Made by a program: the position numbers and the translations under genes
In this document: piece by piece, positions 1-48,304 of the stretch
Numbering within the stretch: position 1 is the first letter of the stretch
Layout: each line of letters opens with the position of its first letter
The notes under the pieces: generated by a model
Told to the model about the DNA's origin: nothing
The model's database searches: none
What the model saw: only the letters and a program-made list of their open reading frames with translations
From: a virus
Length of the DNA: 48,304 nt
Direction: 5' to 3' (one strand)
Virus record (IMG/VR): IMGVR_UViG_3300033145_000758
Coordinates: 1 to 48,304 of that record

Positions 1-114
1 TGAAAGGAAGCAGGTCACTCTAAATGTCAGGTTCAATAATGTCCCATTGAGGGACGTTATCACTAAGGCATTGTCATCGGTTCGTATTAGTTGGCAAAAC
101 GGACCTGGTAGGAA
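1..114. repeat. Direct repeat of the window end (circular contig overlap)
   Basis: Bases 1-114 are identical to 48191-48304, with an open reading frame running through the join. This is the signature of an assembled circular or circularly permuted genome rather than a biological long terminal repeat. The unit length is 48,190 bp. Confidence 0.9.
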
Positions 115-304
115 AAACTTTGAGACCTGGAAAGAAGGGCAAACAGTTGACATTGACTTCAAATCACCTGGTAGTAGGGTAAAGTCCCGTGAGGAGCAAA
201 TAGCTGAAATTACAGCTACGTTCATGAGAGCGGGACTGGACAAAGACAAAGCCACCACGTTAGCGGTGAAAGCGGTGGACAATCCCGAATTGGTAAATGT
301 CTAA
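1..304 (+). CDS. Hypothetical early phage protein, 3' part (gene starts at 48129 across the circular junction)
   Basis: The reading frame is open from base 1 and ends in TAA at 302-304. Because 1-114 duplicates 48191-48304, the true start is the ATG at 48129, giving a 121-residue protein on the circular genome. I do not recognise a family. Residues 24-75 look like a small mixed alpha/beta fold, followed by a charged helical tail ending in PELVNV. It is the first gene after a consensus rightward promoter and is closed by a strong terminator at 343-372, so it forms a one-gene early transcription unit. An internal TTG at 47 could be mistaken for a start but has no ribosome binding site. Confidence 0.85.
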   Translation, partial: ERKQVTLNVRFNNVPLRDVITKALSSVRISWQNGPGRKNFETWKEGQTVDIDFKSPGSRVKSREEQIAEITATFMRAGLDKDKATTLAVKAVDNPELVNV

Positions 305-342
305 TTGACAGATATTAACTGCCACTATGAAACACTTAAAAG

Positions 343-372
343 GCCCTGAATTTAACCGTTCAGGGCTTTTTT
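343..372 (+). terminator. Rho-independent terminator after the first early gene
   Basis: The stem GCCCTGAA (343-350) pairs with TTCAGGGC (359-366) around an 8-nt loop and is followed by six T (367-372). It lies about 40 bp after the stop codon of the junction-spanning gene. Confidence 0.9.
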
Positions 373-397
373 AGTTCGTTTGAAAATTGAACGATCT
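373..397. repeat. 25-bp dispersed palindrome, copy 1
   Basis: One of 15 full copies of the dispersed element with arms close to AGATCGTTTAA / TTAAACGATCT. The left arm here carries AGTTCG. It follows directly on the terminator at 343-372. Confidence 0.85.
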
Positions 398-406
398 TGA
401 TGTTAT

Positions 407-431
407 AGATCGTTTAAATTTTGAACGAACT
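407..431. repeat. 25-bp dispersed palindrome, copy 2
   Basis: Full copy 9 bp after copy 1 and close to its reverse complement: the variant arm (CGAACT) is on the other side. The pair therefore forms a larger inverted repeat. Confidence 0.85.
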
Positions 432-449
432 GCTTCTCTCTAAACTATA

Positions 450-477
450 AGTTGTGAGTTGTGAGTTGTGAGTTGTT
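450..477. repeat. 7-bp tandem repeat (AGTTGTG, four units)
   Basis: Three perfect AGTTGTG units followed by AGTTGTT, head to tail, just before the promoter at 506-534. It could be an iteron array or a regulator binding site. Confidence 0.75.
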
Positions 478-505
478 AGCGGTGGTAATTACACCAAATA
501 GTTCA

Positions 506-534
506 TTGACATTGATAAATGTTTGGTGTTTAAT
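506..534 (+). promoter_or_regulatory. Candidate sigma70 promoter
   Basis: TTGACA (506-511), 17-bp spacer, TTTAAT (529-534). It points toward the genes at 771 and 1019, leaving a long AT-rich 5' leader of about 230 nt. Confidence 0.6.
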
Positions 535-770
535 GTTTATATGTTTAATGTTTATCACGTTTGCTTGATTTGAGGTGCGTCGCAAAATGGATTAAACAAT
601 CTATCTATCATATAGAAAATATATATTAGAGATATATATACTATATATGTGTATTAGAGAGATATATATTATGAGATCGTTTAAACGTATATGCGAGACC
701 CATTTAACCACGCAAACACAATAAACGGTAAACATGTAAACATATAAACAAAACAATCTGGAGGTAAAAA

Positions 771-1022
771 GTGAGGGAAATAGATAGGATGAGAAAGAGG
801 GAAGAGGATAGAGCTGTTAGAGAGTTTATAGAGTATGTAGGAGATGAGGGAGTTATTAGAGAGGTCTATAGATACGTAGTATCTGGGATTGAGACTAGGT
901 ATAGTGGGAGTATGAATAAGAGGTTGAGAGGCGTTAGAGAGAAGCTTAAAGAGTTTGGAGTAAGTAATATTCCGTTTAAGCAATACAGAGTAGACAATGA
1001 TCTAAGAGGAGGTGCATTATGA
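771..1022 (+). CDS. Small charged hypothetical protein
   Basis: 83 residues from a GTG start at 771, chosen because GGAGGT sits at the ideal distance (760-765). The protein is very basic and acidic at once (many R, E and K) and mostly helical by appearance. I do not recognise the family. Its stop overlaps the next start by 4 bp (ATGA), so the two are translationally coupled. The coding strand is almost free of cytosine, unlike the rest of the genome. Position after the putative origin region would fit a replication accessory or regulatory role, but that is only context. Confidence 0.7.
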   Translation: MREIDRMRKREEDRAVREFIEYVGDEGVIREVYRYVVSGIETRYSGSMNKRLRGVREKLKEFGVSNIPFKQYRVDNDLRGGAL

Positions 1023-1753
1023 GGAAAGAGAAGAGGCAGGAAAGTAGTGTGTCGATGCAAAGTAGGATAAATGTAGTTAGATTGGCTAAGTTAGTTAAAT
1101 ACTGGGAAGAGTCTGAGTATGATATAAAGACAGTTAGTAGATTAATATCCTGGAGTATTGACTTGTTATGTGAGATATTGATAGCCAATGGTGCTATGAG
1201 TGAAGAAGATATGCCTGTTGCAGAAGCTATACAAGTATTGGAAGGAAGAGGTATGTTTCAGAAGAGTCTGCAAGAAAGAGGTTTGAGGAAATTAGCTACT
1301 GCCATGTCGTTTGAGGCGCTGAGAGAAGAGGGGATTGACCCTAAACAGTATGTTCAGAGTCAATACAAAATGCTGCATAATAAGAGAAGTGTTGAACCTT
1401 TCATGGGTAAAGTTGTGAGTGAAGAAGGCCACAGTGCTATTAGTGAAGAAGAGTGGGAGATGGTTCAGAGGAAGGTTAAGGAGGAGGAAAAGAGGAAAAG
1501 GGAAGAAGCTGTGAGAAGAGCTATAGAAGAAAGGAAAGATGTATTTAGAGATGGGAAGGATAATGTTAGTGTCAGTAAAGAGAGAGAGGATACTGTAGAG
1601 AGTGGAATTACTCTGGGGAAGAAAATGAGTGAGGAGCAGCTTATGAGGAAAGCTGAGGAGATTAGGAAGAGAGATGAGGAGAGGAGGGAGTTAGAGAATG
1701 CTCCTCCAGACGTAGATTTTCTGAAGTCGAAGGTGGTTAAGGTTGATAAATAA
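1019..1753 (+). CDS. Hypothetical protein with long charged C-terminal helix
   Basis: 244 residues. The first 100 or so look like a compact helical domain (segment from VVRLAKLVKYWEESEY to LLCEILIANG). Residues from about 135 on are highly charged and likely coiled coil (repeated KEEEKRKREEA-type runs). No catalytic motif is visible. It is coupled to the gene at 771 by an ATGA overlap and shares its cytosine depletion on the coding strand. The last A of the TAA stop is also the first base of palindrome copy 3. It could be a DNA-binding or replication accessory protein; function unknown. Confidence 0.7.
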   Translation: MRKEKRQESSVSMQSRINVVRLAKLVKYWEESEYDIKTVSRLISWSIDLLCEILIANGAMSEEDMPVAEAIQVLEGRGMFQKSLQERGLRKLATAMSFEALREEGIDPKQYVQSQYKMLHNKRSVEPFMGKVVSEEGHSAISEEEWEMVQRKVKEEEKRKREEAVRRAIEERKDVFRDGKDNVSVSKEREDTVESGITLGKKMSEEQLMRKAEEIRKRDEERRELENAPPDVDFLKSKVVKVDK

Positions 1754-1777
1754 GATCGTTTAATTTTTGAACAATCT
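1753..1777. repeat. 25-bp dispersed palindrome, copy 3
   Basis: Full copy whose first A is the last base of the preceding TAA stop codon. Confidence 0.85.
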
Positions 1778-1818
1778 AATGAATAAAACTGTAATTTCAT
1801 AGACATTGTACCACCTTA

Positions 1819-1847
1819 TTGACATGTGGGATTAATTATGTTATGAT
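1819..1847 (+). promoter_or_regulatory. Strong sigma70 promoter
   Basis: TTGACA (1819-1824), exact 17-bp spacer, TATGAT (1842-1847). Drives the leader ORF at 1901 and the genes at 1923 and 2110. Confidence 0.75.
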
Positions 1848-1900
1848 GGGTTTAAAATAAGAAATGATTAATGAACTTAAAATGAAGAAAGGAGGTGGAC

Positions 1901-1933
1901 ATGCTTATGATGGAGAGACAAAATGGTTTTTAA
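1901..1933 (+). CDS. Possible 10-residue leader peptide
   Basis: An AAGGAGG box immediately precedes ATG at 1901, which opens a 10-codon frame (MLMMERQNGF) ending at TAA 1931-1933 inside the start of the next gene. The best ribosome binding site of this operon thus feeds a mini-ORF that overlaps the start at 1923, suggesting translational coupling or attenuation. It may simply be coincidence, with 1923 the only real start. Confidence 0.3.
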   Translation: MLMMERQNGF

Positions 1934-2153
1934 AGGAACATTTAACTGGCATGGAGAAATCCATATTCTTTATACTACAGCGAGAAGCGAAAAGAGTGCA
2001 TTTAATAACTTCACCAACCGTCTTGCTGAGAAGTTAGGAAAGAGCAGAGAAAATATCTTTGCTTACTTTCTAAACAAAGATAGCTGGGAAATAAAAGAGG
2101 TGAAAAGAAATGACAAAAGAAGAAAAAAGGATCTGGGAGAGCCAGATGGATGA
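1923..2153 (+). CDS. Small hypothetical protein
   Basis: 76 residues starting MVFKGTFNWHGEIHILYTTA. The N-terminal half looks like paired beta strands, followed by a helix (SAFNNFTNRLAEKLG) and a basic C-terminal tail. The start has only GGAGAG upstream and overlaps the mini-ORF at 1901-1933. The 3' end overlaps the next gene by 44 bp. Similar small proteins are common in phage early regions, but I know of no function. Confidence 0.6.
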   Translation: MVFKGTFNWHGEIHILYTTARSEKSAFNNFTNRLAEKLGKSRENIFAYFLNKDSWEIKEVKRNDKRRKKDLGEPDG

Positions 2154-2415
2154 GGCATATACGAAGTATAGGGAAGTAGAGGAAAAAATTACTGAACTGG
2201 AGAACAGTCTGGAAATACTACTAAGGGAACGGAAAAGATGGAGATCTGCCTATGAGGAAGCAGACAGAGCTATTGCTCTCGAGGAACGCCTCACAAGAGT
2301 TCCTCCTGGAGTAAGCGGGAAAAGAAAGAGGGAAAAGTCTCTTGCAGAGGCCTTTGCTTCCCTCACAGAGACTCAAATCAAAGATATCATTAAAGTGCTT
2401 GATAAAAGACCTTGA
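2110..2415 (+). CDS. Small coiled-coil hypothetical protein
   Basis: 101 residues, with a predicted coiled coil over residues 10-60 (heptad-like EEKITELENSLEILLRE) and a shorter C-terminal helix. The start uses AGAGGTG within the 3' end of the previous gene (44-bp overlap). No enzymatic motif. Possibly a small oligomeric regulatory or structural protein. Confidence 0.6.
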   Translation: MTKEEKRIWESQMDEAYTKYREVEEKITELENSLEILLRERKRWRSAYEEADRAIALEERLTRVPPGVSGKRKREKSLAEAFASLTETQIKDIIKVLDKRP

Positions 2416-2437
2416 TAAAAATACCCCAAATTTTCCA

Positions 2438-2467
2438 TTGACATCTGACCATAACTAAAGACATAAT
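2438..2467 (+). promoter_or_regulatory. Candidate sigma70 promoter
   Basis: TTGACA (2438-2443), 18-bp spacer, CATAAT (2462-2467), about 50 bp ahead of the start at 2518. The single gene between this promoter and the terminator at 2893-2924 forms an independent unit. Confidence 0.6.
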
Positions 2468-2517
2468 ATAATCAAATGTTAATTTTTATAAACCACTTAA
2501 ATCAAGGAGGATTAGCT

Positions 2518-2877
2518 ATGCCAGAGAAAATGTCAGTATCAGCAAAAGACCCTAAAAGCGGGAAGACTGCAACTATTGTAGTCCAGACAGGGTCGACTAT
2601 CAAAGAGATGGTTGAGATGTTCGGTGAGGAGGCAGTAAGAAGCAATGCCTCTTCCAACTGGACAGTCACCTTACAGTCTGCTATCAGAAGTGGGCTCCGA
2701 AGGGGTGAGACCCAGGAGCAAATCCAGGCTCGGCTTGGCTCTGCTAAGATGGGAGTTAAGATGGTAGGAGGTAAGGTAGATCCTATCCAAGCATTCTTGG
2801 CCAAATTTCAGTCTTCCACTCCAGAGGAACAAAAGAAACTTATGGCTGAGCTTCAGAAAAGAGCTGCGGGAAAGTAA
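2518..2877 (+). CDS. Hypothetical early protein with own promoter and terminator
   Basis: 119 residues from the ATG at 2518, selected by AAGGAGG 8 bases upstream; an in-frame upstream ATG at 2476 has no ribosome binding site. The N-terminal half reads as beta strands (TATIVVQTGSTIKEMVEMFG) and the C-terminal half is helical and Gln/Lys rich. Its organisation (own strong promoter, one gene, strong terminator) mirrors the junction-spanning first gene, and both have a beta-rich start and a helical end. Similarity between the two is too weak to call by eye. Likely abundantly expressed; function unknown. Confidence 0.75.
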   Translation: MPEKMSVSAKDPKSGKTATIVVQTGSTIKEMVEMFGEEAVRSNASSNWTVTLQSAIRSGLRRGETQEQIQARLGSAKMGVKMVGGKVDPIQAFLAKFQSSTPEEQKKLMAELQKRAAGK

Positions 2878-2892
2878 TATAAGTCTCAGCCG

Positions 2893-2924
2893 AAGACCCT
2901 CAGTTAGTAAACTGAGGGTCTTTT
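2893..2924 (+). terminator. Rho-independent terminator
   Basis: A perfect 13-bp stem, AAGACCCTCAGTT (2893-2905) with AACTGAGGGTCTT (2910-2922), closes a 4-nt AGTA loop and runs into TTTT. Confidence 0.9.
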
Positions 2925-2961
2925 AAATCTTAAAAACACACAGAGAAGAAATATAATGATA

Positions 2962-2986
2962 AGATCGTTCAATTTTTAAACAATCT
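2962..2986. repeat. 25-bp dispersed palindrome, copy 4
   Basis: Full copy in the intergenic gap between the terminator at 2893 and the gene at 3005. Confidence 0.85.
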
Positions 2987-3004
2987 CAAACGACAGGAGA
3001 AGAA

Positions 3005-3463
3005 ATGAAAGGTTTAAAAGAAAGAGTTAAAGATAGAGAAGAAGAATTTAAACGTATTATCCAAGCAGAAAAGCTCACTGAGCCTACCATCCAGATACTT
3101 CAAAAAGTAAAAGGTTCACTATCTGGATCTATCTATCCTACCTCAGCCTTCCTCTACCTCTCCACACCCTCCATAGAAGAACTTGAAGATAAATATCTAC
3201 CAAATATAAGCAGTGCTCTCAAGTGCAAATGGTCAAGGGTTGTTGAGAAGGACGTTATTAGGTACACGACTAACATACATATCATACGTCCTCAAGGCCT
3301 TGGAATGTTCTATATCTACATCAGCGTCGAGGCAAGTCCTACTAAATCATGTAAGATAATCTCTATCCCAACTGGAAAGATGCGAGAAGTAGAAAAGAAA
3401 GTTATCGTTGAAGAGCCAGAAGTTGAATATTTTATAGACTGTGGAGGAGGTGAAAATGAGTAG
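3005..3463 (+). CDS. Hypothetical protein
   Basis: 152 residues with AGGAG directly upstream. It has a charged N-terminal helix followed by a probable alpha/beta domain (segments NIHIIRPQGLGMFYIYISVEA and CKIISIPTGKMREVEKKVIVEE). I do not recognise the family. Its last codons contain the GGAGGTG ribosome binding site of the DNA ligase, which it overlaps by 8 bp, so the pair is probably co-translated. Confidence 0.65.
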   Translation: MKGLKERVKDREEEFKRIIQAEKLTEPTIQILQKVKGSLSGSIYPTSAFLYLSTPSIEELEDKYLPNISSALKCKWSRVVEKDVIRYTTNIHIIRPQGLGMFYIYISVEASPTKSCKIISIPTGKMREVEKKVIVEEPEVEYFIDCGGGENE

Positions 3464-4280
3464 ATGGAAAGGTATAATGAAGGCAGTGCCTTTTGAAGAG
3501 AAGCGCTTAACAAAGTGGCAACCTCCATTCATAGTTCAACCTAAATATGATGGAGTTAGATGTAGAGCAGTTCCTGTCAACAATGAGGAGTATCTACTGC
3601 TGTCAAGTGAAGAAAATATAATCTACAGCGTTCCTCATATTAACTCAGAACTGGGCAAACTCCAACTTCAAGCCGAGCTTGATGGTGAACTATATTGTCA
3701 CGGGATGAGTTTTGAAGAAATTGTCTCAATAACTTCTCGAACAGTTAACATTCATCCTGACCATAAAAAGATTCAATTTCACATCTTCGACATTATCAAT
3801 GAGCAGCCACAGATAAGACGTCAGACATTAGTTGACTCTTTGCGTGGTCTAAGTCCTTGGCTGCCAGTTACTTCTTTTTGGTTATGTGAGAATCTCGAAG
3901 ATGTAATGAGAGCATATGATAAACTTATTGAGCTTGGCTACGAAGGAATTATTGTAAGGCACTTTGCCGCTCCTTATGAACGTAAGCGAAGCACATTCCT
4001 AATGAAGTTCAAACCCAAAAAGGAGGACTTATATGAGATTATCGGATGGCAGGAGGAAGTATCCATTGAGGGAGTACCAAAAGATAGGCTTGGCGCACTC
4101 ATATGCGCAGGTAGTGATGGAAATACTTTTCAAGTTGGGTCTGGTTTCTCGGACGAAGATCGTGAAACACTGTGGAAGGACATACAAAGTGTCAAGGGAA
4201 AGATGGCGAAAGTTCAATATCAGCACTTGACATCGGGGAAGAAAGTTCCACGCTTCCCTGTGTTTATAAGCATAGAATAA
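3456..4280 (+). CDS. ATP-dependent DNA ligase
   Basis: 274 residues from ATG 3456, preferred over the GTG at 3441 because GGAGGTG lies 4 bases upstream. This is a minimal adenylation plus OB-fold ligase. Motif I is KYDGVR (K30, the adenylated lysine), motif III ELDGELY, motif IIIa FHIFDII, motif IV EGIIVR and motif V MKFKPK. The C-terminal OB part carries GKMAKVQYQHLT and PRFPVF. It seals nicks using ATP during replication and repair. Length matches small phage ligases without extra DNA-binding domains. It sits at the head of the DNA-metabolism arm. Confidence 0.92.
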   Translation: MSRWKGIMKAVPFEEKRLTKWQPPFIVQPKYDGVRCRAVPVNNEEYLLLSSEENIIYSVPHINSELGKLQLQAELDGELYCHGMSFEEIVSITSRTVNIHPDHKKIQFHIFDIINEQPQIRRQTLVDSLRGLSPWLPVTSFWLCENLEDVMRAYDKLIELGYEGIIVRHFAAPYERKRSTFLMKFKPKKEDLYEIIGWQEEVSIEGVPKDRLGALICAGSDGNTFQVGSGFSDEDRETLWKDIQSVKGKMAKVQYQHLTSGKKVPRFPVFISIE

Positions 4281-4356
4281 AATAATAGTTAGGAGGACTT
4301 TTGCAAGCGATTTTATCGTAGAAAAACATAACTTGCACAAGAAGGAGGTAAAAGAA

Positions 4357-4671
4357 ATGAAGATTGTAGTTAATAGATCTTTTGGTGTTTTTTCTTTGTC
4401 TGAGGCTGTCTTCAACGAGCTCGGAATTGAGGGAGGACCTCATGATTATTATTTACATAACGAAGATTTTGGAATTAAATCCGATAATCCAAAAGCTTAT
4501 CGAGCGGACAGTAGGCTCATTGCTGCTATTGAGAAAATCGGGTTGGAAAAGAGTGTTAAATACAGAGGAGAAACAGTACTTAAAATTATTGATATTCCTG
4601 ATGATGTGGAATGGGAGATAAACGACTGGAACGGTTTTGAGACAATATGTGAAAAACATCGAGAATGGTAG
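4357..4671 (+). CDS. Conserved phage hypothetical protein (MKIVVNRS family)
   Basis: 104 residues from ATG 4357, placed by AAGGAGGT; an in-frame ATG at 4333 lacks one. The start MKIVVNRSFGVFSLS, the middle (YRADSRLIAAIEKIG) and the end (KIIDIPDDVEWEINDWNGFETICEKHREW) match a small family I know from many phages and some bacterial genomes, of unknown function. The conserved acidic C-terminal segment may be a protein-protein interface. Confidence 0.75.
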   Translation: MKIVVNRSFGVFSLSEAVFNELGIEGGPHDYYLHNEDFGIKSDNPKAYRADSRLIAAIEKIGLEKSVKYRGETVLKIIDIPDDVEWEINDWNGFETICEKHREW

Positions 4672-4711
4672 AATTAATAATATTCTTAACTAAGAGAGAA
4701 AAAGATAAAAA

Positions 4712-5158
4712 ATGAATAAAATAAAGACAGAAATAAAGAATTTGTTAGGAAAAAATGAAATGTCAATATACGACCTTGGAAAGTTCCTTGGATGTTTAGG
4801 TGAGTTTCTAAAAAATTCTGAATTTTCTCCTATAAAGTCAGCCAACGAAGCTATCGGCGATGTAGAGCGGATTGTAAACATTATAAAAGAAATGATAGCG
4901 AAATTGATTACTTTGCAGGACGAAGTTGAAAAGGCAGAAAGCGCACTACTTCAACGACTTGACAAGGGATATGCGAATATAACCAAAAAACAGTATGAAA
5001 TAAAGAAAAAAATTGAAGAACTGAAACCACTACCAGAGATTCACATTTCTTATGAGATGAAAGAACTCATCGAAGTTGTTGAAAAGTTTCGACACTTTGA
5101 TAAAGAAGCCTGGCAAAAAGTGGTTGATTTAGCAGAGGCATTGAAAGCTCATGCTTGA
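4712..5158 (+). CDS. Hypothetical helical protein
   Basis: 148 residues, almost entirely helical and charged. A long probable coiled coil lies at about residues 45-110 (ERIVNIIKEMIAKLITLQDE and following). The ribosome binding site is weak (GAGAG). No known motif and no clear partner. The coding strand is AT rich. Confidence 0.6.
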   Translation: MNKIKTEIKNLLGKNEMSIYDLGKFLGCLGEFLKNSEFSPIKSANEAIGDVERIVNIIKEMIAKLITLQDEVEKAESALLQRLDKGYANITKKQYEIKKKIEELKPLPEIHISYEMKELIEVVEKFRHFDKEAWQKVVDLAEALKAHA

Positions 5159-5192
5159 ATTTTTTTCTAAAGGTTTAACGAAAAGAGGTATT

Positions 5193-5330
5193 ATGACAGA
5201 TAAATCTTTGATGTTAGCGGGAGGGAATATGGGAATAAAATATACATGCGAATGGTGCGAACCATCAGATATGCCAGAAAAAGAAAGTGATAAATGTAAA
5301 GTGATTTATTGTAAAAAATCATCGAAGTAG
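5193..5330 (+). CDS. Small putative zinc-binding protein
   Basis: 45 residues from ATG 5193 (AGAGGT upstream), or 33 residues from ATG 5229, which has the better GGGAGG box. The product carries CEWC and a second cysteine pair in KCKVIYC, spaced like a small zinc ribbon. It fills the gap between the genes ending at 5158 and starting at 5431. Short length makes it uncertain, but the cysteine pattern and ribosome binding sites support it. Confidence 0.5.
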   Translation: MTDKSLMLAGGNMGIKYTCEWCEPSDMPEKESDKCKVIYCKKSSK

Positions 5331-5430
5331 AACATGGCACTGGCCTAAAACATTAGACGATAACAACAACATGCAGCCAACTCAAACAACGGGCGGCCGA
5401 TTTAAACTTTATAATATAGGAGGGAAAGCT

Positions 5431-5736
5431 ATGGAAAATACTCACACATTCTACATTGCAGGTGTTCAACACCATCGGTTACATACTGTAATCGAAGACA
5501 TAAATGAAGGTAACTGTCTTCACCTTGTTCCTGAACCAGCTAACAAATTTGACCCTAATGCGGTAAGAATTGAACACAAAGGGACAATGTTAGGTTACGT
5601 TCCGAGGAAGTTTAGCTCCGAAATCAGTGGTATGATTGAGATAGGAATTGACCTTGAGTGTGTGATAACTGAGCTCAATAAAGAAGCTAAACCCTGGGAA
5701 ATGTGCAAGGTCGCAATAAAGAAGTGGAGGGACTAA
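5431..5736 (+). CDS. HIRAN-domain protein
   Basis: 101 residues from ATG 5431 (TAGGAGGG upstream; an upstream in-frame ATG at 5371 has no site). Residues 5-75 match the HIRAN domain: FYIAGVQHH, then LVPEPANKFDPNAVRIE, then GTMLGYVPRKFS. HIRAN domains recognise DNA ends or damaged DNA (for example 3' ends of ssDNA in HLTF), and phages often carry them alone. It likely binds DNA during replication or repair. It is followed directly by two small coupled genes. Confidence 0.8.
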   Translation: MENTHTFYIAGVQHHRLHTVIEDINEGNCLHLVPEPANKFDPNAVRIEHKGTMLGYVPRKFSSEISGMIEIGIDLECVITELNKEAKPWEMCKVAIKKWRD

Positions 5737-5737
5737 C

Positions 5738-5962
5738 ATGGAAGAAGCTACTGTGAAAGTCATATCTGCTTCTGACATATCTGGTGACCCAGAGGACACA
5801 GCAAGAATCGTTCTTGTCCCTTCTGGTTTCAAAGAACAATGGATAGTAGTTATAGAAGACATCGACTACAGTATATCGGCGAAATATATGAGACCAAAAG
5901 ATAGATTTCTTCTTAAAGATAGTAGAAAGGAGGGAAGACATGAAACACGTATTTTGCGCTAA
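5738..5962 (+). CDS. Small hypothetical protein
   Basis: 74 residues with GGAGGG upstream of ATG 5738, just after the HIRAN gene. It looks mostly beta (VKVISASDISGDPEDTARIVLV) with a basic tail, and overlaps the next gene by 23 bp. The overlap supplies the AAGGAGGG box for 5940. Function unknown. Confidence 0.6.
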   Translation: MEEATVKVISASDISGDPEDTARIVLVPSGFKEQWIVVIEDIDYSISAKYMRPKDRFLLKDSRKEGRHETRILR

Positions 5963-6329
5963 TTGTGGCAAACGCTTAGCAATAGTCCGTAAAGCTATGC
6001 CTAAATATGCGACTATTATTGACCTAGTCGAATACCATGAGTGTTCCGACGAACCAGTTGAGATAGATCTAACTCCAGCTGACGCTTGTTTGTCTATACC
6101 TACTGGCGAGCATGATAAGTTTGTTCAAAAATTGAACGATCTTAAACATGTAGGAATTGATAGTGCCCAGCCAGTTGCTGAAGGGCTTAACTCTATAGAG
6201 CTCAAAGACAGACGCAAAGATGAACACGTTAAATCAGCTGCTCCGGAATCTCTTCTTAACCAGATAAAGTCATTGCAGAACTCAACACCAGCTCATGATA
6301 TAGCTGAAGACCCAGGGCCTGAAGAGTAG
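5940..6329 (+). CDS. Putative zinc-binding protein with N-terminal CxxC
   Basis: 129 residues. FCANCGKRL near the N-terminus plus a later YHEC suggest a treble-clef or zinc-ribbon knuckle. The rest is hydrophilic and probably disordered, ending in many Pro and Glu. Palindrome copy 5 (6118-6142) is inside the coding sequence and encodes KFVQKLNDL. That is the same frame and nearly the same peptide as copy 11 in the gene at 26751, so the segment may be an inserted element rather than ancestral sequence. Confidence 0.65.
   Translation: MKHVFCANCGKRLAIVRKAMPKYATIIDLVEYHECSDEPVEIDLTPADACLSIPTGEHDKFVQKLNDLKHVGIDSAQPVAEGLNSIELKDRRKDEHVKSAAPESLLNQIKSLQNSTPAHDIAEDPGPEE
6118..6142. repeat. 25-bp dispersed palindrome, copy 5 (inside a CDS)
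   Basis: Full copy lying in frame within the gene at 5940-6329, encoding FVQKLND. Confidence 0.85.
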
Positions 6330-6348
6330 CAAACCAAGGAGGACCTAA

Positions 6349-6915
6349 ATGAGTAGTACAAATAGAGGCGGAATTCGTCAAGTTAGCGATTACTATGTAA
6401 CTCCAATAGAGATTATCTCAGATCTTTTGAGGGAATTAGATTCTATCATTGGTCTGTCCTCAGATATGAGAGCTCTTGACCCTTGCGCTGGAGGAGACCT
6501 TCTTCACGATATGAGCTACCCAAAAGCTCTATCTCCCTACACCTCGAATATAACAACCTTAGACATTCGAGAAGACAGTCGTGCAGAGATAAAGGCAGAC
6601 TATCTTAAATTCGACTTCCCTTTCAAGTTCGACTTAATCATAACTAACCCTCCATTTAGTCATGCCCTTCCTATAATAAAGAAAGCCTTTACTGATGTTA
6701 AGCCTAAAGGATACATTGTAATGCTTCTACGACTAAATTTCTTTGGCTCTCAAGCAAGATTTAGTTTCTGGCAAGATCATCTACCTCTATACTGCTTTGT
6801 TCATCATAGAAGACTTTCCTTCACTGACGACAATAAAGCAGATAGTATCGAATATATGCACGCCGTTTGGCAGACTGAAACTACCAATGAGTTCACAAAG
6901 CTGAAAGTTATCTGA
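6349..6915 (+). CDS. Adenine-specific DNA methyltransferase (N6)
   Basis: 188 residues with AAGGAGG upstream. Motif I is LDPCAGGD (residues 43-50), motif II-like TLDIRED, and the catalytic motif IV is NPPF (100-103), typical of N6-adenine methyltransferases that flip out the base. The early DYYVTP motif fits the same class. It is short, with no obvious target-recognition domain and no restriction endonuclease beside it, so it is an orphan phage enzyme. It may protect phage DNA or mark regulatory sites. The dispersed palindromes contain GATC, but target specificity cannot be read from sequence. Confidence 0.85.
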   Translation: MSSTNRGGIRQVSDYYVTPIEIISDLLRELDSIIGLSSDMRALDPCAGGDLLHDMSYPKALSPYTSNITTLDIREDSRAEIKADYLKFDFPFKFDLIITNPPFSHALPIIKKAFTDVKPKGYIVMLLRLNFFGSQARFSFWQDHLPLYCFVHHRRLSFTDDNKADSIEYMHAVWQTETTNEFTKLKVI

Positions 6916-6926
6916 GGACTTGGACA

Positions 6927-7217
6927 ATGCCTAATGTATATATAGTAAACAAATCAAACCACGACTTCTCACCTGCTGAGAAATATGGAGAACTAGTATT
7001 CCTCAGCGAAGGACCTATGAACCGCTATTCAACTAACAATATGTTTAGAATATTCAAGGAAAAGATGGAAAGTTCCAGTGACTATGACTACATTGTTCCT
7101 TGCTCCCTAAACGTAATGAATAGTATTGCCTGTGCTATTTTTGCTCACAAGCATGGGAAATTAAACTTGTTATTGTTTAAAGGAGGAGTATATATTGAGA
7201 GAAATCACATCTTGTAA
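6927..7217 (+). CDS. Conserved phage hypothetical protein
   Basis: 96 residues. The pattern VYIVNKSNHDFSPAEKYGEL, then FLSEGPMNRYSTNNMFR and KHGKLNLLLF belongs to a small conserved family seen in many phage early regions without known function. It overlaps the next gene by 23 bp, and the overlap contains the AAGGAGG site for 7195. Confidence 0.7.
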   Translation: MPNVYIVNKSNHDFSPAEKYGELVFLSEGPMNRYSTNNMFRIFKEKMESSSDYDYIVPCSLNVMNSIACAIFAHKHGKLNLLLFKGGVYIERNHIL

Positions 7218-7494
7218 TAGGAAAAATAAGATAAAAAATATCTTAATGAGCCTCCTAGCTATATTATTACTATTATCAATATGGGAGTTAGTAGTAATAG
7301 GTCTCCGGCAACAGGCTAAGGAAATAAAAGTAATGCAGAAACTGTCGGAGCCTACAAGAGATGAGCTAAGAGAGGCAATGAGGTATCATGGAATACTATT
7401 TGCTGAACAAGATGAGACTGGAGAATGGATTTTTATTAGAGATGGAAAAAGATGTCGACTGTTTACTTATAAGGAGAAAGACTATGAAAAGTAA
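7195..7494 (+). CDS. Small membrane protein with one transmembrane segment
   Basis: 99 residues from a TTG start at 7195, chosen because AAGGAGG lies 8 bases upstream. A basic N-terminus (RKNKIKN) is followed by about 22 hydrophobic residues (ILMSLLAILLLLSIWELVVI), then a soluble helical and beta C-terminal part, probably cytoplasmic or periplasmic depending on topology. It overlaps the gene at 7484. Could be an accessory membrane factor; no family recognised. Confidence 0.65.
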   Translation: MREITSCNRKNKIKNILMSLLAILLLLSIWELVVIGLRQQAKEIKVMQKLSEPTRDELREAMRYHGILFAEQDETGEWIFIRDGKRCRLFTYKEKDYEK

Positions 7495-7588
7495 AAATGA
7501 AAGACTTCAAAAACACTACTTATATATTTCTGCTATCTCACTGCTGATTGCAGCTATTAATTTTTATTATTTATGTAGAATCTTTTAA
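7484..7588 (+). CDS. Very small membrane protein
   Basis: 34 residues starting MKSKNERLQKHYLYISAISL, with a hydrophobic second half (ISAISLLIAAINFYYL) that could span the membrane. AAGGAG precedes the ATG, and it overlaps the previous membrane-protein gene by 11 bp. The two may work as a pair. Function unknown. Confidence 0.5.
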   Translation: MKSKNERLQKHYLYISAISLLIAAINFYYLCRIF

Positions 7589-7616
7589 GAATTGTAATGA
7601 AGAAAGGAGGAAAATA

Positions 7617-7889
7617 ATGGTCATAAAACTATTCACCAGTCCTACATGCAAGGATTGCAAGCATATTAAAAGAATTCTTACTGAAAAAGGTATTGCTTTT
7701 GAGGAACATGATACTTCCACTCCTGACGGTTTGACTGAGTATACTATGTTAGGAGTCCATTGTCAAAGAGTTCCTATATTAGCTGCTGAAAAAGAAGAAG
7801 GAGAGACTGAGATAATTGAGGGACTTATAAATCAACTTAAGTTTATAAATAGCTACCCGCTTGATTCGGCCCTAAAAGGAGGTGAATAA
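7617..7889 (+). CDS. Glutaredoxin / thioredoxin-like protein
   Basis: 90 residues, AGGAGG upstream. The N-terminal strand VIKLFTSPTCKDC carries the redox pair C11 and C14, followed by the helix HIKRILTEKGI. The cis-proline region VPIL at about residue 59 completes a glutaredoxin or NrdH-like fold. Such phage proteins reduce ribonucleotide reductase or other thiols; no reductase gene is visible here, so it would serve a host enzyme. The C-terminus overlaps the ribosome binding site of the next gene. Confidence 0.85.
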   Translation: MVIKLFTSPTCKDCKHIKRILTEKGIAFEEHDTSTPDGLTEYTMLGVHCQRVPILAAEKEEGETEIIEGLINQLKFINSYPLDSALKGGE

Positions 7890-7891
7890 CT

Positions 7892-8071
7892 ATGCCAATA
7901 ACAGAAAGAACCTTGAGGCGGTGGAGAAAGGATGCTCTCTTATCTGAGAAACACAGTCATATGTATCCAGAACATTTAAGACCTTTGATTGGGGAATTTT
8001 CAAAGCGCATCCTCCGTTTAACGCAGGAGGCCTTAGACCAACAATTACTAAGAAAGGAGGCAAATAAATGA
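7892..8071 (+). CDS. Small basic hypothetical protein
   Basis: 59 residues from ATG 7892, with GGAGGTG upstream. Rich in Arg, Leu and His; the C-terminal half is probably one amphipathic helix ending in KEANK. Its TGA overlaps the ATG of the nuclease gene at 8068 (ATGA) and its last codons hold that gene's AAGGAGG site, so the two are coupled. It may be an accessory to the nuclease; no family recognised. Confidence 0.6.
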   Translation: MPITERTLRRWRKDALLSEKHSHMYPEHLRPLIGEFSKRILRLTQEALDQQLLRKEANK

Positions 8072-9075
8072 CATTTCCTTTAACTGAATATCCTGAGTGG
8101 TCTATCCAAGACAGCTCAAAAATTACCGACTGGCTATCTTGCAAACGTAGCTATTTCTTCTCTCACGTCCTTGGCTGGCGTCTTGATTATCCAAGCCATG
8201 ATCTTTACTTTGGTGAGGCCTGGCATCGTGCTAGAGAGCATCAGCTCCTCTACGGCTACAATGACGTCGATGGAGCTTATAATAAGTTCATAGACTACTA
8301 CCGCAAGATATTTTCTCCAGAAGATGACGCTGTTAACTTACCCAAGACCCCAACTGCTGTCCTACATGCCTTGTTAAAACTCTCAGAGGAGCGTCAGTCC
8401 GATCTCATAGAAAATGAAGTTGTTGAGATAGATGGAAGGAAGATGACTGAAATCTCAGGCACTGTCCCTATTGATGGACAAAAAGTCTTACATTACCGTC
8501 TAGACTCAATTATGAGGAGAAAAAGCGATGAGATGATATTTTCCTGGGATCATAAAACAACTCATGAGAAATACCTAAACTCACGATACTGGGCTGAGCA
8601 ATTTCATCTCGCTATACAAAATGGCACTTATACACACTGTCTCTATTGCATGTTTCCTATTGAGCAAGTCCTTGGTGTAGAGTTCTACGGAACAGGTTTT
8701 GGATACCTAAAGCGTGGCTCATCTTCACGCTCAGCCGGCTATCAATCATCCTTTCGTCTTGTCCCTGCTTTTAAAACTCCAGATCAAATGAACTCATGGC
8801 TATGGACAGTTGTTGATATTCTTAATGATATAGAGAGAGAAATGGACAGGTTGTTTCACTGCAGAGAGGAAGACCCTGTTTTAATGGCTTTCCCTATGAA
8901 TCCTGGAAGCTGCTCCAGTTACAGAGGATGTCCCTTTCATGACTACTGCCTTAGCTGGCAAAATCCCTTACAACAGTGTCATGAGCCACCTATTGGATTT
9001 CGAGTAGAATTCTGGGATCCTTCAAAGATGGAAACTACTAACAAGATGAATTTAGAATGGAAAGGAGGTATGTAA
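8068..9075 (+). CDS. Cas4/RecB-like PD-(D/E)XK nuclease with Fe-S cysteines
   Basis: 335 residues. The nuclease core is visible as YRLDSI (D146), then SWDHKTT (D161, K163), and the QxxxY-type helix EQFHLAIQNGTY. One cysteine near the N-terminus (C25) and three near the C-terminus (C282, C288, C294 in CSSYRGCPFHDYC) give the 1+3 iron-sulfur pattern of Cas4 and AddB nucleases. Expected role: 5' to 3' end resection feeding phage recombination. It is followed directly by the Sak4-like ATPase and then the ssDNA-binding protein, a common phage recombination module. Confidence 0.88.
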   Translation: MTFPLTEYPEWSIQDSSKITDWLSCKRSYFFSHVLGWRLDYPSHDLYFGEAWHRAREHQLLYGYNDVDGAYNKFIDYYRKIFSPEDDAVNLPKTPTAVLHALLKLSEERQSDLIENEVVEIDGRKMTEISGTVPIDGQKVLHYRLDSIMRRKSDEMIFSWDHKTTHEKYLNSRYWAEQFHLAIQNGTYTHCLYCMFPIEQVLGVEFYGTGFGYLKRGSSSRSAGYQSSFRLVPAFKTPDQMNSWLWTVVDILNDIEREMDRLFHCREEDPVLMAFPMNPGSCSSYRGCPFHDYCLSWQNPLQQCHEPPIGFRVEFWDPSKMETTNKMNLEWKGGM

Positions 9076-9909
9076 ATGCCTTACGATTATAAAGACGAGT
9101 TAAAAAAGGTAAAGGATTATTACGTTGGAGACCCTTTGCAAAAGCGCTTCAGTGCCCTTATCACCGGCGAAACCAATGCTGGCAAAACTTATATGTTAAG
9201 GACTGCTCGCAAACCAATTCACATAGACTCATTTGACCCTGGAGGTACTAAATGTTTAAGAGACTTAATCGAAAAAGGTGACATCATTGCTGATACACAG
9301 TGGGAAGCTGATGACCCTTTCAGTCCAGACAAATTTGCAAAGTGGATGAAGGCTACTGACATCCGATTTCAAATAGGTTACTTTGATAACTTTGGCACTT
9401 ACTGCCTCGACAGTGCTACAACTTTTGGTGAGGCAGTGATGAATTATCAGTTAGCAAATATGAGTAGGGCAGCTGAGGTTCCTCAACATAGACGAGACTA
9501 CAACCCTCAAAAAGTCTATATGACTAATTATATAAAGAAACTAATGCGTCTTCCATGTGATTTTATATTAACTGGCCATTTGAGGGAGATTAAGAAGGTT
9601 ATAAGTATTGATAGTAAAACTGGGGCTGTCCATGAAGATATTAAATACCGCTTCTATACAACAGGTCAGGCTGTGGTAACTATACCACTATTATTTGACG
9701 AGATATATGTTCTGATTGGGGAAGAAGGACGCACCGGTCCTAGACGAAAAATGTTAATTGATTCTCTTGGGACATATATAGCAAGAAGTCGTCTTAAAGC
9801 TAATGGTAAGTTAGATGCAATTGAAGAGCCTGATATTAAAGGTATTTTGAAGAAGGTAGGCCTAGATTGGCGTGATAGAGAAAAATTAAACGTAAAGGAA
9901 CCTACCTGA
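9076..9909 (+). CDS. Sak4-like RecA-fold ATPase
   Basis: 277 residues. Walker A GETNAGKT (31-38) and Walker B-like YCLDSATT (D112) sit in the compact RecA core typical of the phage Sak4 / AAA_24 family. The later TGHLREIKK and FDEIYVL strands fit the same fold. These proteins promote single-strand annealing or strand exchange with a partner ssDNA-binding protein, here probably 10187-10606. It starts immediately after the nuclease stop (TAA then ATG) with a GGAGGT box inside the preceding gene. Confidence 0.85.
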   Translation: MPYDYKDELKKVKDYYVGDPLQKRFSALITGETNAGKTYMLRTARKPIHIDSFDPGGTKCLRDLIEKGDIIADTQWEADDPFSPDKFAKWMKATDIRFQIGYFDNFGTYCLDSATTFGEAVMNYQLANMSRAAEVPQHRRDYNPQKVYMTNYIKKLMRLPCDFILTGHLREIKKVISIDSKTGAVHEDIKYRFYTTGQAVVTIPLLFDEIYVLIGEEGRTGPRRKMLIDSLGTYIARSRLKANGKLDAIEEPDIKGILKKVGLDWRDREKLNVKEPT

Positions 9910-9943
9910 GAATATCTATGTTCTGTAGAAAGGAGGTGATAAA

Positions 9944-10153
9944 ATGAATAATGATCCTTGGAAGCATAGGAGCAAAGGCATGTGCTGTCGTACTTGCATA
10001 TGGTTTGTTGAAAAAGTCAGAGTGGAAGACAGCAAAAACACAGCTCCTGTAGGTCGATGTAGGAGGCGTGCCCCAACCTTAAGTGGATACCCTGTTGTAT
10101 TTGAGACTGACTGGTGTGGAGATCACAAACTCGATGAGAATAGTGTTAACTAA
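9944..10153 (+). CDS. Small cysteine-rich putative zinc-binding protein
   Basis: 69 residues with AAAGGAGGTG upstream. CCRTC near the N-terminus, GRCRRRAP in the middle and DWCGDHK near the end give four well-placed cysteines as in a zinc finger. Small proteins of this pattern (CRTCxxF ... GxCRRRAP ... WCG) recur in phage and mobile-element genomes with no assigned role. It sits between the annealing ATPase and the ssDNA-binding protein. Confidence 0.7.
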   Translation: MNNDPWKHRSKGMCCRTCIWFVEKVRVEDSKNTAPVGRCRRRAPTLSGYPVVFETDWCGDHKLDENSVN

Positions 10154-10186
10154 TAACATCAAAACTTAACATAGGAGGATTACAAA

Positions 10187-10606
10187 ATGGCTTTAACTGA
10201 CTATAGTGATTTAGAAAGAGAAATTGCCGACGCTCCTGAGCCCAAAACCTTGCCACGAGGTAGTGAAGTAAAAGCTCGTATTATCAGTGTAAGAGAAGGT
10301 GTCAGTGATAAGAACGGTGCTCAGTGGTATCAGCCTATCTTCGATGTGCCTTCTGACCCTTTGGTCATAGAGTTCAATGACTTCTTCTGGGACTTAGCAG
10401 ATCGAGACAAGCTTGAACCAAAGGCGGCAGTTCGAGCTATGAACAAGTTCAAGAACTTTGCTGCTGCTTTCGATCTTGACTACTCAAGGCCCTTCAGTTG
10501 GACTGATGACTTAGTCGGCCTTGAGGGTTGGGTAATTCTTGGAGTTCGCAAATCTGATGAGTATGGAGACCAGAATACTGTAAGTAAATATATAGCTGGT
10601 AGATAA
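10187..10606 (+). CDS. DUF669-like single-stranded DNA-binding protein
   Basis: 139 residues, AGGAGG upstream. The start (DYSDLEREIADAPEPKTLPRGSEVKARIISV) and the GWVILGVRKSDEYGDQNTVSKYI ending fit the DUF669 / Sak4-partner OB-fold proteins found beside phage annealing ATPases. It would coat ssDNA during replication and recombination. It is directly followed by the structured non-coding segment at 10607-10807. Confidence 0.75.
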   Translation: MALTDYSDLEREIADAPEPKTLPRGSEVKARIISVREGVSDKNGAQWYQPIFDVPSDPLVIEFNDFFWDLADRDKLEPKAAVRAMNKFKNFAAAFDLDYSRPFSWTDDLVGLEGWVILGVRKSDEYGDQNTVSKYIAGR

Positions 10607-10618
10607 CTAAAAGTAACA

Positions 10619-10726
10619 GTCTCAGCCTTTGACAATTCAAAGTGGGGCATGGGAGCCAGTAATCTAAGTTCGTCCTCAGACACTATGCAGAAAATCTGAA
10701 CAGGAGCCGGGAGCTGGTGCTGAGAC
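10619..10726 (+). ncRNA. Candidate structured RNA of unknown class
   Basis: A 200-bp gap between genes contains an 8-bp closing stem, GTCTCAGC (10619-10626) with GCTGAGAC (10719-10726). Inside is a CTTTG/CAAAG hairpin (10627-10631 and 10638-10642) and a GCCAG/CTGGT-type pairing. The interior is richer in G and C than its surroundings and has no open reading frame. It is in the sense orientation between co-directional genes, so it would be part of the early mRNA or processed from it. It matches no riboswitch or phage RNA class that I can recall. Confidence 0.4.
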
Positions 10727-10733
10727 CAAAATC

Positions 10734-10758
10734 AGATCGTTCAAATTTTAAACAATCT
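10734..10758. repeat. 25-bp dispersed palindrome, copy 6
   Basis: Full copy between the structured RNA candidate and the hairpin at 10755-10787, whose 5' arm it slightly overlaps. Confidence 0.85.
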
Positions 10759-10787
10759 GTCTGCCACCTCCGGGTGGTAAGACAGAT
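10755..10787 (+). promoter_or_regulatory. Stable mRNA hairpin with UCCG tetraloop
   Basis: ATCTGTCT (10755-10762) pairs with AGACAGAT (10780-10787). Inside it CCACC (10764-10768) pairs with GGTGG (10773-10777), closed by a TCCG loop of the very stable UNCG kind. No run of T follows, so it is not a simple terminator. It lies in the 5' leader of the gene at 10808 and may stabilise or process the mRNA. Confidence 0.55.
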
Positions 10788-10807
10788 ACTAAAAAAGGAG
10801 AAAAAAG

Positions 10808-11119
10808 ATGACTAACCAAGAATTTATGATTGAAGTAGAAAACTCTCATAATCGTTCAAAGAGAGTTCTCCTTAAAAAGGAGAAAGAATATTCAGATGGC
10901 TTGGACAGACTTGGTCAATTTTATAGAGCTTCTGAGATGAACCAAGAGTCAGCAACCGAGGCTCTCTGGGGAATGGCTACTAAGCACATAATCTCGATTG
11001 CAGATATGGTTAGAGAACCTAATATGTACTCTCTTAAAGTCTGGAACGAGAAAGTGATTGACTTACGTAACTATACTTATTTACTAGATGCTTTAGTCCG
11101 TGATATAGGAGTAGAGTAA
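10808..11119 (+). CDS. DUF1599 / nucleotide modification-associated protein
   Basis: 103 residues. The pattern KEKEYSDGLDRLGQFYRA, then ALWGMATKHIISI, then WNEKVIDLRNYTYLLDALV is that of the DUF1599 family, linked in the literature to nucleotide-modification gene sets and related in general shape to all-helical MazG-like proteins. It overlaps the dCMP deaminase start by one base, consistent with a shared role in nucleotide pools. The 5' leader is unusual (structured RNA, palindrome, UNCG hairpin). Confidence 0.75.
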   Translation: MTNQEFMIEVENSHNRSKRVLLKKEKEYSDGLDRLGQFYRASEMNQESATEALWGMATKHIISIADMVREPNMYSLKVWNEKVIDLRNYTYLLDALVRDIGVE

Positions 11120-11643
11120 TGTCAGACTGGGATAAATACTTTCGATCAATCTGCGAAACCGTCGCCAGTAAATCTCCCTGCTTGTCCCGCAAGATAGGAT
11201 CTATTCTAGTCCGAGAGCACTCAATAGTCTCCACAGGCTACAATGGGCCTCCTAGAGGTATTCCTCATTGCGGGCACGGGAGATTTACAAAGGATGACGA
11301 GTTACTCAATGCAGCTATACAATATAACAGAGGTATTGAGGCAGACAGATTTAAAACAGAGTGCCCTCGTAAAGTCTTAGGATTTCCTTCAGGTACTCAC
11401 ATGGAACTCTGCCCTGCTCAACACGCAGAAGAAAATGCAGTAAGTAATGCGGCTAGAATAGGAGCTTCCACAGTTGGAACTACCTTATACATAAACTCTG
11501 TAATACCGTGTCAGAAGTGCTTTGGAACACTGATAAATGCAGGTATTAGTGAAATAGTTGTTGACAAAGCAGCTGTATATGACAAGTATACAAAGTTTCT
11601 TATTAATAATTCTAATATAAAAATTAGGGAGTTTAAGAAGTGA
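11119..11643 (+). CDS. Deoxycytidylate (dCMP) deaminase
   Basis: 174 residues. Zinc ligands and the catalytic glutamate are in CPAQHAEENAV (H102, E104) and IPCQKC (C131, C134). The N-terminal RKIGSILVREHSIVSTGYNGPPRG is the usual deaminase strand pair. It converts dCMP to dUMP to supply thymidylate synthesis; no thymidylate synthase is seen, so the host enzyme would follow. Start and stop both overlap neighbours (10808 and 11640 genes), so it is tightly coupled in the operon. Confidence 0.93.
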   Translation: MSDWDKYFRSICETVASKSPCLSRKIGSILVREHSIVSTGYNGPPRGIPHCGHGRFTKDDELLNAAIQYNRGIEADRFKTECPRKVLGFPSGTHMELCPAQHAEENAVSNAARIGASTVGTTLYINSVIPCQKCFGTLINAGISEIVVDKAAVYDKYTKFLINNSNIKIREFKK

Positions 11644-12869
11644 AGATACTGATATTAGGAAGCGATGGCTATATAGGCTATCCATTGACTATTCACCTTC
11701 TCAAAGAAGGTTATGAGGTGCTTGGAGTAGATGACTTATCACGTAGGGAGAGAGTCTATAATATAAACAGTGACTCTCTGACTCCTATTCTTTCTCCTAC
11801 AGAAAGAAAACAATACTTGAGATATACATACAAGAACTTTGTTGACCAAATATGTATCACCCTTGGAGTTGACGTCTCCGGACTTATCAAGGGTAGCCTT
11901 AGAGAGTTTAAGCCTAATGCAATAATTCACCTTGCAGAGATGCCTTCTGCTCCTTGGTCAATGAGATCTGCAAGTCATGCTGGAATTACTCAGTATGAAA
12001 ATGTAGTAGGTACTTTGCATTTACTCTGGGCAATGAAAGAGGTTTGTCCTGAAGCACACTTAGTTAAATTAGGCACTATGGGAGAGTATGGAACGCCTAA
12101 TTGTGATATTCCTGAGGGAAGAATTCCAAAAGATTGCATAGGCAACTACAGATATCAGTATGTAAAAGATAAGTCTAAGTGGCCACCGGACAAATTTGAT
12201 GAAGCATTCTATGAATGCCCTATGAAAGGACTTCTCTTCCCCCGGACTGCAGGATCTTTTTATCACCTTTCAAAGGTTCACGACACTCACAACATTGAAT
12301 TTGCCTGTCGTAACTGGGGACTACGCTCTACAGACATTATGCAAGGAGTAGTATATGGCCTACCTTACAAATTCACTAATTATGGAATAGAGGAATTAAC
12401 TCGCTTCGACTACGATGAATACTTCGGCACAGCCATTAATCGTTTCTGTGCCCAGGCTATCTCCAATCATCACATAACTGTCTATGGAGAGGGAGAGCAA
12501 ACAAGAGGTTTTCTAACTCTGAACGACTCCATTTCCTGTCTGACTCTGGCTATCAAAAACCCTCCAGAAGAGGGTGAGTACCGAACTTTTAATCAGTTTG
12601 AAGATAAATACTCAATCAATGATCTAGCTCGAATAGTACAGAGAGAAGCTGGGCTCATCGGATTTAATGTATCTATTGTCCACATCGCTAATCCTCGTAA
12701 GGAGCTTGAAGATCATTACTACAACCCTACTCACCAAAAGCTGTTTGACCTTGGATATGTTCCAAGTACTAACATTCAAAATGAGGTAGCACTGTTACTT
12801 CGTAAGCTGTCTCCCTATAAAGACAGAGTCAGAAAAGAAGTAATTATGCCTAAGACTTCTTGGCGATAA
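11640..12869 (+). CDS. sqd1-like: UDP-sulfoquinovose synthase homologue (SQD1-like)
   Basis: 409 residues from a GTG start that overlaps the dCMP deaminase stop (GTGA). It has a Rossmann GxxGxxG (7-13). The long body follows SQD1/SqdB closely: HLVKLGTMGEYGTPN (T146), SFYHLSKVHDTHNIEF (Y208, K212), NRFCAQAI, TVYGEGEQTRGF, FNQFEDKYSINDLA, HYYNPTHQKL and the C-terminal DRV....IMP..SW. SQD1 makes UDP-sulfoquinovose from UDP-glucose and sulfite, the donor for sulfolipid and other sulfosugars. In a phage it could feed the virion sugar cassette at 41-46 kb or modify DNA or envelope. Function is inferred from family. Confidence 0.88.
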   Translation: MKILILGSDGYIGYPLTIHLLKEGYEVLGVDDLSRRERVYNINSDSLTPILSPTERKQYLRYTYKNFVDQICITLGVDVSGLIKGSLREFKPNAIIHLAEMPSAPWSMRSASHAGITQYENVVGTLHLLWAMKEVCPEAHLVKLGTMGEYGTPNCDIPEGRIPKDCIGNYRYQYVKDKSKWPPDKFDEAFYECPMKGLLFPRTAGSFYHLSKVHDTHNIEFACRNWGLRSTDIMQGVVYGLPYKFTNYGIEELTRFDYDEYFGTAINRFCAQAISNHHITVYGEGEQTRGFLTLNDSISCLTLAIKNPPEEGEYRTFNQFEDKYSINDLARIVQREAGLIGFNVSIVHIANPRKELEDHYYNPTHQKLFDLGYVPSTNIQNEVALLLRKLSPYKDRVRKEVIMPKTSWR

Positions 12870-12894
12870 AGATCGTTTAAATTTTAAACTATCT
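12870..12894. repeat. 25-bp dispersed palindrome, copy 7
   Basis: Full copy starting on the base after the SQD1-like stop codon. Confidence 0.85.
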
Positions 12895-12912
12895 AACAAA
12901 GGAGGTAACACT

Positions 12913-13161
12913 ATGACATTTGATGATAGTGATTATAAACCTAGATTTAGCTTTGAGATTACAGAAGATCAAAAGTTCCGTGCTGATAATCTCTTATCCG
13001 TCTACGGTCTGCGTAAGGCTATTTTCGGTCAAATCCTAGACGATGTTCTTGACCTCATTGAAGAATATGGAGGTGTAGCTATAGGAGTAATAATGAGCGG
13101 AAAGATTAAGCCTCGTGATATAATTCCTTCAATGAAAAAAGTAGAGGAGAATAAAAAATGA
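12913..13161 (+). CDS. Small conserved phage hypothetical protein
   Basis: 82 residues, AAAGGAGGT upstream. The middle (QKFRADNLLSVYGLRKAIFGQILDDVLDLIEEYG) is a conserved-looking helical core, with an IKPRDIIPS tail. Similar proteins often precede ParB-methyltransferase genes in phages, as here. It may be a small DNA-binding helper. Its stop overlaps the next start (ATGA). Confidence 0.65.
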   Translation: MTFDDSDYKPRFSFEITEDQKFRADNLLSVYGLRKAIFGQILDDVLDLIEEYGGVAIGVIMSGKIKPRDIIPSMKKVEENKK

Positions 13162-13370
13162 GTGACCTCAGTGACCTCAACCACCGTTCAATAACTGAGA
13201 TGGACACTGATGAAGCAATAGAACTTCTCCGTCAGATTCGTCTATCTCGCCGTATACCTATGAAGAAAGTTAGTAAGGTGAGCAAGGCAAAAAAACCCAG
13301 CGTGGAAAAGATTACTAACATTAATGCTGATATGGCTGCTGAAATACTTAAGATTTTAGGAGGTAACTAA
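13158..13370 (+). CDS. Small hypothetical protein
   Basis: 70 residues, coupled to the previous gene by ATGA. An acidic N-terminal helix (TDEAIELLRQIRLSRRIP) leads to a basic linker (KKVSKVSKAKK) and a C-terminal helix. The EAIELLRQIRLSRR segment is a recurring phage motif of unknown role. Its end carries the GGAGGT site of the ParB-methyltransferase gene. Confidence 0.6.
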   Translation: MSDLSDLNHRSITEMDTDEAIELLRQIRLSRRIPMKKVSKVSKAKKPSVEKITNINADMAAEILKILGGN

Positions 13371-13373
13371 CAA

Positions 13374-14699
13374 ATGATTGAAGTTGGAAAGGTAGGAATG
13401 GTTCCTTTGGAATCTATAATCATCAACGAGCGTGCTCGCCAGGAAATGGGCGACCTGAATGGCCTTGAAGCTAACATAAAAGAGGCTGGATTAATCTCGC
13501 CTCTTGCAGTCAAGGATAACAAAGACAAAACCTACACACTTCTTGCAGGTGAACGAAGGTTTAGCGTCTTGAAGAAAAACAAAGTCAAAGAAATCCCTGT
13601 CCGAATTTACGAGAAAGATATCTCAGATCTCGAGATGAAGATCATTGAGAAATCTGAGAACTTCTTTCGCAAGGACATGGAGTTCTGGGAATTAGATAAA
13701 CTAACTCTTGAGATTCATCAGATGCAACAGGCCCTTCACGGAGTCAAAGCTCCAGGACCTAATCAAGAAGGATGGTCTGTTCAAGACACTGGAGAGTTAA
13801 TAGGAGGGCTATCCAAGGCATCTGTATCTCAATCTATCCGTCGGGCTGAGGCTCGTGAAGCTTTTCCTGAACTATTTAAGAGCTGCAAAACTGCCTTTGA
13901 TGCATCTAAGGTGCTGAAGAAAGTTGATGAAGCACTTATTAAGCAGACTATCGCACAGAAACTCGAATCTCAAAAGTCCAGCAGTGTCCTTACTCAACTG
14001 TCAAAGTGCTTCATTCTCAAGGATTTCTTTGAAGGCGTGAAGGAAATCCCTGACAGAGTAATGCACTTAGTTGAAATAGACCCTCCCTATGCCATTGACC
14101 TAGTGAAACAAAAAAAGAAGGATGGAGAGTCTCAATATCAGCTTGATGATTACAATGAGATAGACAAAGATATCTACCCAGACTTTCTCTTAAGATTATT
14201 CCAAGAATGTTATCGCACTATGACTGACCACTCATGGCTCATATGCTGGTTTGCTCCTGAGCCTTGGTTTGAAACTGTCTACAATCTAATATTCAAAGCA
14301 GGCTTCTCAACGACTCGAATGTGTGGAATATGGACAAAAGGCTCACCAGGCCAGAACATGAATCCTTCAATTAGGCTAGCTAACTCCTACGAGATGTTTT
14401 TCTATGCATGGAAGGGGCGTCCAGCACTTAATAAAGCTGGAAGAGGAAATGAGTTTAGATTCTCACCTGTCCCTGCAAATCAGAAGACTCATCCAACTGA
14501 GCGTCCCGTTGAGCTGATGAAAGAGATATATGACACCTTTGCTTTCCCAGGTTCTCGTGTTCTTATTCCTTTCCTTGGTTCAGGCAACGGTCTCATTGCT
14601 GCTCATGAACTTGGAATGAGTGCTGTTGGGTTTGAGTTAGGTAAATCTCATAAGGATAGTTTTTTAGTGAAGATATATAATGAAGAGAAAAACAGATAA
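13374..14699 (+). CDS. ParB-like nuclease domain fused to DNA methyltransferase
   Basis: 441 residues. Residues 8-110 are a ParB/sulfiredoxin-type domain (LAGERRFSVLK at 57-67), followed by a helix-turn-helix-like middle (VQDTGELIGGLSKASVSQSIRRAE). The C-terminal half is an N4/N6 amino-methyltransferase with DPPY (236-239) and the SAM-binding FLGSGNG near residue 400. ParB-type phage enzymes combine sequence-specific DNA binding, CTP or nuclease chemistry and methylation. It is a candidate for recognising the 25-bp palindromes, though this is speculation from co-occurrence only. Confidence 0.85.
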   Translation: MIEVGKVGMVPLESIIINERARQEMGDLNGLEANIKEAGLISPLAVKDNKDKTYTLLAGERRFSVLKKNKVKEIPVRIYEKDISDLEMKIIEKSENFFRKDMEFWELDKLTLEIHQMQQALHGVKAPGPNQEGWSVQDTGELIGGLSKASVSQSIRRAEAREAFPELFKSCKTAFDASKVLKKVDEALIKQTIAQKLESQKSSSVLTQLSKCFILKDFFEGVKEIPDRVMHLVEIDPPYAIDLVKQKKKDGESQYQLDDYNEIDKDIYPDFLLRLFQECYRTMTDHSWLICWFAPEPWFETVYNLIFKAGFSTTRMCGIWTKGSPGQNMNPSIRLANSYEMFFYAWKGRPALNKAGRGNEFRFSPVPANQKTHPTERPVELMKEIYDTFAFPGSRVLIPFLGSGNGLIAAHELGMSAVGFELGKSHKDSFLVKIYNEEKNR

Positions 14700-14758
14700 G
14701 CCAAATGAGCGTTAGTAGAATATGAAGAGCTAAACACAACCATGTAAGGAGATCTATT

Positions 14759-17272
14759 ATGCGTAGGATGTACGTTCCTCCGTCCGGAAATCTCAGTGCT
14801 AAACTTGCAGGCTGTGGCGAGCAACCTGGATTTCAAGAAGTCCACGCCCGCCCTCCTAGACCTTTCGTAGGGCCTGCTGGTCAAGGGCTTGATGAATGTC
14901 TTCTAATGACAAAGATCTTACGTCGTGATCTTTACCTAACGAATGTTATTAAAGATCTCGACAGGCCTCTGAAACATTATATAAATTTAGGTAATCGAGG
15001 CAAACCTACTATCAGTCCAGAAGGCCACCAATATATTCAAGAACTTGCAGATGAACTTAAGCAACTCAACCTAAATGCAATTATAGCCTTTGGCAACATT
15101 GCTTTATTGGCGCTAACCAACAGAGTAGGAATTACAAAGTGGAGAGGCAGTGTCATTGAGTCTACAATCGTTCCTGAGCTTAAAGTAATTCCCACCTTTC
15201 ACCCTGCCACATTCATTCCTCCTAAGTTCAATTTCCTTAACAAACCTCTTATCTGTGAGGACTTACTTAGAGCTAAATATGAGAGTGAGTTCCCAGAAAT
15301 TAGACGTAAGGAGCGAAATATCACTATCAAACCAACGTTTGCTCACACCATAGATCTCCTCAACTACTGCTATGAAGTAGGTATGCGTGGTCAAACTATC
15401 GGTATTGACATTGAAGTGATAAATGGCGAAGTGGACTGCATATCTCTTGCTTGGTCTGACTATGAGTCAGTCAGTATTCCCTTTCGTGATTACCGAGGCG
15501 ACTACTTCACCGTTGACCAAGAACTCGAGGTCATGCTTCTTATTGCAAAAATAATTCAGGAACCTTCTATCTCAAAGGTTGGGGCCAACTTTATTTTTGA
15601 TATTCAGTTCCTTTTCCACAAATATGGCATTCTCCCTCGTGGGACTCTTCACTGCACACAGATTGCTCAGAAGATTGCTTATCCAGACTTTAAAGCCGGA
15701 CTTGATTTCGTCACTACTATGTACACAGATATCCCTTACTACAAAGAAGACGGTAAACAGTGGATGAAAATGCAGAGCGGTTCTTGGGAGGAGTGGTGGA
15801 ACTATAATGGAATGGATGCTATTGTCCCTGTAGAGTCAATACCTAAACAACTACAAACTCTTGCACACCAGCAAAACGCTGAGACCTACGAGCGTCAACG
15901 TAAGTTGATCAAACCTCTTATTTACATGTCAGAGCGTGGAATTAAAGTTGATGTGCAAGGGATGTTAGACTACAAAGAAAAGCAGCAGGCAGAGCTTGAT
16001 GAACTGGCCGAACAGCTTAATAAAGAAGTAGGCTATGAAATTAACTTCAACTCTCCCAAGCAACTTGCTAAATACTTTTATGAAGAGCTTAACATCAAAC
16101 CTTACAAAAAGCGCAACTCGAGTAGTCAATATGTAATAACTACCGATGTAGATGCTTTAAAGAGGATTGCCAGAAGAGGCTTCAAAGCTGCTCAACTAAT
16201 GCTCGACATTAGATCTCTAAGCAAGCGGATATCAACTTATTTAAATATAGGAAAGGTGGACAAAGATGGAAGATACAGATCAAGTTACAAACCAGTGGGA
16301 GCCGAGACAGGTCGCCTCTCAAGTAGTGAAACTATATTCGGAACTGGAGGAAATCAACAGAATTGGCCGCATGATTTACTTAGATTCTTTTTATTCGACG
16401 AAGGCTATATTGGCTATTCGTTTGATCTATCGCAAATTGAAAACAGAATTGTTGCTTACGTTGGAGGAGTTATACCACAAATCAGAGCATTTGGAAAAGG
16501 AGTAGACCTTCACTGTCTAACTGCCTCAATGATATTTGACAAGCCTTATGATAAAATATCATCTGAAGCTGGCTCTTCATCCCTCGGCGATGGTCGTCAA
16601 AGTGAGCGCTATTGGGGTAAGAAAGGAAACCACGCTATTAACTATGATGTAGGATATAAAAAATTTGCCTTAGTAAACGAAATGCCTGAGAGTGAAGCAA
16701 AGTTTATTTTGGAAAAGGTTCACAAAGGCTACCCACAGATTAGAGGAGGATATCAACTAACCATTCAAAGTATGCTTAAAAAGGATAGAGTTGTTACAAA
16801 CCTTTTTGGCCGCCGAAGATTGTTTCTTGGCCCTATTATTCCTTCCTATCCTAATGTCCCGAAGAGTGCCTGTGAAGCAACTTATCGTGAGGCATATGCT
16901 CATTTTGCTCAAAGTACTTGTGCTGATAAGATTAATGAACAGGGAGTTGAGTATATCTATTATAACCAAGATCTCTTTAGGCCAGTTGAACTCCTTGCCC
17001 AAATTCATGACTCAGTAGTGTTTCAGATCCCTCTATCAGTTCCCTGGGAGGAGCATGCTAAGATACTTCTCCTGATTAAAAAATCTCTGGAAACTCCCCT
17101 TATATGGCACAAGACTGAAATCAATACTCCTTGTGATCTAGCTATCGGTAAGTGTATGTGTAAGGATTTGATGATTGAATTTAAAAGCAAAGATGTTCCA
17201 GACAGTACTGAACGACTTGCTGATGTGCTGAAGAACACTTACAATAAGCTTAACAAAGATAATAAAAACTAA
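14759..17272 (+). CDS. polA: DNA polymerase I (family A) with N-terminal uracil-DNA glycosylase-like domain
   Basis: 837 residues with AAGGAGAT upstream. Residues 1-180 resemble family 4 UDG (GEQPGFQEV, PFVGPAGQGLDE, LTNVIK, FHPAT) but lack most Fe-S cysteines. The 3'-5' exonuclease follows: Exo I IDIEV (D217), Exo II GANFIFDIQ, Exo III YNGMD (D353). The polymerase has motif A DLSQIENR (D556), motif B KKGNHAINYDVGYKKF and motif C IHDSV (D751). This is the replicative polymerase. UDG-polymerase fusions are known from SPO1-type phages. The UDG part may be catalytically altered. Confidence 0.92.
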   Translation: MRRMYVPPSGNLSAKLAGCGEQPGFQEVHARPPRPFVGPAGQGLDECLLMTKILRRDLYLTNVIKDLDRPLKHYINLGNRGKPTISPEGHQYIQELADELKQLNLNAIIAFGNIALLALTNRVGITKWRGSVIESTIVPELKVIPTFHPATFIPPKFNFLNKPLICEDLLRAKYESEFPEIRRKERNITIKPTFAHTIDLLNYCYEVGMRGQTIGIDIEVINGEVDCISLAWSDYESVSIPFRDYRGDYFTVDQELEVMLLIAKIIQEPSISKVGANFIFDIQFLFHKYGILPRGTLHCTQIAQKIAYPDFKAGLDFVTTMYTDIPYYKEDGKQWMKMQSGSWEEWWNYNGMDAIVPVESIPKQLQTLAHQQNAETYERQRKLIKPLIYMSERGIKVDVQGMLDYKEKQQAELDELAEQLNKEVGYEINFNSPKQLAKYFYEELNIKPYKKRNSSSQYVITTDVDALKRIARRGFKAAQLMLDIRSLSKRISTYLNIGKVDKDGRYRSSYKPVGAETGRLSSSETIFGTGGNQQNWPHDLLRFFLFDEGYIGYSFDLSQIENRIVAYVGGVIPQIRAFGKGVDLHCLTASMIFDKPYDKISSEAGSSSLGDGRQSERYWGKKGNHAINYDVGYKKFALVNEMPESEAKFILEKVHKGYPQIRGGYQLTIQSMLKKDRVVTNLFGRRRLFLGPIIPSYPNVPKSACEATYREAYAHFAQSTCADKINEQGVEYIYYNQDLFRPVELLAQIHDSVVFQIPLSVPWEEHAKILLLIKKSLETPLIWHKTEINTPCDLAIGKCMCKDLMIEFKSKDVPDSTERLADVLKNTYNKLNKDNKN

Positions 17273-17296
17273 TAGGAAAAAAGGAATGTATAAACT

Positions 17297-18502
17297 ATGT
17301 CTAATGATAGAGCCCTTCCGGACTGGATTGATGCTTTTATGCTACTTACTGAAGAGTCTGAACCCCCTATTCTATTTCGTAAATGGACTGCTATCTCAAC
17401 TGTTGCTTCGGCCTTACAACGGAAGGTGCATGTTGATTTAGGTATATCCCTAACCTTCTATCCTAACTTTTACATTGTCTTAGTAGGCCCGTCTGCAACT
17501 GGCAAGGGCACTGCTATGAAGTATGCTTCGGACATAATCAAGCAGGTACCAACTATCCGCTTAAGTGCTCAGGCCACTTCCCTTCAAGCTCTTATCAGAC
17601 GAATGAAGGAGATTAATCTAACCGACGTTGATATGGCTACTGGCAAACAGCAGTACCATTCTTCGATGACAGTCTTCTCCAATGAATTCACTGTATTCTT
17701 AGGCTACCATAATCAAGAGCTAATAGCTGCCCTCTGTGATTGGTATGACTGCCATGAAAGATGGACTTATGATACTATTAAAAGAGACAGGGAGGAAATT
17801 ATAGGTGTATGGGTCAATCTCCTTGCGGGTACTACTCCTGACAATATTCGTAGCTCCTTACCTATTGAAGCCATTGGAGGAGGCCTCACCTCACGTATAA
17901 TCTTTATATTCGAGGAGAAGAGAAACAAACTGGTTGTCTTTCCTCCTCTTACACAGAAGATGATAGACCTTCAACAAGCACTAATTTACGATCTTGAACA
18001 GATAACTTCAATGAGTGGAGGATTTGGACTTACAGAAGACTTCATGGGAGCTTACTATGCCTGGTGTCATGAGGCAGATATGAACCCTCCTTTTTATGAC
18101 AAGAACTTTGATGGATACTGCGGAAGGCGAAGAAATCATCTGATATCTTTAGCAATGGTATGTAGTGCAAGTAGAAACAACGAAATGATTTTAACAAAAG
18201 ATGATTTTGACAGAGCTTCTACTCTCTTGGCTGAAGCTGAAGTCAAAATGGGGCTTGTTTTTAGAGGAATAGGAAGAAGTGATATATCAGAACTAATAAA
18301 TGATGCAATAGTTTTTATCGAAAACTCTTCAACTCCAGACATTCCATTGTGGCAATTCGCAAGATACTTTGAGGGAAATATGGATAAGTTTTCTATGGAC
18401 AGAGTTCTAACAACACTTGAAGCTTCTAAATATATTAAGGTTATAAGGAGACCAGGAGAAGATACAATTATTCATATAATTGATAGAGGAGAAAGGAAAT
18501 GA
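17297..18502 (+). CDS. DUF3987-type primase-helicase ATPase
   Basis: 401 residues. An N-terminal DUF3987 signature (PDWIDAFMLLTEESEPPILFRKW, RKVHVDLG) leads to Walker A GPSATGKG (64-71), a FSNEFTVFL Walker B-like strand and GGGLTSRIIFIFEE, probably the sensor region. DUF3987 proteins replace the usual DnaB-like replicative helicase in many phages. It is the last gene of the rightward arm. The last A of its TGA stop opens palindrome copy 8, which separates it from the convergent late arm. Confidence 0.8.
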   Translation: MSNDRALPDWIDAFMLLTEESEPPILFRKWTAISTVASALQRKVHVDLGISLTFYPNFYIVLVGPSATGKGTAMKYASDIIKQVPTIRLSAQATSLQALIRRMKEINLTDVDMATGKQQYHSSMTVFSNEFTVFLGYHNQELIAALCDWYDCHERWTYDTIKRDREEIIGVWVNLLAGTTPDNIRSSLPIEAIGGGLTSRIIFIFEEKRNKLVVFPPLTQKMIDLQQALIYDLEQITSMSGGFGLTEDFMGAYYAWCHEADMNPPFYDKNFDGYCGRRRNHLISLAMVCSASRNNEMILTKDDFDRASTLLAEAEVKMGLVFRGIGRSDISELINDAIVFIENSSTPDIPLWQFARYFEGNMDKFSMDRVLTTLEASKYIKVIRRPGEDTIIHIIDRGERK

Positions 18503-18526
18503 GATTGTTTAATTTTTAAACGATCT
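18502..18526. repeat. 25-bp dispersed palindrome, copy 8 (at the convergence of the two arms)
   Basis: Full copy whose first A is the last base of the DUF3987 gene stop. It is the only structured element between the two convergent transcription units and could act as a bidirectional transcript end, although no T run follows. Confidence 0.85.
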
Positions 18527-18540
18527 TAATGAAATGAAAG

Positions 18541-21500
18541 TTAATCCTCAATGAGATTACTAAACTCAGTCATAAATCTTTCAGTAACCAATCCTCCTAT
18601 GCCTTCCATAGCTGACAACCCATCCCAGATTTTCTGCTTTCCCTCTTTGTCAGCCTTGTTGTATCTAAGAGCTAAAATCTTTGCTCTTGCTTCTGGAGGT
18701 TTTTTAGCCAGCTTCAGCCAATCTTTTCTATCAGGTAAGTCAGCGGAATTCTTAATAATCTCTATCTTATCATTAACTCTTTCCCAAGCATGATAGTCTC
18801 TTTCTATAGCCCTTTCTTTTATCTTTTCTAATTCCTCCAAGGCTTCTTTTGAGCCTCTCCAATAAGCAAACTTAGCCCAGGCTTCAGCTGCCCGACCATC
18901 TATCATATTCAATAACTTTTCTTCATTAACAATCTCAAATTCCCTTTCTCTAGTCCTAGCATTAGGAACAGTTACTCCTATCACTCTGCTAATTCTTGGA
19001 ATCTTCGACAATGTAATAAAGAGATTATCCTTCTTCATATCATCAGGAAGGTCACTGAATAACTTCTCATATCCAGTCCCTACAATCCTACCCCAGATAG
19101 AGTCCGTAAATATCTGCTTAAGTGCTGTGCTTATTCTGTCAGGAGACACTCCAGTCCTCTGACCTATATCTTCCCAGATCTTAAATCCTTCACCTGGAGT
19201 AAATTCAGCTTTACTATAAGGCCAGGGCAGCATTTCAGATGTTGCAGGTCTTCCGGTGAACATATCTTTGCCTGTTCTATAAGACTGTATAAAAGCTGCC
19301 AAGGGAGGTAAGTATGTAGGATCTACTGGCATCCCAGCTTTCATAGCCTCAAACACAGCTTCATATTCAGGCTCATGCTTGATGACCCCTGAACTATAAA
19401 GATATTGATCAGTTAATGTTTCAAAGAAGATATTGAACATGGCTATCTCACGAGGCAATGGTATCTTGACAAACAAACCTCTTTCAGCACCATCTAAGTC
19501 TGTAAATCTAAATGAGTCAGGTAGTGCGAAAGTTTTGTTTCTAGCTCTTGCATAAAGAGGAATTTCTGACTGAGTTTCTTTATTAAAAGTCCATCCAAGA
19601 GCAGTTGTTAGAGTAGCTAATGTTCCAACTTGAAACATCCTATAGGCAAACCCAGCTGGGTCATCTTTAGCTTGTCTCCAGAATACTCTACCAGCTTGAA
19701 CACCAGCATTAGTGTAAGGAAGGGCCTGGTCGATAGCTTTAATTAACCAGCCTCCTTGATTGAAGTCTATGTAATCTCTGGCTGCAAAGGCAGCTCTATC
19801 CATTATCTCTTTATCCTTCATGGCCTGCTTACGAGTAATTCCCTTCTCCCTGGCCATTCTTTCAATAACTCTATTAGCTACAGCCTCTCTAGTCCACATC
19901 TCCATATTTTCAGAGTGCCTAGTCCATAGATCACCAAACTTACTTAACTTTGTAGGTACTCTTTCTCCAGGTGCAACTATTCTAGCCTGCTGTGCTAAGA
20001 AACTTAACAACGCTCCATGCTCAGCTAAGGCTTTGTATAGAGGGCCTCTGGTGTGGGCATCCTTTGCAACCTTAACTAAGTCCTTTCCTATTTGCAGTGA
20101 GAATATTGGAAAGTGACTGCTATATAACCTATGCCACTTACCTCCTTCATAATACCTTGCCGAGCCCCAAGCTGTAAGTACATCAATAGGAAAGTTAACA
20201 ATAGTTGACCAAACAGGTGCAGCGCCAGTGGCCATAAATCTTAATACTGGAGTAAGAAGTGCGTAACTAGCAGCTCTGGCAGCCCTATACGTAAGGTCTT
20301 TACTTTTGCCAGTGACCATATCTTTAGCTATTTCAGGATGTAAATATATAGACTTCGTCTTAGCCTTTCCAGTCCCTCCTACCCAAGCACTGAATCTAAC
20401 ATACCCCTTTGGTTTCTTTGGGTAGTCAGTTTCAAGATATCTAACCTTAACTCTCTTACCTCCAAGAGATCTACTAAACTTGACTAACTCAGTATCGGAT
20501 AACTCTTCCAAGGATTGAGCGTCGAACTTTTTTATTAGCCTATTCTTGAAATCTTTCTCAGTAAGCTCTAGTGCCTTCTTCCTACTTTCTATATGCTCCA
20601 GTATTCCACTCCTAATCTCTGGAATAAGCTTTCTTTCAGGCATAGTCCATACAAGTGGATTATCTGGTCTTTCTTCCGCCACTTCCAACCAGGTTCTAAG
20701 GGCGTTGTTGTTCATAATTCTTCCATACATTCTATTAAAGAACTCAAGGGCCAGTAGCTCAGCGTCACCCTCTATTATTCTATCAGCCTCTCCCTCACCT
20801 AATCTCCTAACACCTGACTCCCTGACCTCAAATTTCCTATTACCTATAGTGACTTCCATCTTTGGGTCATACTCTTCCAACTGTCGAATCTTCCTCCAGA
20901 AATGAGACTTTAAGTCAACAGCTTCTCTATCACCAAATAGCCCCGACTCCCTGGCTTTATCAATAACTATCTTAATGTGCTCTCCATAGTTCTTGGCCTT
21001 TCTATTTAGATCAGCTACTTCTTTATCTGTAAGGTTATAGGTTTTCTTAAGAGTCTCAAGGAATTTCACGGCATTGATAGGGTCTCTTCCCTTCGGAAAC
21101 TTATACTGCTTAACAGTCTTGTATCCCCCTATATCCAGCATTCTCTTTGCATCAATAATAGCAAATAGTGTTTTCTTCCTTTCCTTACTAAGCCCAGAAA
21201 ATACTTCTTTCTCTAACTGCGAAAAATGAGTCTTCGATCTGCCAGGAGCCCCAGATGCAAGATACATCTTGTGAACTATTTCAAATCCGTCATCTTTGAG
21301 ATGTTTAAGAACTTCCCTGGAAAGGTTACCCCTCTTCTCAATAATGGCAGATGTAAATTCTTCTCTGATTCTCTTTGGTAAATAAGACCATTTAAAATCC
21401 TTTGCCTTTAAAATTTTTTCAAAAGACTCTTTAAATTCCTTAGCACCCTTTAAGATATCCTTAGCTGCTTTGTCTATAGGGATTCCTGTGTATAATTCCG

Positions 21501-24126
21501 TACCTCCCTCAGGTCCGCCTCCTTTAGGTTTCTTGGTCCTACGTTTGTCCTCGAGACTTTTTTCGGTTGTCTCAACTAATTTTATCCTACCTCTTCTAGT
21601 CTCAGGAGACTCTATAAGCTTCATAGGAATATCAGGCCTAGAAGGATCCCATATAGCTACCATTCCTCCCCTATCAAGAACATCTTGAGGCGATTCTAAA
21701 TTTACGAGTGGATATTTTTCAGCGAACTTTTTAGCTGACATTTCTGATATGTTGACTACTTTTCTTCTTTCTCCTTTAGGCAATAGGTATTCTTCGGGCA
21801 CAGTTCGTTCAATTTTTGAACGATCTCCCAGCTCCTTCACTCTCCCTATACCCAGTCTATATATAGGATCTATCTTCACTATCTCTAATATGTCTGGGTT
21901 AAATATAGTATACGCCTCAGGAGCGTCCTCGAAAGTAGCATCCTCATATTTAATACCATTTATACCTTCGTCTGCAAGCATCTTTCTACTTTGCGCACCA
22001 TACCTATCTCGCATTTTAAGGACCAAGTCACCATAGTTACTAGCATGTATACCAAACTTGTCCAACACTTTACTAGGTACTTTATCATTCCAATCAACTA
22101 TCCCCACGTTTTTTACTCTAATTTTATATAAGAAAGACCCAGGTATTTCTTTAGGATCTTCTAGCAACTTCAACTTGGCTACCAGATCTTTATTAGATTC
22201 CAGAGTACCAAGGATTACTGGAAACACATCCTCACCAACTTGAACTTTCACCAGCCCACCACTAGCGGTCTCTGCATATTCACTAGCACGTTCTTTTGAG
22301 GAAATCAAATTGATTCCTATTCCTGCTTCAGCCCCGCCCTCACCTGTACCTATCCTGTCAATGTCAAAGGTATCAAATTGGCTCTTCGATCCATGGTAGG
22401 CTTCTATATATTCTGTAGGCTGTTCAATTTTTGAACGATCTAAATTCCTAGCCCAGGCAGCTGCCTCACTTACAGTCTCTTTCCATATGTTGTGGTCACT
22501 TCTTGATATAAACTCTCTATCAAATTTATCTGCCTCAGCTGCCAAATTACTCAGTGTATTTCTAGTCTCCGTTATATCAACTGTCTCATCTCCATGATAC
22601 CATCTATTAACATCGTTAATGAGTTTTTGTGTAAGCACTTCGATATTTTCCCTTACTGATAACTCACGCCCTGCAAACATCTTACCGAAAGTCTCAGCTT
22701 TTTCTTTGTCTTGAAAGAAAGGACTTTTCTCATCTTTAAGCCCGGGAACTTCAACTCCTGTCAAGCGGTCGACCTCAGTAACCTGCTCCGGCTTTTCTTC
22801 TCCGAACCAATCTATTTTAGTTTCTTTTTTTTGCTCTATAAAGAAATTCTCTATCTCTTTATCAGATATTTTGTCTATATCTTTTTCATAGCGATTCTCA
22901 AGTTGTTTAATGGTATCTAAGTCCTCAATCACTGCAGGCTCTTCAAATTCCTCCTTAACAATCTTATCCTCTTTCTTAACCTCTTTAGCAGCTGTGATTT
23001 TCTCGCCTTCCTTAACCAGCTTCTGTCTAGCCTTCTCAGCCTTCTTGGCTTCCCTATCAAATGCCCTCTTAGACTTCTCAAACATCTTTTCTCTGGCAAT
23101 TCCCTCAGCTTGGCGTAGTAGTTCTTCCTTAATCAGTTCATCTCCAAGTTTATCAATTTTAGCCTCGGCCTCTTTTCTGGACAGCTCTGCTTGAATACTC
23201 TTAACTTCTTCAACTTTCTCCTGAGCTCTTTCAATTACCTCCTTAGGTATATCAGCCTCCTTAGCTATGTCAGAAGCAGCTTTGTCAGGTGATACTTTTT
23301 CAGCTTTAGCTTTCTTAGCTATTCTGTTGATGATATTTATTTTAGAGTATTTATCTTTAGCTCCCCGCAATAAAGCACCAACAATCCCTCTACCAACCTC
23401 TGTAGTCCCACCTGCAGCTACAGCTTCGACTATGAACTCTAATACATTTATAGCATCTCTGGAAAAACCTTCGGCCTCCAGTAGATCAGAAACTCCTTTC
23501 CCCGCCTGAAACAGATATGGCTCTTTCTTACGCCACGATACAAAAGCATTAATAGCTTCATCAGCTCCCATGAAAGCAGCTACAGCTGTTGCGGTAATGA
23601 CTGGATGAGTTAGCATACCTTTAGCTATAGCCCCAGTCATACCAAGGTGAAGCGCCTTCACAGCCATCTCTTTAGACCCGGGAATCCTAGCTGGAAAAAA
23701 TACACTCGACAATTCATCATAATGTCTAAGGACTTCCATAGGCTGTAAGCCTGTCAGCTCAGACATAGCAACTATATTGGCTGCCCTATCTTTGCCTACA
23801 TCAGGGTCGTGAAACCAACTTCTAAATTTCTCCCATAGAGTTTGGTCAGGGTCTTCTGCATAAATCCCTGGAGGTCTTTTCAGTTGAATATAAGGAGCAA
23901 TATCTGATATATTTCCACCTTTATATACCCCCATAAGAGCCGCTGTCTCAGGTGAAACAAATGGAGCTAACCCAAAAGCAAGATCTGGTCTGGGGCCGGA
24001 TGATGGCTTAACTGTTGGAACTTCAGTTGCAGGCATTGACTCATCAACATCTAAAAATTTCTCAAATGGACTCAGTTCCTTAGTATCTTTAGGTTCTACT
24101 CCTAAAAAGTCTTCAAATATACTCAT
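18541..24126 (-). CDS. Giant polyvalent ejection-type protein with ADP-ribosyltransferase domain
   Basis: 1861 residues, the last gene of the late arm. Residues about 290-460 are highly charged coiled coil. Residues about 575-750 look like an ADP-ribosyltransferase of the polyvalent-protein type (AYHGS, GIGINLISSKERASEYAE, INGIKYED, YTIFNPDILEI). Residues about 1275-1510 resemble an LPD38-type domain (ASYALLTPVLRFMATGAAPVWS, DYIDFNQGGWLIKAIDQALPYTN). Polyvalent proteins are packaged and injected with DNA, so host-targeting ADP-ribosylation on entry is plausible. Two in-frame palindromes bracket the ART domain. The start overlaps the previous stop (ATGA). Confidence 0.85.
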   Translation of the reverse strand: MSIFEDFLGVEPKDTKELSPFEKFLDVDESMPATEVPTVKPSSGPRPDLAFGLAPFVSPETAALMGVYKGGNISDIAPYIQLKRPPGIYAEDPDQTLWEKFRSWFHDPDVGKDRAANIVAMSELTGLQPMEVLRHYDELSSVFFPARIPGSKEMAVKALHLGMTGAIAKGMLTHPVITATAVAAFMGADEAINAFVSWRKKEPYLFQAGKGVSDLLEAEGFSRDAINVLEFIVEAVAAGGTTEVGRGIVGALLRGAKDKYSKINIINRIAKKAKAEKVSPDKAASDIAKEADIPKEVIERAQEKVEEVKSIQAELSRKEAEAKIDKLGDELIKEELLRQAEGIAREKMFEKSKRAFDREAKKAEKARQKLVKEGEKITAAKEVKKEDKIVKEEFEEPAVIEDLDTIKQLENRYEKDIDKISDKEIENFFIEQKKETKIDWFGEEKPEQVTEVDRLTGVEVPGLKDEKSPFFQDKEKAETFGKMFAGRELSVRENIEVLTQKLINDVNRWYHGDETVDITETRNTLSNLAAEADKFDREFISRSDHNIWKETVSEAAAWARNLDRSKIEQPTEYIEAYHGSKSQFDTFDIDRIGTGEGGAEAGIGINLISSKERASEYAETASGGLVKVQVGEDVFPVILGTLESNKDLVAKLKLLEDPKEIPGSFLYKIRVKNVGIVDWNDKVPSKVLDKFGIHASNYGDLVLKMRDRYGAQSRKMLADEGINGIKYEDATFEDAPEAYTIFNPDILEIVKIDPIYRLGIGRVKELGDRSKIERTVPEEYLLPKGERRKVVNISEMSAKKFAEKYPLVNLESPQDVLDRGGMVAIWDPSRPDIPMKLIESPETRRGRIKLVETTEKSLEDKRRTKKPKGGGPEGGTELYTGIPIDKAAKDILKGAKEFKESFEKILKAKDFKWSYLPKRIREEFTSAIIEKRGNLSREVLKHLKDDGFEIVHKMYLASGAPGRSKTHFSQLEKEVFSGLSKERKKTLFAIIDAKRMLDIGGYKTVKQYKFPKGRDPINAVKFLETLKKTYNLTDKEVADLNRKAKNYGEHIKIVIDKARESGLFGDREAVDLKSHFWRKIRQLEEYDPKMEVTIGNRKFEVRESGVRRLGEGEADRIIEGDAELLALEFFNRMYGRIMNNNALRTWLEVAEERPDNPLVWTMPERKLIPEIRSGILEHIESRKKALELTEKDFKNRLIKKFDAQSLEELSDTELVKFSRSLGGKRVKVRYLETDYPKKPKGYVRFSAWVGGTGKAKTKSIYLHPEIAKDMVTGKSKDLTYRAARAASYALLTPVLRFMATGAAPVWSTIVNFPIDVLTAWGSARYYEGGKWHRLYSSHFPIFSLQIGKDLVKVAKDAHTRGPLYKALAEHGALLSFLAQQARIVAPGERVPTKLSKFGDLWTRHSENMEMWTREAVANRVIERMAREKGITRKQAMKDKEIMDRAAFAARDYIDFNQGGWLIKAIDQALPYTNAGVQAGRVFWRQAKDDPAGFAYRMFQVGTLATLTTALGWTFNKETQSEIPLYARARNKTFALPDSFRFTDLDGAERGLFVKIPLPREIAMFNIFFETLTDQYLYSSGVIKHEPEYEAVFEAMKAGMPVDPTYLPPLAAFIQSYRTGKDMFTGRPATSEMLPWPYSKAEFTPGEGFKIWEDIGQRTGVSPDRISTALKQIFTDSIWGRIVGTGYEKLFSDLPDDMKKDNLFITLSKIPRISRVIGVTVPNARTREREFEIVNEEKLLNMIDGRAAEAWAKFAYWRGSKEALEELEKIKERAIERDYHAWERVNDKIEIIKNSADLPDRKDWLKLAKKPPEARAKILALRYNKADKEGKQKIWDGLSAMEGIGGLVTERFMTEFSNLIED
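21802..21826. repeat. 25-bp dispersed palindrome, copy 9 (inside a CDS)
   Basis: In-frame copy encoding DRSKIERT on the minus strand, just C-terminal to the ADP-ribosyltransferase domain. Confidence 0.85.
22417..22441. repeat. 25-bp dispersed palindrome, copy 10 (inside a CDS)
   Basis: In-frame copy encoding DRSKIEQP on the minus strand, just N-terminal to the ADP-ribosyltransferase domain. It has the same reading frame as copy 9, 615 bp away. Confidence 0.85.
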
Positions 24127-24755
24127 TTGTAGGGACTCTCCACTATAAGTTCATCTTCAACATACCAGCCAGGAGGCTCTTTATCATATTCAAACTTAGC
24201 TTCAGGCACATATTTCCTAATCTCTCTGTCCCACTCTTCAAGGACAGCTATCTGCTGGGCCTTCCTACGTGCTTCAGATGCACTAAGCTGAGGATTGCGC
24301 TTCATGTACTCTTTGGCTTTGGGAAGGTTGCTCCACGCAGCTTTTCCCATAGAGTCACGCAGGCCTTTCTCGATACTTCTCCAGTACCCAGGATCGAGGA
24401 CTTCAGCTTTCCTCTTTGTTTCAGCTGTGACCTTAGCTATAGCTCCAGCAGTCTCAGCCTTTTCCCCGATGCTGATTCTCGTAGGCCCATATATTTCTTT
24501 AGCCAATTTTCTAACTTCAGGATCAGGATGTGTTATGAGCTCCTCAATAAACTTCATTCTCTCTGTTTTATCAAGGTTCTTCCACTCTTTGAGAGTCATA
24601 AACTCTGTATCACCTAATCTCTTAGCCTGTTCCTTAGCAAGCGCATACTCCTTTATGTCTGGTGTTAGAGACTGAAACTGTCTAACAGTATACCCTCCAA
24701 TAAAGGGCTCATCGAGAGGGCTAGGAGCAGTCATTTTCTCTATCTGAGCCCTCAT
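24123..24755 (-). CDS. Ejection-module protein, probably the -1 frame extension of the gene at 24872
   Basis: 210 residues if started at ATG 24755, but that ATG has no ribosome binding site. The same frame stays open upstream to the slippery site at 24893-24902, adding about 42 codons (FSVGQSDLTAADLAGLSPED and on). The product is helical, with YTVRQFQSLTPDIKEYALAK and a coiled-coil region near KAETAGAIAKVTAETKRKAE. It ends in ATGA overlap with the giant gene. The most likely reading is the C-terminal part of a frameshift fusion of about 310 residues with the 24872 gene product. A plain separate gene is the alternative. Confidence 0.7.
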   Translation of the reverse strand: MRAQIEKMTAPSPLDEPFIGGYTVRQFQSLTPDIKEYALAKEQAKRLGDTEFMTLKEWKNLDKTERMKFIEELITHPDPEVRKLAKEIYGPTRISIGEKAETAGAIAKVTAETKRKAEVLDPGYWRSIEKGLRDSMGKAAWSNLPKAKEYMKRNPQLSASEARRKAQQIAVLEEWDREIRKYVPEAKFEYDKEPPGWYVEDELIVESPYK

Positions 24756-24871
24756 ATAAAGATCACTTGTTAAGTCTCTAAGCCTCTGCTGTTCCAGCTG
24801 CTTAATATCAAGAGCATCTCGCAGTGCTCTCGAAATATCCTCAGGGCTTAGACCAGCCAGATCTGCAGCTG

Positions 24872-25282
24872 TTAAGTCCGACTGGCCAACCGAAAAGGGT
24901 TTATAGCCGATACCTCCTGCTGACTCTGAATATTCTCAACAGCTTTCTCAGCCCCAAGTGGAGGAGCTAGCCCTTCCCAAACCCCTCCTGGTTGTGTCCC
25001 TTGCATGACCTGATTTAGGGCAGAGGCAGGGACATCTATTTTAACTCCCTTACTGTCAGTGACTACCTTTCCACCTTCAGGGACTTTACCTCTCAGCATT
25101 TCGCTAAGGAGTTTGAGATAGTAAGCCTGCTGCTTAGGGTAGTTTTGCGCTGCGATGGCCTTCTGTGTAATAGCATTTACATTAGTACCTATTGCTTCAC
25201 CAGATGCTATATCCTGACCAGCACCAGCTAAATACTGTAGGAATAATTTGTTCTGAAAAAGATTACTTAGTCCGTTAGTCAT
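24872..25282 (-). CDS. Ejection-module protein with probable programmed -1 frameshift near its 3' end
   Basis: 136 residues in the zero frame, with TAGGAGGT upstream of ATG 25282. The start MTNGLSNLFQNKLFLQYLAGAGQD and a Gly/Ala-rich helical region recall internal virion proteins. The zero frame ends seven codons after AAC CCT TTT, while a -1 shift continues into the long open frame of 24123-24755. It follows the hendecad-repeat protein gene, so it lies in the ejection cassette. Function not recognised. Confidence 0.7.
   Translation of the reverse strand: MTNGLSNLFQNKLFLQYLAGAGQDIASGEAIGTNVNAITQKAIAAQNYPKQQAYYLKLLSEMLRGKVPEGGKVVTDSKGVKIDVPASALNQVMQGTQPGGVWEGLAPPLGAEKAVENIQSQQEVSAINPFRLASRT
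24893..24902 (-). other. Candidate -1 ribosomal frameshift site (AAACCCTTTT)
   Basis: In the minus-strand mRNA the zero-frame codons are ATA AAC CCT TTT CGG. Both A-AAC-CCT and C-CCT-TTT fit the X-XXY-YYZ slippery rule in phase. A stem, TTGGCCAG pairing with CTGGCTGG (with G-U pairs), begins about 3-5 nt downstream with a loop of about 21 nt. The -1 frame is open for about 42 codons before the ATG at 24755 and then to 24123. Confidence 0.6.
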
Positions 25283-25291
25283 TGTTACCTC

Positions 25292-26758
25292 CTATAAAAA
25301 AGCGCTTGCAAGACCAAGGGCTGCTCCAGCTGCCATTCCCCAAGGGCCTAGAAACGAACCAGCTTTGGTATCAGCTATCATTGCCCCAGCAGCAGCACCA
25401 CTCAATGCGCCTCCTATTGCAGACTGCACCGTTGAGGGTCCTCTGGCACCTGGATTAGCCACTCCACTACCAATAGAAGCAAGCACGTTAGATCCATATT
25501 GAAATACTTCAAGATCCCAAAGTGCATCGTTTTCATCTATTTTCGCATCAATTTCCATCTGTTCCTTTTTAGCTACAATTTTAATCCTCTTTCCTTCAAC
25601 CACGAGTCTTGCATAAGCATCATTGAAAGAAATTCTTTGTAACATAAGACGAAGCATTTGATCAGAGCCTTCCAAATAACTCCTTATGTATTCGAGTTCT
25701 AATCTCTTATTTATATCTCCAACTTGAATATCTTTTTTTAAGTTAGCTATACTGATTTGTACCTCTTTATTTAAATTAGCAGTGCTAATGTCTAATTCCT
25801 TAGATAAGTTGGCTTTGCTTATGTCTAAATTTTTCTGCATATTAGCTATACTAATTTGCACACTTTTGTCTAGATTAGCAGTGTTAATACCTAAGTCCTT
25901 AGATAAATTAGCTTTACTTATATCTAAGTTTTTCTGCATATTGGATATGCTAATTTGTGCATTTTTTTGCATATTAGCCATGTCTACATCAGCATTTTTT
26001 AATGCAGCATTGACACGAAGTCCAGAATTGTGTTTAGCAACCTCACGATCTCTGAAGCCTTCAATAATTGATCTTCCAACAGCAAAAGCGCTGGACATTA
26101 CAGAGTTAATATTTCTCATTCCACCTTCAAATCTGGGAAGGACTTTAGAAACAATTTCATCATCTAATTGATCAGCAAATGCATCTACATCAAGAATTAT
26201 TTCTGCATCAGTAATCTCATCAGCGTCACTTACTACATCTGCATCTCCTACAGATTTATCAAGCACAGATACATCACTTACTGATATATCACCTACTGCG
26301 CCTGCATCTCCAACAGACTTGTCAAGCACAGATGCATCACTTACTGTGAGATTTGTTAAACTACCTATTGACATCGCAGCTTGAACAAATAGATCATTCC
26401 AGCTACTTGTGTCAGTAATACCTGCGAGAAGAGTTTTTAAGTCCGCAATCGCTGATTCATAGTCAGTAATATCTGTACTAGGGTCATATGCACTTTGAGC
26501 TGTCCAAGGAGACCCACCAATAGCTGCATCCATAATACCTGTTACAGATACGCTTAGTATATCAAGCCCTGAGTTGTCCAACCAGTTACCATGGACAGTC
26601 TTCATATAGTCTGGATAGTCAACTCTACCAGATCCTCCACCGCCTCCCCCTTTACATTCAGTTACTGGACCAAAGTATTCATACAGCTCTCCATCAACAA
26701 CCTGAAGAGTCTTCATATCTATGACACACTTAGTAAATATCTTCATTTTATTATCCAT
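25292..26758 (-). CDS. Ejection / internal virion protein with 11-residue coiled-coil repeats
   Basis: 488 residues. A six-glycine run lies at 38-43 and a 20-residue repeat (SVLDKSVGDA) at about 139-178. Nine consecutive 11-residue units occupy residues 255-353 (NLDISKANLSK-type), grouped into 33-residue super-repeats. The C-terminal 55 residues are Gly/Ala rich and hydrophobic (GGALSGAAAGAMIADT, MAAGAALGLASAFL), like a membrane-inserting glycine zipper. Right-handed coiled coils plus a glycine zipper suggest a DNA-ejection channel component. It overlaps the previous gene by 8 bp and lacks its own ribosome binding site. Confidence 0.75.
   Translation of the reverse strand: MDNKMKIFTKCVIDMKTLQVVDGELYEYFGPVTECKGGGGGGSGRVDYPDYMKTVHGNWLDNSGLDILSVSVTGIMDAAIGGSPWTAQSAYDPSTDITDYESAIADLKTLLAGITDTSSWNDLFVQAAMSIGSLTNLTVSDASVLDKSVGDAGAVGDISVSDVSVLDKSVGDADVVSDADEITDAEIILDVDAFADQLDDEIVSKVLPRFEGGMRNINSVMSSAFAVGRSIIEGFRDREVAKHNSGLRVNAALKNADVDMANMQKNAQISISNMQKNLDISKANLSKDLGINTANLDKSVQISIANMQKNLDISKANLSKELDISTANLNKEVQISIANLKKDIQVGDINKRLELEYIRSYLEGSDQMLRLMLQRISFNDAYARLVVEGKRIKIVAKKEQMEIDAKIDENDALWDLEVFQYGSNVLASIGSGVANPGARGPSTVQSAIGGALSGAAAGAMIADTKAGSFLGPWGMAAGAALGLASAFL
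25700..25996 (-). repeat. Coding tandem repeat (nine 33-bp units)
   Basis: DNA encoding residues 255-353 of the ejection protein consists of nine 33-bp units with a higher-order 99-bp periodicity. Such repeats can expand or contract by recombination and change protein length. Confidence 0.8.
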
Positions 26759-27227
26759 TAAGATAGTTTAAATTTTGAACAATCTTATCAATATCAAAAG
26801 AGATAAATGTGTAATTAGCTTCCCCTCCTAACCGTCTAACCAATTCTACAATATACGGAGAGTTAGTATAAGCTATTATTCGTGCGCAGTTTTTTGATTT
26901 TGCATATTTGGCGATTATCTTTAACCCATGAGACCAGCTTGATCTATCTATTCTACCATACCCATACAAGCAATAAATCAATAGATTTTTTGTATTACTT
27001 GCATCATCGTAGAGAATTCTTGTCACCATTATACCTTCAAACTTATTACCTTCCTCTCCCTTGGTATAGGAAGCCCAGACCTCAATTTTACCACTAAGAG
27101 CAGCAGATAGAATGCGGTTCATCTTGTCAGGGTGCTCTCCCGCAGTAGGAGGTAAAGAACATTCTATAGCATACTTAATAATATCCCAGAACTTCGATAT
27201 TTGTTCAGGTAGTAGCCTGGTTAACAT
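26751..27227 (-). CDS. GNAT-like N-acetyltransferase family protein
   Basis: 158 residues from ATG 27227, set by GGAGGG 7 bases upstream rather than the longer frame to 27266. An alpha/beta layout with GKIEVWASYT, FEGIMVTRIL, NLLIYCLYGYG and ARIIAYTNSPYIVELVRRLGGE, plus a closing YTFISFDI strand, fits the GNAT fold; the canonical acetyl-CoA loop is degenerate. Such genes commonly sit next to phage ejection proteins. The C-terminus is encoded by palindrome copy 11 (KIVQNLNYL), nearly the peptide made by copy 5. Confidence 0.65.
   Translation of the reverse strand: MLTRLLPEQISKFWDIIKYAIECSLPPTAGEHPDKMNRILSAALSGKIEVWASYTKGEEGNKFEGIMVTRILYDDASNTKNLLIYCLYGYGRIDRSSWSHGLKIIAKYAKSKNCARIIAYTNSPYIVELVRRLGGEANYTFISFDIDKIVQNLNYLNG
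26761..26785. repeat. 25-bp dispersed palindrome, copy 11 (C-terminus of a CDS)
   Basis: Full copy encoding KIVQNLNYL, the end of the gene at 26751-27227. Confidence 0.85.
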
Positions 27228-27237
27228 ATTGTCCCTC

Positions 27238-28626
27238 CTAACCCTGACCACGAGGAGGAGGTGCATAAATCCCTCTCAACCCACGCAAGTCAGTCATCTT
27301 ATAACGAATCTTTATATAACTTATTCGAGACATTTCGTAAATATCACTGAACCTTAGTCTAAATCTGAATGTATGGCTTGATATAATGATAGAGGCTAAT
27401 CCCAGGTTATTCATAGGCTTGTAATGTTCCTCGTTCCAATTCTCAAGATCAACTATCCAATCAGCTCCAGCCTCAGGATCAATTACTTCTATTGCATCTG
27501 TCTCGATTGAGAAAATAGTTTTCTTTCCTTTATATCCCATATCGAAAGGCTCCGTGCATAGATAGGGACTATTAGAGTCTTCTATATCAGGTATCATGTA
27601 AGAACTATTATTACTTCTCCATGTAGCTGAAGGATGCTGTTTGATTTCTGATAATCCGTAAGGAGACAGGAGAAAAGTTTTTGAGCTATTTCCTATATAA
27701 AAATCTCTATTTGAAGGCTCATAATTAACTATAATATCTTCACTGCCTTTCAGCTGCTCTATGTAGTATTGGTAACCAAGCTCTTTAACTCCTTCCTCAG
27801 TAACCTCTCTCAAAATATAATCTTCACCTACATAGATGTGTCTCCAGAAGTTTCCGTTCATAGCCCCTCTGTTAACTACTCCTATATCACTAAGCTCTTT
27901 AAATCCAAAGGTAGCGGGGTCAAGAACTGGAAAAATAAGTGTAATTCCCTTAGATGAATATCCTACCACATTCTCACCTAAACGTCTCACATGATACACC
28001 TCTCCACCAAAGGGGCATCGCCGATAGCCAGATTCGTTTCGGTTATCTGGTGTGAAATCCATCTCACCAATCTTAGACCAGACATAGGAAGTCTTATCAC
28101 AGTCATGCCAGGAACTTACAATATTTCCTCCTACTGCTTGACCTTTAAAGTTGCAGATAGTCCGCATCATAGGTATAGTCGCACTGCTAGTTACTTCATG
28201 CCAGTCGTTGATAGTTGTATCCCAGTAGATCATAATGACTCCATTAGTCATAAAGGCATACTCACCAAAGTCTGCAACTTCCATCAAAGTTCCAATACCA
28301 AAAGTTAAAGCATCAATAGTGAAGATATGAGTTATTGTCTGATGATCATTGCTAACGAGGTAAATATTGTCTTCTTGGCTAACCGAGTCTCGGACAATTA
28401 GAAAGTTATACTTCTCGCCAGTTAAGAATTGTGGGAAAGGCCAGTTATAAAACATATCAATTGTGGCAGGAAGAGGATTGGTAAGTGCTTTATAAGCCTC
28501 AAGTCCTGCCCTTCCGCAGCGAAATCCTAAGCACCTCCATAAATACTGTGAGTTGGTTGGGAGTGCATATTCAGGACTCAACCCATTCTTAAGTGCCTCG
28601 TCGATAAGTAACTCAAATTCTCTCAT
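27238..28626 (-). CDS. Putative tail nozzle (tail tubular B-like) protein
   Basis: 462 residues, beta rich, with repeated short strands and loops that suggest a propeller (FLIVRDSVSQEDNIYLVSND, YAFMTNGVIMIYWDTT, KTFLLSPYGLS). In podoviruses the gene after the head-tail adaptor and small connectors encodes the nozzle, and the position here fits (adaptor 29766, connectors, then this). The start overlaps the previous stop (TAATG) with GGAG 7 bases upstream. Identity is inferred from order and general character, not from a motif. Confidence 0.6.
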   Translation of the reverse strand: MREFELLIDEALKNGLSPEYALPTNSQYLWRCLGFRCGRAGLEAYKALTNPLPATIDMFYNWPFPQFLTGEKYNFLIVRDSVSQEDNIYLVSNDHQTITHIFTIDALTFGIGTLMEVADFGEYAFMTNGVIMIYWDTTINDWHEVTSSATIPMMRTICNFKGQAVGGNIVSSWHDCDKTSYVWSKIGEMDFTPDNRNESGYRRCPFGGEVYHVRRLGENVVGYSSKGITLIFPVLDPATFGFKELSDIGVVNRGAMNGNFWRHIYVGEDYILREVTEEGVKELGYQYYIEQLKGSEDIIVNYEPSNRDFYIGNSSKTFLLSPYGLSEIKQHPSATWRSNNSSYMIPDIEDSNSPYLCTEPFDMGYKGKKTIFSIETDAIEVIDPEAGADWIVDLENWNEEHYKPMNNLGLASIIISSHTFRFRLRFSDIYEMSRISYIKIRYKMTDLRGLRGIYAPPPRGQG

Positions 28627-28847
28627 TAAAGGACTCCAAATTTTCTTTTTCTATACTCAAGGAAATCTCCATCCACAGCGGAATGATGCTTCTTTGGTCT
28701 CTTCCCAGTGGGCTTCCAACCGTGCTCAATTCCCTGGAGCAGTCGCATGGCACTCTTTGCATTCTTTACGCTGGATGCTGTCTGCTTTACTGACCACTTT
28801 CCGTCCTTCTTGTGCAAGATCTTCTTGCCTTCTCTCTTGTAAGGCAT
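28626..28847 (-). CDS. Small basic virion-module protein
   Basis: 73 residues, AGGAGGG upstream. MPYKREGKKILHKKDGKWSV and the following helix (NAKSAMRLLQGIEHGW) fit small basic proteins frequently found between adaptor and tail genes of phages. Very Lys/Arg/His rich and may bind DNA. Function unknown. Confidence 0.65.
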   Translation of the reverse strand: MPYKREGKKILHKKDGKWSVKQTASSVKNAKSAMRLLQGIEHGWKPTGKRPKKHHSAVDGDFLEYRKRKFGVL

Positions 28848-28885
28848 ATTTCCCTCCTGTCAACTGACAGTGCTTGCCAGTTCAT

Positions 28886-29398
28886 TTACTCGTTTGTGTC
28901 TTCAGGTATATCATCTTCAATCTCATTAATGAGATAGCTTTTAACCTCGACATCTCTTACTGTAGGCTTCCATAGAAAAGATACCCAAATCTCTGTTACT
29001 TTTTCCTCAGGGTCAGTGATGTTCAGTGATATATCTAAGCAGTCACCTGAAACCACATCAATGTTAGAGTCTATAGAAGCAAAACGACTGAGAATTACAT
29101 ATTCCTTGGACTGACCTCCTGAGTCGTTGGACACAGAAATTGTTAGTTTAATTTCTCCCTTAGGTTTCTTACCTAAACGAACGAAGCCTTTGGAGATAAC
29201 TCCCTCACAAGGAAACATATAACGAAGGATAGATCCTCTAACATCACTTCCAAGAACAGCGTTAGAGATTGGGTAAGGAGTTATCAAGGCAGCTGCTGTT
29301 TTTCTTGTCCGCCGTGCAAGACGAGTAACTACTTTCTCAATAAATGCCACTCGATCTTGAATTGTAGATGCCTTATGTGGGAATATAAGTGATTTCAT
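28886..29398 (-). CDS. Virion-module hypothetical protein
   Basis: 170 residues from ATG 29398, selected by GAGGT just upstream; a longer frame to 29500 runs into the previous gene and has no site. After a helical start (IQDRVAFIEKVVTRLARRTRK) it is beta sandwich-like (EIKLTISVSND, EYVILSRFASID, EIWVSFLWKP). Position between adaptor and nozzle suggests a head-tail connector or tail accessory. No family recognised. Confidence 0.6.
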   Translation of the reverse strand: MKSLIFPHKASTIQDRVAFIEKVVTRLARRTRKTAAALITPYPISNAVLGSDVRGSILRYMFPCEGVISKGFVRLGKKPKGEIKLTISVSNDSGGQSKEYVILSRFASIDSNIDVVSGDCLDISLNITDPEEKVTEIWVSFLWKPTVRDVEVKSYLINEIEDDIPEDTNE

Positions 29399-29411
29399 CT
29401 TAACCTCGATT

Positions 29412-29762
29412 CTATGAATATGTGATAGATATAATAGCAACCCCAGATAATGACTGAACTGTTGTATAAGATGATGCTGCTTCCATGTTAGTAAGGCCAT
29501 CTGTGAAAGCCTGCCAGATATCCTTCATTACTGTATTAAGAACACCAGCATCTTCAAACCATCTAAACCTGAACCCAAAAACCTCTTCATCCAGTCCAGC
29601 ATTTTGGACAGTTAAGTCTGCCAATATAGATAATTCTATGCTAGCGATAGTATGATTGGTATCTATAGATGCATAGAAATCATCTATGTATCCATCAACT
29701 GTAGTATTTGCTAGTGCAATAGTAGCTTCATTAAAACTCACTCTCATAACTTCAGTAGCCAT
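29412..29762 (-). CDS. Virion-module hypothetical protein
   Basis: 116 residues with AAGGA upstream. Beta rich at the start (MRVSFNEATIALANTTVDG), with a FGFRFRWFED segment, and ending in SLSGVAIISITYS. The length and location right after the adaptor gene suggest a small connector or tail-completion protein. Function inferred only from order. Confidence 0.6.
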   Translation of the reverse strand: MATEVMRVSFNEATIALANTTVDGYIDDFYASIDTNHTIASIELSILADLTVQNAGLDEEVFGFRFRWFEDAGVLNTVMKDIWQAFTDGLTNMEAASSYTTVQSLSGVAIISITYS

Positions 29763-29765
29763 TTT

Positions 29766-30491
29766 CTATCCTTCCATTTGGTCAGCTTCTGCAATGGCTT
29801 CCTCAACAAGATCCATCCCAAGCTGACGCATGTCTGTCAAGATTGCAGTAGTCCAGTCATTAACACCCTGAGTGTTACGATTTACAATTTCAACTTGACG
29901 CATAGCTGCCATTATAAGAAGCATTGGATGAACTTCCGACCAGAAATTTGCGTCTTCATCATTTGTAAGCTCTATTGAATAATACAGTCCACGAATGTCA
30001 AGCATAGTTTTATACTGAACAGGTACATTTAGAAGAATAGCGTTATATTCATAAGCATTGCCGGAGGGTATCTCAACATAGCCTACAAAAGCCTCAATAT
30101 CAGCAACTGTTGCATCTTCTGGAATATATCGAGTAATGCAAGGTGAGTAGTAAAGTGGAGTTCCTTCACTGCGAGAGCTTGGAAGACCAGTTAAATATCC
30201 TTCCATTAAGTCTTGAAGACTTTTCTTTTCAAGTTGCCATCGGCCATTGGTTGTATCAGCTGCCCAAACTTCCTTGACAGCTCTACAATGAGGGAAGACC
30301 GCACTGAACCGTCCTACTTCAACAAATCGAAAGCATGAAGCCCAGGATTTCTGTGTCTCGTCAAGACGGTCAAGGAACTTCCTTCCTTCATTGATAAAGA
30401 AGTCAGCACCATTATCGCTTCCATCTTCGTTTACAAGATCAAAGAGTCCACTAAGTTCACGAAACTTCTGACGGAGCTGTAACAGATTCAT
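29766..30491 (-). CDS. Head-tail adaptor protein
   Basis: 241 residues. The N-terminus MNLLQLRQKFRELSGLFDLV and the ADFFINEGRKFLDRLDETQ helix match adaptor proteins that follow the capsid gene in short-tailed phages. A four-helix layout with an inserted beta part and the LLIMAAMRQVEIVNRNTQG helix fit. It probably forms the ring under the portal. No strong ribosome binding site is visible. A terminator-like hairpin separates it from the capsid gene, so it may be expressed at a lower level by read-through. Confidence 0.7.
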   Translation of the reverse strand: MNLLQLRQKFRELSGLFDLVNEDGSDNGADFFINEGRKFLDRLDETQKSWASCFRFVEVGRFSAVFPHCRAVKEVWAADTTNGRWQLEKKSLQDLMEGYLTGLPSSRSEGTPLYYSPCITRYIPEDATVADIEAFVGYVEIPSGNAYEYNAILLNVPVQYKTMLDIRGLYYSIELTNDEDANFWSEVHPMLLIMAAMRQVEIVNRNTQGVNDWTTAILTDMRQLGMDLVEEAIAEADQMEG

Positions 30492-30516
30492 TTTAGTACC
30501 GTATTAAAAGTTTGTT

Positions 30517-30544
30517 GAAAAGCAAGCTGGGCACAACGCCCAGC
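30517..30544 (-). terminator. Probable terminator or attenuator after the capsid gene
   Basis: On the minus strand GCTGGGC (30544-30538) pairs with GCCCAGC (30532-30526) over a 5-nt loop and runs into TTGCTTTTC. It lies just after the major capsid stop, where partial termination would favour capsid mRNA over downstream genes. Confidence 0.6.
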
Positions 30545-30566
30545 CTGCTGTTGGCCCGAGTGGAGG

Positions 30567-31865
30567 TTAGCTAAGATTATTATCCAGACCAACTCCATTA
30601 AGCACTGCACATTTCTGAGGGAGCCCGAACTCAAGCCCACACTCAGTAAGGTACTCCTCATTAGTACCATCGACTCGACGCTGCCCATAACCTTCAGGAT
30701 GTTTCTTTGCAGTTGACTCACCATAGAATTGTGTATCATCTATGTATTTGTAAGTCATCTCCTTTGGCTCAATGATAATGCCCATGTTACGAGTAGTTGC
30801 ATCATAACTAAAAAGAGGATGAGTTTTCATATGGATAGTCCCAAAGGGAGTTAGCCAGGAACGAATCTGCATCCCATAGGTTTTTTGAGCAGGCTGAAGA
30901 TTAAGCTGACCGCCTGCCATTGCAAGGGCGTCGATACCAAGTAAGAAGCCTGAGCCGCATAGGCAAAGTTTTTCATCTGCCCCATAGCGAAAAATCTGCT
31001 CAAGCATATTCTTGAACCAGGTCTCACCTCCAGCAGTCCAAGTCTGACCGCTGTAAGAAGCATTAAGTGTATAGTCGTCGCAGTTTGCACTTGCATACTG
31101 ACGGATGAAGTTAATCACACCCATAGTAGTACGTTCAGGTTTTCCGTTGTCGCCTATATTCTCAGTGCGGATTCCCCAGAGGAATGCAAGCTCCATCTCC
31201 CAGGAATGCATTTCTAAGGCTTCAGCCTTTGCTTTCTGGTATTGATCACCAGTGCGTAAGCGAGTCTTTCGAGCAGTCCTAGTGATAGACAAAGGTGTAC
31301 GAAAAATCTGAGTATAGTTATAAACCTTCGTCGGATTAAGAGCAATTGCATCTGGCATCTCACCTCCCTCAGGATTGATATTACCGATGATCTTGAAAGT
31401 ATCACAATCACTGAGATCATGGGTAGGTGAGTTGTCATCGTTTTCAAGCAGACGTACTGCAAGGACAGAGTTAGTAGTACCCCTAGTTACACCGGTTATC
31501 TTACCTACTACATCAACTCGATAGTCTGAAGAGTCACGAAGTAAGATTTGATGCCCCTCACGGATACGATTAGCGAGGGTAGTAGTGACTTGAACATAGA
31601 CTACATCCCCAGCCACTCCACCACTGGCGTAAGCAGCACTTAAGTCAGGGAGGGTGTAGACACCAGCTACATCACCTCCAACAGCGGTTTGTTCCTGAGT
31701 CCACCAATGGAATTGAGGATCGTCCACAGATTCAGACCCAAGCATAGACAGAATAGCTGTTAACGGAGCCATTCCATTAGGATATAAATAAAGAATTTGT
31801 TGTCTCCAGTTCATAGGACGCTGATCAGCGACCCAATCACCGTTTCCACGCATACCTAAAAACAT
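30567..31865 (-). CDS. Major capsid protein (SU10-like, DUF5309)
   Basis: 432 residues from ATG 31865, chosen because GGAGGTAA lies upstream of it; the ATG at 31880 has none. The N-terminal MNWRQQILYLYPNGMAPLTAILSMLGSESVDDPQFHWW and the LSITRTARKTRLRTGDQYQKAK helix match the SU10-type DUF5309 capsid family (HK97 fold). It follows the scaffold-like gene as expected. It lacks the delta-domain cleavage motifs of HK97 itself, in keeping with a separate scaffold. Confidence 0.88.
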   Translation of the reverse strand: MFLGMRGNGDWVADQRPMNWRQQILYLYPNGMAPLTAILSMLGSESVDDPQFHWWTQEQTAVGGDVAGVYTLPDLSAAYASGGVAGDVVYVQVTTTLANRIREGHQILLRDSSDYRVDVVGKITGVTRGTTNSVLAVRLLENDDNSPTHDLSDCDTFKIIGNINPEGGEMPDAIALNPTKVYNYTQIFRTPLSITRTARKTRLRTGDQYQKAKAEALEMHSWEMELAFLWGIRTENIGDNGKPERTTMGVINFIRQYASANCDDYTLNASYSGQTWTAGGETWFKNMLEQIFRYGADEKLCLCGSGFLLGIDALAMAGGQLNLQPAQKTYGMQIRSWLTPFGTIHMKTHPLFSYDATTRNMGIIIEPKEMTYKYIDDTQFYGESTAKKHPEGYGQRRVDGTNEEYLTECGLEFGLPQKCAVLNGVGLDNNLS

Positions 31866-31888
31866 AGTTATTACCTCCATACTGGTTA

Positions 31889-31913
31889 AGATCGTTTAAA
31901 AATTAAACGATCT
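31889..31913. repeat. 25-bp dispersed palindrome, copy 12 (perfect)
   Basis: A perfectly symmetrical copy between the capsid gene start and the small decoration-like gene at 31922. It contains two GATC sites, one in each arm. Confidence 0.9.
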
Positions 31914-31921
31914 ATTTGTTA

Positions 31922-32329
31922 TTATTGAGGTACAGTCGTAGGAGCTACAGTCGTTCCAGGAGGAGCAGTAGTACTAACTCCAGGCCATTCACCAGGACTC
32001 AACAGAGGAAACCAGGCAAGACCATCACTGTAGAACAGACCTCGGTCACATTTGCCATCAAATACTATATCACCTATCCAACACTCAGAATCATCTTTGT
32101 CTTGGACAGTAACAGTATTCAAAGCATCAGCATTGCGGACTATGATCGAGTAAAATCGACCCTTGGCTTCAGCGACAGGAGGCAAGGTCAAGACAATCGG
32201 CCCACTATCACCATCTGCGCCTGGTCTTACAACATAGTCTCGAGTAGTCATTTGGTAATCATCTACTGGGTTGACATACTTATCAACCACTTCCCTATAA
32301 TGTTGTTCGTTATTTTGCTCAAGGCTCAT
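31922..32329 (-). CDS. Decoration or head-fibre-like protein with Thr/Pro tail
   Basis: 135 residues, AAGGAGGT upstream. Residues 30-110 are a beta-sandwich candidate (GPIVLTLPPVAEAKGRFYSIIV, NTVTVQDKDDS, RGLFYSDGLAWFPL). The last 20 residues are Thr/Pro/Ala repeats (TTAPPGTTVAPTTVP) like those in the adjacent scaffold-like gene. It lies between scaffold and capsid genes, so it may decorate the capsid. The Thr/Pro tail is a possible O-glycosylation target of the phage glycosyltransferases. Confidence 0.65.
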   Translation of the reverse strand: MSLEQNNEQHYREVVDKYVNPVDDYQMTTRDYVVRPGADGDSGPIVLTLPPVAEAKGRFYSIIVRNADALNTVTVQDKDDSECWIGDIVFDGKCDRGLFYSDGLAWFPLLSPGEWPGVSTTAPPGTTVAPTTVPQ

Positions 32330-32336
32330 AATTTAG

Positions 32337-33182
32337 TTACCTCCTTAATGTTTTGTTCATCTGCTCAAGTTCATTGAGAAGAGGACTAGGGTTAGGTTTA
32401 TCTTGATTTCTTCCAGATCTACCTTTCTTACGAGGCAGCCTGGGAGGTTTATTTCCATCACCTACATCTTTCTTAGTAGCTTGTTTATGAAGTTCGAGAC
32501 GTTTACGAACTTCAGGGGCTACATCTTTCATTATAACATCAAAACGCTTATCGGGATTTTCAGAAGCGAGCTCCTCAAAGACAGCTGCTACAACTTTCTT
32601 GAAAGGTCTGAGGTCTTCATTATCTGCATAAAACTGATCACTAGCCTTCTGCAAATTAGCCATTGTAATGATATTAGATCTCACTATATCAGGGATAGAC
32701 CGTAAAACTCCCTCACCAAGAACCTTTCGAGTATCGGTTACAGCTTGCTGATAGATCTTGTTTAGTAGTTTGTTGAACTCTGCAGGGTCATTCATCACAT
32801 CTTCAATGTCAAGATCACCAACAAAATCTTGTATATCTAAGGCCAGAGGAGCCTCAGTCGTAGGAGCATCTGTTTTCAAAGATTCTTTCTCAGCTAACTT
32901 TGCACGAAGTTCTTCAATGATTTTATCCTTCTCATCAGGAGCATCAGTTGCCGGCGCATTTGTAGATGGAGACTCTGTGGACGGAGCCTGTGTTGAGGGA
33001 GACTCAGTGCTAGGAGATCCAGTAGCTGGGGCCTCAGTAAGTGGAGAATCCGAAACCGGAGCGTTAGTTCCCGGTGCATCAGTTCCAGGAGGCTCAGTTG
33101 CAATAGCCTCAGTTACTATCCCTTCGCCGAAGGATCTATTCATTAATTCTACCTCACTTTGTATATTCTTTGTTTCAACCAT
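32337..33182 (-). CDS. Scaffolding-type protein with mucin-like repeats
   Basis: 281 residues from ATG 33182, set by GGAGGTTAG; the ATG upstream at 33197 has no site. Residues about 30-85 are Ser/Thr/Ala/Pro repeats in steps of five or six (APSTESPSTNAPATDAP). The C-terminal half is helical, with a very basic end (PRLPRKKGRSGRNQ) and a short terminal helix, the usual way scaffold proteins bind capsid. Position between portal and capsid genes supports a scaffold. The low-complexity segment is unusual for scaffolds. Confidence 0.75.
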   Translation of the reverse strand: MVETKNIQSEVELMNRSFGEGIVTEAIATEPPGTDAPGTNAPVSDSPLTEAPATGSPSTESPSTQAPSTESPSTNAPATDAPDEKDKIIEELRAKLAEKESLKTDAPTTEAPLALDIQDFVGDLDIEDVMNDPAEFNKLLNKIYQQAVTDTRKVLGEGVLRSIPDIVRSNIITMANLQKASDQFYADNEDLRPFKKVVAAVFEELASENPDKRFDVIMKDVAPEVRKRLELHKQATKKDVGDGNKPPRLPRKKGRSGRNQDKPNPSPLLNELEQMNKTLRR

Positions 33183-33219
33183 TTTGCTAACCTCCATTAG
33201 TTTGTTTTAAATTAAATAT

Positions 33220-33684
33220 TTACTTGACAGACTCTTGTCTCCAAAGCTCTTTCCAGTAACCATATTCAGACGACCCATCGCCGTCTATATTGATAAGTGC
33301 AATGACATCATCTTGCTGAGCCGCAAATATAGACCCTACAGGGAGCTGATTTAGATAAATCTGTCCATCAGATTTACTTCCGTCCTTGAACGAAACATTG
33401 TTTCCTTGGAAGATAAATATCTTTACCTGTCCCTGAGTCCCTCCTCTAATCTGTTCAATGGTAGATGCTCCAAGGCCGCTTATTAGGATTGTTTCTATAC
33501 TTATATCAACTAAATCAGTGCCGATGACTAAAGCATTATCACCTGCAGAGACAAGAAGCTCTGTGTTTGTAACCTCAGTTATCCCAGATATAAGCTCATT
33601 AATAGCTACACGGTTTTCTCTAATGTAAGAAGGCAGCTCACTAGCTACTACTTGGTCAGTCGGTTTGCTTGTGTCTAGCGACAT
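33220..33684 (-). CDS. Virion-module beta-sandwich protein
   Basis: 154 residues, GGAGGATAAG upstream. An N-terminal helix (SYIRENRVAINELISGIT) leads to a beta domain ending in DVIALINIDGDGSSEYGYWKELW. The gene at 40551 ends almost the same way (DVLALINYGGNPDILVNGYWQEIF), so both carry a related C-terminal domain, probably head-fibre or decoration type. Location between portal and scaffold genes supports a head role. Confidence 0.65.
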   Translation of the reverse strand: MSLDTSKPTDQVVASELPSYIRENRVAINELISGITEVTNTELLVSAGDNALVIGTDLVDISIETILISGLGASTIEQIRGGTQGQVKIFIFQGNNVSFKDGSKSDGQIYLNQLPVGSIFAAQQDDVIALINIDGDGSSEYGYWKELWRQESVK

Positions 33685-33979
33685 CTTTCTTATCCTCCAA
33701 AATGTTAAGGAATATTTCAGGGAGACTTAGAAAATACTCTATGGCTTTCTTTCTTCCTTTTATATCACCAAGATGAATTAGTGTCTCGGCAGTGGATGGA
33801 TAGATCTTTATCTTATTTCCTCCGCTGAACTCAATCTCAGGCTCCCCAACGAGATCATACTCACTGTTTAGTTCATCTTTCATTCTCTTAAGTTCCTCCT
33901 GAACATCCATCCAGAACATAGATTCTTTTATGTCTTCTAACTGCTCCCTTGTGGATCTTACTAATATCTCTTCCATCAT
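33656..33979 (-). CDS. Small virion-module hypothetical protein
   Basis: 107 residues overlapping the portal stop (ATGA) and the next start by 29 bp. Two helices flank a short beta segment (EFSGGNKIKIYPSTAETLIHLGDI). The IEYFLSLPEIFLNILEDKK helix may bind portal or scaffold. No family recognised; expressed with the portal gene by coupling. Confidence 0.6.
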   Translation of the reverse strand: MMEEILVRSTREQLEDIKESMFWMDVQEELKRMKDELNSEYDLVGEPEIEFSGGNKIKIYPSTAETLIHLGDIKGRKKAIEYFLSLPEIFLNILEDKKDVARHKQTD

Positions 33980-35925
33980 TGAGCTCCTACTGGTATAAGA
34001 TTTCCTTTCTCAACCTCACGATTGACCTGCTCATCTGGCATTACCTTACCTTGAACCTGGCCAACGTTTCGTTTGAAGTCTTCGACATTCTTAGCTCCAA
34101 GTTGCTGAGCTATATACATAAATATACGAACAATGTCAAGCCGCTCCATTAATTCAGGTGTTGAACCTATTACTTTAAACATTTCAAGCCAAGCCTCAGA
34201 GAAATTACCTCCAGGTATTGAACCATCTCTTATAAACAAGTCGTAGTTAACAGCCAGATCATAGGGAGTTACTGGTATCCGATCTTTATTAAAAATGGCT
34301 TTCAATTGATCTGCGTAGCGTCCTACTACACGGACATAAGTACTCTGTGACATATACTGTTGAGTATGAACCGCAAACATAGTCCCAATATCTTGCATAT
34401 ATTGCATACCTATAAGCATTGCAATACGCTGAAGGCGGGAGATAGCCGAACCACGGGTACCCTGAAATTCAGAACGAGTCAGACGCTCAGGACCTCCCTG
34501 ACGAAGGGCACCTTGCATAGACTGATCAGCGCCACTTACTCTATCCATCCATTGAGTTATATAGGCCGAATCGGCAATGTTAGCACGAGTTATGTCTTGT
34601 ACTGCTAACTGTTGAACAACCTTGTCAACCCCACGACCCCAAGCAGGACGACGAAGACGGATTAATTTACCTGGCCTAGGGTCTTCCAAATCACTAATAT
34701 TTACAAGATAAGGGTCAACAATTAGCATGTCATTAATAGCTTTACGAACATTAGCTATGTGCGAATTGAACAAAAAGTCTAATGTATGCTGTAGTCCATA
34801 TAAGATCTCCATCCTACTTATCGGTGTAATAGAGTAGCCATCAAACTCAGGTGAAGCAACACTAACTGGATACATTCCGTGATTGTGGTTGGCTCTTTCA
34901 CAAGCTATAATTACATCATCTGCAGCAAGCTCAAAGTACCACTTTTCTGGATATTCACTGCTACCAAGTTTCCACTCTTTGGGAATTAGATTGACATACA
35001 TCTTAATTACATCAACTGGATTAACAGTGTTAGTCATTGATCTATTTAGTTCACTAGAGCCTCCATATCGAGTTTGGCGATCACTTTGATCCAAGGATAG
35101 AGTTGATCTTTTGTTCTTTTTAAGCTTTAAGTATCTTACATTGAACAGATTTGAGTGGGCTTGGTTTTCCTCACCTAGCAGGTTCATGTAGTTATCTCTA
35201 TCTATCCATCCTACAAACTCACCTTTTTGAATATCTACACTGGACACAGAAGGATCAGGAAGCCACATGTAAGGGTCGATATTGCTCAGGTCATTACCTT
35301 CAAAGATCATAGAATCAACCATTTGAACTTCTCTTGTGGTATGTTCACCAAAGTCAGACTGAGTAACTACAGGTGTTTGTATAGGTCTTCGACCATAGCG
35401 AGTTGTCCATCCAGGAATGGCTATGCCTATTCCATATGCTAAAGAATCACGCAGTGATGTATGTATGTTTAGAGGGACTTTAGTTTTAATACAGTGAAGT
35501 CTGATAATTAGCTCCATTAGCATTGCACCTACTGTATCATCATCTTCCACACCTTCATACTGAAATATAGGATCTTGGAAGAAAGCCATTGATAGATAGG
35601 TTAACAGTGCTTCCAGCATTGAGTAGGTATAAGGAAACACTATTGAAACTGGCTTTGAGGAATCTTTTTTCTTAAGTTTCTCTTCTTCATCTTTAAGAGG
35701 AATGTAGACTGTAAGAGTCTTGTCTACTTCTCTCCAAGAGGAAAAGCGCTTAGATATTTCATGCCTTGCCTCTTGAGCCCTCTGCCAGATTTTGTTTCTT
35801 ATCTTATTGTGGAAGTCAGAGTCAGGCTTTAAGTCAAGACCATCAGGGTAGTCATAGTCAAAACTTTCCCTACTATAAATATCTTCCTTCCAGCTAGACG
35901 GCTCTCCTTGAACTATATAAGGCAT
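33976..35925 (-). CDS. Portal protein
   Basis: 649 residues from ATG 35925, with GAGGA upstream and the preceding stop overlapping by one base (TAATG); the frame to 35943 is not needed. Features of short-tailed phage portals are the N-terminal SKPVSIVFPYTYSMLEALLTYL, the wing region NPVDVIKMYVNLIPKEW, the stem and crown part GADQSMQGALRQGGPERLTRSEFQGTRGSAISRLQRIAMLIG and a long C-terminal helix. It forms the dodecameric DNA channel. It lies downstream of the terminase and fibre genes and upstream of the scaffold, as usual. Confidence 0.85.
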   Translation of the reverse strand: MPYIVQGEPSSWKEDIYSRESFDYDYPDGLDLKPDSDFHNKIRNKIWQRAQEARHEISKRFSSWREVDKTLTVYIPLKDEEEKLKKKDSSKPVSIVFPYTYSMLEALLTYLSMAFFQDPIFQYEGVEDDDTVGAMLMELIIRLHCIKTKVPLNIHTSLRDSLAYGIGIAIPGWTTRYGRRPIQTPVVTQSDFGEHTTREVQMVDSMIFEGNDLSNIDPYMWLPDPSVSSVDIQKGEFVGWIDRDNYMNLLGEENQAHSNLFNVRYLKLKKNKRSTLSLDQSDRQTRYGGSSELNRSMTNTVNPVDVIKMYVNLIPKEWKLGSSEYPEKWYFELAADDVIIACERANHNHGMYPVSVASPEFDGYSITPISRMEILYGLQHTLDFLFNSHIANVRKAINDMLIVDPYLVNISDLEDPRPGKLIRLRRPAWGRGVDKVVQQLAVQDITRANIADSAYITQWMDRVSGADQSMQGALRQGGPERLTRSEFQGTRGSAISRLQRIAMLIGMQYMQDIGTMFAVHTQQYMSQSTYVRVVGRYADQLKAIFNKDRIPVTPYDLAVNYDLFIRDGSIPGGNFSEAWLEMFKVIGSTPELMERLDIVRIFMYIAQQLGAKNVEDFKRNVGQVQGKVMPDEQVNREVEKGNLIPVGAQ

Positions 35926-36449
35926 TATGCAGTCCTCTTCCAAATATAGATTACGAAGTAAGGTGGTAAATCGCTATTGTTTCCCGAAGTTACTGATGCA
36001 GGATCTACATCGTGAGTGTGAACATCATCTGCCACATCAGTTGTTGAAATATCTAAGTTATTGTCAACTGTTTTTGTTCCACTCGGCGCATTAGATACTG
36101 TATTTACTACATCAACATCGTGAGTGTGAGTTTTGCTGCCTCCACTGCCCTCTGCAGCACCGAAATCAGGGTCAGCAGCTAATTGTCCAACTAAGAATTG
36201 TCCCTGAGCTATCTGTGTCCAAGTGCCGAATCCAAGTAGAGTTGCTGGATTAGTTGATACAACACTTAGAAATACTGAGCCTACTGGCCAGACTGAAGAC
36301 CCAAGATCTTCACGGACTAAAACATGGTCTGGGTCAGTCCCTGAGCCTGCAGCTATCGGTTGATCAGTTTCAATGGCTTCATCGTAATCAGCATCATCAT
36401 ACTGATGAACATCTTCCATTGAGCCTATGCGTACCTGTCTTGTTGCCAT
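35925..36449 (-). CDS. Tail collar / fibre-type protein with HxH metal sites
   Basis: 174 residues. WPVGSVFLSVVSTNPATLLGFGTW and the GQFLVGQL strand match the C-terminal collar domain of phage short fibres (T4 gp10/gp12-like). Two HTHDVD segments (about residues 111-116 and 143-148) recall the metal-binding HxH motifs of gp12. The C-terminus YFVIYIWKRTA is the usual closing strand. No ribosome binding site is visible; palindrome copy 13 lies directly upstream, 6 bp from the start. Confidence 0.75.
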   Translation of the reverse strand: MATRQVRIGSMEDVHQYDDADYDEAIETDQPIAAGSGTDPDHVLVREDLGSSVWPVGSVFLSVVSTNPATLLGFGTWTQIAQGQFLVGQLAADPDFGAAEGSGGSKTHTHDVDVVNTVSNAPSGTKTVDNNLDISTTDVADDVHTHDVDPASVTSGNNSDLPPYFVIYIWKRTA

Positions 36450-36454
36450 AATTT

Positions 36455-36479
36455 AGATTGTTTAAAATTTAAACGATCT
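36455..36479. repeat. 25-bp dispersed palindrome, copy 13
   Basis: Full copy whose first base (minus strand) is the last A of the TAA stop of the small coiled-coil membrane protein. It lies immediately upstream of the fibre gene start. Confidence 0.85.
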
Positions 36480-36655
36480 TAAAAGGACTTTATTAACAGA
36501 GCTAATACCCCTATTAGGTTCAGGCATAGAGCCGTCAATGTGCTAACTAGCCAAAACTTCATACGTTCCACAGAATTCTCCAAAAGCTCTAGTCGTTTAT
36601 CTATACGTTCGTGCCGTTCGTTACACAGACGAGAGTTGAAACCTGCTTCATTCAT
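36479..36655 (-). CDS. Small coiled-coil plus transmembrane protein (XhlA-like, possible holin accessory)
   Basis: 58 residues. Residues 12-33 form a charged coiled coil (NERHERIDKRLELLENSVER) and residues 34-57 a hydrophobic span (FWLVSTLTALCLNLIGVLAL). This layout matches XhlA-type haemolysin/holin accessory proteins. GGAGA precedes the ATG, which overlaps the terminase stop (ATGA). Confidence 0.7.
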   Translation of the reverse strand: MNEAGFNSRLCNERHERIDKRLELLENSVERMKFWLVSTLTALCLNLIGVLALLIKSF

Positions 36656-38193
36656 ATATATCTCCAGTTGCTGATGGGCTTCTCATAATCAAGCTCACGA
36701 TACTCAGCCTCAATGTCCTCTGGGTCATTCTTTGGAGAAAAGTACCTCTCACCTAGTTCAAGCATTTCAATCAGGTAAGCCAGACAGTCCATTAGATCCC
36801 AGAGAGCACTCCGAGGAAACATTAAAAGCTGCTGCTCAAGCTTTTTAATAGTTGCACAAGAAGCATTGTGATATATATAGCCTCCTCGATAGTAAGGAAC
36901 AAGCTCCTTAACACGGAGTTCCTTTTTCATACCTCCACGAGCCTTTAGCCAGATAAGTTCAAAGAATGAGCCACGGCGAAACATCTCATTTTTAATAGGT
37001 TGCTTGATAAACTCATTAAGTGAAGTTTCCTCAATACCTAGAACTTTTGCACCTAGCGTTTGAGCCGTACCAAAGAGAGCGTCATAGATCTCATCAGGAT
37101 ACATCTTCTCTGATATTGCATCTCGAACAAAGACCTTTGCTGAGGCTAGATCAATACCTATGCCTACGATAGCTGATTCGGCAGAATGGATCTTTACTGT
37201 CTTTGCAGGGTCAAGAATGACAACTGTCTCAATGTTCTTGTTTTGCTGTACCTCAACATCAAACATTGATAAGTCGTTTTCTGCCTTACGCCTATCTGGA
37301 GGCAGATTATAGTACCGAAAGTAATCTTGTTGAAATGATGAATCCTTAGTTGATATTGGGAGATTTCGGAGCTCTCTAAAAAACACATCAGTTTGTCCTG
37401 CGTCAGCATGGGCTTGCCACTCTTTCTCTATATCTTTCTTAGACATAAAATCTGGAGCTGTTGGATTAAAGTCATCATCGCAAGCCTCAAGACGCACACT
37501 TTCCCACTCAGGTGAATCGAGTAACTTTTGAAGCACAGAGTCTTCATGCTTCAGAGTGTCAATGTAGACTATTTTATAGTTTCCGGCCTTCTCTCCTACC
37601 CTTGGCACTGCTTTAATTACATCGGCGTAGAGCCACTGATACCAGCTAGATCTAATATCATCATTTTCGATCTTCTCAGAGTCTTCGAGATCATCTATTA
37701 CAATTAGCCCTGGTCGAGAGTTCTTGAATAGCACGCCTCGAACTTGTTGTCCAGCTCCACGAGGCCAGACGAGAGTGTCGTAAGCGACCCAGGCTTTTTT
37801 GCTAAACACCTCGTCAAACTCGCTTTTATTCACATCTCGCTGACGAAAGTCTCCAAAGAAATGTTTAATCATTCTGTTAGTTACTAACTCCCGCCTTAAG
37901 TTCTCAGTTTGAAGACTGGCTGCATCGTGGCTCTTGTTGATGTAGCAAATGAACTCAGTATGCCGAAACATAATCCATCTAGCCATTAGTGCAAGAGCTA
38001 CAATCGAAGTCTTTCCCCAACCACGAGGAGCTGCAATAGCTACTTTTTGTGCAGAGCCATCAATGAGGTCAAAGATCTTCCCATGAACATTTTCGGCAAA
38101 AGGTAAGTGAAAACGCTCAGGGAAGAAAGTTAGAGCAGTCATCCTTGTGCTCATTGAACAGGCTGATAGTATTCTAGTTAATTGAGAGTCCAT
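36652..38193 (-). CDS. terL: Terminase large subunit
   Basis: 513 residues. Walker A APRGWGKTS (55-63), Walker B LIVIDDLED (163-171), and nuclease-domain acidic residues in VVILDPAKT (D328), GIGIDLASA and GIEETSLNEF. It packages DNA into the procapsid as an ATPase and cuts the concatemer. The start is uncertain because no ribosome binding site precedes ATG 38193; an internal start in the first 20 residues is possible. It is about 9 kb from the probable small terminase, an unusual separation. Confidence 0.92.
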   Translation of the reverse strand: MDSQLTRILSACSMSTRMTALTFFPERFHLPFAENVHGKIFDLIDGSAQKVAIAAPRGWGKTSIVALALMARWIMFRHTEFICYINKSHDAASLQTENLRRELVTNRMIKHFFGDFRQRDVNKSEFDEVFSKKAWVAYDTLVWPRGAGQQVRGVLFKNSRPGLIVIDDLEDSEKIENDDIRSSWYQWLYADVIKAVPRVGEKAGNYKIVYIDTLKHEDSVLQKLLDSPEWESVRLEACDDDFNPTAPDFMSKKDIEKEWQAHADAGQTDVFFRELRNLPISTKDSSFQQDYFRYYNLPPDRRKAENDLSMFDVEVQQNKNIETVVILDPAKTVKIHSAESAIVGIGIDLASAKVFVRDAISEKMYPDEIYDALFGTAQTLGAKVLGIEETSLNEFIKQPIKNEMFRRGSFFELIWLKARGGMKKELRVKELVPYYRGGYIYHNASCATIKKLEQQLLMFPRSALWDLMDCLAYLIEMLELGERYFSPKNDPEDIEAEYRELDYEKPISNWRYI

Positions 38194-38256
38194 TAGAATG
38201 TACAGATGCGAATATAGTTATCTTCAAACATTGTAGATGAACCAGTTAAAATAATA

Positions 38257-40539
38257 TTACCAGGCTGAATCCATTGCAGGTATATAAAGAATAGTACCAT
38301 CACTTGTTTTGACTTCCAAAATACGGTCAGCAGCAAAATTGCCTGGGACACTAGCTGCCGCATCTGCGTAACCTATTCTAAGATGTCCAGTCCCTTTTGG
38401 TTGCAGCTCTAAGTCAATATCAGTTGACGAACCTTTTACTGCTACTCCTGCCCTACCCGTAGTAGGAGAATCGAAAACAGCAAAATCTTCGTCAAAATGA
38501 TTGCCTATTGTGATTACAGAGGCTGCAGCGGCTGTCGAGAGAGAAAGATCTGTGGAACAGTTTACAGCATCGCAGCCAATAACTGAGTTGTTATCGCCTT
38601 CGATTCTGAAGCCTGTAAGTGAATCACGTACAGTACAACCAATAAACTTCACGAAATCGCCTCCAGTCGTCGAACTGAAGGCCTCGTTATCAGCATTATC
38701 AACACTAATACCGATTACAGATACTCGATCGGCGGATTCGTTAGCGTTACCAGCAACAACTATACCATCATTACAATCTTCTATTACACCCCCTAATATT
38801 GAGACATCAGAAGATCCAACAGTTATTCCATATAATGTTGCAATAGCAGCATCACCTCTAATATAAAAGCCAGTTAGGGATGATCTTCTCGCCCACTGTT
38901 CTGTGCCGGCTCCTCCAGATGTTCTAAACCTTATTCCAGTCTGACTAACGGTGGAACGTCCAACATCAACTACCTGAATATTGTTGATAGTGCATATACC
39001 TCTTATATCTATTCCTGCTTGACCATCAAGTCGTTGTCCAAAGGACTCTATATATATATTCTCTAAAAATACACCTTTGCTGTCCTCCGACGTACCTCTG
39101 TTCTTAATATCAATGCCGTCGGCCCCAGTATTTTTACTGCGAAGATTACGAAGATGGACATTTTCAAATGTGCCATTTTGAAGGCCGACAGCATAGCCCC
39201 CTACGTTAACAATCCATAAATTTTCAAAAGTAAGATTTGAAATAGTTGCATCGGCAACATCTGTTTTATAAACCTGAAAAATGCCATGTCCTGCATCAGT
39301 AGCCACCCAACTGGAATCGATTTTTAAATTATGAACTCCAGCATCTTCATAGGCAACAACATAAATAGCTGTATCTGCCGGGTCTGCTGGTTTAAGAACC
39401 GTACCCTCACCACTTCCGACAAGATGAATACCATCCCTAAGGATTAAGCATCCAGTGTCTGCTGTAACTGAAGCTCCAGAATTATAGTAAGTTTCGCTAA
39501 GACCAGAACTGCTAAGAGCGTAATCTTCTGATCCCAAAAAGATAACGCCTTCACCCGATATAGAATCTATAGCTTTCTGGATTCTCTCGGTCATGTCCGT
39601 TGTTCCAGGAGTAGTGTTTTCTCCCCACCACTGAGGATACACTTCTTTAACCGCTCCATCTCCAAAACTAACACTCCCATCCCCACTAAACACCTGATAA
39701 AGTCCAGCTTCAAAAGGGCCGTTGATGGTGAGGGTTACGCCAGCTGAGATAGAAAGACACCCTCCAGGAACAACCTTGATAGCCTCATTAGATGCAACAG
39801 TGTCGGAGTAATCAACTGGACTATCTTCGTTGACAACAATAGTTACCTCTTCACTCTCAACCCAATTTAGGACACTTCTAAGACGAGGAAACCAGTTAAG
39901 TTTTAGCTCAGTCCCATCAAGAAAATCAAGGTCGCCATTACCGGAGAATATCTGGAAGTTCCCTGCTTCAATGTTTTTAATGTTAGAGAGAGTAAATCCA
40001 GAGTCTATTACTATTCTATTCGTTGAAGATTCCCACTTTAAAGTTACATTATCTCCAACTGAGCAGTTTGCATTTACATGAGCGTCCCATCCTCTATCAA
40101 TTACTACAGTTACATAATCATCATTAGTAATGTCAAAGCATGTAGGGAGATCTGCAAACCACGAAGATTTAAGGACAGTTCCATTAGCAAAGTCTATGTC
40201 ACCGGAACCAGTGAAGATTTGTTGACTAGGCGCAGTAATGTTCTTTGTGTTGATAGTCAGTTGGCCTAAGTTAGTTATAGAACCACTTTTGGTAAATTTT
40301 AGGTGGATATTGGAAGGGATAGTTAAAGATGTGCAAATCTCTTCCTTTGCTACAACTATCTCACGTTCTTTAGAGCCAACTGCATCTAATGCGTCCTGGA
40401 GAGTTGAATAGGCACGTGAGTCTGTCCAGATAGCATTTGATGAAGTTAATATAACATCGGAGAAGAACTCCGCAGACGCTGGCGTTGGTGAGATAAAAAG
40501 TATACAAGTTAAAAGTATTAAAGATAGAAACTTCTTCAT
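38257..40539 (-). CDS. Tailspike / right-handed beta-helix protein with signal peptide
   Basis: 760 residues with GGAG upstream. The first 23 residues are a textbook Sec signal (KK, then LSLILLTCILFI, then ASA). Three related N-terminal modules follow (QIFTGSGDIDF, QIFSGNGDLDF, QVFSGDGSVSF; residues about 80-290). YPQWWG and the DMTERIQKAID segment introduce a pectate-lyase-like beta helix (about 305-690), and LELQPKGTGHLRIG near the end is a known phage tail C-terminal motif. It may degrade or bind host polysaccharide. A signal peptide on a virion protein is odd. Confidence 0.8.
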   Translation of the reverse strand: MKKFLSLILLTCILFISPTPASAEFFSDVILTSSNAIWTDSRAYSTLQDALDAVGSKEREIVVAKEEICTSLTIPSNIHLKFTKSGSITNLGQLTINTKNITAPSQQIFTGSGDIDFANGTVLKSSWFADLPTCFDITNDDYVTVVIDRGWDAHVNANCSVGDNVTLKWESSTNRIVIDSGFTLSNIKNIEAGNFQIFSGNGDLDFLDGTELKLNWFPRLRSVLNWVESEEVTIVVNEDSPVDYSDTVASNEAIKVVPGGCLSISAGVTLTINGPFEAGLYQVFSGDGSVSFGDGAVKEVYPQWWGENTTPGTTDMTERIQKAIDSISGEGVIFLGSEDYALSSSGLSETYYNSGASVTADTGCLILRDGIHLVGSGEGTVLKPADPADTAIYVVAYEDAGVHNLKIDSSWVATDAGHGIFQVYKTDVADATISNLTFENLWIVNVGGYAVGLQNGTFENVHLRNLRSKNTGADGIDIKNRGTSEDSKGVFLENIYIESFGQRLDGQAGIDIRGICTINNIQVVDVGRSTVSQTGIRFRTSGGAGTEQWARRSSLTGFYIRGDAAIATLYGITVGSSDVSILGGVIEDCNDGIVVAGNANESADRVSVIGISVDNADNEAFSSTTGGDFVKFIGCTVRDSLTGFRIEGDNNSVIGCDAVNCSTDLSLSTAAAASVITIGNHFDEDFAVFDSPTTGRAGVAVKGSSTDIDLELQPKGTGHLRIGYADAAASVPGNFAADRILEVKTSDGTILYIPAMDSAW

Positions 40540-40550
40540 TTTATATTCTC

Positions 40551-40946
40551 CTATACTTTGATTGTTCTAAATATTTCCTGCCAATAACCATTGACTAATA
40601 TATCTGGATTGCCACCATAGTTTATCAATGCTAACACATCATACTGTGCAAGCACTAAATCAGTCCCAGCAGGTGCAGAATTAAGCATTATTTTAGTTGC
40701 ATCACATTCGATAGTAACATTATCGTCCATAGAAATAACAAATAATAAGTACCCATTTCTGCCACCAGCAATATCTGATATACTCTCAGCTGCTGAGGCA
40801 GATAGAAAGATTGAGTTTATCGGTCTATCAGCAACATATAGCTGAGTTTGACCAACAGACAAAACAACCTCAGATACATTTATTACTGCTCCAGCGATTG
40901 CAGATAGTGAATTAAATCTAGAACCTAAGCATGATTTAGGAAACAT
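40551..40946 (-). CDS. Beta-sandwich decoration-like protein
   Basis: 131 residues, AGGAGG upstream. Beta rich, ending DVLALINYGGNPDILVNGYWQEIF, nearly the same as the end of the gene at 33220. The two carry a common domain, probably a head or tail decoration or fibre domain. It sits between the tailspike and another beta-rich small gene. Confidence 0.65.
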   Translation of the reverse strand: MFPKSCLGSRFNSLSAIAGAVINVSEVVLSVGQTQLYVADRPINSIFLSASAAESISDIAGGRNGYLLFVISMDDNVTIECDATKIMLNSAPAGTDLVLAQYDVLALINYGGNPDILVNGYWQEIFRTIKV

Positions 40947-40947
40947 C

Positions 40948-41292
40948 TTATTGACCTCCTATCTCATAAAACATAGATACTTGCAGAAACCCGTCAACAG
41001 CGTTGACAGCATTAATGAAGCGAAAGTTCTGAATGTTTCTGGGATTACTTATTAGAAAGGATTGACCAGCGTATAAAATAGTACCTAAGACACCAGACCC
41101 TTCAGCTCCCTGTACAGGATCTGCATCGAAGGCAAATCTAATATCCTCACCTTCTGCAACCACCAAGCAAGTAATAGGTAAATCACCATTAGAATTCTGT
41201 ATCTGTGCATCAGAGAACGTCTGTACTTCATCAGAACATGCTATTACAAATGAAGGTTTAGCAACTCCGGAGATCTCTGTAAAGAATTTCAT
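40948..41292 (-). CDS. Beta-rich hypothetical virion-module protein
   Basis: 114 residues from ATG 41292, six bases after GGAG; the ATG at 41298 sits too close to the site. Likely beta sandwich (FVIACSDEVQTFSDAQIQNS, PITCLVVAEGEDIRFAFD, FLQVSMFYEIGG). No family recognised. It is preceded by palindrome copy 14 and followed at once by the 40551 gene, suggesting a small decoration or fibre pair. Confidence 0.6.
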   Translation of the reverse strand: MKFFTEISGVAKPSFVIACSDEVQTFSDAQIQNSNGDLPITCLVVAEGEDIRFAFDADPVQGAEGSGVLGTILYAGQSFLISNPRNIQNFRFINAVNAVDGFLQVSMFYEIGGQ

Positions 41293-41319
41293 TTTCATCT
41301 CCTTACATATTTATAAATG

Positions 41320-41344
41320 AGATCGTTTAAAAATCAAACGATCT
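41320..41344. repeat. 25-bp dispersed palindrome, copy 14 (supplies a stop codon)
   Basis: On the minus strand the copy encodes the last residues RSFDF and the TAA stop of the methyltransferase gene at 41327. Confidence 0.85.
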
Positions 41345-41932
41345 TTGTTTGTAAAAGACCATTAGATCTTCACGTAGCCACCTTAGATTTCTTATGTTCT
41401 TAAACTGGTGTTGTAGGTAGCTAGTTTCGACAGAGTTAAAGACTACTCCATTTGACTCAAAAAGGTTTATCCAGAAGTCTTTGTCCCTCGGATTTTCGTG
41501 GTAGTAACCACCTTTGTGGGAACTAGCTGTTATTAGAAAAGCTTTTCCATGCTTAACTATGTTCTCAACAGCGACTTCAGCAAATTCGTTTTCTAAGTGT
41601 TCAAGCATCTCGATGGATATAGCTAAATCAAATACCTTTCCAAGATCAAAGGATTTTCTCATGTCTTGGATTAAGCAGTTTTTCCTCCCTATTCTTTTAG
41701 CCATAGGATTTAACCAATGAACAGTGCCTTCAATTCCCAGGACATCACAACCTTTCCTCAAAGGCTGGTAGAGATAGAAACCATTGGCAGCGCCAAAATC
41801 GACTATTGAGCTAGGCTTGAAGAAATTGTAGATAATTAAGGAAGCCTTAGTTATAGCTGGAGCTCGCCAGTGAGTTTTGGCCTCTATCATCTTTACATAG
41901 TCTGTGTTGTATCTGCTGCTTGAATTGAACAT
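41327..41932 (-). CDS. SAM-dependent methyltransferase of the sugar cassette
   Basis: 201 residues. SAM-binding motif I is SIVDFGAANGF, with GIEGT (motif II) and DLAISIEMLEHLEN (motif IV, Methyltransf_11/23 style). It probably methylates a sugar or glycan made by the adjacent glycosyltransferases. It overlaps the previous gene by 86 bp; a start at M15 (41890) would shorten the overlap. The C-terminal residues and stop codon are provided by palindrome copy 14. Confidence 0.82.
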   Translation of the reverse strand: MFNSSSRYNTDYVKMIEAKTHWRAPAITKASLIIYNFFKPSSIVDFGAANGFYLYQPLRKGCDVLGIEGTVHWLNPMAKRIGRKNCLIQDMRKSFDLGKVFDLAISIEMLEHLENEFAEVAVENIVKHGKAFLITASSHKGGYYHENPRDKDFWINLFESNGVVFNSVETSYLQHQFKNIRNLRWLREDLMVFYKQRSFDF

Positions 41933-42860
41933 TAAAGTCTCTACAAAGTTGTTTGAACGCTTTCAGATATCTGTAGAAAATAATGTCTACTCCCCTCAGC
42001 AAGATATCTTTAAACATTCTTCTCACTAAAGGGCCATGAACATCTTCAATCAGTACACCTTTTGGAATATCTATTTCATCCCAAGAAGATGAAGCATAAG
42101 CAAAGTAAGCATCACACATTACGAAGTCGTATTCATTCCAGGAAAATCCGTAGTCAATAGGCCTCAACATTCTCCACTTTGCAATATCTGCATTATTAAC
42201 CTTCCTTACAATAGATGATACACTAGTTAGTTTACTGACCTCTAATCTAAAAGAATCAAAGTGAGTTATAGGCCTGTTTTGTCTATCTATTGTAAGCCAT
42301 AAGATTTTTGGGTCTTTTGAGTATTTAGTTAGATACTCAACGAATTGATTAGCCCTGATATTTACAGAGTGCTTATCACATATTAAAGATCTTCCAGCAG
42401 AAGATATTCTTTTTCTCTCTCCGTCGTTTTTTAGGTAGTATTCTACCTGCTCTATTATATTGTTTTCATCCAAAGATACCATATTTACTTTGTCTTCAAA
42501 ACCTAATAGTCCAAGTTCGCCAATCCAGGGAGCTATCAACAGCGTCTCGCAAGCAGGGATTTCAAAATACTTAGCTACCGGATAATTCACTTCACCTCCA
42601 CAAGTTAAGCATATCTCGGATGAAGATATGAAGTGTGCAAAATCATCTTTGATGGGATAGTTCTCCCAATCCTCGGCGAATTTTCTTGCACATATATAGT
42701 CAAAGTAAGTTTTATTCTTTAAAGTGTTAAGTATATTTTCTCGGACTGGATAGTTTTTACCTACTGTTCCAGCAAGTACTACCTCCCTCACTTTGAGGTC
42801 GCTAGGCTTGAACATATCTACATCAACAGACATTGGAAGCCATATGAATTCTAGGCTCAT
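41847..42860 (-). CDS. Glycosyltransferase (CgeB/GT4-like) with apparently swapped domain order
   Basis: 337 residues. The N-terminal 195 residues look like the C-terminal GT domain of CgeB/DUF3880-type enzymes (FIWLPMSVDVDMFKPSD, VVLAGTVGKNYPVRENIL, LTCGGEVNYPVAKYFEIPACETLL, GRSLICDKHSVNIRANQF). The rest resembles their N-terminal domain (ILWLTIDRQ, FVMCDAYFAYASSSWDEIDIPKGVLIEDVHG, GVDIIFYRYLKAFKQL). The normal order is the reverse, so the gene looks circularly permuted or a remnant of a tandem array. It overlaps both neighbours. Confidence 0.75.
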   Translation of the reverse strand: MSLEFIWLPMSVDVDMFKPSDLKVREVVLAGTVGKNYPVRENILNTLKNKTYFDYICARKFAEDWENYPIKDDFAHFISSSEICLTCGGEVNYPVAKYFEIPACETLLIAPWIGELGLLGFEDKVNMVSLDENNIIEQVEYYLKNDGERKRISSAGRSLICDKHSVNIRANQFVEYLTKYSKDPKILWLTIDRQNRPITHFDSFRLEVSKLTSVSSIVRKVNNADIAKWRMLRPIDYGFSWNEYDFVMCDAYFAYASSSWDEIDIPKGVLIEDVHGPLVRRMFKDILLRGVDIIFYRYLKAFKQLCRDFNVQFKQQIQHRLCKDDRGQNSLASSSYN

Positions 42861-44448
42861 ATTCTTGAATATTCCTTATGTCAAGTTTCCATTTAGATTC
42901 AAATAGCTGATGGCTCTCCTTGATAGTTTTTCTGTTATATCTATCAGCCTTGTATTCAACTGAGCCTCCCCCTAAGTTCCTAATTGACAGATTACCGGAA
43001 GTCAATGTGATAGCTTTCCAACCGCTTCCTTCCATCTGCATGCATAGATCATAGTCCCAAAGTCCGACTTTATAGTTTTTATCTATTTCACAGGTTTTAA
43101 ATACTTCTCTTCTAAACAGTGTACTGGCAGATCCGACGAAAGATGTTTTTACAAACTGTTCAGGAATATTTAGAGGTATTCTCACGACATAATCTTTTCC
43201 TAAAGTCTTCAGATACTTTTGACCCTCGAAGGTAGAGGAGACTGCCCCAAGAGTGTCTACTCCCTCTAAGATATTGACTAAGAAATTTAAACTGCCTGGT
43301 TTAAACAAGACATCGTCATCAGCTAAGAGCATATAAGGAGAATCAAATAACCTTAGAGAACGCTTAACTAGTTCCCTGCGAGGCGCTCCAGTTCCCTGAT
43401 TGTACTTTGTGAAGTATACATTTGATTTATAGAATTTGTTAGACAAGTCAATTATAAGTCTTTTATCCTCTTCGCTAAGGTTTTCAGATCCTTGAACTCG
43501 TAGGCATAGACAGAGAGGGCCACTATAAGCACTCGGGAGATTAAGTAGGGATTCTTTGAGGTAGTTCAATCTAAGCCAAGAGAGCATAGCGATTGAGATT
43601 GGAGGCTTAGATCGGTTGTAAGATATAGCATCACTCGAGCCCCAATTATCTTCCATTTTGTTAAGATACTTAATCCAATTAGATTTAGACCATCTAATCA
43701 TAGATGAAGCCTTGTGCTGAATTAAGCAGTCTCTTACAGTAGTAGGCTTATGCCACAAGTGGTATGCTTTGCTTTTAAGTTTCTTAATTCTGCTTATGTA
43801 ACCGAGGGAACGTAACTTGGATAAAAAAGCATTATCTTCACCTCCCCAAGAACCAGCGAAGTCTTCTGGAATGCCTTTGACAGTGAAGAATAGATGTTTC
43901 GGAATTATAGTTATTCCACCAGCTGCACCGCCGATACTTGGAACTCTTACCCTTTCAGTGCCTTCCTTGTCTATATAACCTGACTCTAGATATTTATCAG
44001 TAGCTTCTTTACTAAGATAATTCATTGAGCTATAACCAGCATATACCTCGTTGCACCGTAAAAGTTCAGAAGCCCAATCTCGGTCAACTATTAAATCACC
44101 GTCCATTAAGACTAACATACTCCCTGAGGCAAGTTTCCTCACACCTCTATTGATTACCCAGGCTCTATGAAATATTCCTAAGAAAGGTGTAAATAGGTAT
44201 TTGTATCTACTCCCTAACCAAAGGCTTCTTTCTTTCCCTGCCTCATGAATGCAGATTTCTACTTTTTCGTCTAAGATAGTATTTAGGTTATCTAAACAGG
44301 CATTGAAGATAGACAGACGTTCTTGAGAGTGTTGATAAGGGATAATTATAGAGTAAGTGCTTGGAGTAGAGATAGGTGTAGATATATCAGATATCTGCCT
44401 CCTTAGTCCAATCCTACTCCTCCAACTAGTTTTTCCAGATAATCTCAT
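42823..44448 (-). CDS. Bifunctional glycosyltransferase with two GT-A domains
   Basis: 541 residues. The first domain (about 30-275) has YSIIIPYQHSQERL, the DxD-type LVLMDGDLIVDR and SWGGEDNAFLSKL, as in galactosyltransferase-C/chondroitin polymerase-like enzymes. The second (about 275-510) has ISIAMLSWLRLNYLKESLLN and MLLADDDVLFKPGS. Each could add a different sugar, building a repeating glycan. Start and stop overlap neighbours (ATGA at 44445). It is part of the sugar cassette that also has an epimerase, two further glycosyltransferases and a methyltransferase. Confidence 0.85.
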   Translation of the reverse strand: MRLSGKTSWRSRIGLRRQISDISTPISTPSTYSIIIPYQHSQERLSIFNACLDNLNTILDEKVEICIHEAGKERSLWLGSRYKYLFTPFLGIFHRAWVINRGVRKLASGSMLVLMDGDLIVDRDWASELLRCNEVYAGYSSMNYLSKEATDKYLESGYIDKEGTERVRVPSIGGAAGGITIIPKHLFFTVKGIPEDFAGSWGGEDNAFLSKLRSLGYISRIKKLKSKAYHLWHKPTTVRDCLIQHKASSMIRWSKSNWIKYLNKMEDNWGSSDAISYNRSKPPISIAMLSWLRLNYLKESLLNLPSAYSGPLCLCLRVQGSENLSEEDKRLIIDLSNKFYKSNVYFTKYNQGTGAPRRELVKRSLRLFDSPYMLLADDDVLFKPGSLNFLVNILEGVDTLGAVSSTFEGQKYLKTLGKDYVVRIPLNIPEQFVKTSFVGSASTLFRREVFKTCEIDKNYKVGLWDYDLCMQMEGSGWKAITLTSGNLSIRNLGGGSVEYKADRYNRKTIKESHQLFESKWKLDIRNIQEYEPRIHMASNVC

Positions 44449-45452
44449 GAATTATTCCAAGGTTGATCTTTGAGCATCTGTTCAAAGGACATTATCTTCC
44501 GATTGTCAAGCCATTGTTTTTCTTCTTGGCCGAGTTCAATAGATTTATCCCACCACTCTTCGACGTTAATGAACTTGCCGAACTTCTTTGTAATCATACC
44601 TTTGTTGCGATGCATCATAGGTTCGCCGCCGAGAACGTAGCAACTAATAAGAAATCCAAGTGCATGAGGGCCAAAGCCTGAGTTAGCCCATAAGCGATAT
44701 TTGTATCCGTCGCCGGAAGATACTTTGACAACATTAGGATTTCCTGTATTATCTATTTTAGGAAAAGGACCTATATGGATACAGGGAGAAGTAGGGACTG
44801 CCCAGTTTTTAAATCCGAGAAGCCAGGGCTTAACACCTATGTGCATATCTCCACCTCCCCAAGAGATACGATGTTTAGAGAGAGCTCCATACCCTCCAAG
44901 GCCACAGTCTTTATCAAGAAACCATTCTCGGCGACAAATCCATGGCATCCCTTTCCAAGTTATAGTTCTTTCATAATTATAAGCAGTGTTCCAATCTCCG
45001 AGTTCGTTGACTGACATATCTCGGCTGTGTTTAGCATTTTGTTCATGCTGGTGAGCCCAAGATATTGGAGCATGAGCAAAGGCAATAGTTGGGTCACTTA
45101 AATGTCTGTCCATGAAGTTTACTAAATCAAGAAGGCAGTTGTGGCCTACTAACATATGAGAGTCGATGCAAAAGATGTATTCCCCTGAGGATTTTTCAAC
45201 TGCTGTTTCCCGGGCTGTGAAGAGACATGGAAAGTCCTGATGGTAAATTCTTAGTGTTTTATCTTTGCAGTATCCGAGGGGAAGGACACTAGCTAATAAT
45301 GTATATATGTTAGGGTCAGAGTTATCTACAATTATTATCTCTCCGTTACCTTTACCAAGAGGGCGGAGTTCCTCGATGCAAGAGCGTACAGTTACAGCAA
45401 GCATTGAGGTGTCATTACGATTAGCAATAACTATTGACAGCTTTTTCTGCAT
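44445..45452 (-). CDS. GT2/GT27-like glycosyltransferase
   Basis: 335 residues. LSIVIANRNDTSMLAVTVRSC and EIIIVDNSD begin a GT-A fold. The metal site is FCIDSHMLVG (D97, H99), and the acceptor-side motif ISWGGGDMHIGVKPWLLGF followed by SPCIHIGPF resembles polypeptide GalNAc transferases (DxH, WGGEN, CSRVGH). This suggests initiation of sugar addition on protein Ser or Thr. It starts within the epimerase gene end (32-bp overlap). Confidence 0.8.
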   Translation of the reverse strand: MQKKLSIVIANRNDTSMLAVTVRSCIEELRPLGKGNGEIIIVDNSDPNIYTLLASVLPLGYCKDKTLRIYHQDFPCLFTARETAVEKSSGEYIFCIDSHMLVGHNCLLDLVNFMDRHLSDPTIAFAHAPISWAHQHEQNAKHSRDMSVNELGDWNTAYNYERTITWKGMPWICRREWFLDKDCGLGGYGALSKHRISWGGGDMHIGVKPWLLGFKNWAVPTSPCIHIGPFPKIDNTGNPNVVKVSSGDGYKYRLWANSGFGPHALGFLISCYVLGGEPMMHRNKGMITKKFGKFINVEEWWDKSIELGQEEKQWLDNRKIMSFEQMLKDQPWNNS

Positions 45453-46200
45453 ACCATTTAAAGGTTTTTTCTAAGCCTTTCTCCAAAGATATAAAAGAGG
45501 TAAAGTCTGAATATGTGTTTACTTTGTGTATCTCTTCAGCAATAGGATCAATGTAGAATATTTTGAGTCTCTTACCAAAATATTTTAGTGCTAGAGGATT
45601 GGCGATTTTTACTAGTTCATTAATGGAGATAGACCTGTTAGATGCCACTGTCTGTAGAGGACACTTGGCGTTTGTGATAGATCTTACTACATCATCTATG
45701 TAGACAAAGTTTCTAGTCTGAGTCCCATCTCCGTAGATATAGAAAGCTTCATTTTTAATTAAAGATTTAATCATGTTAGGAATTACACTGCTTTTATACT
45801 CAGACATAGGGCCGTAGACATTTGAGAATCTGAGAATGCATACTTCCAAATTAGATCTGAAGCATTCACAGAGTGCCTCACATGCTAACTTTGAGGCAAG
45901 ATAAGGAGATCTTGGTTTGTCGGCACTTGCTGAAGATGCAAAGATAAACTTTTTAAACCCGTAATCTCTGGCAAATTCAAGAAGGTTGGCAGTCTGAGTT
46001 ATATTTTTAGATATAGTTAGGGATAGATGCTTTGCTGACATTCTAACATCTGTTAGGGCAGATAGATGGACTAAGACATCAGCATTATGATGAAATAGGT
46101 TATTGATGTCTAGGATTGAATAAGGTAGGCTGAGTGAACTTAGATAACTAGTCAAGTTTCTACCTATGAAACCTTTATATCCAGTAATTAGATACTTCAT
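45421..46200 (-). CDS. NAD-dependent sugar epimerase/dehydratase
   Basis: 259 residues. An SDR-type Rossmann motif TGYKGFIG (G7, G10, G13) and the catalytic SPYLASK (Y and K of YxxxK) are clear, with FSNVYGP and GDGTQTRNFVYIDDVV downstream. Probably converts a nucleotide sugar (UDP-Glc or dTDP-hexose type) for the adjacent glycosyltransferases. The start follows directly on the stop of the gene at 46201. Exact substrate cannot be told. Confidence 0.85.
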   Translation of the reverse strand: MKYLITGYKGFIGRNLTSYLSSLSLPYSILDINNLFHHNADVLVHLSALTDVRMSAKHLSLTISKNITQTANLLEFARDYGFKKFIFASSASADKPRSPYLASKLACEALCECFRSNLEVCILRFSNVYGPMSEYKSSVIPNMIKSLIKNEAFYIYGDGTQTRNFVYIDDVVRSITNAKCPLQTVASNRSISINELVKIANPLALKYFGKRLKIFYIDPIAEEIHKVNTYSDFTSFISLEKGLEKTFKWYAEKAVNSYC

Positions 46201-46686
46201 TTAGTATTCAATTCTATAGATGATTAAATCAGGGCTTTCAAATATTCCTTCAGGCTTTTCGTTATTTCTTTTTAAGTCCCTTCCTATAGTTTTCAGAGGT
46301 TCGTTAATTAATTCTGGGCACATGATTCTTTGCGGACTATCAAGGCCTATATAATATCCGAAAAGATGTCGCCAGTCGTACTTTCGGTGTTTGAGTTTAT
46401 TCAGCTCAATAACCAACCTTATTTTCTCTTCAGGCGTTAAAGGATTTTTTAGGTAGCCAATATAAGAAGGGGGATACTTTTTGGAAAACTCATTGACTGA
46501 AGGCCCATCTTTAGTTGACTCATAGGCCAGGCAAAAGCCCATTTTAAAGCCCAGGAACCAGCCTACGTGATTAACCTTGTCGCCAGTAACTTTTCTTATC
46601 AACCAGCCAATCTTTGCTTGTCTGAAAGAAGCCTTCCAGAACAGAATCCCAAACTGTTTTAGGTTTTTTATCTTAATAGTTTTCAT
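46201..46686 (-). CDS. Permuted papain-like (NlpC/P60-type, YiiX-like) cysteine hydrolase
   Basis: 161 residues. The arrangement NHVGWF (H40) early and MCPELI (C123) late, with KYDWRHLFGYYIG between, is that of permuted NlpC/P60 or YiiX-like hydrolases. These enzymes cut amide or ester bonds in peptidoglycan or lipids. Together with the M15 peptidase at 46908 and the small membrane protein at 46713 it may form a lysis cassette, or act during entry. Confidence 0.7.
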   Translation of the reverse strand: MKTIKIKNLKQFGILFWKASFRQAKIGWLIRKVTGDKVNHVGWFLGFKMGFCLAYESTKDGPSVNEFSKKYPPSYIGYLKNPLTPEEKIRLVIELNKLKHRKYDWRHLFGYYIGLDSPQRIMCPELINEPLKTIGRDLKRNNEKPEGIFESPDLIIYRIEY

Positions 46687-46712
46687 TACTTCTGTCTTGG
46701 CGATTTAAGTAT

Positions 46713-46877
46713 CTAGTTCGCTAATCCGACTACTGCGCCAGCTATAGCCATTGATTTTACTTGCTTACCAGACCAACTACCTGTTTGCATTTGCTGAGTT
46801 ATAACAGTAGCTGCACCAGTAGCAGCACTTAAGGATCCTACTACTGTCCCCATTAGATAACTTTTCCAGTTTTTCAT
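46713..46877 (-). CDS. Small membrane protein (possible holin)
   Basis: 54 residues, with GGAGA upstream of ATG 46877. Two hydrophobic Gly/Ala-rich stretches (YLMGTVVGSLSAATGAATVI and SMAIAGAVVGLA) are joined by a short polar linker. It sits between the M15 peptidase and papain-like hydrolase genes. Gly/Ala-rich small membrane proteins there are often holins. Confidence 0.6.
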   Translation of the reverse strand: MKNWKSYLMGTVVGSLSAATGAATVITQQMQTGSWSGKQVKSMAIAGAVVGLAN

Positions 46878-46893
46878 AACATTGTCTCCAATG

Positions 46894-46918
46894 AGATCGT
46901 TTAAAAATTAAACAATCT
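46894..46918. repeat. 25-bp dispersed palindrome, copy 15 (supplies a stop codon)
   Basis: On the minus strand the copy encodes the last codons (KIV) and the TAA stop of the M15 peptidase gene. Confidence 0.85.
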
Positions 46919-47198
46919 TCGGGTCGTACTCACAGTGGATATGATCTGTTTCATCAACTATGTCCCAATCAGGGCCAAGAACCTCTTTGAAATCAGAGGT
47001 CTTTAAACGAGAGTAATGAACAAAGTCAAATGCTAAGCCTTCATAGTGAAGAGATCCTGACATATGATTACCTTCTCGAAGAGAAGTAATATAAGTGTCA
47101 TGGCCACAGCTAGCAATTAAATCAGCTATTCGACCTAACCCTTTACGAGTAACGGCTTGAAGATCTCCCGTTACACCTTGCTTATACCAAACTGTCAT
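46908..47198 (-). CDS. M15-type D-alanyl-D-alanine peptidase (endolysin candidate)
   Basis: 96 residues from ATG 47198 (MTVWYKQGVTGDLQAV...). The longer frame to 47228 overlaps the terminase gene and lacks a site. Zinc ligands are seen in SLHYEGLAFDF (H51, D58) and DHIHCEYDP (H88), the M15 pattern. It cleaves peptide crosslinks in peptidoglycan at lysis or entry. Palindrome copy 15 provides its end. It overlaps the small-terminase gene by 17 bp. Confidence 0.8.
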   Translation of the reverse strand: MTVWYKQGVTGDLQAVTRKGLGRIADLIASCGHDTYITSLREGNHMSGSLHYEGLAFDFVHYSRLKTSDFKEVLGPDWDIVDETDHIHCEYDPKIV

Positions 47199-47760
47199 TG
47201 TCTTTATTTTCCTCCTCAGTTGGTTCAATAGTGATCATCCCTGACTCTTTAGCAGCTCGAATACCACGTTCTTTGAATGCCTTGATTTCTTCAGCGGTAA
47301 GTGTAGTGTGGACGGAATGGCTCTGAATACGAGTTGGGGCACGAAGGCCGGAAAGCTCAAGAGCAACTGTGTCAGCTACGTCTTTTTTATCTTTAAGACT
47401 GCATTCGCCAGATTCGTCATCAAATATTTTATGGTAAACTTCGAGGGCCTTATTAGTTAAAACACGAATCTTTTCACTAACCTTCTTCGCCTCATTATCT
47501 CTCTCAAGACGAATTTCGGAGAGTTTCATCTGTCCCAGCTCACTATTCAAGGTGTTAGAGACAGTCGCAGGGGTAATGTTAAGGATTTCAGCAATCTCAG
47601 CATGCTTGAACCCTCTTGCAGCAAGATTAACTATCTCATGGTTGCGCTGCCATAGCTGCTTAATCTCGCATTTCCTATCTTGGCCCTCGGGAACTCTTCT
47701 CCTATCTATATCCAGAAACTCAAACCCATAAAGGCCGTTTCTTCTCCTTACACCTTCCAC
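47182..47760 (-). CDS. Probable terminase small subunit (HTH protein)
   Basis: 192 residues from a GTG start at 47760, with AAGGAG upstream. A helix-turn-helix is visible (GFKHAEIAEILNITPATVSNTL), followed by a long charged helix and an acidic tail. It is the first gene of the leftward arm, about 60 bp after its consensus promoter. Its role as TerS is inferred from this position and from similarity in layout to HTH-type small terminases. A transcription regulator is a credible alternative, since terL is far away. Confidence 0.65.
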   Translation of the reverse strand: MEGVRRRNGLYGFEFLDIDRRRVPEGQDRKCEIKQLWQRNHEIVNLAARGFKHAEIAEILNITPATVSNTLNSELGQMKLSEIRLERDNEAKKVSEKIRVLTNKALEVYHKIFDDESGECSLKDKKDVADTVALELSGLRAPTRIQSHSVHTTLTAEEIKAFKERGIRAAKESGMITIEPTEEENKDNDSLV

Positions 47761-47802
47761 TGTTCACTCCTTAACAAATGTTAATAACATTCTCATGCTG
47801 TC

Positions 47803-47831
47803 ATTATAAAATGTTTCCCGGAACTTGTCAA
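47803..47831 (-). promoter_or_regulatory. Strong sigma70 promoter for the late (leftward) arm
   Basis: Minus strand TTGACA (47831-47826), exact 17-bp spacer, TATAAT (47808-47803), ending about 43 bp before the GTG at 47760. Perfect consensus. Confidence 0.9.
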
Positions 47832-48030
47832 TACATTTTTTAGTACCATTTTTCGATCTTTCAAATTAGGCATGATTCTCAGTATTGTTTTAATTAATTT
47901 TAATTAGTTTTTTAGTGAGCTGGAGATTGTACAACATTGTGTATTTATGAAAACTTCAGACAAAATGTGAGAGAGGTAACCTGCTGGTGTGCAGACGTAG
48001 TTTCCCCCATCGAGTTTTTTAATAAAAACC

Positions 48031-48058
48031 TTGACAAATGGGTATAGAAAGGTATAAT
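48031..48058 (+). promoter_or_regulatory. Strong sigma70 promoter for the early (rightward) arm
   Basis: TTGACA (48031-48036), 16-bp spacer, TATAAT (48053-48058), about 70 bp before the start of the junction-spanning gene at 48129. Confidence 0.85.
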
Positions 48059-48128
48059 GATAATGAATCATAATGATCTTTGAAAATTAAATAGTGTTTC
48101 ATAGTGGCGCTAAAATGGAGGTGTTACT

Positions 48129-48304
48129 ATGGAAACAGTTAACGGTGTGTATCAGATAGATTGTTCTATCAGGCCCGACGGTGAGTCGGATGAAAGGAAG
48201 CAGGTCACTCTAAATGTCAGGTTCAATAATGTCCCATTGAGGGACGTTATCACTAAGGCATTGTCATCGGTTCGTATTAGTTGGCAAAACGGACCTGGTA
48301 GGAA
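48129..48304 (+). CDS. Hypothetical early phage protein, 5' part (continues at base 1)
   Basis: The open frame begins METVNGVYQIDCSIRPDGES, with TGGAGGT upstream of the ATG, and runs off the window end. On the circular genome it continues to 304, giving 121 residues. See the first feature for the rest. It is the first product of the rightward promoter and is likely made early and strongly; function unknown. Confidence 0.85.
   Translation, partial: METVNGVYQIDCSIRPDGESDERKQVTLNVRFNNVPLRDVITKALSSVRISWQNGPGR
48191..48304. repeat. Direct repeat of the window start (circular contig overlap)
   Basis: Identical to bases 1-114, marking the circular join. Confidence 0.9.

Follow-up and report, generated by a model that had tools for sequence, protein, structure and literature searches.

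The window, by which we mean the whole stretch of 48,304 nucleotides analysed here, is an entire virus record. Its direct terminal repeat of 114 bp (positions 1..114, identical to 48191-48304) suggests a complete phage genome that was assembled as a circle. On its plus strand lies a gene for an SQD1-family nucleotide-sugar enzyme (11640..12869; 409 aa, GTG start), which overlaps the gene for dCMP deaminase (PF00383; 11119..11643, plus strand) by 4 bases. An earlier note on this DNA had described this reading frame of 409 codons and its coupling to dCMP deaminase in an operon, and both descriptions hold: the -4 overlap, with ATG starts, is seen in most related loci retaining both genes. Within the gene, also on the plus strand, are the codons for Pro102 (11943..11945; in EMPSAP, at the place of the essential Arg in EQRSAP of Agl3), for Thr146 of the catalytic triad (12075..12077; inside GTMGEYG) and for Tyr208 to Lys212 (12261..12275; YHLSK). 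A small conserved ORF of 82 aa (12913..13161, plus strand) forms the downstream boundary of what is described below as an optional site. Pfam gave nothing useful for the small neighbour ORFs at 10187, 10808, 12913 and 13158, and our first guess that the ORF at 10808 encodes a nucleotide-modification domain is unsupported.

The encoded protein is an SQD1-like extended SDR, nearer to SQD1 (plant UDP-sulfoquinovose synthase) than to other sugar epimerases or dehydratases. Its top NCBIfam model is NF041015, UDP-sulfoquinovose synthase (E 4e-136, 454 bits; next model 38 bits). Its closest PDB relatives are the SQD1 structures 1qrr and 1i24 (sequence E 2e-102; next PDB family 6e-7), and Foldseek likewise finds SQD1 first (~1e-41 at 41% identity for 1i24; next family 1e-19). 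The equivalog cut-off of NF041015 is 575 bits; the shortfall is not diagnostic, because the cyanobacterial homologue L083 reaches just 486 bits and is likewise below it. Furthermore, two of four tested cellular proteins with Pro at position 102 (Pro-type proteins) exceed the cut-off, which we dropped as a membership criterion because of these inconsistent controls. The AlphaFold model has a mean pLDDT of 77.5 and is poor over residues 147-205, active-site residues included. The catalytic signature of UDP-sulfoquinovose synthases, Thr-Met-Gly-x(n)-Tyr-x3-Lys (PMC8987622), is present as T146 M147 G148 and Y208-K212 and is invariant in a viral alignment of 15 rows, and so are T146, Y208 and K212. 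The protein shares with SQD1 the fold, the catalytic Thr-Tyr-Lys and the motifs GTMGEYGTP and YHLSKVHD; it differs in having Pro for Arg101 and in a longer loop (residues 163-197) with conserved cysteines that replaces the GRTD loop. The SQD1 homology and the triad claimed earlier are thus borne out by HMM, sequence, predicted fold and alignment.

In a phylogenetic tree, 57 viral rows including the window form a separate clade (SH-aLRT 99) apart from all cellular rows. SQD1 groups elsewhere, with cyanobacteria; Agl3 was absent from this tree. As the viral clade is deep and apart from all cellular rows, a recent one-off acquisition from a host was rejected. A search of 50,697 phage records with the protein gave no match. 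The dN/dS of the gene between close pairs is 0.07-0.19, so it is under purifying selection and is kept functional where present.

The mutagenesis data for this family come from Agl3 of Sulfolobus acidocaldarius, an enzyme serving S-layer N-glycans (PMC4388408). In Agl3, His95, Arg101, Met145, Tyr182 and Lys186 are essential, Glu147, Tyr148, Ser180 and Thr185 are important, and the T144A variant has full activity (PMC4388408). The essential Arg101 is the R of EQRSAP, as read from the mutagenic primer; the R101A variant is inactive, and its 5,6-ene reaction is abolished too (PMC4388408). All these residues have a counterpart in the window except the Arg (Thr185 is represented by Ser, as in SQD1), and the segments His, Thr-Met-Gly-Glu-Tyr and Ser-x-Tyr-His-x-x-Lys are kept. 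The window reads HLAEMPSAP, and in the alignment with SQD1 and relatives Pro102 stands at the position of the Arg, a change that the earlier note overlooked.

Pro is found at this position in 81/82 viral relatives and Arg in 1/82 (L162). The 80 nearest cellular loci have Pro in 61, Arg in 17 and Ala in 2 cases, a ratio that is biased, the Pro motif having been part of the search pattern. Arg is kept in SQD1, Agl3, cyanobacteria and Thermoplasmata, and also in proteins from Sinorhizobium meliloti pSymB, a Rhodobacteraceae plasmid and Pseudonocardia. One haloarchaeal homologue carries Pro. Position 102 is the sole column fully split between Arg-type (19/19) and Pro-type (142/142) proteins; these groups are defined by column 102 itself, and the finding is that no other column tracks it. 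In the viral core clade the GRTD loop is replaced by the longer loop with conserved cysteines (C155 in 49/50, C193 in 48/50). The SQD1-like gene of L024 (L024:3406-5601) is split exactly within the GTMGEYG/TP active-site motif by an insert of ~334 aa that resembles an intein and matches LAGLIDADG_3.

Arg-type and Pro-type genes also differ in their surroundings. In several genomes, cellular Arg-type genes have a SqdX-type GT4 nearby (the name SqdX being inferred by position and family), and one adjoins genes for a sulfotransferase and phosphoadenylyl-sulfate reductase. Cellular Pro-type genes have epimerase, NeuB or aminotransferase genes in their vicinity. In Anaerolineae they belong to a conserved block; at L027:6032-11772 and similar loci, its order is prephenate dehydratase, aspartate-semialdehyde dehydrogenase, the Pro-type SQD1 homologue, histidinol dehydrogenase and a phosphotransferase-like gene. 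A viral cassette (L163:1963-8291) encodes UDP-GlcNAc 2-epimerase, 2-hydroxyacid dehydrogenase, cytidylyltransferase, a Pro-type SQD1 homologue and NeuB; behind it lies a ribonucleotide reductase gene.

These data bear on the possibility that the Pro102 subfamily is an offshoot of SQD1 that has lost sulfonation and provides a different UDP-sugar for the same transferase (see below), e.g., UDP-glucose-5,6-ene, a 4-keto-6-deoxy sugar or one that bears another group at C6. The complete split at column 102 alone, the retention of Arg from SQD1 and Agl3 to cyanobacteria, S. meliloti, the Rhodobacteraceae plasmid and Pseudonocardia, the inactivity of Agl3 R101A, and the frequent location of Pro-type genes in NeuB, aminotransferase or epimerase neighbourhoods, with Arg-type genes beside a SqdX-like transferase, all speak for it. 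However, the remaining residues tested in Agl3 are all conserved, and the Arg is not a specific marker for sulfite, because R101A abolished the 5,6-ene reaction as well. Moreover, viral Pro-type genes adjoin the gene for PAPS reductase, a sulfite-producing enzyme, in two lineages (L023 and L151/L153), and in the cellular locus L092 PAPS reductase is encoded 2.3 kb from the Pro-type gene. These neighbours argue that at least some Pro-type enzymes use sulfite; the window itself encodes no PAPS reductase. The earlier note had named the loss of sulfite-binding residues as evidence against sulfonation. The missing Arg of EQRSAP is indeed a real warning in this respect, yet PAPS reductase adjoins Pro-type genes elsewhere, and we regard a loss of sulfonation as less likely than not.

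About 50 contigs share one module with the SQD1-like gene at a constant position. Its order is exonuclease, Sak4-like gene, small ORFs, dCMP deaminase, SQD1-like gene, small ORFs, ParB-methyltransferase, UDG-PolA and primase. Among 51 newly fetched loci that cover this region (found by polymerase search, some being near-duplicates), the gene is present in 24 and absent from 27. At the empty sites, the deaminase gene and the ORF corresponding to that at 12913 are usually adjacent or nearly so, and the replication module is intact. On a polymerase tree of 26 genomes the distribution of the gene needs 8 changes, and 413 of 500 label shuffles were as low; the gene has therefore often been gained and lost. 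This phage lineage carries it as an optional cassette whose site is fixed.

The polymerase gene (14759-17272, plus strand), near the dCMP deaminase module, encodes throughout the lineage an N-terminal uracil-DNA glycosylase-family domain followed by exonuclease and family A polymerase domains. In L005:5855-9289, L006, L203 and L210 this gene is ~300 codons longer than in relatives and its PolA domain is found in two stretches, which suggests an intein. A fusion of an N6/N4 DNA methyltransferase with a ParB-like domain at its N-terminus (13374-14699, plus strand) is conserved lineage-wide. So is an ORF of 1861 aa (18541-24126, minus strand) with a sub-threshold match to ADP-ribosyltransferase (ART-PolyVal).

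The sugar cassette that had been noted at 41-46 kb is real: it holds three ORFs for glycosyltransferases and one for a truncated epimerase, and there is a weak match to a methyltransferase. All four ORFs lie on the minus strand: a glycosyltransferase (PF13524; 41847..42860), a two-domain glycosyltransferase of 541 aa (42823..44448), a GT-A glycosyltransferase of 335 aa (44445..45452) and a truncated NAD-dependent epimerase-like ORF of 259 aa (45421..46200). In a comparison of gene content between genomes that have the SQD1-like gene (12) and genomes that lack it (7), the 335-aa transferase, selected as the best-associated of all families, was most tied to that gene (12/12 versus 1/7). The two-domain transferase (5/12 versus 0/7) and the truncated epimerase (4/12 versus 0/7) gave counts too sparse to use. 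In an extended count of contigs of at least 41 kb (polymerase-selected contigs plus the window), the 335-aa transferase is present in 15/16 contigs with the gene and in 1/9 without it (Fisher p 7e-5); the discovery set is part of this count, which is thus no independent replication. There are counterexamples: G023 has the SQD1-like gene without the transferase, and G007, G050 and G054 have the transferase without the gene; G056 and G057 are further, more distant ones. Independent pairs on well-supported branches are 4 to 0.3 in favour of the association, but too few (p 0.125). A partial Mantel test of the SQD1-like against the transferase families, with polymerase, primase and terminase taken into account, provides weak support (r 0.29, p 0.02). 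In G051, a distant relative with the SQD1-like gene at a different site, the transferase is present too; viruses with the gene outside the window clade are devoid of it.

The transferase is predicted to have a GT27-like fold with a DSH metal motif (mean pLDDT 82.8), D97-S98-H99 being invariant. Its best Foldseek matches are polypeptide GalNAc-transferases (E ~1e-11, TM 0.55-0.67 on the query), followed by TarP. With 15-20% identity, 335 aa and no lectin domain, it differs from GT27 enzymes.

The phage has no close isolate. The closest named phage is Desulfofustis phage LS06-2018-MD01 (OP947158), with 47% identity for the polymerase and 52% for the capsid. It has the same gene order in both the replication and the structural half, but neither the SQD1-like gene nor the transferase. 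Desulfofustis sp. PB-SRB1 is a sulfate reducer. This bacterium was assigned as the host of phage MD01 by CRISPR spacers (PMC10370329). By analogy with phage MD01, at 47-52% identity, the host of the window phage may be a sulfate reducer, and sulfite would hence be on offer.

Taken together, the SQD1-family gene of this phage probably serves phage glycosylation. We propose that an active NAD-dependent enzyme would act on UDP-glucose by way of 4-keto and 5,6-ene intermediates, and that addition of sulfite at C6 would give UDP-sulfoquinovose or a close C6-modified UDP-hexose. The GT-A transferase that the phage itself encodes (44445-45452) would then attach this sugar to the virion or to the host, with a protein or a surface glycan as acceptor and with a possible benefit in, e.g., shielding, receptor masking or adsorption. 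To the reading that UDP-sulfoquinovose or a close C6-modified UDP-hexose is made for the phage's own glycosyltransferase we assign a probability of about 0.5. The best match to SQD1 by HMM, sequence and fold, the retention of the other residues that matter in Agl3, the dN/dS values, the co-occurrence of the transferase (G051 included) and the viral PAPS reductase neighbours count for this role, as does the sulfate-reducer-assigned phage MD01, which has the same architecture without both genes. The replacement of Arg101 by Pro (R101A kills Agl3), the missing GRTD loop, the lack of a PAPS reductase in the window, the mismatches between gene and transferase (G007, G050, G054, G023) and the small number of independent pairs (p 0.125) count against it. 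Sulfoquinovose is the leading candidate for the product; it is unproved, because a residue essential in the characterised enzyme Agl3 is missing. Thus, of the sulfonated sugar donor proposed earlier, the SQD1 family and the triad stand, and the sulfonation is not secured, the Arg of EQRSAP being Pro in the viral clade.

The best-known use of UDP-sulfoquinovose is the synthesis of SQDG, and cellular Arg-type genes adjoin a SqdX-like GT4. The phage could therefore remodel host lipids, for example to spare phosphate, rather than supply its own transferase. However, the window ORFs that we scanned revealed no recognisable SqdX-like GT4, the co-varying transferase has another fold and there is no sign of SQDG synthesis in the host, so we consider lipid remodelling improbable. 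Modification of phage DNA, at which the constant position of the gene between the deaminase and the ParB-methyltransferase/polymerase genes might hint, is very improbable and was rejected as the main role because about half of the lineage has an intact replication module without the gene; furthermore, the co-varying transferase is encoded in the glycosyltransferase cassette, ~30 kb from the SQD1-like gene, in structure it comes closest to glycosyltransferases for protein and teichoic acid rather than to DNA glucosyltransferases, and the ORFs that we scanned showed no recognisable base hydroxymethylase. Of the decoration suggested in the earlier note, the link to glycosylation is thus supported by the co-occurring transferase, and that to DNA has its sole support in the position within the replication module.

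A viral UDP-sulfoquinovose synthase has been reported for a Mu-like virus from the Cariaco Basin (PMC7785012), and SQD1 is among the highly expressed viral genes in estuaries (PMC13288924). These genes share the annotation and the origin from environmental viruses with ours; in the parts of the two reports available to us we found no analysis of active site, gene content or transferase (PMC7785012, PMC13288924). Such annotations are thus already known. The Pro subfamily and the linked transferase are apparently new: we found no description of them in the literature searched, most subscription journals lying outside it. It is conceivable, at somewhat less than even odds, that the Pro102 enzymes form a subfamily of SQD1 that is widespread and so far unrecognised and whose chemistry has changed, i.e., to Arg-independent sulfonation or addition of another C6 group, and that phages use them together with a GalNAc-transferase-like partner for an unusual protein sugar. 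Sulfoquinovose is known from archaeal S-layers and photosynthetic membranes, and to our knowledge from no virion. Should the product be UDP-sulfoquinovose, phages would be equipped for sulfonated glycans with both the synthase of the donor and a candidate transferase. If it differs, many automatic annotations of cellular and viral UDP-sulfoquinovose synthases would be wrong: of the four cellular Pro-type proteins tested, two pass the NCBI cut-off.

Follow-up and report, generated by a model that had tools for sequence, protein, structure and literature searches.

Many short sites scattered over a phage genome and bound by one phage protein are known from phage phiC31, in the form of its conserved inverted repeats (CIR). 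The stoperators of Cluster A mycobacteriophages likewise are numerous short, scattered sites bound by a single phage protein, but they lack symmetry and their orientation follows that of transcription (PMC4351075), unlike the symmetric sites described here. The 17-bp dyad repeats of the Cluster O mycobacteriophages, such as Corndog and Dylan, are present in more than 30 copies, both between and inside genes, and had so far been left without a binding partner or a known function (PMC4351075). In the ParB–parS and Noc–NBS systems of Caulobacter and Bacillus, proteins with a ParB_N domain, CTP-motif residues and a ParB-type HTH recognise palindromic sites with a GTTT-like half (PMC7383237), and the Noc sites are scattered around a chromosome. 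Fusions of a ParB-CTPase to an N6_N4 methyltransferase are frequent in phages; in the accessible part of the report that describes them they have no known function and are presented without DNA sites, and some bind ATP or GTP rather than CTP (PMC12704722). Lastly, the polyvalent proteins of phages are giant ejected proteins in which ART-like, HExxH-type and LPD domains appear in varying order (PMC5512222).

The palindromes of the phage analysed here have a core geometry like that of the Cluster O repeats (7-N3-7), with YGTTYAA-NNN-TTRAACR in place of TGTTCGG-NNN-CCGAACA, and the de novo search used for them also retrieves those repeats when run on Cluster O as a positive control. Both sets lack an orientation, include in-gene copies and consist of many same-geometry palindromes across related genomes. 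Moreover, a Cluster O segment of about 550 bp lies between two copies that are reduced to one in relatives, which resembles the cassettes described below for two groups of relatives (G005/G007 and G008). The sites described here differ from the Cluster O repeats in being tied to start codons and evenly spaced in most genomes, and in having conserved outer AG..CT ends around a core that changes between phages. Dylan also encodes a ParB-like protein, gp89, which aligns with the ParB (N) half of the homologous Desulfofustis phage protein (E 5e-8) and gives no Pfam methyltransferase match; the window-type protein is fused to a methyltransferase.

Scattered palindromes in the window and its relatives

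The window, that is the whole stretch of DNA analysed, is a complete virus record of 48,304 bp with a terminal repeat of 114 bp, and belongs to a podovirus-like phage. The left half of the genome is read rightward and encodes a ligase, an exonuclease, a Sak4-like annealing protein, the ParB–methyltransferase, DNA polymerase A and a DUF3987 protein; the right half, read leftward, holds the structural genes and the giant ejection protein. The nearest isolate found is Desulfofustis phage LS06-2018-MD01, whose gene order is identical to that of the window, and a blastn search of GenBank phages with the region gave no match. Relatives were recovered by scanning IMG/VR with the palindrome pattern itself, which yielded 11 additional records with 3–22 copies apiece, and further ones were added by protein searches; the contigs are metagenomic and the genes were called simply as longest ORFs.

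The 25-bp near-palindrome, AGATCGTTYAAWWWTTRAACRATCT, occurs in 15 copies scattered along the whole genome, and is symmetric, with a 3-bp centre and interchangeable half-sites. All 15 copies score 29.9–38.6 bits with a symmetric matrix; this far exceeds the next-best 25-mer (1.7) and shuffled genomes (at most 6.0), which excludes a chance origin. Copies lie at 373..397, 407..431, 1753..1777, 2962..2986 (with a start codon 18 bp downstream), 10734..10758, 12870..12894 (with a stop codon on one side and an SD and start codon on the other), 26761..26785, 31889..31913, 41320..41344 and 46894..46918. The copy at 18502..18526 sits between convergent genes, at a position where a site is kept across the specificity classes defined below, and that at 6118..6142 falls within a 129-aa ORF (5940–6329) whose relatives also have an in-gene copy. 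The copy at 36455..36479 is single in the window; at the corresponding place in G005/G007, a pair of copies encloses a 2.3-kb cassette. The remaining two, at 21802..21826 and 22417..22441, lie inside the giant gene.

In 12 of the 15 complete genomes, the sites follow one another at more regular intervals than randomly placed positions would (CV p<0.05). These comprise the first five (G000, G005, G007, G008 and G009; p from <0.001 to 0.017) and seven of ten additional ones, the spacing in G023, G029 and G036 not being significantly even. Gaps were also more even than those between random gene junctions in all five genomes tested. The giant gene is the longest gene of these genomes, at about 4.2–7 kb, and the largest gap in the window, 5.6 kb, would be 8.3 kb without the two copies inside it.

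Relatives that lack the motif of the window carry their own 25-bp palindromes, with the same geometry and a different core, several of which were missed by the first version of the dyad search and recovered by a seeded symmetric search. The cores are CATTAA in G022, TATAAAT in G025, GTTAA in G023, G034 and G036, ATTAAAT in G018, G029 and G030, GATC/GAACC in G012, GTCCCAA in W01 and CTTCGTTT in G027 and G028. All copies within a genome share one core.

A ParB–methyltransferase fusion as candidate reader of the sites

The protein proposed to bind the palindromes has 441 aa and is encoded at 13374..14699 (+); in it, a ParB_N domain, a putative ParB-type HTH and a DPPY DNA methyltransferase were recognised from Pfam, PDB, NCBIfam and AF2/Foldseek matches together with covariation. 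The ParB_N domain (Pfam, 1.7e-10) contains the motifs LLAGERR and ENFFRKD, and its NTP-motif residues G59, R61, R62, E95, N96 and R99 are invariant; ParB and Noc were matched both in the PDB (E 5.5e-6) and by Foldseek with the AF2 model. In that model, helices 136–143 and 148–163 form a putative HTH with the recognition helix starting from K148, for which the HTH_ParB match is weak (E 0.04) and confined to the Desulfofustis homologue. With regard to the C-terminal part, the motifs DPPY (236–239) and FLGSG (400–404) and the N6_N4 fold of the model, which matched N4/N6 methyltransferases (Foldseek, E 1e-13), predict a beta-class amino-methyltransferase. Since this N6_N4_Mtase domain follows the HTH and replaces the C-terminal dimerisation domain of ParB, the protein is a ParB-fold fusion and not a canonical ParB. 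It has the same domain pairing as the fusions reported earlier, whose description does not cover, in its accessible part, the HTH and the DNA sites proposed here (PMC12704722). The sites also differ from those of ParB and Noc, as they span 25 bp with a 3-bp centre and recur about every 3 kb of the genome.

Each of the ten complete relatives compared encodes the fusion, and 25-bp palindromes with this geometry accompany it at most of the loci longer than 8 kb (palindrome sets were called against shuffles, which gave Q of at most 30, the sets counted scoring 60–500). No palindromes were detected at many more-distant loci, with about 42% identity, nor was a set found in two distant isolates, Microcystis phage Mel-JY34 and Vibrio phage VS-ABTNL-3, which have a similar gene order and a diverged ParB–methyltransferase.

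Across 49 phages, the residue at position 148 of the protein follows the core of the site. Half-site positions 6–7 are GT in 32/32 phages with K, P, T or I at this residue and AT in 9/9 with D, N or G, position 7 is A in 5/5 with Q, and the two phages with H and the one with R have GT or GG. When 370 protein columns were compared without prior selection, K148 ranked first (z 8.3) and S147 second (z 5.9) for the half-site core, and S147 reached a z of 15 with half-site position 9; these z-scores were obtained by shuffling labels and take no account of relatedness. In a tree built from the methyltransferase part, four changes are needed to explain the D|AT state, at least three of them forced by well-supported branches, and Q at residue 148 arises at several places; the backbone of the tree is poorly resolved, which leaves the number of independent co-switches uncertain. 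Aligned by eye, residue 148 corresponds to R173 of ParB, which in the Caulobacter protein contacts G1 of parS, the contact of Noc Q173 being with A1 (PMC7383237), so that specificity appears to follow the same residue in the phage and the bacterial proteins. The covariation and the R173 correspondence are strong, if indirect, evidence that the ParB–methyltransferase reads the palindromes; they tie scattered palindromes of this kind to the phage fusions and name a residue to test.

The reading favoured here, with a probability of about 64%, is that the palindromes are parS-like sites of the phage's own ParB–methyltransferase, and that the site inside the giant gene is kept in a linker where cassettes are gained and lost. 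The protein would bind as a dimer at sites placed about every 3 kb, NTP-dependent clamps would load at each palindrome and then slide along the adjacent DNA, and the sliding clamps would bring the methyltransferase to the whole genome. Loading per site followed by sliding would account for the even spacing and for the lack of orientation. If this is right, phages have a means of distributing a DNA-modifying enzyme outward from set loading points, and their fusions offer a natural series of co-evolved ParB-like specificities. The generalisation to a large phage group, in which evenly spaced parS-like loading points serve methyltransferase clamps that methylate the genome, site and reader switch together and in-gene sites double as places of effector exchange, is put forward tentatively, with the odds somewhat against it.

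The placement of the sites bears on a second explanation, namely that they are operators or stoperators at which the ParB-like protein or another regulator silences or activates transcription or translation, much as KorB, VirB, the phiC31 CIR or the L5 stoperators do, the methyltransferase having a separate role. VirB and KorB are ParB-family regulators. VirB, moreover, is a CTP user (PMC10676424). Most intergenic copies occupy the space from the preceding stop codon to the SD of the gene that follows, and a start codon with an SD, where present downstream, is mostly found 9–23 bp past the site (61 sites have both just downstream, with a peak at 15–18 bp), positions that would also suit regulation. 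However, sites are found between convergent genes and inside genes as well, the upstream flanks share no common promoter elements, none of the scanned genes could be recognised as a lysogeny gene, and regulation does not predict the even spacing, all of which makes operators an unlikely alternative to loading sites.

A domain-exchange joint in the giant ejection protein

The giant ejection or polyvalent-type protein of the window (1861 aa, 18541..24126 (-)) was recognised from its ORF, its homologues in relatives and an ART-PolyVal match. The initial annotation had placed two palindrome copies inside it, in one frame and on either side of an ART-like domain, and its coordinates proved exact. 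Copy 1 (22417..22441) encodes DRSKIEQP (aa 563–570) and copy 2 (21802..21826) encodes DRSKIERT (aa 768–775), the coding strand of both reading A|GAT CGT TCA AAA ATT GAA... The shared frame is weak evidence, because TRA always closes one frame and leaves two open, and a common frame would be expected by chance in about 1 of 2 cases. AYHGS follows the end of copy 1 at a distance of 5 residues and copy 2 starts 15 residues past EIVKI, the end of the ART-like domain, so that the bracketing also holds. To the left of copy 1, the alignment of relatives shows the end of a conserved helical domain (22442..22500 (-)) with the motif EAAAWAR (aa 554–560), and beyond copy 2 a unique stretch with no Pfam match (21492..21801 (-)) extends to a conserved LYTG motif (aa 878).

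The ART-like domain itself (about aa 571–752, 21869..22416 (-)) matches Pfam ART-PolyVal when excised, with an E of 2.7e-6 and 28.6 bits, below the curated cut-off of 31.2 and over the N-terminal part only, and matches phrog_4700 at 1.4e-5. A PDB sequence search with it gave no match, and single-sequence AF2 folding of the excised domain produced no model that could be used (pLDDT 32). No close relative of the domain, nor of the stretch after copy 2, was found in IMG/VR.

The homologues of the giant protein in relatives have 1388–2340 aa and can be aligned up to about aa 570 of the window protein and again from about aa 850–890, with a differing domain in between. Of the 25 giant genes whose palindrome set is known, counting that of the window, 21 contain a palindrome, and in 17 it lies at the same joint, directly behind the conserved EAAxWAR helix, 8–15 residues past the start of the motif. 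Behind the joint stand the ART-like domain in the window, an ART-like domain of another subfamily, recognised by motif only, in G027, a peptidase-like HExxH domain in G004, G005, G007, G009, G012, G015 and G021 (with LPD23 and a weak Peptidase_M78 match in G007), and a short linker with almost no domain in G013, G017, G019, G023 and G034. In G028 a palindrome lies C-terminal to an ART-like domain, and in G008 one lies ahead of an inserted stretch containing HGT; the ART-like domains of G027 and G028 align too weakly with that of the window to be taken as its orthologues. Homologues with a single palindrome and either a swapped domain or none, which the initial annotation had named as support for its idea, thus exist among the relatives. 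Since a palindrome marks the same joint in 17 of the 25 genes and the domain that follows is swapped, the EAAxWAR position is a genuine domain-exchange joint that is palindrome-marked in most phages. The proteins are similar in composition to the polyvalent proteins cited above and differ from them in having, at the joint where the domain varies, one of the scattered DNA sites translated in frame. Swaps without a palindrome also occur, at the EAAxWAR joints of G008 and G020 and at the right-hand ends of nearly all swapped domains, and four giant genes (G025, W01, G029 and G030) have no in-gene site, which is therefore not essential.

If the palindromes are loading sites, the length of the giant gene would usually place one inside it, and this would be tolerated only in an interdomain linker, mostly behind the EAAxWAR helix, where the encoded DRSKIERT-like peptide would be harmless. 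Such a case would be an example of a DNA site forced into the linker of a protein. Because the linker is also the place of effector exchange and offers a short sequence common to the phages, recombination at the palindromes could insert or remove a cassette there, and one such event would have left the ART-like domain of the window between two copies. The orthologue of the relatives' single in-gene site is copy 1, the homology of whose left flank reaches the palindrome and continues within it. Of all copies in the genome this one is the most degenerate, its right half having drifted (AGGCTGTTCA); copy 2 is identical to the G005/G007 copy at 26/26 positions. In the simplest reading, the ART-like domain would have arrived with a second palindrome and copy 2 would have taken over as the site. 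The exact pre-insertion state was seen in no relative.

A third explanation makes the palindrome primarily a recombination joint, at which the Sak4-like annealing protein and the exonuclease encoded in the window would swap modules through a short shared sequence. The bracketed ART-like domain and the single copies at the same joint with a different domain or none agree with this, as do two gene-level cassettes outside the giant gene that are palindrome-flanked in one phage and replaced by a single palindrome in another, namely a 2.1-kb segment of G008 and the 2.3-kb cassette of G005/G007, in place of which a single palindrome is present in the window and others. A similar repeat-flanked segment of about 550 bp is present in the Cluster O phage Catdawg (PMC4351075). 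These cassettes indicate that the two-palindrome state can arise, which does not make it the purpose of the palindrome. However, at same-strand gene junctions synteny was broken in 199 of 385 palindromic cases vs 683 of 1299 non-palindromic ones (OR 1.04, p 0.77), and the 56 insertions at palindromic junctions mostly kept at most one copy at an end, with a palindrome at both ends in only 3 of 56 rows, which are the two independent cases just described. The authors of the Cluster O study also saw few repeats at rearrangements (PMC4351075), and a passive joint leaves the covariation of the sites with the DNA-binding helix unexplained. A primary role as recombination joint is accordingly improbable. 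The suggestion of the initial annotation that the palindrome serves as a module joint is borne out for the EAAxWAR position and fails as a general rule; since junctions with a palindrome show no excess of breakage, this role seems to be a side effect and not the main job of the sites.

Half-sites and conserved positions

Being palindromic and adjoining SD sequences, the sites could also act as RNA hairpins, in processing, termination or translation control, but half-site positions vary independently without covariation between the halves, mismatches at positions 4, 5 and 9 of the transcribed strand are more often A.C than G.U, no T-run is present and copies also lie in genes and between convergent genes, so that this very improbable reading was rejected on the independence of the half-sites, which, with the excess of A.C over G.U, fits a DNA site bound by a dimer. 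Equally improbable is a selfish short palindromic element that inserts in frame, like the Rickettsia palindromic elements, with the two copies of the giant gene as two insertions; it would suit the in-frame copies of the giant and the 129-aa genes, but the sites stay at orthologous positions between phages that share about 70% identity, as they do between specificity classes, and each genome has one core, which differs between genomes.

Gene cassettes between palindromes

Gene cassettes are found between two copies of the palindrome in three related IMG/VR phage records, at 5995-8268 in G005, 36050-38264 in G007 and 37167-39252 in G008, and relatives carry a single palindrome at the corresponding positions, without the cassette.

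A palindrome is also present in frame in the middle of a 129-aa core gene (window 5940-6329, + strand), where it is read in another frame and gives a FVQKLNDL-like peptide; this in-gene copy is common to G005, G007, G008, G010, G013, G016, G020 and others. Near it, the homology to G005 and G007 stops.

Isolates and Cluster O

The isolates Microcystis phage Mel-JY34 (L215) and Vibrio phage VS-ABTNL-3 (L216) have a similar gene order, with the giant protein, the ParB-like methyltransferase and the polymerase, and no palindrome set is detectable in these two genomes. In the Cluster O mycobacteriophage Dylan, the ParB-like protein gp89 (L217 29891-31399) has a ParB_N match and possibly contains an HTH; it is a candidate binder of the unexplained 17-bp repeats of this cluster.

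Polymerase, ejection protein and genome ends

The window encodes a uracil-DNA glycosylase domain fused N-terminally to DNA polymerase A in one protein (14759-17272, +). The homologous ORF is 1144 aa long in G005 (30166-33600, L037) versus 835 in G007, and approximately 920 bp of the former (32041-32958), possibly an intein or insertion, have no counterpart in the latter. The 488-aa P22 gp7-like ejection protein of the window (- strand) contains 33-bp and related tandem repeats at 25697-25927 and 26226-26346. Lastly, the window ends in a 114-bp direct terminal repeat (1-114 and 48191-48304), within which lies GTCCC-N5-GGGAC, a dyad that matches the palindromes of the Desulfofustis phage in geometry.
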